A stretch of 64,000 nucleotides of DNA from Lyophyllum atratum (taxonomy: Eukaryota; Basidiomycota; Agaricomycetes; Agaricales; Lyophyllaceae), in the NCBI GenBank assembly GCA_014905825.1, contig JACGCN010000022.1, positions 62,001 through 126,000 on the forward strand. The letters are read 5' to 3'. This document shows, in pieces, positions 1 through 64,000 of the stretch. The translations under genes and the position numbers were made by a program. A model generated the notes under the pieces. It worked only from the letters and a program-made list of their open reading frames with translations. It made no database searches and was not told the origin of the DNA. Each line of letters begins with the position of its first letter. The first letter of the stretch is position 1.

Positions 1-1181
1 CCCGAGGTCGGCGTCTCGTAATGCTCGCCCGTGCCCTCTGCGAACCCGCCGTGCAGGTCAAGGGGGAAGACGCTGAGCCATCCTTTGTCTGTGGGCTTGG
101 CACCACGCGTGGTGGCGAAGAGTGCGCGTGGGGCAGGGTACGTGGGTGTTGAGGGGGCGAGTTGGAGGGTGTCGCCTCTGAAGCGGGCGGGGTCGGAGGC
201 TGCTGGGAGAAGAGAGCGTGAAGAAAGGTAGGTTAAGGAGGTCGGAGTGATGGTGTATGCGTCGACGAGGTTCGCTGGAGTTTAAGGACACGAGATTGAT
301 GTTTCGGTGGCGTAACGCGGGGAAGGGAGGGATAGACTTACTATGTTCCGTTACGCAGTAAAGGATCTTACCGTTAGGGTGGACCTTGAGGTGTCGTGGG
401 CCGTCATGGGCGTCCGCGCCGCGTGGGGAGGGGACACTGGTTATGTGCGTTAGCAATCCCGTTGGGAGATCGCGGGTATACATTTCTATGCTGTCGGTGC
501 CGAGGACGGGGATGAAGGCATGTCCTGTTGCAGGAGAGAATTCAACTGCATGGGAGCCGTAACGCTGTACAGTGTATCAAGTCAAGCTGACCCCTATTGC
601 GGATGATGGAATGGGAAGACACGTACTAGTGCAACGCGGGTTTTGTCTGCCTTTTCGAGCTCGTCCTCGGGAACGAAAAGGACCTGTTGGATCTTTTCTC
701 CAAAACCGCCTGTTACTCGGTCGATAACGTGCACCTCCCCAGTAGGACCGCCAGCAGAATATGCATGTGTAAAGGGTGGAGGTATCGTGATATACGAGGA
801 CGTCGCAGCTGAACGACACCTCAGTCTGCATCTTGTCCGAACATCGACTCAAAGACAATACACACTAATCGGCACGTTATTGATATGATTCACCCTCAAT
901 ACCCCACTCGCAGTTCGCTCGACTTCCCAGCTGGAGAGCACGGGGGGCAGCGCCCAGCTGGTGGTGTAGACACGGTCCTTGCGCGGATTCGTCGCGAGAT
1001 ACTGGTGGGGTCCGAACGCATCGACCTTTTGTACTAATGAGAGGGTGCGATGCAGTGGGGAGAAGGCTAGGAGGAAGAGCGAGAGCGAGCGGAAAGAGCC
1101 TGAGATGATGTGGTGCACGGCTGGTATCGATGCCGTCGTCGTCGAATTTGATGCCACGAGGACTTCCCGGACCGATTCCAT
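1..1181 (-). CDS. Carboxy-cis,cis-muconate cyclase-like beta-propeller protein, 3' part cut by window edge
   Basis: The gene starts at the ATG at 1181 and runs leftwards out of the window, so the C-terminus is missing. At least four exons can be followed: about 856-1181, one ending near 624, one about 355-550, and one from about 278 to the edge. Introns use GT-AG signals. The translation has the repeated blade pattern of the seven-bladed lactonase fold: a blade with YLATNPRKDRVYTTSW, a stretch SAGGPTGEVHVID, and the diagnostic GPRHLKVHPNGKILYCVTE. The last visible exon carries VDAYTITPTSL. These fit the fungal 3-carboxy-cis,cis-muconate cyclase / 6-phosphogluconolactonase-like family (PF10282), whose members lactonise muconates in the beta-ketoadipate pathway. 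It is divergent from an intradiol dioxygenase gene 240 bp away, the enzyme class that makes muconates, which supports the cyclase reading over a phosphogluconolactonase. The exact substrate is inferred. Confidence 0.8.
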
Positions 1182-1421
1182 AGCTCAGTATTGGAGTCCC
1201 CGATGCTGAGTAGAGTAGCAGATTCAGGCGAAAGGCAGGCCTGGACTGAGGGAATGGGAACGAGGATCAAGGAGGGGAGCATGGTGATGTGACCCTAACC
1301 CAAAGCTAGGTTCCCAAGCTCCGCACGCCCGCTTCCTTCGGCTCCCCTTCTTGCGATCAGCGGGCCGCATAAATACTAAAACCCATAACTCCGACTTGGT
1401 CTTTCCCCCACACCCCACGCA
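1182..1421. promoter_or_regulatory. Shared divergent promoter region between cyclase and dioxygenase genes
   Basis: This is the 240-bp gap between two head-to-head start codons (1181 on the minus strand and 1422 on the plus strand). An AT-rich ATAAATA element at about 1370-1376 sits some 50 bp before the dioxygenase ATG and could be its TATA box. The short shared gap implies, but does not prove, joint control of the two aromatic-catabolism genes. Confidence 0.5.
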
Positions 1422-2828
1422 ATGCTGCTCCATCGCAGAGTGCTCATAACACTCCTACCAATCTTCGCCAGTGTCGCGGCCCACAAAGAGCCCAAGACAC
1501 CGCAGGAGATCGAGGTCCAACGCGCACTCCAGGCAGCTGCGTACCATGTGAGTCTTGCTTCCGGATCTTACAAGTTGTTTCGAATTCTCACAACAAGACT
1601 TCAGTGCGCGCCGGCGGTTGAGCAGTTCACAGCAGCGAGGAAACGGTCTTGGGCACAGAAAGTGCTTGCGGGACGACCGTCGCTGCCCGGATATGAAGAG
1701 CTCTTCGCATCGGGAACGTACGCGGACCTACCCGGGCTTGGGCGTGCAGAGGAAGGTGATCAGGCGATTATGGGATGCTCGCCTGTCCAGGAGACACACA
1801 TACAGAACAATTCGTGTGTGCTGACGCCTGTCGTCACTGAGGGTCCGTATTACCACGAGACTGGACATCCGATTCGACAGAACATTGCGGAGCTGCAGGA
1901 TGGTTTGCTTCTGGTGAGTCGGGGATTTGGTCGTGTATGATGGGAAGAGGATTGACGGTTTTGTTTATAGCTGTTGGATATTGGTGTTATCGATGTAGAG
2001 ACATGCAAGCCTCTCCCAAACGTCCTGGTGGATATTTGGCAAGCGAACGCGACTGGGTTCTACGCAGGTACATTCATCTTACCATCGTGATCATCTTCTC
2101 CGAAACTGATGTTTTTGAAGGCCATCCAGTACCCCACCCGCACCTCGCGGACGAGAAGCCTCAAGTTGGTGGTAAACGATCCGGTCTCTTGTCCGCTTGG
2201 CCTCGAACGGTACACGAGGAGACGTTCCTACGGGGTGCTTGGCCTACAGACGCTAATGGTGTCGCTCAGTTCACCAGTGAGTCGCCCCTATTTTAACTGC
2301 GACCTTTGTTGACCTCGTTGAATAGCCATTTTCCCCGGGTACTACACCGGCCGCGCAACGCACATACACGCAAAGGTGTTCCCGACATGGACGACACTCC
2401 CCAACCAGACGTTCACCTCGGACCATCTCGCCCACACTGGGCAATTCTTCTTCGATGACGAGATCAACCTCCGTATCGATAATGTGTGTACCTCTCAACT
2501 TCTACCTCCCTTCCTCGTGTACTGATGCTACAGCGACACAGATGCACCCGTACACAGATAACCCCATCCGCTATACACACGGGCGAACGCGCAATTGGCG
2601 CGATTCGCTCAACATCTTTGAGGATAGCCATGGTCCGGAAGGTCAATATAACCCTGTGTTCAAGCTCAACCTCGCTGGGGGTGTGATCTCGCAGGGGCTT
2701 ATGGGATATATCACGATGGTATGTACTTTTCCTCCCGTATAAGGGCATGTAAACATGGTTACGAACTAATGCTTGCTTTTTAGGGCATCAACGCGAGTGC
2801 CAGCTATGATAACTTTTGGAAGGGCTAA
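1422..2828 (+). CDS. Secreted intradiol ring-cleavage dioxygenase
   Basis: Seven exons were resolved by splice signals and frame: 1422-1547, 1605-1913, 1971-2067, 2121-2276, 2326-2483, 2542-2718 and 2784-2828, about 320 residues. Residues 1-20 form a signal peptide ending in ASVAA, so the protein is probably secreted. The core has the intradiol dioxygenase pattern: TEGPYY with the first iron-ligand tyrosine, then VDIWQANATGFYAG, then GYYTGRATHIHAKVF, which supplies the second tyrosine and the two histidines of the non-haem Fe(III) site. These enzymes open catechol-type rings between the hydroxyl groups using O2, giving cis,cis-muconates. Secreted versions are common in wood- and litter-decay basidiomycetes. 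The neighbouring divergent gene encodes a muconate cyclase-like protein. Family assignment is firm; the preferred catechol is unknown. Confidence 0.9.
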
Positions 2829-3361
2829 AGAATATCTGGGACTCTTGGGACCTGTACATGCTTACCCTGTATCTCTTACTTGGATCTCATACAATACGTA
2901 TATACCTACGCATTTCTGACTTGAATCCTCAAAATCTTGAACACCTTTTCGTTCATGTTGAGTGTGTTTTCGCGATTATTAATTTTACACCCCCGTGACA
3001 GATTTCTTCGGCGTCTATCAGCATGTTGGCATCATGCCATCGCGGTTTGAGCACTATCAGCTTCACTGTCAAATGTTCGAATTTGGAACACGCGTTTGCC
3101 ACACGTGATGATGAATCCCGGATAGGATCCTTTCGTTTAGCCACCCACCACGGCTGCGTCTGTCGGTTAACATGATGGTGCCGTGTTGCCCCTTAACAGC
3201 GTCCTTACCCATCGTTTACCTCTCCCCCATCTCCATCGACGTGTCAGACGCGGTCCCAACTGTAGCAGATTAAGAATCAGCTAAAAGTCGTTCTTTCATC
3301 TCTTTTCGACTTCTACCAGACCTCTTGCCAACGGCCTTGAACGGGATACTCTACTGCTGCT
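2829..3361. other. Intergenic region
   Basis: It holds the 3' UTR of the dioxygenase and the promoter of the next gene. No ORF of convincing composition is seen on either strand. An interrupted pyrimidine-rich stretch before 3362 fits a fungal promoter. Confidence 0.5.
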
Positions 3362-4319
3362 ATGGCGCTTGTGCTAGAGCAACTAGCCAAAGGCATGACC
3401 TTTATCCTACAACCCGCCCATACGACGGTGTTTCCATATCCGATCGCAGCGGTACATCATGCTGCACGGATATCGATAGTCTACCAGGCGAACTCCCGTG
3501 CAGCAACGGCGGGGACCAAGGCAAAGCTCTCCTGGCCAACATACATCGCTGGATACCTCGTGATGGTGCGTCCTTCACAGTCTCTATCATACCTTCTATA
3601 ACTCACCTTGCATACGCGCGCAGACATGGGGCGGCACCATGATAACGCACCAGCTCCTCCAGCTCCCCGCACCCATGCTCTACTCGACAACCCCCTACAT
3701 CATCTACCTCACAACCCACCTAACCCTAACCCTCCTCTCCACCCTCTTCCCCTTCCTCCTCTCCCCCTCCGTCCTCGCCCTCCTCGACACCATCCTCTTC
3801 CCCCTCGACGCCCTAGTCCGCACAAACGCAGTCACCAGCACCACCGCCCACCTCTCCCCCGGCTCCCCCGTCTCTCCCCACTTCATCGCCTCTCCCATAA
3901 CACACCTCATAATCGGCGCCCTCGCCTCAGCTGGCGGCGGCCTCACCGCCTCCACTCTCTCCACCTGGACCCCGAACTGGACCTTCTCCACCCCGCCTCT
4001 CCTGCGCGCACCGACGCTCACTGCATTCTTCTGGGCCGCGATGGACGTGTGGGGCGGGGCATTGGTGGCGGCGGTGTATGGCGTGGCGTCGGGCGCGGTG
4101 GCGTTCGAGGGGGTGCAGGAGATGGTGCGGCCGGTTGTGGTTGGGATGATGGGGATGAAGGAGGAAGGGTGCGTGGTGGGGACGGCGTGGATGGCGCCGC
4201 TGGAGGCGAAGGCGCTGGCTGCGGGGGTGTTGGCGGTGTTCTTTGGGTTACGCGTGTATAAGGTGCATTGGACGGGGGCTGCACCAATCAAACAGGTGGG
4301 GAAGGGGAAGACGCAGTAG
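3362..4319 (+). CDS. Multi-pass membrane protein, possibly TRIC-channel-like
   Basis: Two exons (3362-3565 and 3624-4319) separated by a 58-bp intron give a protein of about 299 residues. After an N-terminal region with amphipathic character come several long hydrophobic segments: one starting at TPYIIYLTTHLTLTLL, one at PITHLIIGALASAGGG, one at LTAFFWAAMDVWGGALVAAV, and one near LAAGVLAVFFGL. The glycine-rich GALASAGGG turn between helices, and the overall layout, recall TRIC cation channels of the ER/nuclear membrane, but I do not see the full TRIC signature and treat this as a weak inference. The last residues end in a lysine-rich tail. The 3' end and following sequence are duplicated at 6586-6751, so this gene borders a tandem duplication. 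Start codon choice rests on the first in-frame ATG that gives a good exon 1. Confidence 0.65.
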
Positions 4320-4447
4320 GGGATTGCTGCTCGATTTAATATTTATGAGGATAACCCATATGAACGTTGTTGACCAGGGTGCGGACAGTGAGGAGGACTG
4401 AAGCTGAAGAGCCGTGAACGTCACTGTATGATAGATCAGGTGATAAC
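4259..4447. repeat. Left copy of segmental duplication (3' end of membrane gene plus downstream DNA)
   Basis: This segment, the last coding bases of the membrane gene with its 3' flank, matches 6586-6751 closely, including GGACGGGGGCTGCACC, the TTTATNAGGATAAC block and GATCAGGTGAT. Together with the F-box copies at 4511 and 32505 it defines a duplicated unit of about 2.3 kb. Confidence 0.8.
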
Positions 4448-4510
4448 AATGGTAGCTTCGTAGTGACTGGGTCTGCCCGCATAGTTTCACTTCAAGTCGC
4501 TCAGAAGATT

Positions 4511-6244
4511 ATGGCAGAAATTGACGGTACGATTCAAGATGTCATTCTACCGAACGAGAACTGATAACTAAGTGGGTTAATCACAGCATTCAGTACACAA
4601 GACACCATCGATATCGCCCAGCAGCAGATCGATCAGCAGCTTGCAACCCTCCTCGACATGGTCAGCATTCTGAGACAACGACGCAATGCCCTTTCTCTCG
4701 TCTCTCGTTTACCAGCCGAGATTCTATGTACTATTTTCGAAATCGCCCGGGACGAGGATGAGCTGCATAACGCTAGCCCGAAGATGTGTATATCTATCTC
4801 CCAAGTCTGTTCTGCGTGGCGAAACACTGCGATGCAGTTCCAGGGCATGTGGAATTTCATTCATTATAACTACAAGCTAGAGTGGGTGAGAGAGCTCCTG
4901 GTTCGGTCAGGGACAGCCCCGCTCCGAGTGGATTTGGACGCTGAAGCCAACGAGGATATGGTTCCATTGATTTTTTCGGATGCTGTGAGCAGACGATTTC
5001 AGAAGCTCACCTTTGGGGGCTTCTTACCTCTCGAATTCGAGACGCGGTGCCGTAGCATATTGGGATGCCATGCCCCGCTATTGGAGACCTTACACATTTC
5101 ATTCGATTCCGACCATAACTCCATCATGCACGAAAGGTTATTCTCGGGAGGAACCCCGCGTCTGCGCGAGTTGACCCTGCGAAACTGCCCCTTGCCTTGG
5201 AATTCACCGATGCTCAAGAGTCCCCTGACCCATCTGATACTTGAGCTTCCTACCGAAGCAGCTGCGACGACATGGACTATGAGCCAACTCACAGATGTTT
5301 TAGAAAACCTACCAGCATTACGGGAACTTGTCCTGTGCGATGTTTTGGCCCCCATGGAAGCCTTAACCACTCCTATCGCTCTGCCACGGCGGAACATCCC
5401 CCTCCTACACCTTGAAGAACTTTCTATCATTGCAGACACTTTCGCCCAGTGCACCTACCTGCTGGATAGGCTTTCCCTAACACCCACACCATTTATTCGC
5501 CTCGACGGCTGTTTCAACAAGTCTCAGAGTTGGACAGTGCAATCATTTGTCGACTCACTTTCCTCCATTCACGACATGCTACGCCTTCAGCATAGCGTAG
5601 ATGCGGACACTTCTCCAGGGCCACTCCGCAGAGTATTTTTGACCTCCAATTACGCTTATTCTCTAACGTTTGCCGCCTGGAGCAACGTAGAGCCAATACC
5701 TCACGTACACCAAAGGCCGGTCATAAACCTGCTGCTCCCAGGGTATACACAAGACGTTCTATCGATATCAGGCTTGATGGCCGCGCTTCCTCTGCGAGGA
5801 CTACAGAAAATCGTATTTCACCATGATTTCCCGCAGGAGTGGTTGCAGGTGCTCGCGTCGCTGGAGCACATCCACACCATCCGCATTACGAACGTCAGAC
5901 AAGGAAGTAGCGTCCTCAAGTGGCTTGCACAGGAAAGTCCGGCTCCATTCCCATTCCATGCTTTATCGAGGTTGGAGATGATCTCATGCACCCTAAACTC
6001 GAGTCATGGTACCGATGAATCCACATTTGCATTGCTGCAGAACGTGTTGAGGAGGCGACATGGGCACGGACACGGAATCGCCGTGCTTTATCTCAACGAG
6101 TGTGGCGTGAAGGAACACCAGCTACTAGAACTTGGGCAGTTTGTGGGGAGGGTCATTTGCGATCCATGGTTGAATACCGCTGTTCCACGCTATGATTCGG
6201 ATGCAAGTGACGACGGAGACCTGAACAGGCTTGCGACACTATAA
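4511..6244 (+). CDS. F-box protein with LRR-like C-terminal region, copy 1
   Basis: A 16-nt first exon (4511-4526) is joined across a 60-bp intron to exon 2 (4587-6244), giving about 557 residues. This start is preferred over the internal ATG at 4658 because the paralogue at 32505 keeps the same tiny exon, intron length and splice sites. The N-terminus has a short helical, glutamine-rich segment (IAQQQIDQQLATLLD), followed by an F-box core around LPAEILCTIFEIA and ISQVCSAWRNTAM. The rest is a long series of irregular leucine-rich stretches (for example LRELTLRNCPLPW and LPALRELVLCDVL). Such proteins usually bring substrates to SCF ubiquitin ligases through Skp1; targets cannot be read from sequence. 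It ends in an acidic tail (DSDASDDGD). It is one of three related genes here, and families of this type are greatly expanded in Agaricomycetes. Confidence 0.85.
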
Positions 6245-6585
6245 ATGTGTTAAGGAGTATTCATTATGTCCAAAGGTACATAGCTTACCTATATGGTAAT
6301 CGCTTCCTCTCACTTATTGAGTATGTCAGGTGGGGTAAAAATGTGCCATAGATGTATTTGAGAAACATGACCTTCCCTTCAACGGCGGCAAAACGATCTT
6401 AACCGTAATCGCACTTCGTGGACTTTACAGCCACACGACTTGACTACTGGACGAGGTCGCCGGCCTACTGCATCCAGTTTCTGTGAACAACGACCAAATT
6501 CACCGTCACTGTAGACCCGAGATGGCAATTGGAGTTGCGGTACTGTTACAATCGCCACTGGCAGGTGCTCGGACAAATCCGTAGA
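6245..6585. other. Intergenic region downstream of F-box copy 1
   Basis: No gene is seen. The first part resembles the DNA downstream of F-box copy 2 at about 34280-34330 (ATTCAT and AAAGG-ACATA blocks), which supports both being 3' flanks of one duplicated unit. Confidence 0.5.
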
Positions 6586-6751
6586 AGGTGCACTGGACGG
6601 GGGCTGCACCGGTCAAACGGGTAGAGAAGGGGAAGATGCTAAGGGGTTGCCATTTGACTTGAATATTTATCAGGATAACACATATGAATGTTGTTGAGCA
6701 GGTTGCGGGAAAGGTCTGAAGAGCCGTGAACCTCATGACAGATCAGGTGAT
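6586..6751 (+). pseudogene. Duplicated 3' fragment of the membrane protein gene
   Basis: This is the second copy of 4259-4447. It still encodes a relic of the membrane gene's last residues (KVHWTGAAP), then diverges. It contains no start or complete ORF. It would have lain directly upstream of F-box copy 2 before the Helitron inserted at its right end. Confidence 0.75.
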
Positions 6752-6780
6752 TGGGGAGCTTGCTCCCCTATATCTTGCTA
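6752..6780 (+). repeat. Helitron 5' terminus with perfect hairpin
   Basis: TGGGGAGCTTGCTCCCC folds into a 7-bp stem with a TT loop. Its first 12 bases are the reverse complement of the Helitron 3' end at 32386-32397. An inverted copy of this terminus ends at 15778. Confidence 0.7.
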
Positions 6781-7467
6781 CCGACCCAAAATGCAGATGA
6801 TTGGTAAGCGTCGCTGGTTTTGTTCCTGTTTGTCTTTTGAGGACCCCGTGAGAATTTCAGCGCAGCGCGCAGCGCAAGCCGCAACCTATCGAGCGCCATT
6901 GCGGTGCTCGCCGGCGGCGTTTGAATCTGAGATGAACCTTAACGCGTGTCCACGCATCAACGCGATCTGTCAAAAACGTCGCGCGCCGTTTTCTCGGTGA
7001 CTCTTGGCTACATTTGGGCTTGCTACTGCTTCTGAGACTGCTCGGCACATTTCTGCTTTTGAGGACCCTGAAATCAACTATATAGCGCACTAAGAGGTTG
7101 CCAATTGTGACTTCTTGTCCATTGGCATTTAGTGAAGTCCAACCTCTCAGTCCCAGTTTGCTGAGGCTCCAGGACCTCTCTCACTCAACGGTGTCAGGAG
7201 CTTTCAGTACCTTTTACTGCCTCCCTTGACACTTCCACCTGCCTAGCAGAAAAGGGGTGTATCAGGAGTTGCTATAAGCTTTGGATTAATTTCCCCTGAA
7301 CATTGTCTTGCGGCGTGTTGAAATTTGGTGACTCTTTGGTTGAATAGCAGGGGACACGGGTTCAACACCTGTTTAGGCTTATCTGTGGCTCTCTGGCTTT
7401 CTCTGGACTATGCCTGGCGGATCTGATAATCCGCTTTTGTCTGCTGCGAAGAAATTGCGAAAGGTCG

Positions 7468-7560
7468 CAGCCCAGGCGAAGAGACGTGCAGAAGACGTCG
7501 CAGCCCAGGCAAAGAGACGTGCAGAAAACGTCGCAGCCCAGGCAAAGAGACGCGGAAAAA
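7468..7560 (+). repeat. 33-bp tandem repeat in RepHel N-terminus
   Basis: Almost three copies of a 33-bp unit encode AAQAKRRAE-D/N-V. An inverted copy lies in the right arm near 14970-15063. The unit is basic and could form a nuclear-targeting or nucleic-acid-binding tail. Confidence 0.7.
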
Positions 7561-9551
7561 GACGCGAAGTACCAATCCCCGGTATGTCTACTCTGTATAT
7601 TTAGAAACCCGGTTAGTTGATATAAGAATTTTAGGACCCTCTCCTGTAGTACCAAATTCCTCCCTAGATCATGCGCCAGATGATTTCTCCCCTTCACGTA
7701 CGTTCACATCTGCCAAATATCATGAATAGAACTGATGCCTTTTCAGTTCCTGATTTAGTCATGCCGCCTCAGCCTGCTGGGGCTGGACCGTCTAGAATCC
7801 AGTTAACACCTGCTGCTGATTCCCTCACACTATCACAAATTTTGAACGTCACCCATATATCTACCCCTCCTGCTCCGTCTCCCGATACATCGCCTGCTGC
7901 TGCATTTCCTTTTCCGCGTACTAAAGGTGGTGGTCGTAAGTCTCTTTCAACATTTCTAATTGTAAATAGTTAGTAATTTCACTTTGAAGCCGCCCTCACT
8001 CCTAGAAGCACTGGTCGTCGTCAGAATTGCCAGCGCACACCTGTAACTCCCACATCACGTGAAGTTCAACGTAAACGAACTCGTATCACTATTCTGGCTA
8101 CTCCTCCATCTGTTGGCGTACGACATTTGATGTCCCAAGATGTTGATATGCAAGACCAATCTGATGATGAAATGCTTGAATTACGTCCTCAACGATTATT
8201 CCAATTCGCACAAGTCCCAGACCCTGCCCAGGCCGCTTTTTCTGATGTTTTTGGTTCTATTCCCCCTCCAATGCCTCCTCCTGCACCCCAGCCATTTCCT
8301 GTTCCAAACCTCAACAATCACATACCTGCACAGATTGTTTCTCGTAGTCGCTTCCGCGTTAGAGAGCATCGTGGTACTCGAGGCAGAGATGTTCATCCGC
8401 TTAACTCTCGCCTTTTGTGGTGCACCAAATCTAGTCATTGGGTCTCTTTGGATGTATTTGGTCTACAAATGCAATGTGCACGTTGTAGAACAAGAGACAA
8501 TGCTGCTGCTCGTCGTCGGAGAGCAGAAGCTGCTGCTGCACAAATTCAACACGAACTCGACAATCTAGACAATCCTCAGCCTCCTCAGCCTTCACCTCCA
8601 CCTCCTCAGCCTCCTCAGCCTCCACCTCCACCTCCATCTCCACCTCCTCCACCTCCTCCACCACCTCCTCCACCACCACCTCCTCCTCCTCTCCATAACA
8701 TTGACCCACTTTCTGAACCTGCTGTATCAGCAGAGGACAAGGCACTACTTGCTATCGTACGGGAGAAACTCATGGATATAAGGATGGAGCGTTGTAATCA
8801 GTGCCATGAGAAGTGGTTTGATCTCAACGTCGTGCAGGGAGTCTGTACAAAGTGCAAAAAAGATGACAAGTTCAAACCGGTGAACAAGATGTTTCCGGGA
8901 ATGCCTCCACCACACTTGCCTGAGCTTACACAGATGGAAGAGATGCTCATTTCTCCGGTTCACGCATTAATTCAGCTATGGCAAGTGCGTGGTGGCCAAT
9001 TCAAGTACACTGGTCATATATGCAACTTTCCTCGAGAGAATGCAGTCCTCCATGCCAGACTCCCCTTGCTTCCTGAAGAGTGCGATATCATCATTCTGCG
9101 ACGCTCGGGAACAGAGGAGCAAACAAATCAAGCCATCTATCAGGATTTCCGAGTTCGCCGGCGGAATATTGAGGCATGGCTGCGTTATCTGCAGACTTCA
9201 CACCCTACATTCCGTGATGGATCTGTTGAAGTCGATTATGGTAGACTTGCTCAACTACCAGAGGATAACTCTGTTCATGGTCAATTGCGGAGCATCGAGC
9301 AACGAGACTTGGAGGATCCAGCTGCTCAAGATAATGGTCCTCCAGAAGGGGAGGGAGGAGAGGATCCTGTGAATAATGAGGAACCGGTCTTCTCACGTGG
9401 ATTTGTGCCCAATGTGCAGGCTAGATCTACGGAACTAGAGCAATTGAATGCAGCTGCATTAAACGACGACCAACCAATTATTCTCACAATGCCTGAGATT
9501 CGTGGAACCCCCATCAACGAGCATTCAGGTCGTGCCATCGCGATAGACGCC

Positions 9552-9629
9552 CTTCACTGCAGCGACTACAAACTCGATGGAGGGGTGTTAGACTTCTTAT
9601 CCTGGATGAGAAATCCATGGTGGGACGTG
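9552..9629 (+). repeat. 78-bp helicase-domain scar, left copy
   Basis: This segment matches 17947-18024 of the helicase region, which includes part of Walker B. It is joined on its left to the N-terminal coding region and on its right to inverted helicase-linker sequence. The reverse copy is at 12901-12978. Confidence 0.85.
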
Positions 9630-11995
9630 CCATCATTTGCGCACAACTTCTTGAAGTAGGCCATGACCTGAAGGAAGACAAGTCTTTGCTCTGCTTTGAG
9701 ATTGGCATAGTCCACCTCTGGAAGAATCTGAACATCATCATTGGGGGATTCCTTGACTTGATTCTCTAGCCACTTGGACGCTTCCTTGATGATTTCGCCA
9801 GATGGAGCACCCGCATGCCAGTCGTACTCGATGTCCATATCTCGTAAGCCCAAGTTTCCCAAGTTAGACTCTACAACTTGGTTTGGAGCCCGAGCCGCCT
9901 CTCTCATCCAGTCAGCGCGATAATCCTCCTCAACATCTCCAGGGACAGATTCAGAATCTGACTCTTCTTCATCAACCTCGTCAGATATGAGGGGGAGTGT
10001 GTCGTCCGAGTGCACATGGTTTTCGTCTAAGCAGTGGTCATGATAAGCGTCTTTCCAAGTAAGACAACCTTGAAGAAGCTCCTCAGGTTCCTTGAAGGGG
10101 TGATTAAGAATCATGCGTGCATAGCAGTATTTCTCGTAAGAGTCCTCGTCGTCCTTGTTTGGGCGGTAGCGTGGCCAGACATTGACAATGTATGGTTGGG
10201 CACCACGTGAACCACGTTTGTAAACAGTGTTTCCTCTCCAGTCCCAATTAGCACCAAAATCCAGGATAGTGATGTTGGCAGCAGGGTGTGGGTTATGTGG
10301 ATTGGTAGGAGTTGGAGCAACCATAGGACGCCTTTTGTATCGTTCCAGAAGTCCTACTCGTGCCGTACGTGAATTTTCAAAGTCGACCACTTCACTGGCA
10401 TCCGGAGAAACGCAAAGGGAACGAATTTGTCGAGAGGAGTGAATGAGTCTACAACCCAAAAGTATATGGCATGTTTCTTGGCCTGAAATGTCACGTTCAG
10501 CGACAAAGGAGGAGAGCATTTTCTGGTATGCAATTCCAGCAGGATCTGTATCCTGTAGCCGAGAAATTGCAGTTTGAAGTGATTTGTCATGTGAGGATGA
10601 TGTAGATTCGCCTTTACTGGCATACTTTGCAACATATGCAATGACAGCTTCGCGGTTGATGACTGGGCGGAAATCAATATTGGCCCTCCAACCCAAGATA
10701 AATCCAGCATTGTAAGAGTTCAGAAGGGGATCGTTTCGGCGAGTGTGGAGTTCAGCAAAATCCCGAGTAGCCTCCTTTGCAAATGCAGAGTCCTCCCTAC
10801 ATTCCTTTGGAAAGCCAAAACGACAAAAGGTTTCATCTGACTCTTTTTTCCGTCTTTCACAATAACCGGGAGTACAGTGAGTGTGTCGTTGCAAGCGATT
10901 GAGCATTTCTGCAAGTTCCAATTTGGTATCCTCAAGTGTAGTGAAAAGCCGTGCGGATGGGTGAATTGCTGCAGGAGGACATGTCGTATCAGGATGCCAA
11001 GTGGATACATGCTGGTCCCAGAAGTTGATGAAATTCTGCAAGTCCACCGGATTGGAAGTATCGAGAGTCTCTATCTGAGGTGCATCCTCCAACCAAAGAA
11101 ATCCATGAATGTGACTGCTTCCACGATGCTGCCACTCATATCTCCACCAGTAGTCCTTGACTTTGAACTTTGGTTTGACGTAATATTCAAAGAATATCTG
11201 CCACCGCTTCTGGAAGTAGTATCCAGCAATAGCCGGATTCTCGTTGAGATCCTTCATGCGTGTCCGATAAGCAGCCGCATCTTCTCCCTGCTCGGGATCA
11301 TAGTTGGGCATGTGCTGGTGCATGTCTGGCCACTGGATATCAGCTGATGAAGCAGTGAAGAAGACATGAGGAGATTTGCATTCTGGGGATCGTATTTGAC
11401 CAATGAGCTCCTGCTGTGCCTTCTGCCAGAAAGGTTTAGATCCAGGTAGTTTGTCACCAGCACGAGAGACACGATTTGCAAGTCCTTGTGCATTGTCAGA
11501 TTCAAGCATTTCACGTATATCCTCAACAGTGAGCTGGCGATCCTCCCTATGTGTAGTCAAGTACCATGATGATGCCTTTTTAGCTGCCACGCGCATAACG
11601 GTATTCAGTGCCCAATATCGAAAGCGGGGATGGCGTGCAAAGTGGCCTCCATCGAGACGGATGAGATGTGCTGCCCATTCTTCCATTGTAACATTAATAT
11701 CCCGTGGCTGGGTAATATCTGCTTCACCAGTACAAAAGAGTGTCGGAAAGGCGTCTATCGCGATGGCACGACCTGAATGCTCGTTGATGGGGGTTCCACG
11801 AATCTCAGGCATTGTGAGAATAATTGGTTGGTCGTCGTTTAATGCAGCTGCATTCAATTGCTCTAGTTCCGTAGATCTAGCCTGCACATTGGGCACAAAT
11901 CCACGTGAGAAGACCGGTTCCTCATTATTCACAGGATCCTCTCCTCCCTCCCCTTCTGGAGGACCATTATCTTGAGCAGCTGGATCCTCCAAGTC
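9630..11995 (-). pseudogene. RepHel middle fragment with HUH Rep domain, copy B (inverted)
   Basis: On the minus strand this is a continuous piece of the RepHel gene, from the acidic EDPAAQDNGPPEGEGGED region through the Rep domain to the linker just before the helicase (ending CANDG). It is the only place that keeps the roughly 200 bases (about 11550-11755) joining the N-terminal part to the Rep part; that stretch includes GEADITQPRDINVTMEEWAAHL. It has the HUH motif (SSHIHGFLWL) and the two-tyrosine motif AYVAKYASK. It has no start codon and no helicase, so it cannot make a working transposase. It covers the palindrome spacer and part of the left arm. Confidence 0.85.
10535..11995. repeat. 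Spacer of the giant inverted repeat (1,461 bp)
   Basis: This is the unpaired centre between the two arms. In sequence it is inverted RepHel coding DNA, and most of it is repeated in forward orientation within 15779-16796. The joint at 11995/11996 switches from inverted sequence (ending in the RepHel GAGGATCC region) to forward sequence matching 16797 onward. Confidence 0.85.
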
Positions 11996-12900
11996 ATTGC
12001 ATACCAGAAAATGCTCTCCTCCTTTGTCGCTGAACGTGACATTTCAGGCCAAGAAACATGCCATATACTTTTGGGTTGTAGACTCATTCACTCCTCTCGA
12101 CAAATTCGTTCCCTTTGCGTTTCTCCGGATGCCAGTGAAGTGGTCGACTTTGAAAATTCACGTACGGCACGAGTAGGACTTCTGGAACGATACAAAAGGC
12201 GTCCTATGGTTGCTCCAACTCCTACCAATCCACATAACCCACACCCTGCTGCCAACATCACTATCCTGGATTTTGGTGCTAATTGGGACTGGAGAGGAAA
12301 CACTGTTTACAAACGTGGTTCACGTGGTGCCCAACCATACATTGTCAATGTCTGGCCACGCTACCGCCCAAACAAGGACGACGAGGACTCTTACGAGAAA
12401 TACTGCTATGCACGCATGATTCTTAATCACCCCTTCAAGGAACCTGAGGAGCTTCTTCAAGGTTGTCTTACTTGGAAAGACGCTTATCATGACCACTGCT
12501 TAGACGAAAACCATGTGCACTCGGACGACACACTCCCCCTCATATCTGACGAGGTTGATGAAGAAGAGTCAGATTCTGAATCTGTCCCTGGAGATGTTGA
12601 GGAGGATTATCGCGCTGACTGGATGAGAGAGGCGGCTCGGGCTCCAAACCAAGTTGTAGAGTCTAACTTGGGAAACTTGGGCTTACGAGATATGGACATC
12701 GAGTACGACTGGCATGCGGGTGCTCCATCTGGCGAAATCATCAAGGAAGCGTCCAAGTGGCTAGAGAATCAAGTCAAGGAATCCCCCAATGATGATGTTC
12801 AGATTCTTCCAGAGGTGGACTATGCCAATCTCAAAGCAGAGCAAAGACTTGTCTTCCTTCAGGTCATGGCCTACTTCAAGAAGTTGTGCGCAAATGATGG
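11996..12900 (+). pseudogene. RepHel linker fragment, copy C
   Basis: This is a forward copy of 16797-17701 (constant offset of 4801) that encodes the segment from YQKMLSSFVAERD to CANDG, between the Rep and helicase domains. It is open throughout but is flanked by inverted sequence on both sides and has no domain boundaries of its own. Confidence 0.85.
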
Positions 12901-15120
12901 CACGTCCCACCATGGATTTCTCATCCAGGATAAGAAGTCTAACACCCCTCCATCGAGTTTGTAGTCGCTGCAGTGAAGGGCGTCTATCGCGATGGCACGA
13001 CCTGAATGCTCGTTGATGGGGGTTCCACGAATCTCAGGCATTGTGAGAATAATTGGTTGGTCGTCGTTTAATGCAGCTGCATTCAATTGCTCTAGTTCCG
13101 TAGATCTAGCCTGCACATTGGGCACAAATCCACGTGAGAAGACCGGTTCCTCATTATTCACAGGATCCTCTCCTCCCTCCCCTTCTGGAGGACCATTATC
13201 TTGAGCAGCTGGATCCTCCAAGTCTCGTTGCTCGATGCTCCGCAATTGACCATGAACAGAGTTATCCTCTGGTAGTTGAGCAAGTCTACCATAATCGACT
13301 TCAACAGATCCATCACGGAATGTAGGGTGTGAAGTCTGCAGATAACGCAGCCATGCCTCAATATTCCGCCGGCGAACTCGGAAATCCTGATAGATGGCTT
13401 GATTTGTTTGCTCCTCTGTTCCCGAGCGTCGCAGAATGATGATATCGCACTCTTCAGGAAGCAAGGGGAGTCTGGCATGGAGGACTGCATTCTCTCGAGG
13501 AAAGTTGCATATATGACCAGTGTACTTGAATTGGCCACCACGCACTTGCCATAGCTGAATTAATGCGTGAACCGGAGAAATGAGCATCTCTTCCATCTGT
13601 GTAAGCTCAGGCAAGTGTGGTGGAGGCATTCCCGGAAACATCTTGTTCACCGGTTTGAACTTGTCATCTTTTTTGCACTTTGTACAGACTCCCTGCACGA
13701 CGTTGAGATCAAACCACTTCTCATGGCACTGATTACAACGCTCCATCCTTATATCCATGAGTTTCTCCCGTACGATAGCAAGTAGTGCCTTGTCCTCTGC
13801 TGATACAGCAGGTTCAGAAAGTGGGTCAATGTTATGGAGAGGAGGAGGAGGTGGTGGTGGAGGAGGTGGTGGAGGAGGTGGAGGAGGTGGAGATGGAGGT
13901 GGAGGTGGAGGCTGAGGAGGCTGAGGAGGTGGAGGTGAAGGCTGAGGAGGCTGAGGATTGTCTAGATTGTCGAGTTCGTGTTGAATTTGTGCAGCAGCAG
14001 CTTCTGCTCTCCGACGACGAGCAGCAGCATTGTCTCTTGTTCTACAACGTGCACATTGCATTTGTAGACCAAATACATCCAAAGAGACCCAATGACTAGA
14101 TTTGGTGCACCACAAAAGGCGAGAGTTAAGCGGATGAACATCTCTGCCTCGAGTACCACGATGCTCTCTAACGCGGAAGCGACTACGAGAAACAATCTGT
14201 GCAGGTATGTGATTGTTGAGGTTTGGAACAGGAAATGGCTGGGGTGCAGGAGGAGGCATTGGAGGGGGAATAGAACCAAAAACATCAGAAAAAGCGGCCT
14301 GGGCAGGGTCTGGGACTTGTGCGAATTGGAATAATCGTTGAGGACGTAATTCAAGCATTTCATCATCAGATTGGTCTTGCATATCAACATCTTGGGACAT
14401 CAAATGTCGTACGCCAACAGATGGAGGAGTAGCCAGAATAGTGATACGAGTTCGTTTACGTTGAACTTCACGTGATGTGGGAGTTACAGGTGTGCGCTGG
14501 CAATTCTGACGACGACCAGTGCTTCTAGGAGTGAGGGCGGCTTCAAAGTGAAATTACTAACTATTTACAATTAGAAATGTTGAAAGAGACTTACGACCAC
14601 CACCTTTAGTACGCGGAAAAGGAAATGCAGCAGCAGGCGATGTATCGGGAGACGGAGCAGGAGGGGTAGATATATGGGTGACGTTCAAAATTTGTGATAG
14701 TGTGAGGGAATCAGCAGCAGGTGTTAACTGGATTCTAGACGGTCCAGCCCCAGCAGGCTGAGGCGGCATGACTAAATCAGGAACTGAAAAGGCATCAGTT
14801 CTATTCATGATATTTGGCAGATGTGAACGTACGTGAAGGGGAGAAATCATCTGGCGCATGATCTAGGGAGGAATTTGGTACTACAGGAGAGGGTCCTAAA
14901 ATTCTTATATCAACTAACCGGGTTTCTAAATATACAGAGTAGACATACCGGGGATTGGTACTTCGCGTCTTTTTCCGCGTCTCTTTGCCTGGGCTGCGAC
15001 GTTTTCTGCACGTCTCTTTGCCTGGGCTGCGACGTCTTCTGCACGTCTCTTCGCCTGGGCTGCGACCTTTCGCAATTTCTTCGCAGCAGACAAAAGCGGA
15101 TTATCAGATCCGCCAGGCAT
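12871..15120 (-). pseudogene. RepHel N-terminal fragment, copy D (inverted)
   Basis: This is the mirror image of copy A, with the same exons, proline tract, CxxC pairs, 78-bp helicase scar and stop. Both arms share the same deletion joint, so copy D was made from copy A, or the reverse, after that joint had formed. Confidence 0.8.
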
Positions 15121-15778
15121 AGTCCAGAGAAAGCCAGAGAGCCACAGATAAGCCTAAACAGGTGTTGAACCCGTGTCCCCTGCTATTCAACCAAAGAGTC
15201 ACCAAATTTCAACACGCCGCAAGACAATGTTCAGGGGAAATTAATCCAAAGCTTATAGCAACTCCTGATACACCCCTTTTCTGCTAGGCAGGTGGAAGTG
15301 TCAAGGGAGGCAGTAAAAGGTACTGAAAGCTCCTGACACCGTTGAGTGAGAGAGGTCCTGGAGCCTCAGCAAACTGGGACTGAGAGGTTGGACTTCACTA
15401 AATGCCAATGGACAAGAAGTCACAATTGGCAACCTCTTAGTGCGCTATATAGTTGATTTCAGGGTCCTCAAAAGCAGAAATGTGCCGAGCAGTCTCAGAA
15501 GCAGTAGCAAGCCCAAATGTAGCCAAGAGTCACCGAGAAAACGGCGCGCGACGTTTTTGACAGATCGCGTTGATGCGTGGACACGCGTTAAGGTTCATCT
15601 CAGATTCAAACGCCGCCGGCGAGCACCGCAATGGCGCTCGATAGGTTGCGGCTTGCGCTGCGCGCTGCGCTGAAATTCTCACGGGGTCCTCAAAAGACAA
15701 ACAGGAACAAAACCAGCGACGCTTACCAATCATCTGCATTTTGGGTCGGTAGCAAGATATAGGGGAGCAAGCTCCCCA

Positions 15779-18700
15779 ACATAGGGAGGATCGCCAGCTC
15801 ACTGTTGAGGATATACGTGAAATGCTTGAATCTGACAATGCACAAGGACTTGCAAATCGTGTCTCTCGTGCTGGTGACAAACTACCTGGATCTAAACCTT
15901 TCTGGCAGAAGGCACAGCAGGAGCTCATTGGTCAAATACGATCCCCAGAATGCAAATCTCCTCATGTCTTCTTCACTGCTTCATCAGCTGATATCCAGTG
16001 GCCAGACATGCACCAGCACATGCCCAACTATGATCCCGAGCAGGGAGAAGATGCGGCTGCTTATCGGACACGCATGAAGGATCTCAACGAGAATCCGGCT
16101 ATTGCTGGATACTACTTCCAGAAGCGGTGGCAGATATTCTTTGAATATTACGTCAAACCAAAGTTCAAAGTCAAGGACTACTGGTGGAGATATGAGTGGC
16201 AGCATCGTGGAAGCAGTCACATTCATGGATTTCTTTGGTTGGAGGATGCACCTCAGATAGAGACTCTCGATACTTCCAATCCGGTGGACTTGCAGAATTT
16301 CATCAACTTCTGGGACCAGCATGTATCCACTTGGCATCCTGATACGACATGTCCTCCTGCAGCAATTCACCCATCCGCACGGCTTTTCACTACACTTGAG
16401 GATACCAAATTGGAACTTGCAGAAATGCTCAATCGCTTGCAACGACACACTCACTGTACTCCCGGTTATTGTGAAAGACGGAAAAAAGAGTCAGATGAAA
16501 CCTTTTGTCGTTTTGGCTTTCCAAAGGAATGTAGGGAGGACTCTGCATTTGCAAAGGAGGCTACTCGGGATTTTGCTGAACTCCACACTCGCCGAAACGA
16601 TCCCCTTCTGAACTCTTACAATGCTGGATTTATCTTGGGTTGGAGGGCCAATATTGATTTCCGCCCAGTCATCAACCGCGAAGCTGTCATTGCATATGTT
16701 GCAAAGTATGCCAGTAAAGGCGAATCTACATCATCCTCACATGACAAATCACTTCAAACTGCAATTTCTCGGCTACAGGATACAGATCCTGCTGGAATTG
16801 CATACCAGAAAATGCTCTCCTCCTTTGTCGCTGAACGTGACATTTCAGGCCAAGAAACATGCCATATACTTTTGGGTTGTAGACTCATTCACTCCTCTCG
16901 ACAAATTCGTTCCCTTTGCGTTTCTCCGGATGCCAGTGAAGTGGTCGACTTTGAAAATTCACGTACGGCACGAGTAGGACTTCTGGAACGATACAAAAGG
17001 CGTCCTATGGTTGCTCCAACTCCTACCAATCCACATAACCCACACCCTGCTGCCAACATCACTATCCTGGATTTTGGTGCTAATTGGGACTGGAGAGGAA
17101 ACACTGTTTACAAACGTGGTTCACGTGGTGCCCAACCATACATTGTCAATGTCTGGCCACGCTACCGCCCAAACAAGGACGACGAGGACTCTTACGAGAA
17201 ATACTGCTATGCACGCATGATTCTTAATCACCCCTTCAAGGAACCTGAGGAGCTTCTTCAAGGTTGTCTTACTTGGAAAGACGCTTATCATGACCACTGC
17301 TTAGACGAAAACCATGTGCACTCGGACGACACACTCCCCCTCATATCTGACGAGGTTGATGAAGAAGAGTCAGATTCTGAATCTGTCCCTGGAGATGTTG
17401 AGGAGGATTATCGCGCTGACTGGATGAGAGAGGCGGCTCGGGCTCCAAACCAAGTTGTAGAGTCTAACTTGGGAAACTTGGGCTTACGAGATATGGACAT
17501 CGAGTACGACTGGCATGCGGGTGCTCCATCTGGCGAAATCATCAAGGAAGCGTCCAAGTGGCTAGAGAATCAAGTCAAGGAATCCCCCAATGATGATGTT
17601 CAGATTCTTCCAGAGGTGGACTATGCCAATCTCAAAGCAGAGCAAAGACTTGTCTTCCTTCAGGTCATGGCCTACTTCAAGAAGTTGTGCGCAAATGATG
17701 GAGATCCTAAACCACCACCTCTGCGCATCAATGTTGACGGAACTGCTGGAACTGGAAAGTCATTTCTGATATGGGCTATATCCACTGCACTTCGGGAAAT
17801 GTTTGCGGATCAGCCACAAGCAAGGGATCCAGTTGTTCGACTCGCACCAACCGGAATCTCTGCCTTTGGAATTCGAGGCTGGACTATAAACTTTGGCTTA
17901 TCCATTCCAGTGAAGGAGAAACAAGAATTCCAGCAGTTGAAAGACTCTTCACTGCAGCGACTACAAACTCGATGGAGGGGTGTTAGACTTCTTATCCTGG
18001 ATGAGAAATCCATGGTGGGACGTGCTCAAATGGGTCGGGCAGACAGGCGTTTACGACAAGTCATTCCAGCTGCATCTGATGATGCATTGGGTGGGCTTCC
18101 TGCTATATTCTTTGGAGACTTTGCCCAGCTTCCACCAATTGGCGATACTCCTCTCTATTCAACCAAGACTTCTGATGGACGTCGGTCAGGCCTTGCCTCA
18201 GAAGGGCGCCGAGTCTTTGAATCCTTTCAACAGTCCATTACTCTCAGTCGTATTTTCCGCCAAGAAGGAGAGGATCCTGAGCAGATTAGGTTTCGAGATG
18301 CACTACTTCGACTCCGCACTTACTCAACAACTCAGGAGGACTATGACCTCTTGTCTACCCGATTCTGGGATCGTCTCACTCCTGAGGATCATACTCGATT
18401 CAATGAAGTCTTACATCTGCTACCAACTCGAGCCGCAGTCCAAGAGTGCAATAAGCATCGCTTAGCTGGAATTGGAAAGCCCGTGATTCGATGCGAGGCC
18501 AAACACAACAATAGTGCTGCAAAAAAGGCTTCAGAGGAAGATGCTGATGGATTAGAGCCTATGATTCTGCTGGCTGAAGGTGCACGAGTGATGATCACTC
18601 GTAATCTCTGGACTTCCAAAGGTACTTAGTCTGCTTTCTCTTCCATCTGCCAATTTCTAATAGGTGTTCAGGACTAGTCAACGGATGCCAGGGTGTGGTC

Positions 18701-19213
18701 AAAAAGATATGGTATCATCCTCAATCAAACCCAAAGCAGCACCACCTTCCTGCAGTAGTATTTGTCGAATGTCCAGGATATTCTGGTGAGTATGATCCAG
18801 TACACTTTAGAACATCACCTCATACATAGATTAGGTCCCCAAACACCTGGCTGGCATGGCATTGATCCATCATGGGTTCCGGTAACTCCTGTCACCGCTC
18901 GTTGGGAGGACAAATCCGGAATGCAACTTTCACGCACTCAGCTTCCATTGGCATTGGCCTGGGCAATTACCATACACAAGAGCCAGGGTCTCACATTGTC
19001 AGACGTTGTCATTGACCTGGGACCAAAGGACTTCTCATCTGGACTATCATTCGTTGCAATTTCGCGCGTCAAAAATTTGAAGGGTTTGGCGTTCCGTACA
19101 CATTTCGGTATGGGTCGGCTGCAGCGTGGTCAAGAAACAGAGTCGATGAAAATGTTGCGAGAGGATAATAGTAGACGAGAGGCACTTGGATTCACTCTAA
19201 ACACATATGGCAT
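15779..19213 (+). pseudogene. RepHel C-terminal fragment, copy E: Rep plus Pif1-like helicase
   Basis: Exons 15779-18621, 18672-18785 and 18835-19213 are open. They begin inside the gene at the HREDRQLTVED region, with no upstream start; the first ATG is at 15822. The Rep domain carries SSHIHGFLWL (HUH) near 16215 and AYVAKYASK (catalytic tyrosines) near 16690. The helicase has GTAGTGKS (Walker A, about 17743), LLILDEKSMVG (Walker B), FGDFAQLPPIGD, LSRIFRQ and ALAWAITIHKSQGLTLS, so all superfamily-1 Pif1 motifs are present. This is the element's only complete helicase. The frame is interrupted at 19213 by the chromovirus and would continue at 32300-32330, adding MDLSEYVFND before a stop. The N-terminal third is missing because of the palindrome joint. 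Confidence 0.85.
19209..19213. repeat. Target-site duplication GGCAT, left
   Basis: The five bases GGCAT stand directly before the 5' LTR and recur at 32295-32299 directly after the 3' LTR, as expected for Ty3/gypsy integration. Confidence 0.9.
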
Positions 19214-19665
19214 TGTGACGGAGGTATTCAGTATCCACTCCTACTTCACTTCTTCCATCGCGCGCGTGCCCGGGCCGGCCGTATTTGTACATATTTACGT
19301 TGACTTTGTATATTCGTTGCATCGCGAGTCTCTTAGAGACTCGCACTAATACTACTATCATCTCGGATCCTATCTACGCTCTACGCTAGGGAACCGCGAT
19401 CGGTGCGACGGCTCGACCTCCCCGCCAGCCACGGGGCCCAGTGTTGGGTCACAACACGCCTCGCTCAGGCTAACAGAGCCCCTCTGCCGGATCTGTCGAT
19501 CCCAGGCAACTACTAGCTCGGACGACCCAGATGCAGCGCCCCACTCTCGGTGGCAGCAGCTCTGGGTCCTGAGAGGTTCGAGCGCCCCTCTGCGGCGGCT
19601 CCCTCTCACCTCTTCCTCACGGACTTCACTCACGCGAGAAGCCCATTTCGGATGGCCGCATCACA
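19214..19665 (+). repeat. 5' LTR (452 bp)
   Basis: It starts TGTGACGG and ends CGCATCACA. A TATA-like TTTGTATATT at about 19301 and, just downstream, a perfect 9-bp stem hairpin (GCGAGTCTC / GAGACTCGC, 19324-19344) could mark promoter and RNA-structure signals. It matches 31843-32294. Confidence 0.95.
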
Positions 19666-19666
19666 A

Positions 19667-19680
19667 TGGTGGGGGCACCG
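19667..19680 (+). promoter_or_regulatory. Candidate tRNA primer-binding site
   Basis: TGGTGGGGGCACCG begins one base after the 5' LTR. Primer-binding sites start with TGG, the complement of the tRNA CCA end. I cannot name the tRNA. Confidence 0.55.
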
Positions 19681-20023
19681 CGGACTTCACCCAAGCGTGC
19701 TGAAGTCTCTTCACTCTCTACCTTTCGACGGCTCAACCTTTCGCCGTCTCGTCATCATGTTTCAAAATCCTTCAAATTCAGTCTGCTGCTTCACATGCTG
19801 GATCTCTCGGCTATCCTCGCCAAAGCGCGATTCGATCGATAAGGCTGCTTAGCGCCCCAAAATCACATCGATAACGACGGCTGCTATCAGCGCCATCCCG
19901 CTCCGCGCCTTGATCTATCTGCCTACGTTACACCCGAAGGTCCGGAAGATCCAACCCCTATCCTAAATCCTATATCTCCCGGAGTCGCTCTGCTTCGACT
20001 CTACCCCTCGACATCTCTACGAT
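19681..20023 (+). other. Retrotransposon leader (5' untranslated region)
   Basis: This noncoding sequence lies between the primer-binding site and the Gag-Pol start. It should carry dimerisation and packaging signals, but none can be named from sequence. Confidence 0.5.
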
Positions 20024-23000
20024 ATGCCGCCGAAACGCTTTGTATCCAATCCGTCGAACAGCCCACCTGGAGCAGCGCCTGCCGCTGCCCAGAAACGTTC
20101 ATCCAGTCGACTGGCGACTCCCTCGGGAGGCGCCCCCTCTTCGATTTCCTCTCCCACCACGGGGGGCACGGCAATCGCGGAGCCGGTCCCTGCGAAACCA
20201 GCTGCCTCTAAGGCGCAGGGTAAAGCGACGTCTTCGGCGCTCAACCGATCCCCTACCATCGAGAACGAACCCGACTTGGAGGGTTCTCCCCCAGGCCCAA
20301 CTCTACCGTTGCAAGGACCTCTGTTGGAGCTAGAAACCGCTTTCGCTCCCCCTCCCTCCGTGACCGTAGGGCGCGTCATCGTCGACGCTGCCCCGTTGGA
20401 CCCCTCGTTGGATCTCCCTCCCGTCATCTCTGGCGCTTCGAGCTATCGCTCAGCTGACGAACGTTCCGAATCGGCCGTTCCGTCGTTAAGCTTCCTGACG
20501 GAACCGACACCCCCTCCCGAAGGTCGAAGCTCAGTCGCTGACTCCGACGTGACGGAGCGTCCTCGAGCACCGCGGCTATACGATACCCATCCCTTCATAT
20601 TCAACGGGATTCCCGCTCTAGCCAGCATCAAGTTCAGGAACGAGCCAATCAGTTGTTCCAACTACCGATTCCATCCAGTCCTCGACCCAGCTAAGGACTA
20701 CGACCCTATTACTCGATACGGGGGCGTAGATGGTCGGCTCCCGGGTCGAAGCCGTACGGAGTCGAACATAGTTCGCGAAATCATCATTCGTGCGACACGG
20801 CCCCATCGTGATCTCTTGTGGGTCAACTTGGATGGTGCCATAAAAACCTTTCAAGGTCACAAGGTCTCCACTACCGATTTAGTCCGATACGGTACCGGAA
20901 CCGACACTATGTATTCGTTGAATAAGCCCTTGCTCAAAGAGGCCACTCAGACGATCTTAGCGGTCCATCAAGTCTTAGACGCCTTCGCCGACTTTCTCTA
21001 CCAAGGACCGAAGAATCGATTCCGTTTGGATCCTGACTTTATGTTCATCCGGAGCATGGGTTGGAATTCGCACAGAACGGAGATTGTCCTCACCTTTCAC
21101 GCTCTCCAGCGCCGTGTGACTGTGGCTGCTATACATATCGGGAACTTCTTCAAGAGTTTCGACCGTATGTTCTTACGACCGGACGACTTAGACTCTGTAA
21201 GCTCCCTCGACTCGACAAACTTCTCATTGAGATCTGCTTTCGGCACTGCGTCCCCGAGAACCGAGCTGCGCAAGCTGGTGACTCGACCAGACTACCGAGT
21301 CGCCTCTGATCACCCTCTAGCCGCTGCCCAGCGAGAGTTTCTCAACGGAGATCCTGAATACGCAGCTGGAGTATACTACCACCACCGCGCCCGATCCACT
21401 CGGAACCCATCTCCCCAACGATCTTCCGTCGAGTCCGACCTCACTTCTATCTCTGAAGACATTAGGGGTAATATAGACGCTGCGACTTCCGACTACGTCC
21501 CTTCTATCTCATCTGCGTTGGCGAATCGAAACCTTCGATTTGATCTTCCAGATTCTATCTCAAGCATTACTCGGGACCATGCCATATCGACTCTACCAGG
21601 AGTCGGCTCGATCTCGAGCTTTGGGAGACAAGGCTCATCCATCGCCGCTCCCCCTTCGTCTGTCGCTGCTCCGACTACTGCGGGCTCGGGCGATCCCGCC
21701 TTGCAGCCTGGGGGGCCATTGTCGATGCAACCTCCCGCTTCTATGGACACAATGCGGAATTTACCAGCGTCTTTCGCGGTTAACGCGACTCAGATCCCTG
21801 CTCCTACGAATTGGACTAGTTATTCGTACCAGACCGCTCCTCACGTAGCCCCTTCCAACTCTACCAAGGACCCTAACGGCGGTCCTCCAGATGGAGGAAG
21901 CGCTGGTTTACCCGTAGGTGGCGCTCCAGGAGGAGCTGCCCCGGGAAACGATCCGAGCGGTAATGGAGGCGGCGGAGGCGGCGGAGGCAACGGAGGACCC
22001 CCCGGAGGAGGCGCTCCCTTTGGCGGAGCTGCCCCAGGGGGCAATCCTGGAGGACCCCCCGGAGGAGACCCTGGAAACGGAGGTTTCCCAGGAGGTGGTG
22101 CTCCTGGTGGAGGCGGAGCCCCTGGAGGAGGTGGTGCAGGAGGAGGAGGTGGCGCACCTGGTGGAGGAGGACTTCCTCATCAAAACTTTAACAACGATTA
22201 TGTCGAAGAATGGCAGCTCAATCACAAGCTGAATATCTCGGTCCTGCCTTCTTGGGACGGCAAGGGAGCTTCGGCTCTTAACTACCTCAGTTCCATGGCC
22301 AAATTAGCGGGATTGGGACAGAAAATGCGGGAAGGTTTAGCGCAGCTGGCACCATACAAATGGTCGGAGCGCGCTCAGTCCTGGTGGGACAACTTACCCG
22401 AAGATAACCGTACCTACCTATCCCAAGATTGGAACGTCATGCTACTCGGCATTCGAGCGCAATTCCTCGATGAAAATTGGATCAAGGAACGAACCTTCGA
22501 ATTCGAGGAAATGAAGTTCCGGCAGAAGGGTCACGAACGCGAATTCCCCTTGGACTTCATTCAGCGTCGTATTCGCTATCATTCCTTCCTGTTCCCCGAC
22601 GACCCCGACGGAACCAAGGCCGTCTCTCGCATCCTCCGCACCAAACCTACTGAATGGGACTCTATTCTCAATGAGCGAGTATGCCCCTCTATATTCACTC
22701 TCATGGCTACAGCTAGCCGAATGGCAGAAGTCCTGGTTGGCGGGTGGACACTTGCGGAGCGCATGCGCGCACCCACCTTCTATCGTGGCGGTCGCCGAGA
22801 TCGCAACGCCCACAACGTGGAGATTCAAGCCATGGACGATCTACTCGGCGACGCTACGCCTGCCTTTATGCTGGAAAACGATGATGATCGTGATAATGAG
22901 TACTTGGACGACGGGGAGAAGGAGGCCCATCCCGTACGAGCTAGGGGTTCCAAGCCCAATAAAGAGAAAAGACCTTGGCCGGAAGGCAAAGTCGTCGACG

Positions 23001-26000
23001 GTTATCATTTCGCACGCGATGACAGCGTATCGAGCGCCCGACCCCCTAATGGCGGCTGCTATATTTGCACAAGCACTCGGCACTTCGCTCGAGACTGCCC
23101 TCACTACGGGAAATGGGATTCGTTACGATCAGCTAACTTGATTACCGTTGATATCGACCCCGCCGACTTGGCTCAGCAGGATAGAGCGTATGTAGCTATG
23201 CTAGTTGAATCTAAGGCCCCTGCTTCCGCTTATGCCGCGCGTGAACCTGAGACCAACGAACCTAAATATGTCTATCTTGCTGAGGCGTTCCCCAACGCAT
23301 ACCCTGGAGCCAATCGCAACTTTAGGCGGCGAGTTATGTTCGCTGTCCGTAAGGAAGAGAAGAAATTACGTTGGCGCTATGAAATCCCTACGGATAGCGA
23401 CGAAAAACACCTACCCCCTCCTCCTTACGTCGAGATCGTCGAGGCTCGCAAAATCCGTTCCCTTCCAGACGGCTATGGATCTCTAGGATCTAAGGCTCTA
23501 CATATGAAAGTCCACGTCGGAGCGACGGATCAGGCTCCTATCCAAGGACGTCTTGATTCCGGCGCTGACATTACTCTCATGTCTGAAGAATACTGGGCGT
23601 CGCTTCCAGGTCTCCCGAAGCCTAAGGAAGGCCTTCGAATCAAATTATACCACCTTACTGGAAACGCTCGAGTCCTAGGATACATTAAGACCAAGATTTA
23701 CGCTGAATCTATGGACAAGCGAATGGTCTCGTTTGACCTCGAAGCGTACATCGTTCGAGACATGAACGTCCCGTTGCTACTAGGCGAAGATTTCCAGACC
23801 GCCTACGAACTCGGACTTACGCGACACGTAACTGGCCATAGCGAAGTGCTTGTGGGAGACTCGGACTTGATCATTCCCGCTTCCTCCGCTCAAGCTGTCG
23901 ACCTAGGCTTTGAAATAAGGAAGGCCTACACCACTCAGTCCTTCATACGTTCGAAGACGGTACGGCGCAGCAATGTGCGCGCCAAAGGATTTGGTCATAC
24001 TGATCCCCCTGTCGTGGCAGCTGAGGATCGGCTCATTACTGCTGAATCGGTGCATAATGTTCCGGTCGAAGCGCCCTTCGGAGACAGGAAGGAATGGATC
24101 GTCGAAAAGGTTATCATCGGCGACCCGAACTTGTCAGTTATGGCCGCGCCGACAACTTGGATTACGTCTGACGCTCCATATATCCCCATCGCCAACCCCT
24201 CCAAGACTCCCTGGTACATCAGGAAGGGGGACGTGGTGGGTTACCTTAAGGATCCCAGCTCCTTTGCGGACGCACCCGCTACACCGGAGGAATGGGATAA
24301 ATACAATGCCTCCGCCGAAGCTCTGAAGTCGGTGATTGAAGGTTCTCTGCGCGCGCAAGACTTGGGTACTGCTGACGCTGGATCCCCTTCTGACGATAAA
24401 TTGGAGGGCGACGAGAACTGGGGCCCTAAAACGACGGCTCTGCCGGATGAGAGGATGGAAGGCGACATCGCCGACCTGGTAAATCTGGGCCCGGATGTGC
24501 CGGAAGACGTGAAGCCGAAGCTCTTTGACGTCCTCCGCAAAAACAAACTGGCTTTCGGTCTAGACGGACGCCTGGGGCATGTCGATGCCAAGGTGGAAGT
24601 TCCTCTACAACCTGGGACGCAACCTATCTCCGTCCCAATGTACGGTGCTTCGCCCGCCAAACGCGAGGTCATCGAGAAGCAAGTCAATGCTTGGTTCGAA
24701 GCGGGGGTCATCGAACCCTCGCGCAGCCCCTGGGGATTCCCCGTCGTAGTCGTTTATCGCAACGGAAAGCCTCGACTCGTGGTCGATTACCGCAAACTCA
24801 ATGCGAAGACCATACCGGATGAATTCCCCATTCCCAGGCAAGCTGAAATCATCCAAGCTCTGTCTGGCGCCCAGGTTATGTCGGTCTTCGACGCCTTGGC
24901 TGGCTTCACGCAACTGGAGATGGCTGACGAGGCTAAACCGCGCACGGCATTCCGCTGTCATCTGGGACTCTATCAATTCAAACGCATGCCGTTCGGTCTG
25001 CGTAATGGTCCTTCTATATTCCAGCGCATTATGCAAGGCGTGCTGGCTCCATTCTTGTGGCTTTTCACATTGGTTTATATTGACGACATTGTGGTGTTCT
25101 CCAAATCCTGGGACGAACATATTGTGCACCTCGACCAGGTGTTGGGCGCCATTGCTGACGCCGGTATCACACTGTCCCCACCCAAGTGTTTCGTCGGTTA
25201 CTCTTCTATCCTCCTCCTTGGTCAAAAGGTTTCACGCCTAGGGTTATCGACGCATCAGGAGAAAGTTGCAGCGATCATTGATCTCGCGCGACCGCGCTCC
25301 ATTCCGGAGCTGCAGAAATTCCTGGGCATGGTGGTTTATTTCTCGTCTTACGTTCCCTTCTATTCATTCTTGGCCGCCCCCCTCTTCGCTCTCCTCAAGA
25401 AGGGTGCGCGCTTTACTTGGGAAGCGGCGCACGAAATTGCCTTTTCCCAGATTAAGGACGCGCTCGCCAGCGCTCCCGTGTTGGGACACCCGGAACGGGG
25501 TCAGCCGTACCGCCTGTACACTGACGCCTCAGATTTTGCGCTGGGCGCTAGCCTTCAGCAGGTTCAGTCTATGGCGGTGGCTGACCTCAAGGGCACTCCC
25601 ATGTACGATCGGCTGTCGAAAGCCTGGGTCGCGGGGGTGGACCTTCCTAGTCTAGTCCCCTCCCTTTCGAAGGACGTCGATGAAGGCTTGGGCACTCGGC
25701 ACAAGTGGGGTACGACTCTGGACTCCACGACTGTGCGGGTGGAACGAGTGATCTGCTATTGGAGTCGGACCCTGTCCCAGGCTGAACGGAATTATAGCGC
25801 CACTGAGCGTGAGGCGCTCGGCGCTAAGGAGGCGTTGGTCAAGTTTCAGCCCTTCATTGAGGGCGAGACTGTTATTTTGGTTACGGATCACGCGGCGCTG
25901 CAGTGGGCGCGCGTATACGAGAACGCAAATCGGAGATTAGCTGCGTGGGGGGCTGTGTATGCGGCTTACCCTGGCCTTAAGATAGTGCATCGCCCAGGCC

Positions 26001-28057
26001 GGGTACATTCAAATGTCGACCCCTTATCCCGCCTACCTCGCATACCGCAGCATAATTCTCCTCTGCGCGACGACACTCCACCTATCATTCCTGATGACGC
26101 AACCCAAACTCACGCTCAGTCTATCGAAGACGCTGGAAGTCACGCTCCGGCCAAGAAGGCGGCTTTTACGATTTGGTGGTGGGAAGATGTCATCGAGAAG
26201 GAAGTTAACCGTGTTTTGACTAGGAGAGGAGCTGCTGAAGCGCTCCCTAATAATGAGACGGAAGGAGCCGCTCAAGCGCTCCCAAACGACGAGGCCGAAG
26301 GAGCTGCTCAAGCGCTCCCAAAAAATCGAAAGTCAAAAGGAGCTGCTGCAGCGCTCCCGGGCGATCTCGATCCAAAAGATCGAGAAGCTGAGCTCTCTAA
26401 CGAGGACCTCGCTACCCCGACCGACAACCTTCCATTCCCTAATAACGATCCTTGGACCTATCCAGCTGGAGTGTCTCCTTCCAAAGATGCTCCCGAAGAC
26501 GACTGGTCTAACAAATCCCATCTGCTCGTATCCATGAATCCAGACATGATTAAAAAGTTCGCTACGGCCTATCCCTTGGATCCCTACTTCGTTAAACGAT
26601 ACCCGGATGAAATCCCCAATCCGAACACAGTCCTAACTCCCTCTCACTTTCAAAAGGGCAGTAATGGCTTGCTTTACTTTATCGACGCGGATTGGAACAC
26701 TAGGCTTTGTGTCCCGAAGGGACAGATTAGCTACGTTTTACGGTGGATTCACGAGTCCCCTTTCGAGAGCGCTCATGCTGGTCCTAGACGACTCTTATCC
26801 CGTCTCAGGGAGCTATTCTTCTGGCCTACCATGCATAAAGACGCGTATGACTTCGTATATTCCTGCGACGTATGCCAGAAGATAAAGACTGATCACTTGC
26901 GGAAAATGGGAGGACTCCGCCCCGCCCACATTCCCGCTCGACCTTTCGCTACGGTTTCCTTGGATCTTATAACAGGGTTACCCCCTTCAGGGACCGAAAA
27001 CTATACCGCCGTTCTCGTGATTGTCGACAAATTGACTCGTTACGGCCTATTCATTCCCACCTTTCAAGACCTCTCTCAAGACGGATTCGCCAAAATCTTC
27101 GTCGAAAAGGTGGCTAACGTCTATGGGTTACCGGAGCGCATAATCGCTGATCGCGACAAGCGCTGGTCCACGGTGTTCTGGAGATCAGTGGTAGAAAGCT
27201 ACGGTAGCGTAATGGCGCTATCATCCGCTCATCACCCTCAAACGGATGGTCAGACCGAAATCCTGAACGCTACTATCGAGCAAATGCTACGCGCTTATGT
27301 GGCTACGGATCGATCTTCGTGGGCTCAGTGGCTGTCCGCGTTAGCCCACGCGTACAACTCAGCGGTGCATTCATCTACTACCTATGCCCCCAATTTCCTC
27401 CTTATGGGTTACAAGCCGCAGACCACAGCTAGCGTAGTAGTTCCTCAAGGGGATCCAGTGACTCGCCCGTTCATGCCCAGCCAGAAAGGCGAAGATTTTG
27501 TGGAAGCCTTAGAAGTCCATCGAAAGGCTGCCAGAGATGCGGTGATCTTAGCTCAGGAGCGCCAAGCTAAAGCTTATAACAAGAGTCGTCGCCCCGTGGT
27601 TGAATTTAAACCGGGAGAATGGGCCTTAGTCAACCCCCACTCCCTGGAGCTGGTAGATGTCGAAGGCACCGGACGGAAACTCGTACAACGCGTAATTGGC
27701 CCGTTTGAAGTTATGGAGAAAGTTAACCCCGTGGTGTACCGGCTACGGTTGCCCGATACCTACCCCATGCATCCCGTGTTTAATCTCGAGCATCTACGAC
27801 GTTATACACCTTCCCATCCCCGATTCGGCGAGCGGACTCAATTACCGCCCACTCGAGACTTTATCGCTTCTGAGGAGTTCGAAGTAGAAGCCATATTGGG
27901 ACACCGCATCACGGGACGGAAAACTGGGAACAGACGCGAGTATCTCATTCGTTGGCGAGGCTATGACCCCACAGAGGACAGCTGGGTATCGGAATATGCT
28001 ATTCGCAACGCGCCCGCGCTTAAACGCGAATATCACGCGATGGCTGGGCTCCCGTGA
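20024..28057 (+). CDS. Gag-Pol polyprotein of chromovirus
   Basis: One uninterrupted ORF of 2,677 residues. Residues 1-1010 are Gag-like, with a low-complexity glycine/proline tract at about 610-720 and a capsid-like region after it. A CCHC zinc knuckle (CYICTSTRHFARDC) lies near 1011. The aspartic protease has LDSGAD near 1176. Reverse transcriptase has VVDYRKLN and the catalytic YIDD near 1684. RNase H has YTDASDFALG near 1831. A low-complexity repeat (GAAQALPN type, four copies) lies at about 2070-2112. Integrase has an HHCC zinc region (2241-2290) and the DDE set: SLDLITGL, IADRDKRW and a downstream glutamate after HHPQTDGQT. The last 60 residues form a chromodomain (EFEVEAILGHR to the YLIRWRGYDPTEDSWV core), which steers integration to chromatin marks in this group. 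No frameshift separates Gag from Pol. All catalytic residues looked for are present. Confidence 0.95.
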   Translation: MPPKRFVSNPSNSPPGAAPAAAQKRSSSRLATPSGGAPSSISSPTTGGTAIAEPVPAKPAASKAQGKATSSALNRSPTIENEPDLEGSPPGPTLPLQGPLLELETAFAPPPSVTVGRVIVDAAPLDPSLDLPPVISGASSYRSADERSESAVPSLSFLTEPTPPPEGRSSVADSDVTERPRAPRLYDTHPFIFNGIPALASIKFRNEPISCSNYRFHPVLDPAKDYDPITRYGGVDGRLPGRSRTESNIVREIIIRATRPHRDLLWVNLDGAIKTFQGHKVSTTDLVRYGTGTDTMYSLNKPLLKEATQTILAVHQVLDAFADFLYQGPKNRFRLDPDFMFIRSMGWNSHRTEIVLTFHALQRRVTVAAIHIGNFFKSFDRMFLRPDDLDSVSSLDSTNFSLRSAFGTASPRTELRKLVTRPDYRVASDHPLAAAQREFLNGDPEYAAGVYYHHRARSTRNPSPQRSSVESDLTSISEDIRGNIDAATSDYVPSISSALANRNLRFDLPDSISSITRDHAISTLPGVGSISSFGRQGSSIAAPPSSVAAPTTAGSGDPALQPGGPLSMQPPASMDTMRNLPASFAVNATQIPAPTNWTSYSYQTAPHVAPSNSTKDPNGGPPDGGSAGLPVGGAPGGAAPGNDPSGNGGGGGGGGNGGPPGGGAPFGGAAPGGNPGGPPGGDPGNGGFPGGGAPGGGGAPGGGGAGGGGGAPGGGGLPHQNFNNDYVEEWQLNHKLNISVLPSWDGKGASALNYLSSMAKLAGLGQKMREGLAQLAPYKWSERAQSWWDNLPEDNRTYLSQDWNVMLLGIRAQFLDENWIKERTFEFEEMKFRQKGHEREFPLDFIQRRIRYHSFLFPDDPDGTKAVSRILRTKPTEWDSILNERVCPSIFTLMATASRMAEVLVGGWTLAERMRAPTFYRGGRRDRNAHNVEIQAMDDLLGDATPAFMLENDDDRDNEYLDDGEKEAHPVRARGSKPNKEKRPWPEGKVVDGYHFARDDSVSSARPPNGGCYICTSTRHFARDCPHYGKWDSLRSANLITVDIDPADLAQQDRAYVAMLVESKAPASAYAAREPETNEPKYVYLAEAFPNAYPGANRNFRRRVMFAVRKEEKKLRWRYEIPTDSDEKHLPPPPYVEIVEARKIRSLPDGYGSLGSKALHMKVHVGATDQAPIQGRLDSGADITLMSEEYWASLPGLPKPKEGLRIKLYHLTGNARVLGYIKTKIYAESMDKRMVSFDLEAYIVRDMNVPLLLGEDFQTAYELGLTRHVTGHSEVLVGDSDLIIPASSAQAVDLGFEIRKAYTTQSFIRSKTVRRSNVRAKGFGHTDPPVVAAEDRLITAESVHNVPVEAPFGDRKEWIVEKVIIGDPNLSVMAAPTTWITSDAPYIPIANPSKTPWYIRKGDVVGYLKDPSSFADAPATPEEWDKYNASAEALKSVIEGSLRAQDLGTADAGSPSDDKLEGDENWGPKTTALPDERMEGDIADLVNLGPDVPEDVKPKLFDVLRKNKLAFGLDGRLGHVDAKVEVPLQPGTQPISVPMYGASPAKREVIEKQVNAWFEAGVIEPSRSPWGFPVVVVYRNGKPRLVVDYRKLNAKTIPDEFPIPRQAEIIQALSGAQVMSVFDALAGFTQLEMADEAKPRTAFRCHLGLYQFKRMPFGLRNGPSIFQRIMQGVLAPFLWLFTLVYIDDIVVFSKSWDEHIVHLDQVLGAIADAGITLSPPKCFVGYSSILLLGQKVSRLGLSTHQEKVAAIIDLARPRSIPELQKFLGMVVYFSSYVPFYSFLAAPLFALLKKGARFTWEAAHEIAFSQIKDALASAPVLGHPERGQPYRLYTDASDFALGASLQQVQSMAVADLKGTPMYDRLSKAWVAGVDLPSLVPSLSKDVDEGLGTRHKWGTTLDSTTVRVERVICYWSRTLSQAERNYSATEREALGAKEALVKFQPFIEGETVILVTDHAALQWARVYENANRRLAAWGAVYAAYPGLKIVHRPGRVHSNVDPLSRLPRIPQHNSPLRDDTPPIIPDDATQTHAQSIEDAGSHAPAKKAAFTIWWWEDVIEKEVNRVLTRRGAAEALPNNETEGAAQALPNDEAEGAAQALPKNRKSKGAAAALPGDLDPKDREAELSNEDLATPTDNLPFPNNDPWTYPAGVSPSKDAPEDDWSNKSHLLVSMNPDMIKKFATAYPLDPYFVKRYPDEIPNPNTVLTPSHFQKGSNGLLYFIDADWNTRLCVPKGQISYVLRWIHESPFESAHAGPRRLLSRLRELFFWPTMHKDAYDFVYSCDVCQKIKTDHLRKMGGLRPAHIPARPFATVSLDLITGLPPSGTENYTAVLVIVDKLTRYGLFIPTFQDLSQDGFAKIFVEKVANVYGLPERIIADRDKRWSTVFWRSVVESYGSVMALSSAHHPQTDGQTEILNATIEQMLRAYVATDRSSWAQWLSALAHAYNSAVHSSTTYAPNFLLMGYKPQTTASVVVPQGDPVTRPFMPSQKGEDFVEALEVHRKAARDAVILAQERQAKAYNKSRRPVVEFKPGEWALVNPHSLELVDVEGTGRKLVQRVIGPFEVMEKVNPVVYRLRLPDTYPMHPVFNLEHLRRYTPSHPRFGERTQLPPTRDFIASEEFEVEAILGHRITGRKTGNRREYLIRWRGYDPTEDSWVSEYAIRNAPALKREYHAMAGLP

Positions 28058-28502
28058 TGGGAAACTTGGGCGGAGTTTCAAAATTTGTGTTATCGATGGT
28101 CATCTCTCTCTCTTCTTCCTTTCCTTCACCCCACTACCTTATCGCGCCTATACCTACTCTACTACCCCTCTAAACTACCTGCGTGGCGGCGACTTGGTAG
28201 TTAACGCGTACCTTCGCGCTCTAACTAGTCCGAGGCGCCTTGTGGATTCGTTCCACCTCGCTACATCAAGAAAACCCGAGGAAGACGACCAGGATCGAAG
28301 GCGCGCCCTGCGGCGCGACACGACCTGAGGCGCTACTTAACCCTCGCCACAAAACTCCCGAAAACAATCTAAAAAAGTCGACCAGGATCAGAGGCGCGCC
28401 CAGAGGCGCGACTACGACCTGAGGCGCTACCCCACTTCAACGACAAAAAACAACTTCTATCGACTACCCTTCCCACTCCTTGCCTCTAAACAAAAAACGC
28501 TC
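28058..28502 (+). other. Structured intercistronic region between the two retrotransposon ORFs
   Basis: This 445-bp gap holds two imperfect direct repeats of about 51 bp (28286-28336 and 28379-28430). Each has the pattern CGACCAGGATC, then AGGCGCGCC facing GGCGCG, then GACCTGAGGCGCTAC. The GC-rich parts can fold into short hairpins. The region could serve initiation of the second ORF, splicing or RNA packaging. Confidence 0.6.
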
Positions 28503-31500
28503 ATGGCCCCCGAAGACTCCCGTCGATACACGGTCGCGAGGCTACGTAGCTTCAGCGGATACGACGACTCCCCGATCGTCGACGATTCCCTTACTTTCAA
28601 CCTTCCTCCGTTCAATCAGCATTCGGGACGAATCGTTGACCAACACCCCTCCGACCCTCTCATCCCTGCTTACGAGGTGTGGTCGCCGAACTCGGCGCAG
28701 CGTCCCTTTTACCCCGGGTTGCCTCCTCCTCACTTCGAGTCCCGAACTTTGCCCGACCGAGCGGTGCGACGTTTCGATGGCCATCTTGGACCCTTCGACT
28801 ATACCATGAATCCCCAGGTCCTGACCGCGTCCGTCTGGAGGGCCTTCATCCTTCGTCCCTCCGTCGGTTACGGAAAACGAGACGAGTACCCGGAGTACCG
28901 TTTCATGTACAAGGAATGGGAAGTCACCGAGGGACGTACACCTTACGGACCAAGTGGGGGCCATATCAAATTACCCTACATTGTTGAGCTCGAGTCTAGG
29001 CTCGCTCTATTGGATTCTCTCATCTTAGGCTGCTCGGAACTCGAGCTTACTTTTACGAACTTCTGGTCCCAGCGCCCTATTTTCCCTCACCCCGCCGCAA
29101 TCAACGACTTGCGCAGCGTGGTTACCTACGAAGACGCTGTAGACTTAGGAGTCGCGATTCAGCGCGGTCTGAAGGAGAAGGCTGCCTATCTCATATTCGC
29201 GAACCTATTGCTGGACTCGGGGTACCAACCAGCCGTCGATAAGCTTATGGTCGCAGAAATCCCGGCGGCAGATGATCGTTATCTTGGCGCCTTTATCAAC
29301 GGGGATCGACGGCAAGACGCTCTTTGGCTTCTCAGCCAGAGGGTACCTTGTTTCCTGGTTCATGCCTTGACGGATATGGAAAGCTGGTTAGCCACGGAGC
29401 CAGGGGTCTGTGGGACTTGGTGGGAAGGGACTGAGGCAGCGGGACTAGGGCCCTGGAACGGGTACGACGACATTGCGCTCCGTCTGAATTCGGTGGTACG
29501 TCCATATGTAGCTGCGATTATTCGCGCTAGGATACCATCCATTTCCGTCGAGGATCGAGAGCGATCGTCTTCGTCGAGGCAGGGGTGGACCGGAGAAACC
29601 ATCGGAATCCATGCCTCGCGACCCCCCCTTCCTCCGCGCGAGCCGTCCCCAATGATCGTCGACCCTCCTACCGCTGCACCCGCTATCCATCCGTCTCTAG
29701 CGGCCCATCCTCTCGACTATGTCGTTGTCGATCAGAACCGAATCCCCTGGCTGCGACCTCCCGTGGTTTTCGATTCTAGGGGCCTATCGGGACAATGGAC
29801 AAAGTGGCAGTTTGACGACCATGGTTCCCTTCAGGAGATGTCGAAACGAGCGGCAAAGGAGTTCGAGGTTGACGAAGACGGCGATTGGTTCTACGACCGC
29901 CATCTCAGGCGGGAGCTTTACATCCACCCGAGCCCCGTCCCTAAAGGCCTCATCTCCGCCCTCCAAACCTTTGGACGGCCGGCTCCGCGGGTAGCTTACC
30001 TGAATCCCTACGGTAAACAGGTAAAGGGATCGTACTGGATGTACCCCAAGCGCTTCGACGGCAAGGGGTTGGTGGGAAAGGTTTGCCCTACCCCAGAAAC
30101 CGATCCCGAGGACCCTAGTCGAACCCGAACGAATGACTTCCTGGTGGAATCTCTCCCGCTGCTGGAGGGACGTACGATTACCGCTGCGCCCCCCGTCCCT
30201 GTGGCTGCTCCTCCCGCGCTCGCTCCTGACTCCGGTGACCATTTCCCCCTTCCTCCAACGACGCCCTCCAGGGCTGTGGCGACTAGCCTTCGGACAGGCG
30301 CCGCCCGACGTCGCAAGGATTCCGGCGAAATTTCTTTGGGCAGCTCCCCGGAGCCAGAGAGCGAGGTCCCAACTTGTTACCTGATGACGTCGCCCTTCCC
30401 CATCTCAGTCGACTGGAACGTGGTGCGAGAGGCATTGATTGCCCTCACCTTATCCACCCCGGAGTCTATGATCTTGCGCGTTGATCGCTCTGCGACCCCG
30501 TCACTCCAAACGTTGTGGGTCACGCTGAATTCTCCGGAAGGTGCAGCTGCGCTCCGAAGTGCGCGCTTGTCGTCGATGGTCTCTCCGGAACTGGGGGGCG
30601 AGCTACACTGGGCGACGCTCGCTGACTTGCAGCAGGTGCGAAGTGCGGGAGGAGATAGCTGGACCCGCCCCTTCCCCTCCTTGCAGCCCGCGGCTCAGCT
30701 TACTCGAGAGGCGTCACCTCCTCCTGGGTCTCGTCGCCGAGCTGCCTCGCCATTGGCTGAACCGAGCCGGTCGCGCTGGAGAGGTCGGACACCGTCACCC
30801 GTCGGACGTCGTCGCTCGCCTACGCCACGTCGTCGTTCGCCTTCGCCTCCCCCGTTCCCGCGTCGTCGTTCGCCTTCACCACCTCCTTTCCGTCGCTTAG
30901 CCCCGGTTGCGCAGAGGCCTCGTCGCGCTGTCACCTCGCGACGTTGGTCCCCACCTCGGAGGGAGCGTAGCTTCGAACGAGGACGTTCGGATCGCGGCCG
31001 TATGGCTCCAATGGAGTCGATGGGATGGGGGGCATCCAGGCAATCGGATATGGCGCCTTGGACTCCTGCTCCGGCCCCCTTCTCCTCCCCCTCCCCGTCG
31101 CCTTACAGCCCCCTCGCCCCTCTCTGGTCTCAGCCTACGCCCGCGGAACCCGCTGTAGGCGTTCCTGTGACTTCCCAGGCTCCCCCTCCTTTGGGTACGC
31201 GCGAACACGCTGCCTTCATGGCGCAGGTGCTCATCGAGACGATGACCCGCATGGCTGCAGGCCCTCCCGCGGACCCCGGAGCTGCTCAAGCACCGGTGTT
31301 GCCTTCTTGGTGGCCGCAGCCTGGTAATGCCCCTCCCTCGGCGCCTGAGGATGTCCCTCCTTACGGGACCTTGGCTCCAGCGGCTCTGCCGCTCCCTGCC
31401 CCAAGTATCCCTCCGGTATTGGCGCCCTCGCTGCCTCCCGTGCTTCCTGGACCCGCTGGAACTGAGCCAGTTCCCTTGACTCGAAGGTTGAACATCGGGA

Positions 31501-31847
31501 TCCTGGAGCGCTTAACGGATGGCCCGGTCGTCAGTTCTCCCTCCACTACGGCGCCGCACTTGATGCACCGCTTGCGAGTTGGGCTTGGAGAACGCATTGC
31601 GGACGCCCCAGTGGCGGGACCGAGCTCTGGCGCAGGAGGAAACCGAGGACGGGAAGCAGGCGAAGTCGAGGACGCGGTACCGGAGCGACGTAAACGCGGA
31701 AAGCGCGCTGGGAGGCAGGAGCATGAGAAAGCATTGCGTCGCCAGGCGGCTAGGGACAGGGATAGGGAACGCAGGAACCAGCGGCGGTACCAGGACGATG
31801 ACGATTCTTGGCCCGGATCCGGGCGTGCACGCGGGGGGGCACTGTGA
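28503..31847 (+). CDS. Uncharacterised retrotransposon ORF2 with RS-rich region
   Basis: A 1,114-residue ORF between pol and the 3' LTR, the position where an env gene or other accessory gene would lie. I see no signal peptide, transmembrane segment or known domain. Residues 1-380 look globular (for example VYRNG-free, with VELESRLALLDSLILGCSEL). Residues about 560-620 and 930-1010 are proline/alanine-rich. Residues about 740-840 are rich in RRRSPSPPP-type units and SR/RS dipeptides, like the RS domains of splicing proteins. The C-terminus is basic (RRKRGKRAGRQ and repeated RDRER). The stop codon TGA (31845-31847) lies inside the first five bases of the 3' LTR. Function unknown; an RNA-binding or nuclear-entry role is only an inference. 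Confidence 0.8.
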   Translation: MAPEDSRRYTVARLRSFSGYDDSPIVDDSLTFNLPPFNQHSGRIVDQHPSDPLIPAYEVWSPNSAQRPFYPGLPPPHFESRTLPDRAVRRFDGHLGPFDYTMNPQVLTASVWRAFILRPSVGYGKRDEYPEYRFMYKEWEVTEGRTPYGPSGGHIKLPYIVELESRLALLDSLILGCSELELTFTNFWSQRPIFPHPAAINDLRSVVTYEDAVDLGVAIQRGLKEKAAYLIFANLLLDSGYQPAVDKLMVAEIPAADDRYLGAFINGDRRQDALWLLSQRVPCFLVHALTDMESWLATEPGVCGTWWEGTEAAGLGPWNGYDDIALRLNSVVRPYVAAIIRARIPSISVEDRERSSSSRQGWTGETIGIHASRPPLPPREPSPMIVDPPTAAPAIHPSLAAHPLDYVVVDQNRIPWLRPPVVFDSRGLSGQWTKWQFDDHGSLQEMSKRAAKEFEVDEDGDWFYDRHLRRELYIHPSPVPKGLISALQTFGRPAPRVAYLNPYGKQVKGSYWMYPKRFDGKGLVGKVCPTPETDPEDPSRTRTNDFLVESLPLLEGRTITAAPPVPVAAPPALAPDSGDHFPLPPTTPSRAVATSLRTGAARRRKDSGEISLGSSPEPESEVPTCYLMTSPFPISVDWNVVREALIALTLSTPESMILRVDRSATPSLQTLWVTLNSPEGAAALRSARLSSMVSPELGGELHWATLADLQQVRSAGGDSWTRPFPSLQPAAQLTREASPPPGSRRRAASPLAEPSRSRWRGRTPSPVGRRRSPTPRRRSPSPPPFPRRRSPSPPPFRRLAPVAQRPRRAVTSRRWSPPRRERSFERGRSDRGRMAPMESMGWGASRQSDMAPWTPAPAPFSSPSPSPYSPLAPLWSQPTPAEPAVGVPVTSQAPPPLGTREHAAFMAQVLIETMTRMAAGPPADPGAAQAPVLPSWWPQPGNAPPSAPEDVPPYGTLAPAALPLPAPSIPPVLAPSLPPVLPGPAGTEPVPLTRRLNIGILERLTDGPVVSSPSTTAPHLMHRLRVGLGERIADAPVAGPSSGAGGNRGREAGEVEDAVPERRKRGKRAGRQEHEKALRRQAARDRDRERRNQRRYQDDDDSWPGSGRARGGAL
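31826..31842 (+). promoter_or_regulatory. Candidate polypurine tract
   Basis: The G-rich run GCGGGGGGGCAC directly precedes the 3' LTR, where plus-strand priming occurs. It is also coding for the last residues of ORF2. Confidence 0.6.
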
Positions 31848-32294
31848 CGGAGGTATTCAGTATCCACTCCTACTTCACTTCTTCCATCGCGCGCGTGCCC
31901 GGGCCGGCCGTATTTGTACATATTTACGTTGACTTTGTATATTCGTTGCATCGCGAGTCTCTTAGAGACTCGCACTAATACTACTATCATCTCGGATCCT
32001 ATCTACGCTCTACGCTAGGGAACCGCGATCGGTGCGACGGCTCGACCTCCCCGCCAGCCACGGGGCCCAGTGTTGGGTCACAACACGCCTCGCTCAGGCT
32101 AACAGAGCCCCTCTGCCGGATCTGTCGATCCCAGGCAACTACTAGCTCGGACGACCCAGATGCAGCGCCCCACTCTCGGTGGCAGCAGCTCTGGGTCCTG
32201 AGAGGTTCGAGCGCCCCTCTGCGGCGGCTCCCTCTCACCTCTTCCTCACGGACTTCACTCACGCGAGAAGCCCATTTCGGATGGCCGCATCACA
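31843..32294 (+). repeat. 3' LTR (452 bp)
   Basis: Same length and, by eye, same sequence as 19214-19665, with the same TGTGA and TCACA ends. It should supply the polyadenylation signal of the element. Confidence 0.95.
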
Positions 32295-32299
32295 GGCAT
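32295..32299. repeat. Target-site duplication GGCAT, right
   Basis: This is the second copy of the 5-bp target. Joining the two flanks here keeps the RepHel frame open through to the stop at 32328-32330. Confidence 0.9.
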
Positions 32300-32397
32300 G
32301 GATCTTAGTGAATATGTATTTAATGACTAAATTTGTATCTCTTCTAATGCACTCAGATAAACATTGCGTAAAGTAGTGGGATAAGGCAAGCTCCCCA
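32300..32397 (+). mobile_element. Helitron 3' end: last RepHel codons and terminus
   Basis: After the retrotransposon, the RepHel frame resumes for ten codons and stops with TAA at 32328-32330. The following 67 bp lead to GCAAGCTCCCCA, the reverse complement of the Helitron 5' end. The flank TTACGTAGG belongs to the host duplication unit. Confidence 0.75.
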
Positions 32398-32504
32398 TTA
32401 CGTAGGTGAGGTACTCACATACAAGACATATTTTTCTAACGCAGCTCCCTACGTCTGTTCGACCATTATGCCACATAGTTTCCCTTCAAGTCGCTCAGGA
32501 AATC

Positions 32505-34187
32505 ATGGCAGAAATTGAAGGTGCGATTCAAGATGCCATTCTACCGAACGAAAACTGGTGACCAAGTGGGTTAATCACAGCATTCAGCACACAAGATGCC
32601 ATCGATATCGCCCAGCAGCAGATCGATCAGCAGCTTGCAACCCTCCTCGACATGGTCAGCATCCTGCGACGACGACGCAACGCCCTTTCTCTCATCTCCC
32701 GTCTACCATCCGAGATTCTCTGTAGAATCTTTGAAATCGCCCGCGACCAGGATGAGACGCATAAGGCTGGCCCGTGGATGTGCATATCTATATCCCAAGT
32801 CTGTTCTGCGTGGCGGAACACTGCGATGCACTTCCAGGGCATGTGGAGTTCTATTCATTGTTACTACAAGCTAGAGTGGGTGAAGGAGCTCTTGGTTCGG
32901 TCAGGGACAGGCCCGCTCCAAGTGCATCTGGACGCTCTGGCCTGGGGGAGCGAGAGTATGCTTCCATTCGTGTTCTCAGATGCTGCGAGCAAACGCTTTC
33001 AAGAGCTCAATTTGTGCGGCTTTTCACCTCTCAGATTCGAGTCGCAGTTCCAGAGCATTTTTGGAGGCCATGCCCCGCTGTTGGAGACCTTAAGCATTTT
33101 ATTCGACTACAGGCATGAGTCCATCATGCGCGAAAGATTGTTCTCGGAGGGAACCCCACGTCTGCGTACCTTGAGCCTGCAAAACTGCCCCTTGCCTTGG
33201 AATGCACCACTGCTCAAGAGCCCCCTGATCCACCTGAAACTCGTGCTTCCTCGCGGAGCAGCTGCGATGAGATGGACTATGACCCAAATCACAGCCGTTT
33301 TGGAAAATCTACCAGCCTTACGGGATCTTGTCCTGTGCCATGTCTTGGCCGCCATCGAAACCTCCACCACTCCTGTGCCTTTGCCCCGGCGGCACATCCC
33401 GCTCCTATACCTTGAAGATCTTTCTATCATTGCAGACAATTTCAGCCTGTGCACCTACCTGCTGGATAGGCTTTCCCTAACGCCCACACCGTTTATTTGC
33501 CTCGACGGCTCGTCCAACGAACCTCAGAATTGGACACTTCAATCAGTTATCGACTCACTTTCCCCCATCCGCGACATGCTACACCTCCAGCATAGTGTAG
33601 ATACGGACCCTTCGCCTGGGCCGCTCCGCTCAGCATTTTTCACCTCCGATTACGCCAACTGTATGTCGTTTTCCGCCTGGAGCAACGTAGAGCCCACCCC
33701 TCAACTATACGGCAAGCCGGTCATAAAACTCTCGCTTCCGGGGCATGCAGAAGACCTTCTGGCGATACCGAGCTTGATGACCGCGCTTCCCCTGCGAGGA
33801 CTACAGAAGATCATGTTCCACCATGATATTCCGAAGGAGTGGTTGCAGGCACTCGGGCCGCTGGAGCACGTCCACACCGTCAGCATTACGGACGTCAGAC
33901 AAGTCTCAAGTAGCATCCTCAAGTGGCTTGCACAGGAAAGTTCGGCTCCAGTACCTCAGTTCCCACTTCACGCTCTATCAAGGTTGGAGATCATCGGACG
34001 CGCTCAGAACTCGGGTGGTGGTATCCAATCCGCAGTTGAACTGCTAAAGAACGTGTTGATGAACCGACATAGGCACGGACACAGAATCGTGACGCTTTAT
34101 CTCAGTGCGTGCGACGTGGAAAGACACCAGCTGCCAAAACTTGGGCGATTTGTGGAAAGGGTCATTTACGATCCCAGGGTCGAATAA
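32505..34187 (+). CDS. F-box protein with LRR-like C-terminal region, copy 2
   Basis: Exon 1 (32505-32520) and exon 2 (32581-34187) are separated by a 60-bp intron, as in copy 1 at 4511, giving about 540 residues. Identity with copy 1 is high through the N-terminal helix (IAQQQIDQQLATLLDM), the F-box core (LPSEILCRIFEIA) and the LRR-like body. At about 34178 copy 2 has one extra base relative to copy 1, so it ends at DPRVE instead of continuing into the acidic tail; the tail-like sequence (YESDASDDS) is still readable in the next frame up to 34272. Its promoter region was separated from the rest of the duplicated unit by the Helitron, whose end lies 107 bp before the start codon. An adaptor role in SCF ubiquitin ligases is inferred from the family. 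Confidence 0.83.
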
Positions 34188-35104
34188 CATCGTTGGGCGA
34201 CGGTATGAATCGGACGCGAGCGACGACTCTGCCGTGGAGTGGGACCTGAACAAGCTGTTCGTCTATGAATGACTTCGACAACATGAATGGGTTGAGAGCA
34301 TTCATAATCACCAAAAGGACATAGGTACAGCGATGAGGTTACATGGACATCCTCGAGGATGGCACCGTTTCGCCGCGAAATGGTAACGAGGACGACGACT
34401 CAGAGTGATAAGAATATATGCGAACAGCTCTATTATCACTGATCGGAAGCACGTTAACATTGGGACGATACTGTAGTAAAAAATGTATTGGTTGTCAATC
34501 ATTATAGAGTAGAGGCTCAACAAAATAAATGTCTATCCCAAAACTACGAGCGCAGCTTGAGTCACCTAGTAGGCAATCCACCGCGCTCAACTCTGAAGGG
34601 GCTTAACGGCCCAACCGTCTGTGAGCCCTCCCAGCTTCAGAACGAATCCAGGAGGCAGGCGGAGGTGGGTCGGTCGGTCTTCCACGAGCGTAACAGGCCC
34701 CTAGTGTGTGTGTCCAAAGGAAGGGTACTGGGGCCTTGACTTGGCTCGTGGTATCTAGCGATTCGAGAAAGGGAGAAAATCTGTGCAGGACGAAAACTTG
34801 GTAGCAGCAATGATAGACGGGATAATAACCATAGATTTGACCGATATATACATGAGGTCGAGAGTCGCCGCAAATCTTCCTATTTGGAACTGTGAAATGA
34901 GACGAGAAAAGCCAGCCTTGCGGGATGCGGAAAGTTTTTGTTGGGAGAAGAAAAAAAATCGAGCTCTTATACAGCTGCTGACTAATTTGTCCCACGGTTC
35001 TGCGGCGGTATCCGGCTGTAACGGTGAGCTCGTGATTGGGTGGGCGGCACGCGGAGGCATCGTCTCCGTGAACATCTCCTCCTCCCAACTCTGGTCGCCT
35101 CGCC
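34188..35104. other. Intergenic region upstream of the SDH gene
   Basis: The first 85 bp hold the frameshifted tail of F-box copy 2. The rest holds no convincing gene. The last part, rich in CT, is the promoter and leader of the succinate dehydrogenase gene. Confidence 0.5.
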
Positions 35105-35859
35105 ATGGCCTCTTCTCTCCTCGTCCGCTCATCGTTGCCCAGAGCACTTGCGCATCGCTCCCTTCTTCGCTCAGCAGCAATCCAAGGTCTGTCCTGTGCA
35201 TCCCCGGCCTCCTAAGTACACATCTGACTTGGAGTCCCGCCCCCAACAGCCAGACACGCAACCGGAGATGCATATAACGCAGCATACGTTCCTGGTGGTC
35301 GTACGTCTATAATAATCTATATCGTGGCGCTTCACGTCTGACGATGCTGGTAGCGGTGTACAAGGGCACAGTGAACGACCCCACAACTTTCCCCCCACCC
35401 TCACGCTCAAGCGGCTCGTACCACTGGGCGTTCGAACGGCTGCTCGCCGCAAGCCTTGTCCCGATGACTGCCGCCGCGTTTGTTACGAGTGGCACCGCGC
35501 ACCCCGTCGTCGACGGCCTCCTTGGTGTCTCACTTGTCATGCATAGCCATCTCGGAGTATGTCTTCCGGTTCTGTGCTTGGACGTTATGTTGATGGTGGA
35601 CTTTTCTTGTGCCGTAGTTTGATTCGATCCTGGTGGACTATGTTCACAAGCGCAAATTCCCAAGACTCGGCCCCACCGTGACATGGGCCCTTCGCGCAAC
35701 GACGGCCGCCGTTCTGGTTGGGGTGTACCAGTTCAACACGAATGACATCGGTGCGTGCTATACCCCTGCACTATTCATATTATGGCTTGGCCATGCTTAT
35801 AATCTTTACTTCCACACGCAGGGCTCACGGAACTCATCGCAAAAGTATGGCACGCGTAA
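35105..35859 (+). CDS. SDH4: Succinate dehydrogenase small membrane anchor subunit (CybS/SDH4)
   Basis: Five exons (35105-35186, 35250-35297, 35354-35556, 35618-35750, 35822-35859) join in frame to about 168 residues. The first 30 or so residues are rich in Ser, Arg, Ala and Leu without acids, a typical mitochondrial presequence. Then come KGTVNDPTTFPPPS, GSYHWAFERLLAA, and three hydrophobic segments. The second contains the conserved HSHLGFDSILVDY, with the haem-ligand histidine and the Asp-Tyr pair near the quinone site. The protein anchors complex II (succinate:ubiquinone oxidoreductase) in the mitochondrial inner membrane. Length and motif order match the CybS family, so this is a confident call. 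Confidence 0.92.
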
Positions 35860-36678
35860 CGGACACCCTAAACGTGCACATGTCGTAGAAGAAATGAATC
35901 CAGATCTGTTCATTAGCATTTGAACGTTTATATCGTAGCTACGAAGCTCCTCGACGCACAATTTCCAAAGACTATCCACCAAGATTGCTGCCAGCCCGCC
36001 GATCTTCACCAATGACTCCTCAACTACAATTATAAAATCTGCTGGTGCCAAACTACATTATGGTCGGCGGAAGATAAGTGCGTCGCGAACGGTTCCTTGC
36101 AAGTTTTGCGAAATTCGGACGCATATATGTCGGTTTTTACGGAGTGAAACAGGAAGGACTAGGCATGTACGTGGACCTTTCAGTGGAAGAACTGATAGTA
36201 TTGCTTCTACGCCACCTGAGGGTGTCACCGCCATCCGTTGTCAGTTTGGGCCCGTCTAGCGTCGACTTGGACATTTGGCGTCAGCCTGTGGACGGGATCG
36301 GGCCAATGCTCAGAGCCAGTTGTCAATTTGAGTCTCCACATCCAGTAGATGGAGGAACGGCGTTCCCGATGCGCATCATTTTCACGAATGTATGACAACG
36401 AGCAGTATGGTGTCACGAAATTTTATCTGGAGTAAGGTGGGTAGTAAAAGTGGTTGAGGTGGACGATGATATGTGATGGTTCAGGGGGGTGTACCGCACT
36501 CTAGAAACGTGTGGCTCGTGACAGAGAGAGGTCTAGGTTCTGTATTTCCACGTTGTAAAGAAAATCCAGCCTGCCTTGAACTTAGACGACCTAACTTGAA
36601 CGACGATTTCTTGCAGACCTGATGGCGCTATTTTCTCTCAGCACCCAGCTGTCTTCGCCAACTCTCCGAGCGGAGTGA
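35860..36678. other. Intergenic region
   Basis: An ORF of 105 codons at 36078-36395 on the plus strand shows no recognisable domain and is probably chance. No other coding signal is seen. Confidence 0.4.
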
Positions 36679-38154
36679 ATGGCCCAGGCATCATCAATTT
36701 GGCCCAACCCTGAGATCCAAACAATAGCCAAGTTGAACCCCTTCTCCTCCATCGCAGAATTTGCCACCATGAGCTCAGTCGACATCGATCGCGGAGATGT
36801 TCTCCTTTTATTGGACTGCATGGGCATCAAGCTCCCGAAGAACACGAAAATTTCCGACGACGACTTGAATAAACGGCTTCACCAAGCACTGGACGGCGCC
36901 CAGAGATTCCATGACTTGTTGGCTCCCATATCTCCTGTCAACCCAGCGACCTTGCCCACATGGACTTCTTCAACACCGTTACTCGAAGCTGTCTCTCGAG
37001 GGAATTTGAAGGAGGCGTACCAGAATATGATGGACGGCTACCACCGGAAACCGCGCCCAACCTCATCGGCCAAGGAGGACACATTCACGGAGGTCAGGCA
37101 AATTGTTCTGGGATTCGCGAACGGCTACGATCGGGGCCACAAGGTCTTTGCGCTAAACGACAAGCAAGGGGAGTGGTGCATCGTTGTTCGGGCGAGTGGT
37201 CATGACTTTTTGCTTTCTCTCGATGCATCAACTCAAGCGGCAAGTCTTTCTCCAGATCGTCCAAGTCTTCTCTCTCGGGGGTGACCCCAACGTTCCTCTG
37301 TTTTCGTTGCTGTACAGAGTCGTCTATAGGCCGAGCAATATGACGTTACACGACCATCTGGGTCTGATGTTTCGGGGCGCCGATGTTGTCGCGGTCTCCA
37401 CCACCGATCTGGAGCGGAGATGCGCTCTGAAGCTGTTCGCCATGAATTCGAAACGTGTAAGTTCAGCCTACAAACCTCGCCGCGAACAAATGGAGGTGGA
37501 CCATTGTCTTACGTTCCTCGTTCCTATCGGTCCTCTGAATATGCGGGATCTGGGGAAATTAAACAACAGTCCCGGGTGCGAGATCTGCGGGAAGAAGAAC
37601 ACCAGCAGATGTACACAATGCCTTTCCGTGGCTTACTGTGGCAAAGGTATGTCCATAGCCTCGCCGAAGCAGTTCCAACACTGAAAGCGAATCAACTCAT
37701 CCCAGAATGTCAGCGCGAACACTGGAAGGAGCACAAGGGACAATGCCGCGCTCTGAAGGGCGGAACCTGGCACACCATATCGTTCACCATGGAAACGGGC
37801 GGATTGGACTACCGCTTCATCGTCAACCGCTTCGACACTATGCACGACGTACAGGCCCAAGTCGAGCATACGGACCCGAAGGCGCCGCCGCCGAACGTCC
37901 ACGGCGACAAGGTCTTCCTCGTCAAGTTCCAGATATCGCTCTCCCAATTCGGGTCCGACGCGTCGATGCTGCTGTATGATAGGCAGAAGAGTTTTCAGGT
38001 GTACTGGAAGAAGGCGGAGGATCCTAGGATATTCGCGGAGGCGGAGAAGGCTATGGGGGGTAAACTGAAGATTTACAGATGGGCAAGACGTGTTGGCGAC
38101 TATGAGTTGTCTGTCTGTTTTGACAGGACACCGGAAACGGATCCTGTGTGGTAG
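36679..38154 (+). CDS. MYND-type zinc-finger protein
   Basis: The coding region is at least three exons. The first ORF runs from the ATG at 36679 (an alternative in-frame ATG is at 36769) to about 37280. A short intron, possibly 37281-37317, restores the frame. A second, clear intron (about 37648-37705) lies inside the zinc finger. The finger, at about residue 305, reads CEICG, CTQC, YCGKEC, then H-KEH-GQC: the C2-C2-C2-HC spacing of a MYND domain. The flanking parts have no recognised domain and lack SET motifs. MYND fingers mostly bind proline-rich partner peptides. Many single-MYND proteins of unknown job occur in Agaricomycetes. The 37-bp first intron is unusually short and needs transcript support. 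Confidence 0.75.
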
Positions 38155-39664
38155 CCTTGCTTGATAACATATCAATTCACCCATGAACCTCAGCGAAGCG
38201 ACGGGGGGTCTTCGTCGTGTGACGAACGGCTTGTGCGGACGATCGCGCCACCATATACAGTATTGCCGCAGGTGGCATTGTCTATGTGACATATCTGTTT
38301 TCCAGAGGCGGAAAGAACGGGGTGTGGTTGGTACTTTCATCCTTTGGGCATAATGCCGAGCTGATAATGCAAGAACCTTTCCAGATCGTTGCCCGAATGA
38401 TCCAGATCCTATGAAACGTCGGCCCAAGCACTCCCAAGCTTGCTCCATGCTGAATATATAGATCTCGAACTACCTCGAAGGAACGAGTCATGAGGGAGAG
38501 GTCTCACGTTCTTTGTATTCGCAACATTCAACCGTGACGGCCGCTGCGTTCAGCTGGTCGACACGGTCGATGTCGATGTGCAAGCTCTGGAATTTGCCAT
38601 CTATCGTTGTCGTTGCCATTGTCGAACTTTTCAAGAAAGAAAGGAGGGGATTTCTTGACTTACTGAATGTTTTGCTGCATGTGCGTGAAGGTCAGTGACC
38701 TGAGAGGCATACCGACACCTTCTGTCCTCAAGATCACTCTATTTGATATTTAGTCCGGAATCTAGTCGACTCTAGTCTGTGTTCACGTGTAGCTGTGATA
38801 CCGCGGTGAGGCATTTCATTATGATCACTTGTCTCCCTCCCCCCTCAAAAACGTCAACGTGAGAATCCGGTCTGACTATGGGAGAATACTCCTCTCCTTT
38901 GACAGCCGTACTTAACGCAAGGCACTGACGGCTGAGCGCTGATTTACCGTCCGATCCGTCCCATTGAAAGGCAGTCCTGGCCTCAGAGGTTCCGTACCGT
39001 ACCCGTGCATATGAGGCAGCGAACCCGTAAGGCACGGCGCGGCGCGCAGCTCTAATGATAACAACCACAGAGGAATATCGATTTCATTCACCTCAAACGA
39101 CCACAAATTTAAATAAGTGAAAACTCCCAAAACAGTGTTTACAAGGCATGAATTGCGGATCGATGTAACATACAAGTAGCGTCCTCCTATAATAAGTACT
39201 TCAAGCAGACATTGCTTAGACATGTGGTAGTAGGTTGTATGAAAAAAACTCTGGAGCAGAACAGCTCTCCATTGTTCACATATTTGGTTTTGTCTCGGTG
39301 GGCAGGTCTTGACTGTAAGCGTCGAGCTCTGATTAATTTAATGATAGAAGGGCGCACTGACCAATGTATATATGAACCCAGTGCACAGTCTTCATCTGAC
39401 CATTGATCTCTTCCTCCATTGCCATTAGATTATCGTATTCATCTAGAAACCCTGCAGTGATATGCATTGCCTCGTTGGGGTCTGTTCCCCCAGTATGCGC
39501 AGCGCCGTTCGACCCCGACTGAAGAGTTTTTGATCATGACAAAGAGAAAGTTCTTGACCTGCGCCAACCCACGGAGGTCCATTTTCGCCTCCATGAGGCA
39601 GAGTCGTTGTAGAAACTGCCACGTTGAACATATAATTCCTATCATACAACGCCCCATACATGTC
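38155..39664. other. Intergenic region (1.5 kb)
   Basis: No gene is supported on either strand. Only short ORFs of biased composition appear. It contains the 3' flanks of the MYND and GH43 genes, which converge here. Confidence 0.5.
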
Positions 39665-41284
39665 TTAAACCGGCTCCGGGACAGCAACTCCAGAAGCCGC
39701 CGCAGCAGGGAAAACCGGGTTCGAACCCGAGATGCTGAATGGCTGTACCCTGGTCGTTCTGAGATCGCCGCACCCTTGTCCAGGTGCTGACTTCCCGTGA
39801 TAGGCGAAGTACCAATTGGTACCTTTCTGGAACATGAAACTGCCGTAATGAAGGTTGAGAGGTCAGGTGTGAATGTATACAGAAAGAGACACACTGATGT
39901 CCAGGGCCATATACGTGTGCCGCCGCGTTCTTGGTGAACACTGGAGTAGAAGTCTAGGAAAGAATTAAGAGAACTCCCGACCGCCTTAACTCATCGAGCA
40001 AACGAACTTTTGCCCAACTGCTGGCGACTGTGGGGTCAGCCCCCGAGGCCAGGGTAAGCATGCCTAAAGCCTATTCGGGCGTGCTTCAGTATACCTAGGA
40101 CCGGAGAAGTCTTTCAAGACTTACGTAGTCATCGGTAGAGCAATGGGAGGCTGAATATACAATCTATAAACATGCTTAGTGCACGCGGCTAGTGACTCAA
40201 AGTTCAACTTACGTGGGTAATGCCGTTGACGGTGATAGCCTCTGGTGAATTTGTCGAAGACAGGTCTCAGCTAAACAAAGAAGACTACTGACCAGGGCCC
40301 TCTTGGACTGGGGTAGCAGCAGTTTCCTAGAGACACACCAGTCTCAACGCCAGCTCGTACACAACCCGCCAAAAAAGCCTACCCAGCTGAAAGTCGGGCA
40401 ACTGATTTCCACAGCGTTCCCGCTGAGAGCAGTGGGGCTACTCATCCGGACGATATAAGTACACTGCGTCCAGGGAGTGTCGGTCTTCTGTCCCGAGAAT
40501 ATGAAGTAGAGCTGGTTGTTGAGCTGGAGAATGCTGCCGTCGACGGCCCATTTGTTGAAGTTCGCAGGTATGAGGGAGTTGACGTAGGCGTAGGTTCCGA
40601 TAGTTGGGTCGTTGGGGTTCGTGCCACCACGCAGGACGTGCAAGCGGTGAGTGTTGTCGTCCCCGTTTCCGGCCACGGCGTAGTATCTATGCCACCACAT
40701 CGATAGCCGTTTTGTGTAGAGAATGGATAAGTGTTACATGAACCAGTTTCCGTTGAGGAACCTACTTGGTGATAAGCTGGGGGAGAACTCGACAAGATGA
40801 AGTACGAACCAAAATTCGGGCGCCCTTTTCGCCATGTCACATGGATTTGTCAGTTACTACTGGTGTTACGCAAAACAACCTACCAGAAGTCGAAGTTCCT
40901 AAGAAAGTGTAAGATAAGAGCGTCCAAGGAGGTTGATTGTACCCCGTACCTTCCGGGAGTAGAATCGGAGAACAGAATCTGCGAGGGTGCGGTCTTGAGG
41001 CCTTCGATGGTAGTCGCTGACCGCATGGCGATGTTGGTATTTTGCGTCGAGGTGAGGAAGTATCTTCCGTTCAGGAAACGCATACAGGGATCAGCACCCT
41101 TTAAAAAGTTAGTGGGGAGTATAACACCCGAAAGCGAATTTTTGGATACCTTTTGTTGATTCAAAGGATTAGAGAACGTCCCCGCACGAGCGGCCAACGT
41201 CGCGTTCCCTGGAACGCGGTACGCGGATGCCGATGCAAGGATAATGAACAATGAGAAAAGCGTAGTTACTAAGAATGAGACCAT
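39665..41284 (-). CDS. Secreted glycoside hydrolase family 43 protein
   Basis: The gene reads leftwards from the ATG at 41284, with about eight or nine exons and short introns, to the TAA at 39665-39667. The first 20 residues (VSFLVTTLFSLFIILASASA core) are a signal peptide. The GH43 hallmarks appear in order: NPLN then GADPCMRFLNGRYFL with the general-base aspartate; MRSATTIEGL; FSDSTPG; WAVDGSILQLN with the pKa-modulating aspartate; QEGP with the general-acid glutamate; STDDY; HVYGPGH; and the C-terminal WYFAYHGKSAPGQGCG and RTTRVQPF. GH43 enzymes are five-bladed beta-propeller arabinofuranosidases, arabinanases or xylosidases acting on plant cell-wall hemicellulose and pectin. The pattern is closest to arabinan/arabinofuran-active types, but the substrate is inferred. 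Exact borders of the small 3' exons are less certain. Confidence 0.85.
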
Positions 41285-41500
41285 GGTATGTTCGATCAAG
41301 AGTCATCTTCCGGTCACCTCGAATATTTATCGGGGCGGACACATGCAGCGGCCCTCTCGAACGTTGGCTGCCTCGCTACGGCCCGACAGAGAAGAAGGAC
41401 AAGTCCAGCTGATTTCGTCACCCCTGGCCGGAGCTTGCATGCTGCCTATTTGTGTGCTCGTCGACCGGAGAAATAGAATTGTTCGATTTCGGGCCTATAG
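41285..41500. promoter_or_regulatory. Upstream region of the GH43 gene
   Basis: The sequence before the GH43 start includes GAATATTTATCGG on the plus strand (about 41320), i.e. an AT-rich box some 40 bp upstream of the minus-strand ATG. It is bounded by the inverted-repeat element at 41501. Confidence 0.35.
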
Positions 41501-42547
41501 AAATTGCCGTGGCACTAGCGTGCAAGAGTGCAAGACACTTATTTTAGCGTGGCACGGCACCAAGCAATTACCGTGCAGACCTTCTTTTTGCGTGCATAAA
41601 ATAAATTAGCGTGCAAAGTTACCTTTTTGCGTGCATGTTAGTTTTTCGGAGTGCATGCTCCTATGCAGTAGTGCAGAGAGAACAATGACGACTTTCGTCG
41701 TCGATGTCTGAGGGCAGGAACCTGCCATGTCACATGAGCTTGGCAGAACTTCGACTCGCAAAAACTTGTCTCCACAGGCTTGGGGGTCTACGGCTAAGGT
41801 CAAACAACTATGAGAACACGGATACATGATCCATTTCAGTCCCTCAAACCACTGACATTGTGCGTCTCAAAGGTGATGGTACTTATTCAACTTCAGCTCC
41901 GGGGTATCTCCAACCTCGGAATATCACGATTAATTGCTACCATTGAGTAGGCTTCATGCATGAAATGAATTTAGAGGTACAACAGAATACAGCTACTTTC
42001 GCTTTTTTCGCCCTGGGAATTGGGCGCGGCCGTTCGACTGTCGACATGAATATAGGGATAAAGGAACTTGACGTGGCTGAGCGCTGATCGTCGCGTCAGA
42101 CCATACGATCGAGGGCTTGGATCGACACCACCGGCAACTCTTCAGTGTTCTGTTCATCATCAATTCATCATCAGCGTGCACTCGCGTGCATCGACGTGAT
42201 CAGCCTGCACTTGCGTGCATTGACGTGCACTCGCGTGAATTGCCGTGCACCTAGCGTGCACTAGCGTGCATTGACGTGCATTAGCGTGCAGGTAGCGTGC
42301 AACTTGCGTGCCAATGTGGCTGTGCTAGCGTGCAAGCCAGATTTTGACGTCAATTCTAGAGCGCAATTGACCTTCCTGAACAGAAATTCGGCTTCCATAA
42401 TCGTGGTACGTAGTCTATTCACCCTCTCCGAGTCTTATAAAACTGATATAATGTCCCGAAACCCGATTCCCAGCCTACATCTACGAACACTAGCGTGCCA
42501 CGCTTGCACGCTAGTGGCACGCTTGCGTGTGAACGCCACGGCAATTT
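41501..42547. mobile_element. Non-autonomous inverted-repeat element with GCGTGCA arrays
   Basis: The ends are inverted repeats: AAATTGCCGTGGC at 41501 and its reverse complement ending at 42547. Next to each end lies the longer shared block CACTAGCGTGCAAG (left) and its reverse complement (about 42501-42516). Inside, GCGTGCA or close variants occur many times, densely at 41515-41660 and 42173-42335, in both orientations. There is no ORF that could be a transposase. Terminal inverted repeats with many subterminal motif copies are typical of non-autonomous DNA transposons, where the motifs bind transposase. No clear target duplication is visible, so the superfamily is unassigned. Confidence 0.65.
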
Positions 42548-44103
42548 TCCTGTGCCCCTTCTTTTCGTGTCCTTGTTTTGATTTCCCCAAGCTCGGCGTG
42601 TGATTTTACTGAGGATTGTATCGAGCGCAGCCGGATGCGCGGGGTTGAATCTGCTTTGGTGGAGATGAAGGCGCAACTTGGGCGCATCTGTAAGCGCCGT
42701 ACAGACGATTGACATTGAATTACTATATTGGAGGGTTTTCCGCTGCTTCAGTACCAACAGACGATTTCGTCCAACCACCTGCTCAGCACGGCATTGATCC
42801 TTCCAAGTCAACCACAAGGTTCTGTGACAATGGTCTCAATTTACAACGAGAACCGAGCGCCTGAGAGTGCAACATGGAAAGTTGATCTCGTGAATGTTAT
42901 TCTAGTAGGGGAAGATCATTAATGGGTGAGTGTTGGCAGAATGCTTTCCGGGATTGTACAAACTTTCGTGACGAATTGCCATATAATTTGATCCTGTCCT
43001 CATCGTATTGGGAACCTTCCTGACAAGCCTCTTGACTTGCCCTGAAGTCGATGGTTCATTGGTTGGAGAAAAGGCGCTGAACAACCACGTGACCAATTTA
43101 TTACGGGAGTTTACCCGGACCGCCAGCCCACCATCCCTCTTCCAAGTTGGTAGTGAGCGCGAGCTTCACTGATAGGTCGGATGTAAATCAACTTCGCCCC
43201 GACTCGGAGCCTTCGCAAAGCACCCAAGGGCCAAGAACACGCACCCCCGACTCGGACGCCACAGCACCCCGCGGCATAACCCCTGCCGGCGGATCCGGAC
43301 CCGAAAAGTGGCGGGGTCCCGGTGCTATGCAGGAACGACGTGTAAAATGAAGTCTGTGCCACTAGCGACGATGAGTTAGCGTTAGAATTGGAAGCAAGAA
43401 ACGCCAAAGGAAAAGAAAAAAAGAAAGGAAAAACCACCACAAAGGCATATCCACGCACTACCAGCCCCGTCCGGCGTCCATCCTCAAACCAGGCACCCGA
43501 TGCCCAAATACCCATTTAAAAAATGTTACGATAAAGGCAATTAATTATGGTGATTGTACATGGCGCCGACGGGTGGCGCCCCATAAAGAGAGGGGAAGTC
43601 TAAGTATCTGTATCGGAGGCGTGATGACGTGAAATGGAGGCTGCGTCCCAGAATGTAGACAGAAAATAAAGGCCAGTGTTCGGGGTTTCGATCAGACATG
43701 GGTGGAATGGAACTTCGTGGGAGACAAAAAGGAAAGAAAGACAGACAGAAGGAAGGAAAGAGAGCGGAGTCCATGATACGAGTCCGTTGTCTGTAATGGA
43801 AGCAATGTAGAATGGTAGCCATAGAATGCATCGTAGCGAACGTGTCTCGTGCGTGTCCTTGTTCATGAATTAATAGTTGGATAGAGTACGGAGTCCGAGT
43901 CTAGTCGAGTGGTATGGGTGTACGGGGTATGGTGTATGATGTATGATGAATGACGTGATACTCGTCTGTGTCGTAGGGTGGTCGTATGAACAGTCGATAT
44001 GATCATGATATGTGCAGGGCAATCTAGAAAGGCCGGGAATGTGAACGACAGCGCCTAAGCGCCTTTTCCTCCCCGTCCTCCTCGTTCTCGTCCCCAGCAC
44101 ACC
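42548..44103. other. Intergenic region (1.5 kb)
   Basis: No protein-coding gene can be supported. A purine-rich stretch at 43380-43435 and the sequence up to 44103 may belong to the 3' UTR of the following minus-strand gene. Confidence 0.45.
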
Positions 44104-45417
44104 TTACGCACGGGCCCCCTTGCCCTTCCCCTTGCCCTTCCCTTTGCCCTTCCCCTTCCCAGGAGCAGCACCCCCATGTCCAAGCCAGCTCGGACAAACA
44201 CCCCCCACCGCACTCACACTCCCACTCCCACTCCCACTCCCACCCGGCGTCACGCCCGTATCAATCCTCAGCCCCAGCCCCACCCCACTCTCCCTCTTCT
44301 CCATCCCCGCTTTCGGGTTCGCGCCCACCACAACCGGAGCCGAGGAGGACGAAGGGGGTGGACTAGGGCTCGGGCTGGGCGTGCCCATGGTATGCGCGCG
44401 GGTCCGGATGATAGGCGTCCCCGCCCTGATCAGCTCGCCCAGCCGCTGATGTCTGCGCGCTTCCATCAAGAACAGGCCCGTCCCGATGATCCCCTGCCCA
44501 TACCCACACCCGTGGCCCTTACCATACCCCGCGGACGTGCCTGCGTTGGCGTTAGGGGTGGCGAGGACGATGCGTTCGAGGTGCGGGTTGGCGGAGACAG
44601 CGAGGATGGCGGCGTTCCACACGGAGGGGAGGTGCGTGGTGAAGGCGTGGAGGTTGGGTGCTGCGGCGAGGGCTGCGGCGAGGAGGGATACGGGGCCTGA
44701 GCCTGGGGTGGCTGGCGTTTTGGGGAAGGAGGTGGTGTTGGGGGGGAAGGCGAAGGGGGAGAAGGAGGGGCCGGTGATGGGGGAGGTTGGGGTGTCGTCG
44801 GAGAGCTTGAAGGCGATGTGGGCGGTGCGCTGGTGGGGGTGGATGATTAGAGTTTGTTAGCTGATAATTAGGGAGGATGGAAGGCTTACGAGGTGGGGCC
44901 AGTGGTGGATGGCGTGGGCGAGGCTGTTTATGAGGGCACGGGGGCGAGGGAGGGAGAGGTAGACGTGGTTGGTCTTGCGCACGGTTAGGTGGCGGATGCC
45001 AGTGAGGCCTTTTAGGGCCTCGCTGTATAGCTCGTCCGTCGTTGATTGGCCGTCGTCGTTCTCGAATGTTATAGTGAGATCGAGGACAGAGAGGGACCCG
45101 CTACAAAGGCTCATGATCTCGGCCGCCTCGCGCCATACACCAGCAAAGGAGAGGCAGCGGATATGTCCGGCGAGGGAAGGCCGGGCGCGGATGGAGCGAA
45201 GGAGGAGCTGGGCCTTGGCGGGGTTGGGAATGTGCACGGAATGGTAGAGCAGCGGGGTGGCGATGCGAGCGAACTGACGTGAGGTGAGGAGGGGGGCGAG
45301 ACGGGTAGATGGGTGAGCGGGCGAGTGGAGCCAGACTGGGCGGGGGTCGGCATGACTCGGCAGGGTCTGTGCGAGGATGCGCTCGAGCAGCTCTTCAGGG
45401 AATAGGTTGAGGGCCAT
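44104..45417 (-). CDS. F-box-like / LRR-like protein with Gly-Lys repeat tail
   Basis: Two exons (complement 44890-45417 and 44104-44829) with a 60-bp intron give about 417 residues. The N-terminus reads LFPEELLERILAQTL and LTSRQFARIATPLLYHSV, the F-box-like pattern in which a failed-reader helix is followed by position-specific leucines typical of fungal F-box proteins that score local LRR segments. Middle parts have LRR-like runs (LSVLDLTITF, LTGIRHLTVRKT). The last 60 residues are low complexity: a proline/serine tract, a Gly-Ser tract and (GK)7 before the stop. The family role would be substrate recognition by an SCF ligase. The tail is basic and disordered; its function is unknown. It is unrelated in detail to the other three F-box genes in the window. 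Confidence 0.65.
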
Positions 45418-47430
45418 TTGGTCGAGGGGTACTAGGCAGAGTCGTTTTAAATAAAGCTGTCATCGTTGCAACAGCGTTTTGACTCCGAATCGCCGATTCC
45501 CAATCTGGTGATCGGGACCCAGCAGATCGGTACTCCTGCACCGCCTAGCGTCTTTTCCCACCTCCGTCTCCGAACGACCCAAATACAGAACATACTTCTC
45601 TGTCGACATCACCGTCAAACTTCACGTATCCTTGTCCTTCCAACAGACTTTCGAGAACGACACCGCGTCGTCACGGTTACTCAGTCGTCCTTCTTCTCCG
45701 CCGCTCAGCAACCCGTACTCCGACGACGACCTTAGCCTATGATTATCCCGAGCATTCACTCCACTCCGCCGCCGCTGTCACTTTCCCTTCCCCGACTAGA
45801 CACGCGTAACTGTGAAGCTTACACACGATATATACTTCCTGCTTACGAGCACCAGGGGACCCAGGATACGCTACCGCAGTCCGCACATGTTTCACCTCTA
45901 GTCACGTACTTGGCCAGTCCTGTGCAACAGATGCAGGGCTTCCTTCTTTTTCTAAGCATCCTCTGACCGTCTGACCATCACGACATGTCAGATCAGGATC
46001 GCCCAAAATGCTCTGCGTCCTCTCTTCCATCCTATGTTCTTTACCAATCCTGACTCATCGGCGCCCAAGAACCATGTCACTTAGCGCTGCTTAGGTGTAG
46101 CCTCCATGCCGGCCATCGTATGTCTTCAGCGTTTCGCCACGTGCGGCCCTTATACTCCTCTGCTGAATCTTTCCATCATGATCAGTTCTATGACAGATAC
46201 GAACGCTCGTAGCCTGGAACTTCCTTCCAAAGATCGTTCCGCGCTCGGCGCACGAGTAAAACTTACAACTTATTACGTCGCTTCCTCCGATTTCAACCTG
46301 GCGTTCCTCTCCACTCTCCATCTCTACAAGCCTCCGTACTCCATCGGACCCTCGCAGGCTTGCAACTTCGAAAACACAAATCAAGTCTTCGGGTACTCGG
46401 GTAAGCTCTGGCCACTGGATACACCGATACCGCCTAACATGATCATGCAACGTAAGCAACCTGGTACGCCCATCTACGCAGTGCCTCCAAGTCAACCATA
46501 CTCGCACACCATCCCGAGAACAATGCTATCGAGGATGTGGACCGACCTGGACCCTGAATCACCCCCGGCCTTCGGGACGACATTCAGTATTTCTACTTAA
46601 AGAGAGAAGAAAGGCAAACGGACACACGGCACCAATCCTTCCAGGGCTCATCAACTCCCATATCAGATATCCTTCTGCCCTGCGGCGGGCCCGCTACGAC
46701 CTACGTTGAATCTCGGCCGATGAAGGCTGCTCATTATCTCCACACCGGCGACGAGGGTAGAGACTGCCGTGTATACTTTCGAGGTCGACCTAGGAATGAC
46801 GACACCGGAAGCTATCGCGCGTTCAGGTGATACAAGATGTCGTGGCCCTGGGTGCGAGTCGTTTCCGGCATCATCTATCCCTCCCAGCCTATCTCTACTT
46901 AGCCACCCCAACGACGGACCCTCTCCGTCTTGCGTCCCTGACAGTACGGGTGACACCACTTCTCAGTCATATTGACATGGGACATGGGACTCAGAGCCAC
47001 TACGTGGAGAAGCATGCCCTGCACGCCTCGAGGTCGACCCTCATGCAAACGCAAACTCTAGCTCAAATTCAAATTCAAATTCAAATTCAAATTCAACCTA
47101 GGCGCAAGCTTTAAACTGTCCGCCAGGTGCCACGGACATGTGGCAGACATGCGAAGGACGCGTGTACTACTGGCAGGGCTGCGCCGGGAGGGCATACGTT
47201 TAGCCTGCGCTAGTTCTCACTTGACAAGGACCCTACCGTGGTGCCCATGCAGAGTCTGCACGAGTCACAGTCAGTCGTTATGATCACCAGCTTCTTTCGT
47301 TCGAGTCGCTACCCCGTTCCCCGGCGGACTCACCCATCCAAAGCTCCTCTGACCGCCGTGTGGAGCTTGTGATGTGGAGGTTCCGAGCACCGGTGGCGAT
47401 GGAAGGCACTGCAGGGACGTGTACAGGACT
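45418..47430. other. Intergenic region (2 kb) with one doubtful ORF
   Basis: An ORF of 164 codons at 46106-46600 on the plus strand (containing YSIGPSQACNFENTNQVFGYSG) has no recognised domain and no clear introns; it may be a gene relic. Nothing else is supported. The end holds the microsatellite at 47064-47095. Confidence 0.35.
47064..47095. repeat. Hexanucleotide microsatellite (CAAATT)n
   Basis: About five uninterrupted copies of CAAATT, readable as a direct repeat on the plus strand. Confidence 0.9.
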
Positions 47431-47434
47431 ACCT

Positions 47435-48620
47435 GTGAGGCCAGTGGTAGAGCGGCATATGGCGTCGGTTGAAGATGCTTCAACCTGCCGTTCGAATCCC
47501 TTTGTTCGATTCGGGGGGTGGTCTATTCGAACAAAGGCTTCAGCTATTTTTTTCGGTTTTGTTTGATGCTCTTCTCTTCTGGCAGCGCGCTAGGTTTCTT
47601 TTACGATGATGGTACGACCTGCCGGTTCCGGCGATACGTTGGCTCCTCCCACATGGATCCCTGCGTGTGTGGGGTGCGGAGAAAGCGGTCATCGGGCCTG
47701 TGGCAGAGTGGTGTTGGTACAGTATGCGGCGCATTCTGGACGTCTCGGACCGTGGGGAGACGTCTCGTTCGAATCGAGTCGTGGCCCAACTCGTCTCACT
47801 TGTATCTTTTCTTCCCCGTTGTGCTGGGAGAGCTCGGAGGGTTTTTCGTGTGCGCGGCTGTGGGGGACTCATGTCGAGTGGGGTTGGGCTCTGCTTCCCT
47901 CGCCATGCCGAGGTCCGCTACATCTCGCTGTAGTCCGCAAACGACGGCGGCGGGCGCTACTCCGGATCTATGGAAGGAATATATTTATACACGTGGACTA
48001 CATAACCATCGGGCCAGTAGCGGAATGGTAGTGGCGTGTCGTATCGCTGGAAGATTCTGCAACTGCAGAAGAGACCCCTCGTTCGATCCGACCCCTGGAC
48101 TTCCAGGGGTCGATGATTTTTATTCCCTGAATCCGCGTCTATTAGACATGGATCCCGTTCACCACGTCCAGTCCCGGAGCGCCATTGTCCGTGTGCCGCG
48201 GTGGGAGTCTTACTCGCTGCTATGCATGACATGAGTATCTATCAGGCCGATGGCGGAGCGACCATTATCTATACACATGGACTAAGATATTCATCAGGCC
48301 AGTAGCGGAACGGTAGTGCCATGTCGTATCGCTGGAAGATCCTACACAGGAGGGCCTTTGGCGTGCGCGCAATACGTGCGAGTTTTCTTAGATTACCCCC
48401 TAGCCTCGCACGGATTTTACCTTCGCCGAGTCAACTTCCGGTGCATCATTTATGGTGTGCCTCGGCGGAATTTTTGCGGTGGAAGGATTTCCTATGTATG
48501 GCATGGGTATCTATGAGGCCGATGGCGGAGCGGTATATACGCTGCATCTCTGCAAGAGTTTTCGCATGCGGGGAGACCTGTCGTTCGTTTGGATGGCCGG
48601 CCAATCCATGTGAAGTAACG
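47435..48620 (+). repeat. Array of tRNA-like (SINE-like) units
   Basis: At least five units begin with a shared head of the type CATC-GGGCC or TATC-AGGCC, followed by a box-A-like AGTGGTAGAGCGG or variants (heads near 47437, 47691, 48008, 48237, 48292 and 48515). Several have a box-B-like GTTCGAATC or GTTCGATCC 45-65 bp further on (47490, 47766, 48080). Units 3 and 5 share TGTCGTATCGCTGGAAGAT, and the DNA before them shares TATACAC-TGGACTA. The folds are not proper tRNAs: the anticodon arm is replaced by longer hairpins and U33 is missing. They look like RNA polymerase III-type, tRNA-derived short interspersed elements. Confidence 0.6.
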
Positions 48621-48849
48621 CGAATCGTTGGCATGTTCGTTACATTTTTTACCATTTAATCTGCAGTCTAGAATCCCCGCTAGAGGACATAAAATTTGGT
48701 AGTCAATATTTAGTGGTATCAGGCCCGGAAATGCATTATCTTTGTTTGATAGTGCAGAATTAAATGTATCGTTAGTTATGATTCTACATACTTCGTCCCA
48801 GTCCACCACGTTCCTACGAGATCGCGTCCGATAAACTGAGATTTGATCA

Positions 48850-50108
48850 TCATTTGCATTGGCGCACAAGGCTCTGATTGAGCTCGTGCAGCCTGTACCG
48901 GTCATTCTCCAGGTGCCATGCCCTATGGTTCGAGTTTAATCATCACTACATGGTCAACCAGTAAAGAGCGTATGGTACTCACACAACACCATACTCGAAC
49001 ATCCGCCAAATCTCGACGGTTGCGAGATCCGCACCCAGCGCTCGTGTGATGTTTCGGCTTGCGGCGGACAACTCGTCCTTCAGGGTGGCGAAAACGCGTA
49101 ACGGCGAGCGCCCTTCTGCTTCGGCCCGAGCATGGATGTAGGTAGCAGTCTCCCCAGCTAGTTGTTCCTTGAAGAACCTGTGAAGCGTATTGAGTCAGTA
49201 GATATGTACCATGATGAGAAACGCCAAAATGCTCTGACTTACGATAGTAAATCATTCACTGCTGCAATCCAGAAACTCATATCACCCAACGCTCGAAAGC
49301 AATCCAGAAATTCGATGGGTTGCGACGGTGAAAATAACATCAAGGCCCCCGGAACACCGAGACCAGTACGTTCCCGTAAGAAGAGAGGAAATCGTGCAGC
49401 CTCCTTTAGCGCTGGGAGTTTTGGACCTTTCGCGCCTGAATTTGCAAGGGCGAGCTGGGGCTCGATACAACTAGCGGAGACAAATTCGAAAGCCGCGCTG
49501 AGGATGAGATTAGCTTGAAGGGGCGGATACGAGCTAGAGAGGGTATGAAGGACGGCAGCGAAGGCGTCGAGGACAGGATCGAGTTGGGGGAGCCCAAGCG
49601 TAAAGCGAGATTGGAATTCAATGAAATGACGCGGATTGGACAGGACAGCGTCGTCGACGTAGATGATGTACCAGTTGAACAGAGCTATGTTCTTCTTTTC
49701 CTCGAGGGTGCACCCATGGAAGGCGAGCTGAACAGGGGCGACATCAGAAAAGGCACTGCGGACAGTTGTTCAAGTTTAAAACAAACCTCGATAAGACTAG
49801 CGGCGAGGTGCACAGTTTCCTCGAGGCGCGGGGAGCGGAGATTTCGTGCTTCCATCTCTGCACGCATGGCCGCTTCGAGCATTTCATTCGTCGGATGAAT
49901 ATGCTGGTATTCCGGGGACGAGTATACATCGAGGAAGTCTTTTACGACAACGGCGACGTCGACTGCGATAGATTGTTAGCATCGCTGAAGGAGTCCACCA
50001 GCCATGATGGGACGTACCTTCCGTATCTTGCTCGTCAGCATGAACTTTGTCGGCCGGTGTGGAGATGTTGAAGAAGACGGCGGATGTGCTATAGATCTGG
50101 GGTGCCAT
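48850..50108 (-). CDS. Trichodiene synthase (TRI5)-like terpene cyclase
   Basis: Five exons on the minus strand (50018-50108, 49787-49962, 49243-49727, 48983-49177, 48850-48922) join in frame to 339 residues, about the usual length for basidiomycete members of PF06330. The metal-binding aspartate region is YVDDAVL (about residue 112), with two adjacent aspartates but without the final one of a full DDxxD. The second metal motif is split across an intron and reads NDLLSFFKE, matching the ND-S-KE pattern. LRERTG and RLEETVHLAASLIE are further family landmarks. Members cyclise farnesyl diphosphate to sesquiterpenes. Product cannot be predicted, and similarity to TRI5 does not imply trichothecene production. 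A TATA box (TATATAAAAGC) lies about 60 bp upstream. A decayed relative is at 62994-63582. Confidence 0.82.
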
Positions 50109-51699
50109 TTCACGCTGTATGAGGAAGCGGGTTGATGAGAAGGCTACACTCCCCGCTTTTATATGTTTTGGCAGGTATGGTCTGCCCAGAGTTCACATGT
50201 TTTCAGCGTCCAGCGTCCGCATCGTAGCGCACGGAGTAAACATGATTCCGTGTTGGACAGAGCGAATGGACGCACAGCTGTACAATCGCAATAACATACT
50301 TATCGGAAGCCAACCTCATGTCTCAAGGCACCTTCGCGAGATAATTAATCGGCCCGAACTGATAGAATCCGTCTGTACTACCTTGATTTCTGATCGTTAT
50401 TGGAAGTTCTATGCCTCGCGGCAGGGCTTCTAAAAATGTGTCTGTTAGGTTCCGTTAAGCAGCGTTCCGTGCGGCGTTGATTTTGTAAACCGCTGTAAAT
50501 ACTGGATCTTTTCATGGTTTCAGGTATCCTGTGACATCGCAAGCTCCCCGAGTTCTTCTTCGTCTGTGATCTTCAACGTCCATGACGTCCGGCGAAGGCT
50601 GATGCTTGATTCACGGAGAATCCCAATGTCATATTTTTAGCGTCGGAGGTGATGATGTGGCTATGGCTGTACAACAACGACAATTGAGCGGCGAATGTTA
50701 ATGCAAGGGACTAAAGGCTGAAGAGACAGGGCGTCTGCAGGTAAATGCGTTAAATTCCGAGAAGATTTTGAATTCAAGTACTTTTCAGGAGACGCGACAA
50801 GGAGGAAGAAGAACCTTCGGTTTATGGATTATGGACATCGCGCTGGGGCTTCAGTTATAGTTGGTCTATCATTGCATGGTGGCTTCATGGTGTTCCTATC
50901 GATGCTACCTGTCAGTGCAAAGCCATAGCGGGTAGTGAGTTCTGGCGCCAAAAACACCTTTCAAGATTCCCCGACGCAGGCATGAGAAAGTCAAGCCCAG
51001 CAGGAGATCTAGCTTGCGCGGCGGCCAGTGCCTTGCCTTCGACTTCGCCGGCTCCCGAAGTAAACGGCCCGGCCGTCACTGTATATAAGTGCTTGAATTC
51101 TTGAAGTCAACAAGGAGCCCAAGAGAAGCGCAAGTGCCGCGTGACAGGACTATGGTCAGCCAGAGAGAATCCAAGAGGCACCGCGGGTCATGCTACCAGT
51201 GACACTGAAGGATCACATGAATGATACCAAATCGTTGAGATAAGGTGCCCATCGACGAAGAGAGAAGGGCGAACTGGGTTTGGGCAGAACAAGTCGCAAA
51301 AATTACTCTGGAGGAGTTGGGAAGGAGTCGGACTGTCGGAGTGTGTGCTTCGGCCATCAAAATATTACATAAAACGCATCCAGTTGCAGGCAAGTTGGCA
51401 CACGGTGCCGCACACTACTCTCCTCCAAGCCATTGTCGTCGGACGTATCACTTCCTTGCCAGCTGCTCGGGCAAGGACTTCAAATAGTACAAGCACGAAA
51501 GGCTCACTGGCGGTTGTAAATGGCCATACTATTCAAAGATATTCTTCTCTCGGGCCGAAGAGTCGGATGCAGTACTGCTCCCACTATCATCGAGACAAGT
51601 CCAGACACTTTAGGGATGATATGACACTCCAAGGTGAGCGTCGACATCGTACTTAACCAGGCGACTATATTGCGGCTTGGGAACGACGTGATCTAGGCG
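50109..51699. other. Intergenic region (1.6 kb)
   Basis: It contains the TRI5-like gene promoter at its left end. Short ORFs such as 50119-50433 show no recognisable features. I see nothing else. Confidence 0.45.
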
Positions 51700-52710
51700 G
51701 ATCGATAAAGGGCTACTTGCAAGGATCGTTACATTGACAAGGAAGAGCCGGAAAACCTGCGATGGATCCACGTCAGCCATGTCTGCTTCGTCTGGCGCGA
51801 CGTCGCGCAAGGCTTCTACGCGTGGACCTATATCAGATCTAGCTGTGGTCCAGATCGAGGACCTATATCACATCTAGCTATGGGTCCAGACCGAGCACGG
51901 CGGATGATTTCTCGGACCAAAATGGCACCGCTCAACCATGGACCGGGGCCTCGACCTGAGGACTGCAAAAGACATGTTCTAAATCTAGGCCGCGCCAGTA
52001 GGTTGCTGATTCTAGACGGGTTGCACGGGATCATTACAGTTAGTTCCATGTTCTCGATTTCCTCATCCTCCACCTTGGAACCCATCGCATCTGGATGACT
52101 TCGCGATAGTAGGGCGTTATCCTTATCCAATACTGCTGGACATGACTAGCCAGCATCTCGTCCAGTCCAACAGCCGCCAACGATTACACTTACTCCATTC
52201 AAGATCGCGTTCATCCATCGCACTCGGCATAGAAGCTGGGCCCAGCGCATGTTATGGCTATGCTCGAGCATCCATTCACCACTTGAGACCTCCAACTGCA
52301 GGATGCAATACACCGTACCGACTTTGGCACATCTTCCACCAGTCTGGAAAGGATCGTTGGTTTCCTGCATCTTCGTGACCTACGCATCGAATCTGGTATC
52401 TTGCAATGTAGTGGCCTTCCTGATCGTCTTTAACCCCACCGAAGTCTTCCATTACGCTCCCTGTCACCGGGAACGCAACGAGAATTATCTCCTGACCAGC
52501 TCGGTCAAACCGTTCACTCACATGGCTCAGAGCATTCACACTCGGAAGATCTATCGCGTCCTAGGCTTGAATTTTCGTCCGATTCGTACTCTTCTCAGGA
52601 GCTCGTTGTATACTTTGGATGAAGGCATCCACCTGCTGCATCTGAAAGCAACACCTTTACTCGAGCTGGATCCTTTTGATGCACTCCTGGATGTGCTTCC
52701 ATTGGGATGA
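51700..52710 (+). pseudogene. Decayed F-box gene
   Basis: Near 51745-51830 the plus strand reads RWIHVSHVCFVWRDVAQG, the second half of the F-box consensus seen in Agaricomycete F-box proteins (IS-VC-AWR in the intact copies here). After that the homology-like segments are spread over several frames, with stops between them: a piece around LGRASRLLILDGLHGIIT near 51985 and leucine-rich pieces near 52350 and 52610. No single ORF or plausible splice pattern rebuilds it. It is best read as a pseudogene of an F-box/LRR-like protein from a different subfamily. Confidence 0.45.
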
Positions 52711-53197
52711 CTCATCTAGCTCCTTGTAGATACTGGAGCATATGTGCACTGTCAGCGTCGCAGGTTTTGACGCCGGGGTTGTTCACGCCGCACATTCGAC
52801 AACGGGGTAGTTCCTGGTATCCTTGCGCTCACGAGCTTCGAGTTAGCGTGTAAGCCCATTATGGAGCCGTCGATATATTCGAGTCATTTCTCGCTGGTTT
52901 AACGAAGAGGTTGAAGCTTGAGCGAAAATTGGGACAATAAAGGCCTAGTAGATAATATTTGTTAAGTACTAGAGGGGCATGTACGGGACGAAGATGATCA
53001 TTTCCTTATGTGTGTAAACACGGCTGACCATGAGCTCCTCACCTATATACCCTGATCGTCTTAAATCCGCGAGGAAGAAAAGTGAAATCTAACCATAAAC
53101 ACATGTGCTTTGAATCTACAACCGTTGACGTTCACTGTCGAGAAAGGTTTAAATTCTATTAATTCTTAATACTTCTTCGCCCATTATTTGCCTTCAC
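52711..53197. other. Intergenic region
   Basis: No gene is seen. It includes the likely 3' UTR of the triosephosphate isomerase gene. Confidence 0.5.
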
Positions 53198-54226
<1,029 letters not shown>

Positions 54227-54480
54227 GGTGGATATAGTGTGGAGATGGTGGTCGAGATATAGCTTTGGATTTGCTCGAAGGAGTCGGAGATGGCAGGGCC
54301 CAGACCAAAACGGTAATTGCCTCCAATTTAAACAGGTTCAAACAGGCTAGGATGAGCGACGTCAACCGACGCGAGTCCGAAATACGGTGGCGGCGAACAT
54401 TATAGTAACGTGGATGCAGATTCTAGTGATACATGATGCGATGAATAGCAAGATAAGCTAACAATAATGCGGCTGGAAGC

Positions 54481-56610
54481 CTACTCCGGTCCCAATAAGA
54501 TCCTCTCCACCTCCAACTGTACCCGTACACGAGCCGCGATCCCCTCACCACTCGTACCACCGATGATCTTGCCATTGCCGTAACCAATGGTGACGCCCTC
54601 ATAGACCAGCTCTAGCAGCTTATTCCATTGGTGGCCCCACACCCTCCTGGCGTGAGATCCTAACACATCCAACGCCGCTATACGAAGAACAAAAATCAAT
54701 ATCTGCCTCTACCACGAAGCAAAAGGAAAAAGGGTACGCACTATAGATAAGCTGCGGTGCAATAGAGGTCTCTAACAGCTTCCTATCCTTCAGCAGCCTT
54801 GAAAACCACATCCAGTACCGCGGTAGCCGAAACAGCGGGTGTAGCGGCTTCTGCTGCGGTGGAAACTTCAAGATGCAGAAGTACACCCTCATGATCCCCG
54901 ACACACGAGCTGTGTATTCCGAGGTCGTCTCCAGGTCGTCGCTGTCACTACTCTTCCTGAATCCCATGGCGGTCTTGCGCGCTCGGTCCATAGCCCTCAT
55001 ACGCTCGTCATCGCTCTTCCATGGACCTGGCCCGATGTCTTCACCTGGAACCATGTAGGGTAGGGGCCAGCCGCCCGACCGTTGTACTAGCTTGGCGAAG
55101 AACGTCTCGGCGAAGCCTTCGAGCGTTTCCAAGAGGTTGAACGTGACCTTCGCGAGGGGCGGCGCGCTCTTCTTTTCGGCTGTCACTTCGGTTTCGGCCT
55201 GTAGGAGGATGGCTTTGGAGAGGGAGGAAAGGAGGGCTTTATAGATGGCGGGGTGGTGGGGTGGGGTATTAGGTGGGTGCATAATCTGGTATAGCTGTAA
55301 TGACTAGGTCGTGGATGAGTACAGATTTCGGGAGGACCAAGGGGATAAACGTACTATTCGATTAATCTCTTTCTCGTCATCTGTGATTTGGCCGATTTTC
55401 GGGATGATTTGCCGCCGCCATTTAGACCACTCAGACTTGCCACCTTTGTCCGCCTTTACTGACTTCATGGTTTGCGTTTTCATCTCCTGCTCAATGCTAA
55501 GTCAGAGGCAAGAAAAGCAGAATGACCGAAGTCTTACCTGCAGATGGGTGTGCGCAGCCTTCCAGTCCTCTTCAGGTTTCGTCATGCCAAACTCATCTCG
55601 TGCAGTCCTCTCGCCCTTCTCACGTTCCGCGTTTTGAAGGTCTTGTTCTGCCTGCAATCGCTGAGCCTCCGCCTCCTCCTTGTCTCGTTTCTCCTTCTCC
55701 GCTGCTGCCTTCTCCGCCTCCTCATCTTTCTTCCTTTGTTCTTCCTTCCGCTCCGCCTCCTGAACTTTCTGCTGCTCTTCCTCCTCTTTTCGTCTCCGCT
55801 CCTGTTCTTCCCCCCTCTTCCTCTCCTCTTCCAGTCGCGCCTTCACTTTGTCCTCTTCAACTTTAATCACACCCTCGATGCCTTCCCAGATCACCTTCTG
55901 CCGTTCCTGCATGGACACCCTCAGCTTCTCATCCTCTGCCCTCTGGCTCGTCCTCAAAGCTTCAAGCCTCGCCTCTATTTCCTTCATCTGCTGGGCATGT
56001 AGAGCGGCACGGCGCTGCATTTCTTGAGTCCGACCATGGTCTTGCTCATTATGAAACCGCGTTTGCATTGCATTCAGCTCCTTCCGCGCTGTGCGCTGTC
56101 GAATAAAAGCTCGTAACGATCGCCTAGCACGTCAAGGAAAGAAAAACACGTACAAATGCGTCCATTCGCGTCTGCCGCTCCCAATCTTCATAGGGGTCAT
56201 GATGCCGTGTCCGTAGTCGTATCGCGGCCACCGTATCCTCTATTTTCCTCTGTTCTGCAAGGTCCCGAACACTGACGACCGGTTTTCTGGAATGAGAACA
56301 ATCAGCAACAGTGTGGCTTGTGGAGAGTAACAGCACGAACGGCGGCAGTTTCGGCACCTCTGATTCTGAGGCGTAGCAGAACGAGTCGGATGATGAGGAT
56401 GATAGGATGCTCTCCGCGTCGGATGAATTAGAATCAGAGTACTCCGAACCATATTCGGAGTCGTCTGAATCTGACTGAAGGCCAAAAGTCGACCTGCGTC
56501 GCGTTGTCCTAAATTATACCATATATCAATTAGAGTCATGTTTGCAATAGAATTAATACGTACCGTCGGATAGGCGAGGGAGAAATAGATCGAGGAGCCC
56601 TGAAGCGCAT
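54481..56610 (-). CDS. GLE1: mRNA export factor GLE1
   Basis: The gene reads leftwards from the ATG at 56610 (MRFRAPRSISPSPIRR, then a 50-60-bp intron) to TAG at 54481. Exon 2 has a serine/aspartate-rich acidic stretch. The central part (about 55545-56068) is a long, highly charged coiled coil rich in Glu, Lys, Arg and Gln (for example EERKRGEEQERRRKEEEEQ). The C-terminal part (54481-55290) has the GLE1 fold pattern, with LPYMVPGEDIGPGPW-free ends, YTARVSGIMRVYFCIL, YWMWFSRLL and the last segment LGSHARRVWGHQWNKLLELVYEGVTIGYGNG. GLE1 sits at the cytoplasmic face of the nuclear pore and, with inositol hexakisphosphate, activates the DEAD-box ATPase Dbp5 to release mRNA. Order N-terminal acidic, coiled coil, C-terminal helical domain is that of the family. 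Confidence 0.88.
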
Positions 56611-57092
56611 GTTCGAGTTGGCTGGTTGGCTATATTAACGATTCCGCCAGGGTATCTCCGATATCCAGAGCTCCTAATCCTCGTAGGGTAATTATAGGAG
56701 AAGCCGGGAGGCAAGAATTATGTGTTACGGCGCCACGCCTATGTGTTTCAACCACCTCGAGGATGAGGTGAGGATGGGATGGGGGTTGAGTCCAAAAGGA
56801 GAGTGTGACGTGACCTCACTCAAGCGTGACTTTTCGTGTTTCTCGAGCGCATTGAGCTAGAATTGAAGAGCAGGACAACTAGGTGTGATTTAAGGTATGA
56901 ACTAGTAACGTCTAAAGCTACAGCGTCTCTAATCTATATATCCTAGATATGTAGCGCAAATATCGTCTAAAATGAGCAAGCTCGGAAATTCGTTAAATCT
57001 CGTCAAAAACCCAAACAACAGCCTCTCCCATCGCGCAACACTACACACATGTTGAGGATGTCAACATATCCGTCCACAGTAACACCCCACTT
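56611..57092. other. Intergenic region
   Basis: This is the GLE1 promoter region and the 3' flank of F-box copy 3. No gene or repeat is seen. Confidence 0.5.
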
Positions 57093-58873
57093 TCAGGCCT
57101 CAATAGCATCGTCATCGCCATCGACATCACCATGACCAACACCATCCACTTGAGGAACAATGGTATTCATCGCCTCCTTCTCGCAAATCACTGTGTCTAC
57201 GACCTGTCTCAGCTTCGACAGCTGTCCCTCTGTCACCTCGCACGCGGTAAGACGGAGCGTTCGAACACCGTGCCCATGCCTCCGGCGCATTCTCAGCACA
57301 GCACGCAGGTCCGCGAACAGAGATCGACCATGGTCACCACCAAGGTTCAATAGCGTGGACCGGGCGATCACCAATGTGGAAAGGGCAGGGAACAGGAATC
57401 GTGGACGCGCTTCGGAGAACGCTGGGCTAAGCTCGAAAATCCGATGCGCAAGCGCGTGAAGGATACCGGCCGGAGGTGCGATATCCACGACGAAAATGGA
57501 CTCCACATGCTGGAATGGCGTGAACGCGAGCAGCCACGACTGTGGGATATCTCGGAAGAAAGAGATGTGGCCCAGCCCTTCCAGCGGGAGCGCCGCCACC
57601 AGGGATGGTATCGCTAAGAGGTTGGGGGCGTACGTCGGGAGCACTAGCTCGAGGAAGGGCTTCCCATACGTAGGCCGCGATTCTCGCCAGAGGGCGAGTG
57701 TCATGAACGAAGTCCGGTCGAAGCTCCATTCCGCTGAACCGATCGGTGCCACCACCGTATCTGTGTCATGCTGCAGCTGTAGCAGGTCGCAGAGGTAGGT
57801 CAAGGACGAGAATGGGAGTTGGGGTGGGAAGCCGCGAGGCTCCTCGTGGGTCGAGCACTCCAAGCGAATGGAGGTGGTAGGTGCTAGGGCGAGTCGGTCG
57901 AGCAGGGGACTGCACCTGCTGAACGTGTGGCTGGTGATGGATAGGTATGCGAGACGCGGGAGGATGATCACGCGGTGAACCTCGGGAGCTGAGAAGGTAT
58001 AATCAACGGGTGGCAGGACATGGTGTAATTCGAGAGTCTGTAGGGCTGGCAGGCCCTCAAGCACCGTCGTAAATTGTTCAATGGTCCATGTCTCCACTGT
58101 ACCCAGATTTCCAGGAAGCTTGAGCTTCAGAGACGTCAACGGACTCCGCAATATGGGCGAGTTCCAAGGCAAGAAACAACCGTCCATCGATAGGTGGTAT
58201 AGTCGCGGGGTTCCCTCGGAGAACAGTCGTTCGATCGCCATTGATTCGAAGCGAGGATCGAATGCGATAGGCTCGAATGTGATGCTGAATCGCTCCAATA
58301 ATGGACTATGACATTCAAAGATGCTTGGGCAGTGCATCTTCAAAGCCGGGACTGGGAACTTGAGGCCTGAGATGGTGACATCTTTAATCCGTTTGACTGA
58401 TTCGTCGGAAAGAACAGCAGTGAGCGTGTGTAGTTCACGTCCGGCGTGCACATGAGCGTGAAGTGGGGCCGCTCTTGACCTCACCATCATCTCTTCCACC
58501 CAGCTGAGGGAGTAGCTGGGATGAATACGGTTCCACAGGCCTGGGAAGCGCAGCGCCATATTTCGCCACGCAGAGCAGACGTGGGTAATGCAAACACACA
58601 CCGCCGGCCCAGCGCCACGCATGGGATCCATATCACGAGCTGTCTTGAAAATCCGGCAGAGAATTTCTTCTGGGAGACGAGAGACGCCGGAGGCTGCGTT
58701 GCGCCGTCGTCTCAGAACGCAAACCTGCTCGAGGAGGGTCGCCAGCTGCTGATCTATGGCGCGCTGGGCAGCATTGTCGGCTTCGCTGCTGAAAGTCGCT
58801 CGAGAGATCCCTAGTGATTTCAACATTTGTCAGAATCGGAACGCGATGCTCAATATTCGCGCTCACCTTCCAT
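57093..58873 (-). CDS. F-box protein with LRR-like C-terminal region, copy 3
   Basis: On the minus strand an uninterrupted ORF from 58826 to the TGA at 57093 encodes 577 residues. I favour a start at 58873, with a 7-nt first exon (58867-58873) spliced over a 56-bp intron to about 58810, because the two other copies also have a tiny first exon just before the same helical segment; the alternative is the ATG at 58826. The N-terminus reads AIDQQLATLLEQ, then LPEEILCRIFKTA and ITHVCSAWRNMAL (F-box), followed by LRR-like stretches and an acidic, histidine/aspartate-rich end (DGVGHGDVDGDDDAIEA). Overall layout and many phrases match copies 1 and 2, but it is clearly more diverged, so it is an older paralogue. 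Confidence 0.83.
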
Positions 58874-59704
58874 TTCACCCTGCAACCCTTTGGAACGTGA
58901 TATGACTTCAGACGAGGCGAAGCTTCAGCTAACGAACAAGAAGATTAGTACGGGATTTGAAGATGTAAGGTTAGTCTCCATACCAGAGCCTGCGACGTGC
59001 GGGGATATGCACAAGACGATGCGGGGAAACAGTGCAGGAGTACGTAGAGTCACGACCTGAGGCTGCATTTCGGTATATAAGGCTAGAAAAAAATGGCTAA
59101 GTGATCGAGAAAATTTTTGAAAAAAAAAAAACGAAAAACCTACCTCAAGAAGATGAGTAAGCTGGTCATCGTCAAGATACGCCATGAATCAGGATGAGCA
59201 TATCTGAGAGTGTGTAACCAAGATGGGAGTGAATTACATGTGCCGGCACGGGAATCCGTTTTGAACTGGAGGAGGTCTGCATGGTCAGACGAGTCGAGTG
59301 TCACTGGAGTCAGCGCAAAGGACTGTATGGCTGTGACGTCACGATTACCAATCAGCCACGATAACCCGGTCCGGTGCCGGCGTCCTTTCAGAGGTTTCGC
59401 TGAGTTCGGTTACATATCTTCCGTCGTTGGCGACTTCGTCGCGCTCTAAGCCTCTAATTTCGTGAATTTCATCCGCAATCTCTGCCATGACCTGCAGAGT
59501 GGAAGAGAAAGTACGAAGAATCAACAGCGGTTGGTATTGTTGAGGTCTTGCTCAATGTCACCTGTTCTTAGGCAGGGATTCGGGGTGCTCGAAGCGTGAA
59601 AGAGTGAGGTGAAGGAGGAAAGGATCTATCTAATCTCGAGACCATCGATACTTTGGGCAAACAATTAGTATACGCAGGTCATGTAATAGACGACGAAGAG
59701 TAAC
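58874..59704. other. Intergenic region
   Basis: It holds the upstream region of F-box copy 3, a run of ten A at about 59119-59130, and the 3' flank of the lactonase gene. No gene is supported. Confidence 0.45.
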
Positions 59705-61086
59705 TTAGATAAACACAAAACTCGTTCTGTTGGCAATCTCTTCATTCCTCGCAATTACTGTCAGATTCCTCCCTCCATCCACTCTGCGGAACATCACGAC
59801 GCCACCATCCACATTCGCACCCGCGATGAGGAACTCATCACCACCTCCCACCACCGGCCCAAGGTTCATGCTCCGAATCTGCTTGAGGCCGGTGAACACC
59901 TGGGCAACGAGCGACAAACCAGGACCATTCGAATTGTCGCGGCGGACGTAGCCGGGATGTCGCTTGAGCATTCTCTTCGCCGAGACGCTGGGACATTCGG
60001 AGCTACCGGTGCCATTCCTGAACTCGAAGATGGCGATCGTGTCGCCTCGCGCATCGAACTCTGGGCCAAGGTTACGATTGCTGACGTATATGAGGAGGTT
60101 AGGAAACTTCTCCGAAGGCTTAGAGATGAGGATCTCGGCTGAGGCAAAGCTCCCATTAAAGGTAACAGGAGGAACAGTGGAAACATTGGCCATGAGGGGC
60201 AGGGCAGTTCCGTTAGGGGCTTGGGGGATTGGTTGGGCGGTGAGGGTCGAGGAAAGCTCGTTCAGTGTGAAAAGAATGTTATCTGTTCGTCATTCAAGAA
60301 TCAATTCTTTTCGAAAGGAGGGAAGAAGCAACGGACGTACCGTGGATGGCAATATGACGAGGTCCGGAACCAGCATCGACATCAATTTGTCCTTGAACCC
60401 TGAACTTTCCAGGTGTACCGTCGTTCACAAGTCTCCAAATCTTGTCCGCTCCCTGCCCAGATGTTAGATATCGCGGAATCAGACAACATTCATGACAATG
60501 ACGAACCAAATCTGGCACGAAAACCTCCCCATTGAATTCGAGTGACATGTGAGGATGTGATGGCCCATCACCAACGGGGAACTCGACGACCGAGGAATTT
60601 TTCAAGAAATGGAGTGGATCTCCTGGAACAGTAGCAACAAGCGCGCAGTTCGGTGAGCCATACTTGTGTTAAGGACGTAAGTCAAATACAGCCATGGGAG
60701 AGATCTTGCCAAACTCACGTTCATGGCTGTCACCTCACCCGTTGAAAGGGGATTTGTGAACGTTGGCCCGTTGCCACCCGACGAAACTGTGTCCACCAGC
60801 GTGAGACCACCATCCGATCCAACGACGAACGACTGAAGATTTCCAACCGGCGAAATTTCGTTAACAGCACTAGAAAACAATTCTCAACTTGAGTTCGCGG
60901 CTTAGGTGCAGGCAGCGAGAACACTCACTAGAGGATACTACTGTTCTGGGGATGAGACGCGATCCATGATGGATTTTCACCGGTCTGTGATTGCTTTACG
61001 AGCGTGAGGCTGCTAGCGTCCGAATCGAACAGATAGGTGGCAATGAACTGGGAGAATCCGCCTGCGAGGATCGTGAATTTGACCAT
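59705..61086 (-). CDS. Seven-bladed beta-propeller lactonase family protein
   Basis: The gene reads leftwards from the ATG at 61086 to TAA at 59705, with about five exons and about 380 residues. The start MVKFTILAGGFSQFIATYLFD opens the first blade. Later come GENPSWIASHPQNSSILYAVNE, DGPSHPHMSLEFNGEVFVPDL, DAGSGPRHIAIH and YVSNRNL, each a family landmark of PF10282 (6-phosphogluconolactonase / muconate-lactonising-type propellers). There is no signal peptide, so a cytosolic protein is likely. It is not close in detail to the partial propeller at 1-1181 and probably has another substrate. The reaction is inferred to be lactone hydrolysis or formation. Confidence 0.82.
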
Positions 61087-62993
61087 GATACTGTGTGATT
61101 TGCGACTAGCGCAGAGACGCGGGACGATCGAGAAGAGAGGGTGAGAAGGCACTGGGCCTGGTTGTGGTTGAGGGAGAGACCGAGGAGCGCGAGGTTTGCT
61201 GCGCAACGTGGTTCAATGGCCGCAAACTTGAAACACACACGACGGCCTTGTTCGGCTTAAAACAATGGTCCATCCGCTCCTTTACGACGATCTTTTCCCC
61301 AGTTGCGCAACAAAGGCCACCGTCTGGATCGTCTCGAGATCCGGGATGTCCGAACGGTGCTCGCGAGCTATTCAACTATCACTATCAGCTTGACCTCAAG
61401 ACTACAGTCGCCGGAATGATCTGAGGGAGTAGATTCAACGGCATAGATTAGAGGCCCTTGTATACGAGGAGAATGCAGTGTCGAGACTGCTGGAGATGTG
61501 GAAGACATTTTTTACGACGAACTTGGACGATAGCTGATGTCGACATGATGGTAGGCCAATGGACCATGGTGAACAGACTCATCCGGATTCTTTGGCAAGA
61601 TAGTGCAGGACGTGGGAACGTTGATTAGGAGCTCCCACTAAAGATCTGACTGTCACCTATTCGTGATTCGAGCGCTCGTACAAATATGTCGTGACAGTAA
61701 GTCCTGGCTGTACCTATTCGTGAAGATACGTTGATGGGACTATAATTCAATGGAAGTACCGAGGATAGCATCTCTCTATTATCAAGACTTCCACAAGAAA
61801 GCACCGCGCTTGGTGACTTGCCACGTCCACTCGGGCACTTTTCACAAAGTGCTCCGCGGCTCAGAAGAGAGGGCCGCAGGACGTACTTCAGTCAGAATCA
61901 AAGCTGAAGACAAGCCTTTCAACTTCTCTAGTGTTCTTGACCTTCGATGTGGTTGACAGTGAGCCTCGTCGTGGCTGTGCCCAATCTTCGACGGCCCGGC
62001 CATATCAGGCCCCGGTTGAAAACCTACGCGACTTCGATCACATCGCTTCCTCCCCCGGTACTGCACTGATCAATTCCTACTTATCGTCTCTCGAAGGCTG
62101 CGCAGAAGCTGTAGCCTGTACCCCGAGCCTTGGATGATGCGTTCGAACCTAGTCAAACGTCATGCACGCGGAGGAGGTCACTTCCGAGCTTGCTTTTTCT
62201 CTTGACCAAAACTCGGGCCAATCTCGAAGGGCATCTGCTTAACTTGGACCTAGGCCACTAGCCATGTAGTGTGGTGCTATTTCAAGTCTTAGGGATTGCC
62301 AGACGTGTCATCCAAAGGCTGGGCTACTAAATCTGTCTTGAAGTTTAAACGCGCAATTGTCTTATCCCGACGTTCTTTCACGCTGGAAGCACCGCACCTC
62401 TAGGCTCGGAACAAGTACGAATCTGCCAAAATGACCGAAAATTTTCTCTGCCAAAACGTCAGTAGGGAGATAAGTCAAGGTCGAGGTGAGATCGGAACTC
62501 CGTGACTCCTGCCACTTCGGCGCCTCTGCTCCCATTTCTTTGACGCTGAACGAAAATCGATGTTAAGAACACAGTTGTCTCTTTGTCTACTACCTAGATT
62601 ACCGGGCCCGTGTCTATATGGATGCTGAAGTGTCGTTGAAGGTAACCCCAAGTGGGCTTCCAACTCGCACGCCATGTCCCGAAGCCACGGCGCCTAGATT
62701 GACGCGATTCCTTCTCGCCGTCGACCATGGATCTTCATCCCGGCCAGTATTGCTTGATAGTGTCTCTAAGTTTGGATCGACGAACAATTCCGTGTGCCCC
62801 TGGTCATGCGTCATAGGCATTTTTACCTGACTGGTTGGTCTGGCGCGTACATTTCCGCCGATACTATAACACACTAGACCACCATCAACCTAGCCTTTCT
62901 TGTGTTCTATAAAAGCCCGACGTTGGAGGCTTCAGCTTCAGCAATCAACGGCCCCTTCAGTCACAGCACTTCGACACAAATCCTCATCGTCTA
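61087..62993. other. Intergenic region (1.9 kb)
   Basis: Short ORFs only, without recognisable domains. The right end carries a promoter-like TATA box (CTATAAAAG at about 62908) about 85 bp before the decayed TRI5-like start codon. Confidence 0.4.
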
Positions 62994-63582
62994 ATGGCGC
63001 CTCAAATCTAGAACACCTCGTGTTCCAATGCGCATGCCATGCGTCCCTCCAGTCCAATTAGGTCGGCGAAGAAGCCAAAGCGTACGAGATGCATTCATTT
63101 CTTGCTATGACCTCGTTGCTGATAGTACTCTCAGATAACGTCGCCGCGATTATCGGGGGATTCCTGAGGGTGAAATCCTCTGTAGACTATCAAGGCATGA
63201 ACGGCCTCAACGAAGAGCTCGAGAGTGCCATGCGGGCCGAGATGAAAGCGCGCAACATTGTCTCTCCGCGACTTGAAGAGACCGTACACCTGGCCGCAAG
63301 TCTTATTGAGGTTAGCCCTCTCTCGCTTTAGTACTTGAATTCGTCTAACTCCACTCAAGGTTCTCTTGACCACCAGAGACGAATTACTCGAGGCGAGCGA
63401 TAATGTTTGTCGAGCATTGAGTGCTTCTGCTCCGGAAGCTCTTGAGGCATGGAAGAGCTTTGAATCCGGAGTCATGTAAGTGACATGCTCTTTCCAGCAC
63501 TCCAAGTGGCTAACTTCGAGTGAACCAGTGCCTAGCACCTACAACAGGAGCGATACAGGTTGAAAGATGTAGACTTCTGATA
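62994..63582 (+). pseudogene. Decayed TRI5-like terpene cyclase gene with internal deletion
   Basis: The sequence begins with a start codon and the same first residues as the gene at 48850-50108 (MAPQI), but the sixth codon is TAG. An N-terminal piece (to RLEETVHLAASLIE, 63201-63310) is followed, after a remnant of intron 2, directly by a C-terminal piece (DELLEASDNVCRALSASAPEALEAWKSFESGVM, about 63378-63475). The central part with both metal-binding motifs is gone. The last exon also has a stop and a shifted frame. It cannot give an active enzyme. It keeps a TATA box upstream, so it may still be transcribed. Confidence 0.7.
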
Positions 63583-64000
63583 AACACTAGACACATAGAT
63601 TCATTCTCTGTTGAACAACCTCCGCACCTAAAAATGTTTTGTATGTACTAATAATACCATCACTCTAAATGATCGGGGAACGGAAGCAAATCGGAGCAGC
63701 AACATATGATCGCGATAGTTGATCCGATCTACTATACAGATTGTCAATTTTTTTATAGCCTGCTTACTGTCCTCTGCTTTATACGCAGCAGCTACTCTGC
63801 TTCTGTCTCTTGCTTGAGAACGCTGCTCGTAAACCGGAAATGAGCTCGCCATTCCGTTTACGAACGACTCCCTATGGCGGCCGCGGTCTTTTTGCAACCG
63901 AACCGATACCAAAAAACACTCTTCTGATCTGCTGCGATTCGCCGTACGCAACGGTTATCTTCAAGAAATTTCGAAAAGAAGTCTGTGGACACTGTTTTGC
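63583..64000. other. Right edge of window
   Basis: No gene or repeat is recognised in the last 418 bp. Confidence 0.4.

Follow-up and report, generated by a model that had tools for sequence, protein, structure and literature searches.

How can a transposon come to carry, within its own chromosomal copy, a perfect mirror image of a large part of itself? We asked this of a locus in Lyophyllum atratum at which a Helitron contains a palindrome with multi-kilobase arms. The window, that is, the whole stretch of DNA analysed, is 64,000 bp long and comprises bases 62001-126000 of an 884-kb contig, and the genome searched amounts to 64.76 Mb in 151 contigs. A preliminary description of this DNA had placed the arms at 6752-10534 and 11996-15778, had found no mismatch between them by eye and had looked to a self-alignment of the window for their exact identity. 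Direct comparison showed that 0 of these 3,783 positions differed, with coordinates summing to 22530 throughout, and that the match gained one outer base, so that the arms (6751-10534 and 11996-15779) measure 3,784 bp each and are reverse complements without a single mismatch, an identity for which chance origin is excluded. The spacer of 1,461 bp that had been reported between them was borne out likewise (10535-11995).

Order of the blocks and their joints

The blocks were placed on native coordinates (h), for which the intact 6,557-bp copy of the same family served as reference. As listed in Table 1, the composite element reads h1>2792, h5158>5236, h4912>2547 (inverted), h4008>4912, h5236>5158 (inverted), h2792>1 (inverted) and h2990>6557. 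Every native base is thus represented, in one to three copies. The inverted identity is not confined to the arms, as 9630-11552 and 15779-17701 match in inverted orientation over 1,923 bp with 0 mismatches, extending past the interval 6752-15778, and the four other pairs of duplicated blocks that we compared besides the arms were all identical. A single difference that appeared between 9306-9555 and 11995-11746 came from an alignment overrunning the joint, and the true 246-bp blocks are identical.

Table 1. Blocks and features of the composite Helitron, in window positions
Feature	Position	Strand	Native coordinates and remarks
Left arm, S1	6751..9551	+	h1-2792; starts at the family 5' terminus after host TGA
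5' terminal hairpin GGGGAGCTTGCTCCCC	6753..6768	+	mirrored at 15762-15777
Filler S2, 79 bp	9552..9630	+	h5158-5236 of the helicase part, native orientation
Block S3	9630..11995	-	inverted h4912>2547
Inner left-arm part of S3	9630-10534	-	h4912>4008; remainder of S3 is the spacer
Spacer	10535..11995	-	h4007>2547; sole copy of h2793-2989 in the element
Right arm, S4	11996..12900	+	h4008>4912
Filler S5, 79 bp	12900..12978	-	mirror of S2, h5236>5158
Right arm, S6	12979..15779	-	h2792>1; ends on the element's 5' terminal base
Block S7	15779..19213	+	h2990>6424, remainder of the element
Rep/helicase ORF remnant	15753-18629		at block S7
LTR retrotransposon	19214..32294	+	about 13 kb, nested in the Helitron 3' part
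Helitron 3' end	32295..32431	+	to h6557; inner ATIR GCAAGCTCCCCA, hairpin GTGAG-GTA-CTCAC

Both arms had been said to contain the same internal deletion joint and the same 78-bp scar. The scar is indeed present in both (9552-9630 and 12900-12978) but is 79 bp long, and the joint, although common to both arms, combines a deletion with an inversion and is bridged by this fragment, which is identical to 17947-18025 in the helicase part. In each arm the sequence passes from native h2792 to h5158-5236 and from there to the opposite strand at h4912. Overlaps at the joints are 0 bp at J1a, 1 bp at J1b, 0 bp at J2 (11995/11996) and 1 bp at J4, which joins h1 to h2990 at 15779 within the transposase gene; a candidate 4-bp microhomology at J1a was absent on inspection of the joint. 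The earlier proposal, that the joints arose first and that one arm then served as template for the other, is upheld by the presence of the same joints in both and by their 0 differences.

Two simple layouts were rejected. A single copy-back giving a simple inverted duplication of one element does not fit, as both arms have the filler joint and the native h2792/2793 adjacency survives in neither, and a head-to-tail tandem of two elements or a read-through of a circle does not fit either, as 15779 joins h1 to h2990 and not to h6557. The nested retrotransposon has LTRs of 452 bp each with 0 differences and is flanked by a GGCAT target duplication (19209-19213/32295-32299). Missing from the preliminary description were the absence of any native loss, the block at 15779-17701, the point at which the right arm stops and this 13-kb retrotransposon.

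The host Helitron and its class

That the palindrome lies inside a Helitron, as had been described, was upheld by the protein domains, the family ends and the empty site. ORFs of the window matched Helitron_like_N (PF14214, 3e-30) and PIF1 (PF05970, 1.8e-19) in Pfam. Besides the window, the genome holds four close copies, on C46, C64, C100 and C130, and these are all collinear with each other, giving the native order. The copy on C46 is uninterrupted, extends over 6,557 bp from TTGGGGAGC to ACATAT and has an open frame of 1,540 aa from stop to stop; those on C100 and C130 are interrupted by insertions, and that on C64 is diverged over roughly its first 2.15 kb. With the 3' end as query we obtained 15 genome matches, of which five were at 99-100%, one for each close copy (n = 5). 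The native transposase gave 69 protein matches from 7,989 scored candidates, homologues with both domains among them; the five best overall showed 62-65% identity, and the seven of the 69 that carried an organism name were all fungal, the best of these named ones being from Sistotremastrum suecicum at 51% identity.

The element begins with TTGGGG and ends with ACATAT rather than with the canonical Helitron1 5' TC and 3' CTRR ends. It has the asymmetric terminal inverted repeats (ATIRs) of the Helitron2 group, with TGGGGAGCTTGC at h2-13 and its 12-bp reverse complement 34 bp inside the 3' terminus, together with the hairpins of that group at both ends; shuffled sequences folded too in 3 of 200 and 2 of 200 cases. 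The ends, the hairpins and the TNA|T site fit Helitron2-type fungal elements (PMC5148889). An endonuclease family, the Helentron trait, gave no match at E 0.001 in the four Helitron ORFs of the window that made up the scan.

Furthermore, of the 23 private C>T or G>A changes seen across the five copies, 18 fell at CpG, as compared with 16% of C and G positions (binomial about 8e-11, private changes being taken as derived, in the Helitron copies alone, and the count excluding gaps, sites with three or more states, h2793, the final 138 bases and, for C64, h1-2199). This CpG excess suggests that the Helitron family is methylated.

Insertion site, source and age of the duplicated blocks

At one paralogous stretch that lacks the element (L040), the two flanks are contiguous as GGTGA|TTTT, and at a second, 4256-5129 of the window, they align with a gap of one base at the site. 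Because these empty stretches align across both flanks, the composite occupies one Helitron site. The insertion took place at an A/T site without target-site duplication, as is expected of a Helitron, and the outer ends of the composite are the family ends at a clean site.

Two changes, at h3176 and h4093, are private to the window copy; every block spanning one of these positions carries the change, and 0 of the 4 other close copies do. Searches with the J1, J4 and J2 sequences gave 17, 20 and 13 genome matches, respectively; those that read through the joints numbered 2, 1 and 1, all of them in the window itself. One further match to the J4 query, at C67:537944-538048, continues 4 bases past the joint, into the flank at that place. 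Unrelated DNA of the window, used as query in a plasmid search, gave no match. Since the blocks are identical, the private changes recur and the joints are absent elsewhere in the assembly, it is likely that one copy supplied the duplicated blocks.

Had the duplicates formed at the start of the window copy's branch, about 3.5 differences would be expected among them and 0 were seen (P about 0.03, on a dating basis of 2 private changes in 6,557 bp), which is a weak hint of a late origin that gene conversion could mimic. None of the close copies is a donor with both private changes. These changes fit a rearrangement in place as well as one during transposition and do not decide between the two; as the four other close copies are without them, we lean slightly towards rearrangement in place, rather than on a transposition intermediate that later inserted.

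Origin of the palindrome

The right arm stops on the first base of the element (h1), and the left flank beyond it was not copied. Besides J4, 14 family 5' ends were matched and 12 of them could be placed, the window's left end included; all 12 follow TNA, and the two unplaced ones (C1, C42) are without the terminal motif. J4 is preceded by ATG, unlike the family target TNA|T. A canonical Rep insertion at J4 was considered and rejected, as ATG stands there in place of the target consensus TNA. A strand with a Rep-cut 5' end would account for both facts, the stop at h1 and the ATG context. This terminal-base argument comes from one locus: a scan for further inverted repeats of at least 80 bp (E 1e-10) over 44 sequences, made up of 40 fetched loci together with 4 joined regions and mostly from this Helitron family, found none in 43, and the sole match, L009, is a cut-out of the window palindrome itself.

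We propose that the palindrome is an aberrant rolling-circle product, made by template switches and by snap-back self-copying up to the Rep-cut 5' end, a proposal to which we give about an even chance of being right. Rep would nick at h1, and the new strand would run from h1>2792 to h5158>5236 and then to the opposite strand, h4912>2547, an order read directly from the DNA which template switching would produce. The strand would then fold back with a loop of 1,461 nt and, starting at h4008, copy itself outward across the same joints; the 0 differences and the mirrored filler are plain in the sequence, and the act of copying is what we infer from them. Copying would end at h1 either as the template ended there or as Rep held the 5' end. 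The end would finally be joined to h2990 with 1 bp of overlap, and the native remainder runs on to the normal 3' end. The anatomy is that of a snapback product, with h1 at both 6751 and 15779, arms of 3,784 bp and a spacer of 1,461 bp, and from it we infer intrastrand copying during Rep-driven replication. The rolling-circle model, in which the 5' end is nicked and a 5'-phosphotyrosine intermediate forms, has been used in discussing Helraiser, a reconstructed Helitron (PMC4778049).

Because the filler is mirrored, at least two stages are needed, a rearranged strand and then its copying; this is more than a single copy-back and counts against the snap-back reading. For the in-place version, Rep would also have to nick a second time at h1 and the break be resealed afterwards, because the nascent strand is there still joined to the left flank. 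We know of no experiment showing that a Helitron makes snap-back strands.

An unlikely alternative is antisense self-insertion at h2990 of a resident copy, followed by deletions, inversions and arm-to-arm gene conversion. Self-insertion, opposite orientation included, has been proposed for Helitrons of Fusarium oxysporum (PMC5148889), and here it would account for the exact terminus at J4. It is opposed by the ATG that J4 follows, as against TNA at all 12 placed 5' ends (two being unplaced), and by the lack of a second close 3' terminus, the five matches at 99-100% among the 15 to the 3' end being simply those of the five close copies. Moreover, the supposed insert has the private changes in common with the 3' block of the resident copy, and the left arm would have to lose the native h2792/2793 adjacency and acquire the mirrored joint.

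FoSTeS/MMBIR works by template switches with tiny microhomology, and the ODIRA model requires a short inverted repeat at the turning joint. A chromosomal replication error of such a kind without Rep, whether FoSTeS/MMBIR, ODIRA-like switching or a sister-chromatid fusion inside the repeat, also appears improbable to us. The filler DNA, the junctions of 0-1 bp and the gains without loss all speak for it, and switching between leading and lagging strands has been described as a source of inverted copy gains (PMC10766183, PMC4689423). However, chromosomal copying should have carried the mirror image into the left flank, which the stop at h1 contradicts, and a replication error leaves unexplained why the arm ends at the element's first base. 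By inspection, the J1, J2 and J4 sequences were also without an evident short inverted repeat that turns at the joint.

Fold-back chimeric reads yield inverted copies. Perfect arm identity in a structure known from the assembly alone would suit an assembly or fold-back-read artefact, which we hold to be improbable: a fold-back read would mirror the left flank too, whereas here the copy stops at h1 and h2990>6557 follows to the proper 3' end; an assembler would need to have met four distinct joints with overlaps of at most 1 bp in the reads, and joints of 0-1 bp overlap are not where assemblers join sequences by overlap; and 43 of the 44 scanned sequences are without such inverted repeats, so the assembly is not full of them there.

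Possible silencing role

Each arm has a copy of the 5' leader, which lies ahead of the open frame (h1-1217), and both copies point inward, so that transcription from either side would give a perfect hairpin RNA of 3.8 kb against the Rep gene. One may speculate, and we hold it to be a doubtful idea, that the palindrome acts as a 'Helitron killer', an integrated snap-back genome that silences sibling Helitrons as Mu killer does MuDR. If so, the hairpin RNA would feed the host Argonaute/RdRP pathway and silence all siblings, and rolling-circle transposons would, like AAV, generate their own interfering genomes. Six-frame searches of the genome, counted exon by exon at E 0.001, gave 26 Piwi (PF02171) and 36 RdRP (PF05183) matches.

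Comparison with known systems

A limited literature search brought up no Helitron described as having long palindromic arms. Helitron self-insertions, tandem copies and composite ends are already known, and composites of Fusarium oxysporum have several 5' ends and one 3' end (PMC5148889). FoHeli1 and FoHeli2 of that fungus share with the present family the end hairpins, ATIRs with an inner 3' copy, a TNAT-like target, a Rep plus helicase protein and recent activity; the 5' duplications in Fusarium differ, being typically short (<200 bp) and ascribed to self-insertion, and no multi-kb palindrome is noted in the excerpts of that study used here (PMC5148889). A head-to-head pair in maize consists of dissimilar Helitrons and is different from the palindrome described here (PMC2267711). 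FoSTeS/MMBIR products, like ODIRA inverted copy gains (PMC10766183, PMC4689423), share with the present element template switches, tiny microhomology and inverted extra copies without loss, but differ in that the mirror image here ends exactly on the transposon terminus.

Helitron replication in vivo is unsettled, and a palindrome ending at the expected Rep cut may be a fossil of otherwise hidden strand events; it suggests a single strand, its 5' end either free or bound by Rep, that can be copied back. AAV replication begins with a nick made by Rep. Both symmetric and asymmetric snapback genomes occur in AAV populations, the asymmetric ones with an unpaired loop, and the likeness to the present element includes a self-complementary product of a Rep replicator, the same terminus at both ends, the form with an unpaired loop, and a 5'-side promoter with partial rep sequence (PMC8235507). 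The AAV genomes are viral and extrachromosomal, whereas here we have a chromosomal transposon copy with its native 3' half; the parallel would be one in the way of working, and membership of the snapback class is proposed from the anatomy.

Maize Mu killer shares with the palindrome a partial inverted duplication of a transposase gene and two copies of one element end, and a hairpin RNA of ~4 kb has been proposed for it; silencing of MuDR has been demonstrated, while the hairpin mechanism is disputed (PMC3440606). Mu killer derives from MuDR, which is not a rolling-circle element (PMC3440606), and the likeness is one of layout. The snap-back proposed here would offer a way in which a transposon could duplicate its transposase gene in inverted orientation; in maize, a locus of this kind silences MuDR.

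Close copies and shorter relatives of the Helitron

Comparison of the five close Helitron copies, namely that in the window and those on contigs C46, C64, C100 and C130 of the same genome, revealed that 18 of the 23 C>T/G>A changes private to a single copy were located at CpG, and this bias, as read from sequence, is a methylation-type signature. The window copy carried the fewest private changes (2), followed by C130 (8), C64 (10, counted from h2200 of the native element onwards), C100 (13) and C46 (14). Against the reference copy C46, the C64 copy showed only ~90% identity in its initial ~2.15 kb but almost complete identity downstream, with the changeover near h2150-2280 in reference coordinates, and this diverged-then-near-identical pattern suggests that subfamilies recombined in it.

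Nine further loci (L031-L039) are likely non-autonomous Helitron derivatives which have mainly the ends in common; sized solely from the spacing of 5' and 3' matches, they measured ~0.2-1.1 kb, with one of ~6 kb. Both L038 (C1:1596146) and L039 (C42:3978) kept the inner 5' sequence and lacked the TTGGGGAGC terminus. Since one and the same upstream sequence is common to both, their original 5' end seems to have been replaced or lost.

At joint J4, where the right palindrome arm meets h2990, a near-repeat was noticed (window 15758-15795), with ATAGGGGAG immediately inside the arm end and ATAGGGAG immediately past the joint.

Nested and flanking sequences

The LTR retrotransposon lodged in the window Helitron was judged Gypsy-like by eye and is likely a very young insertion. 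The two gene copies, one on each side of the Helitron insertion, were 82% identical in DNA, and the left copy scored 24.0 bits against Pfam F-box-like, slightly below the cut-off of 24.3 bits. More relatives of this gene were found at 58.5 kb in the window and in L040, a paralogous stretch without the Helitron.

Features and their positions (window coordinates unless a contig is named)
Feature	Position	Remarks
Gene copy, left of insertion	4477-6214	Pairs with right copy
Gene copy, right of insertion	32471-34227	Pairs with left copy
LTR retrotransposon	19214-32294	Within Helitron 3' part; LTRs 452 bp, identical; TSD GGCAT
Putative chimeric Helitron	G000 C64:2302579-2309158	Loci L018, L024
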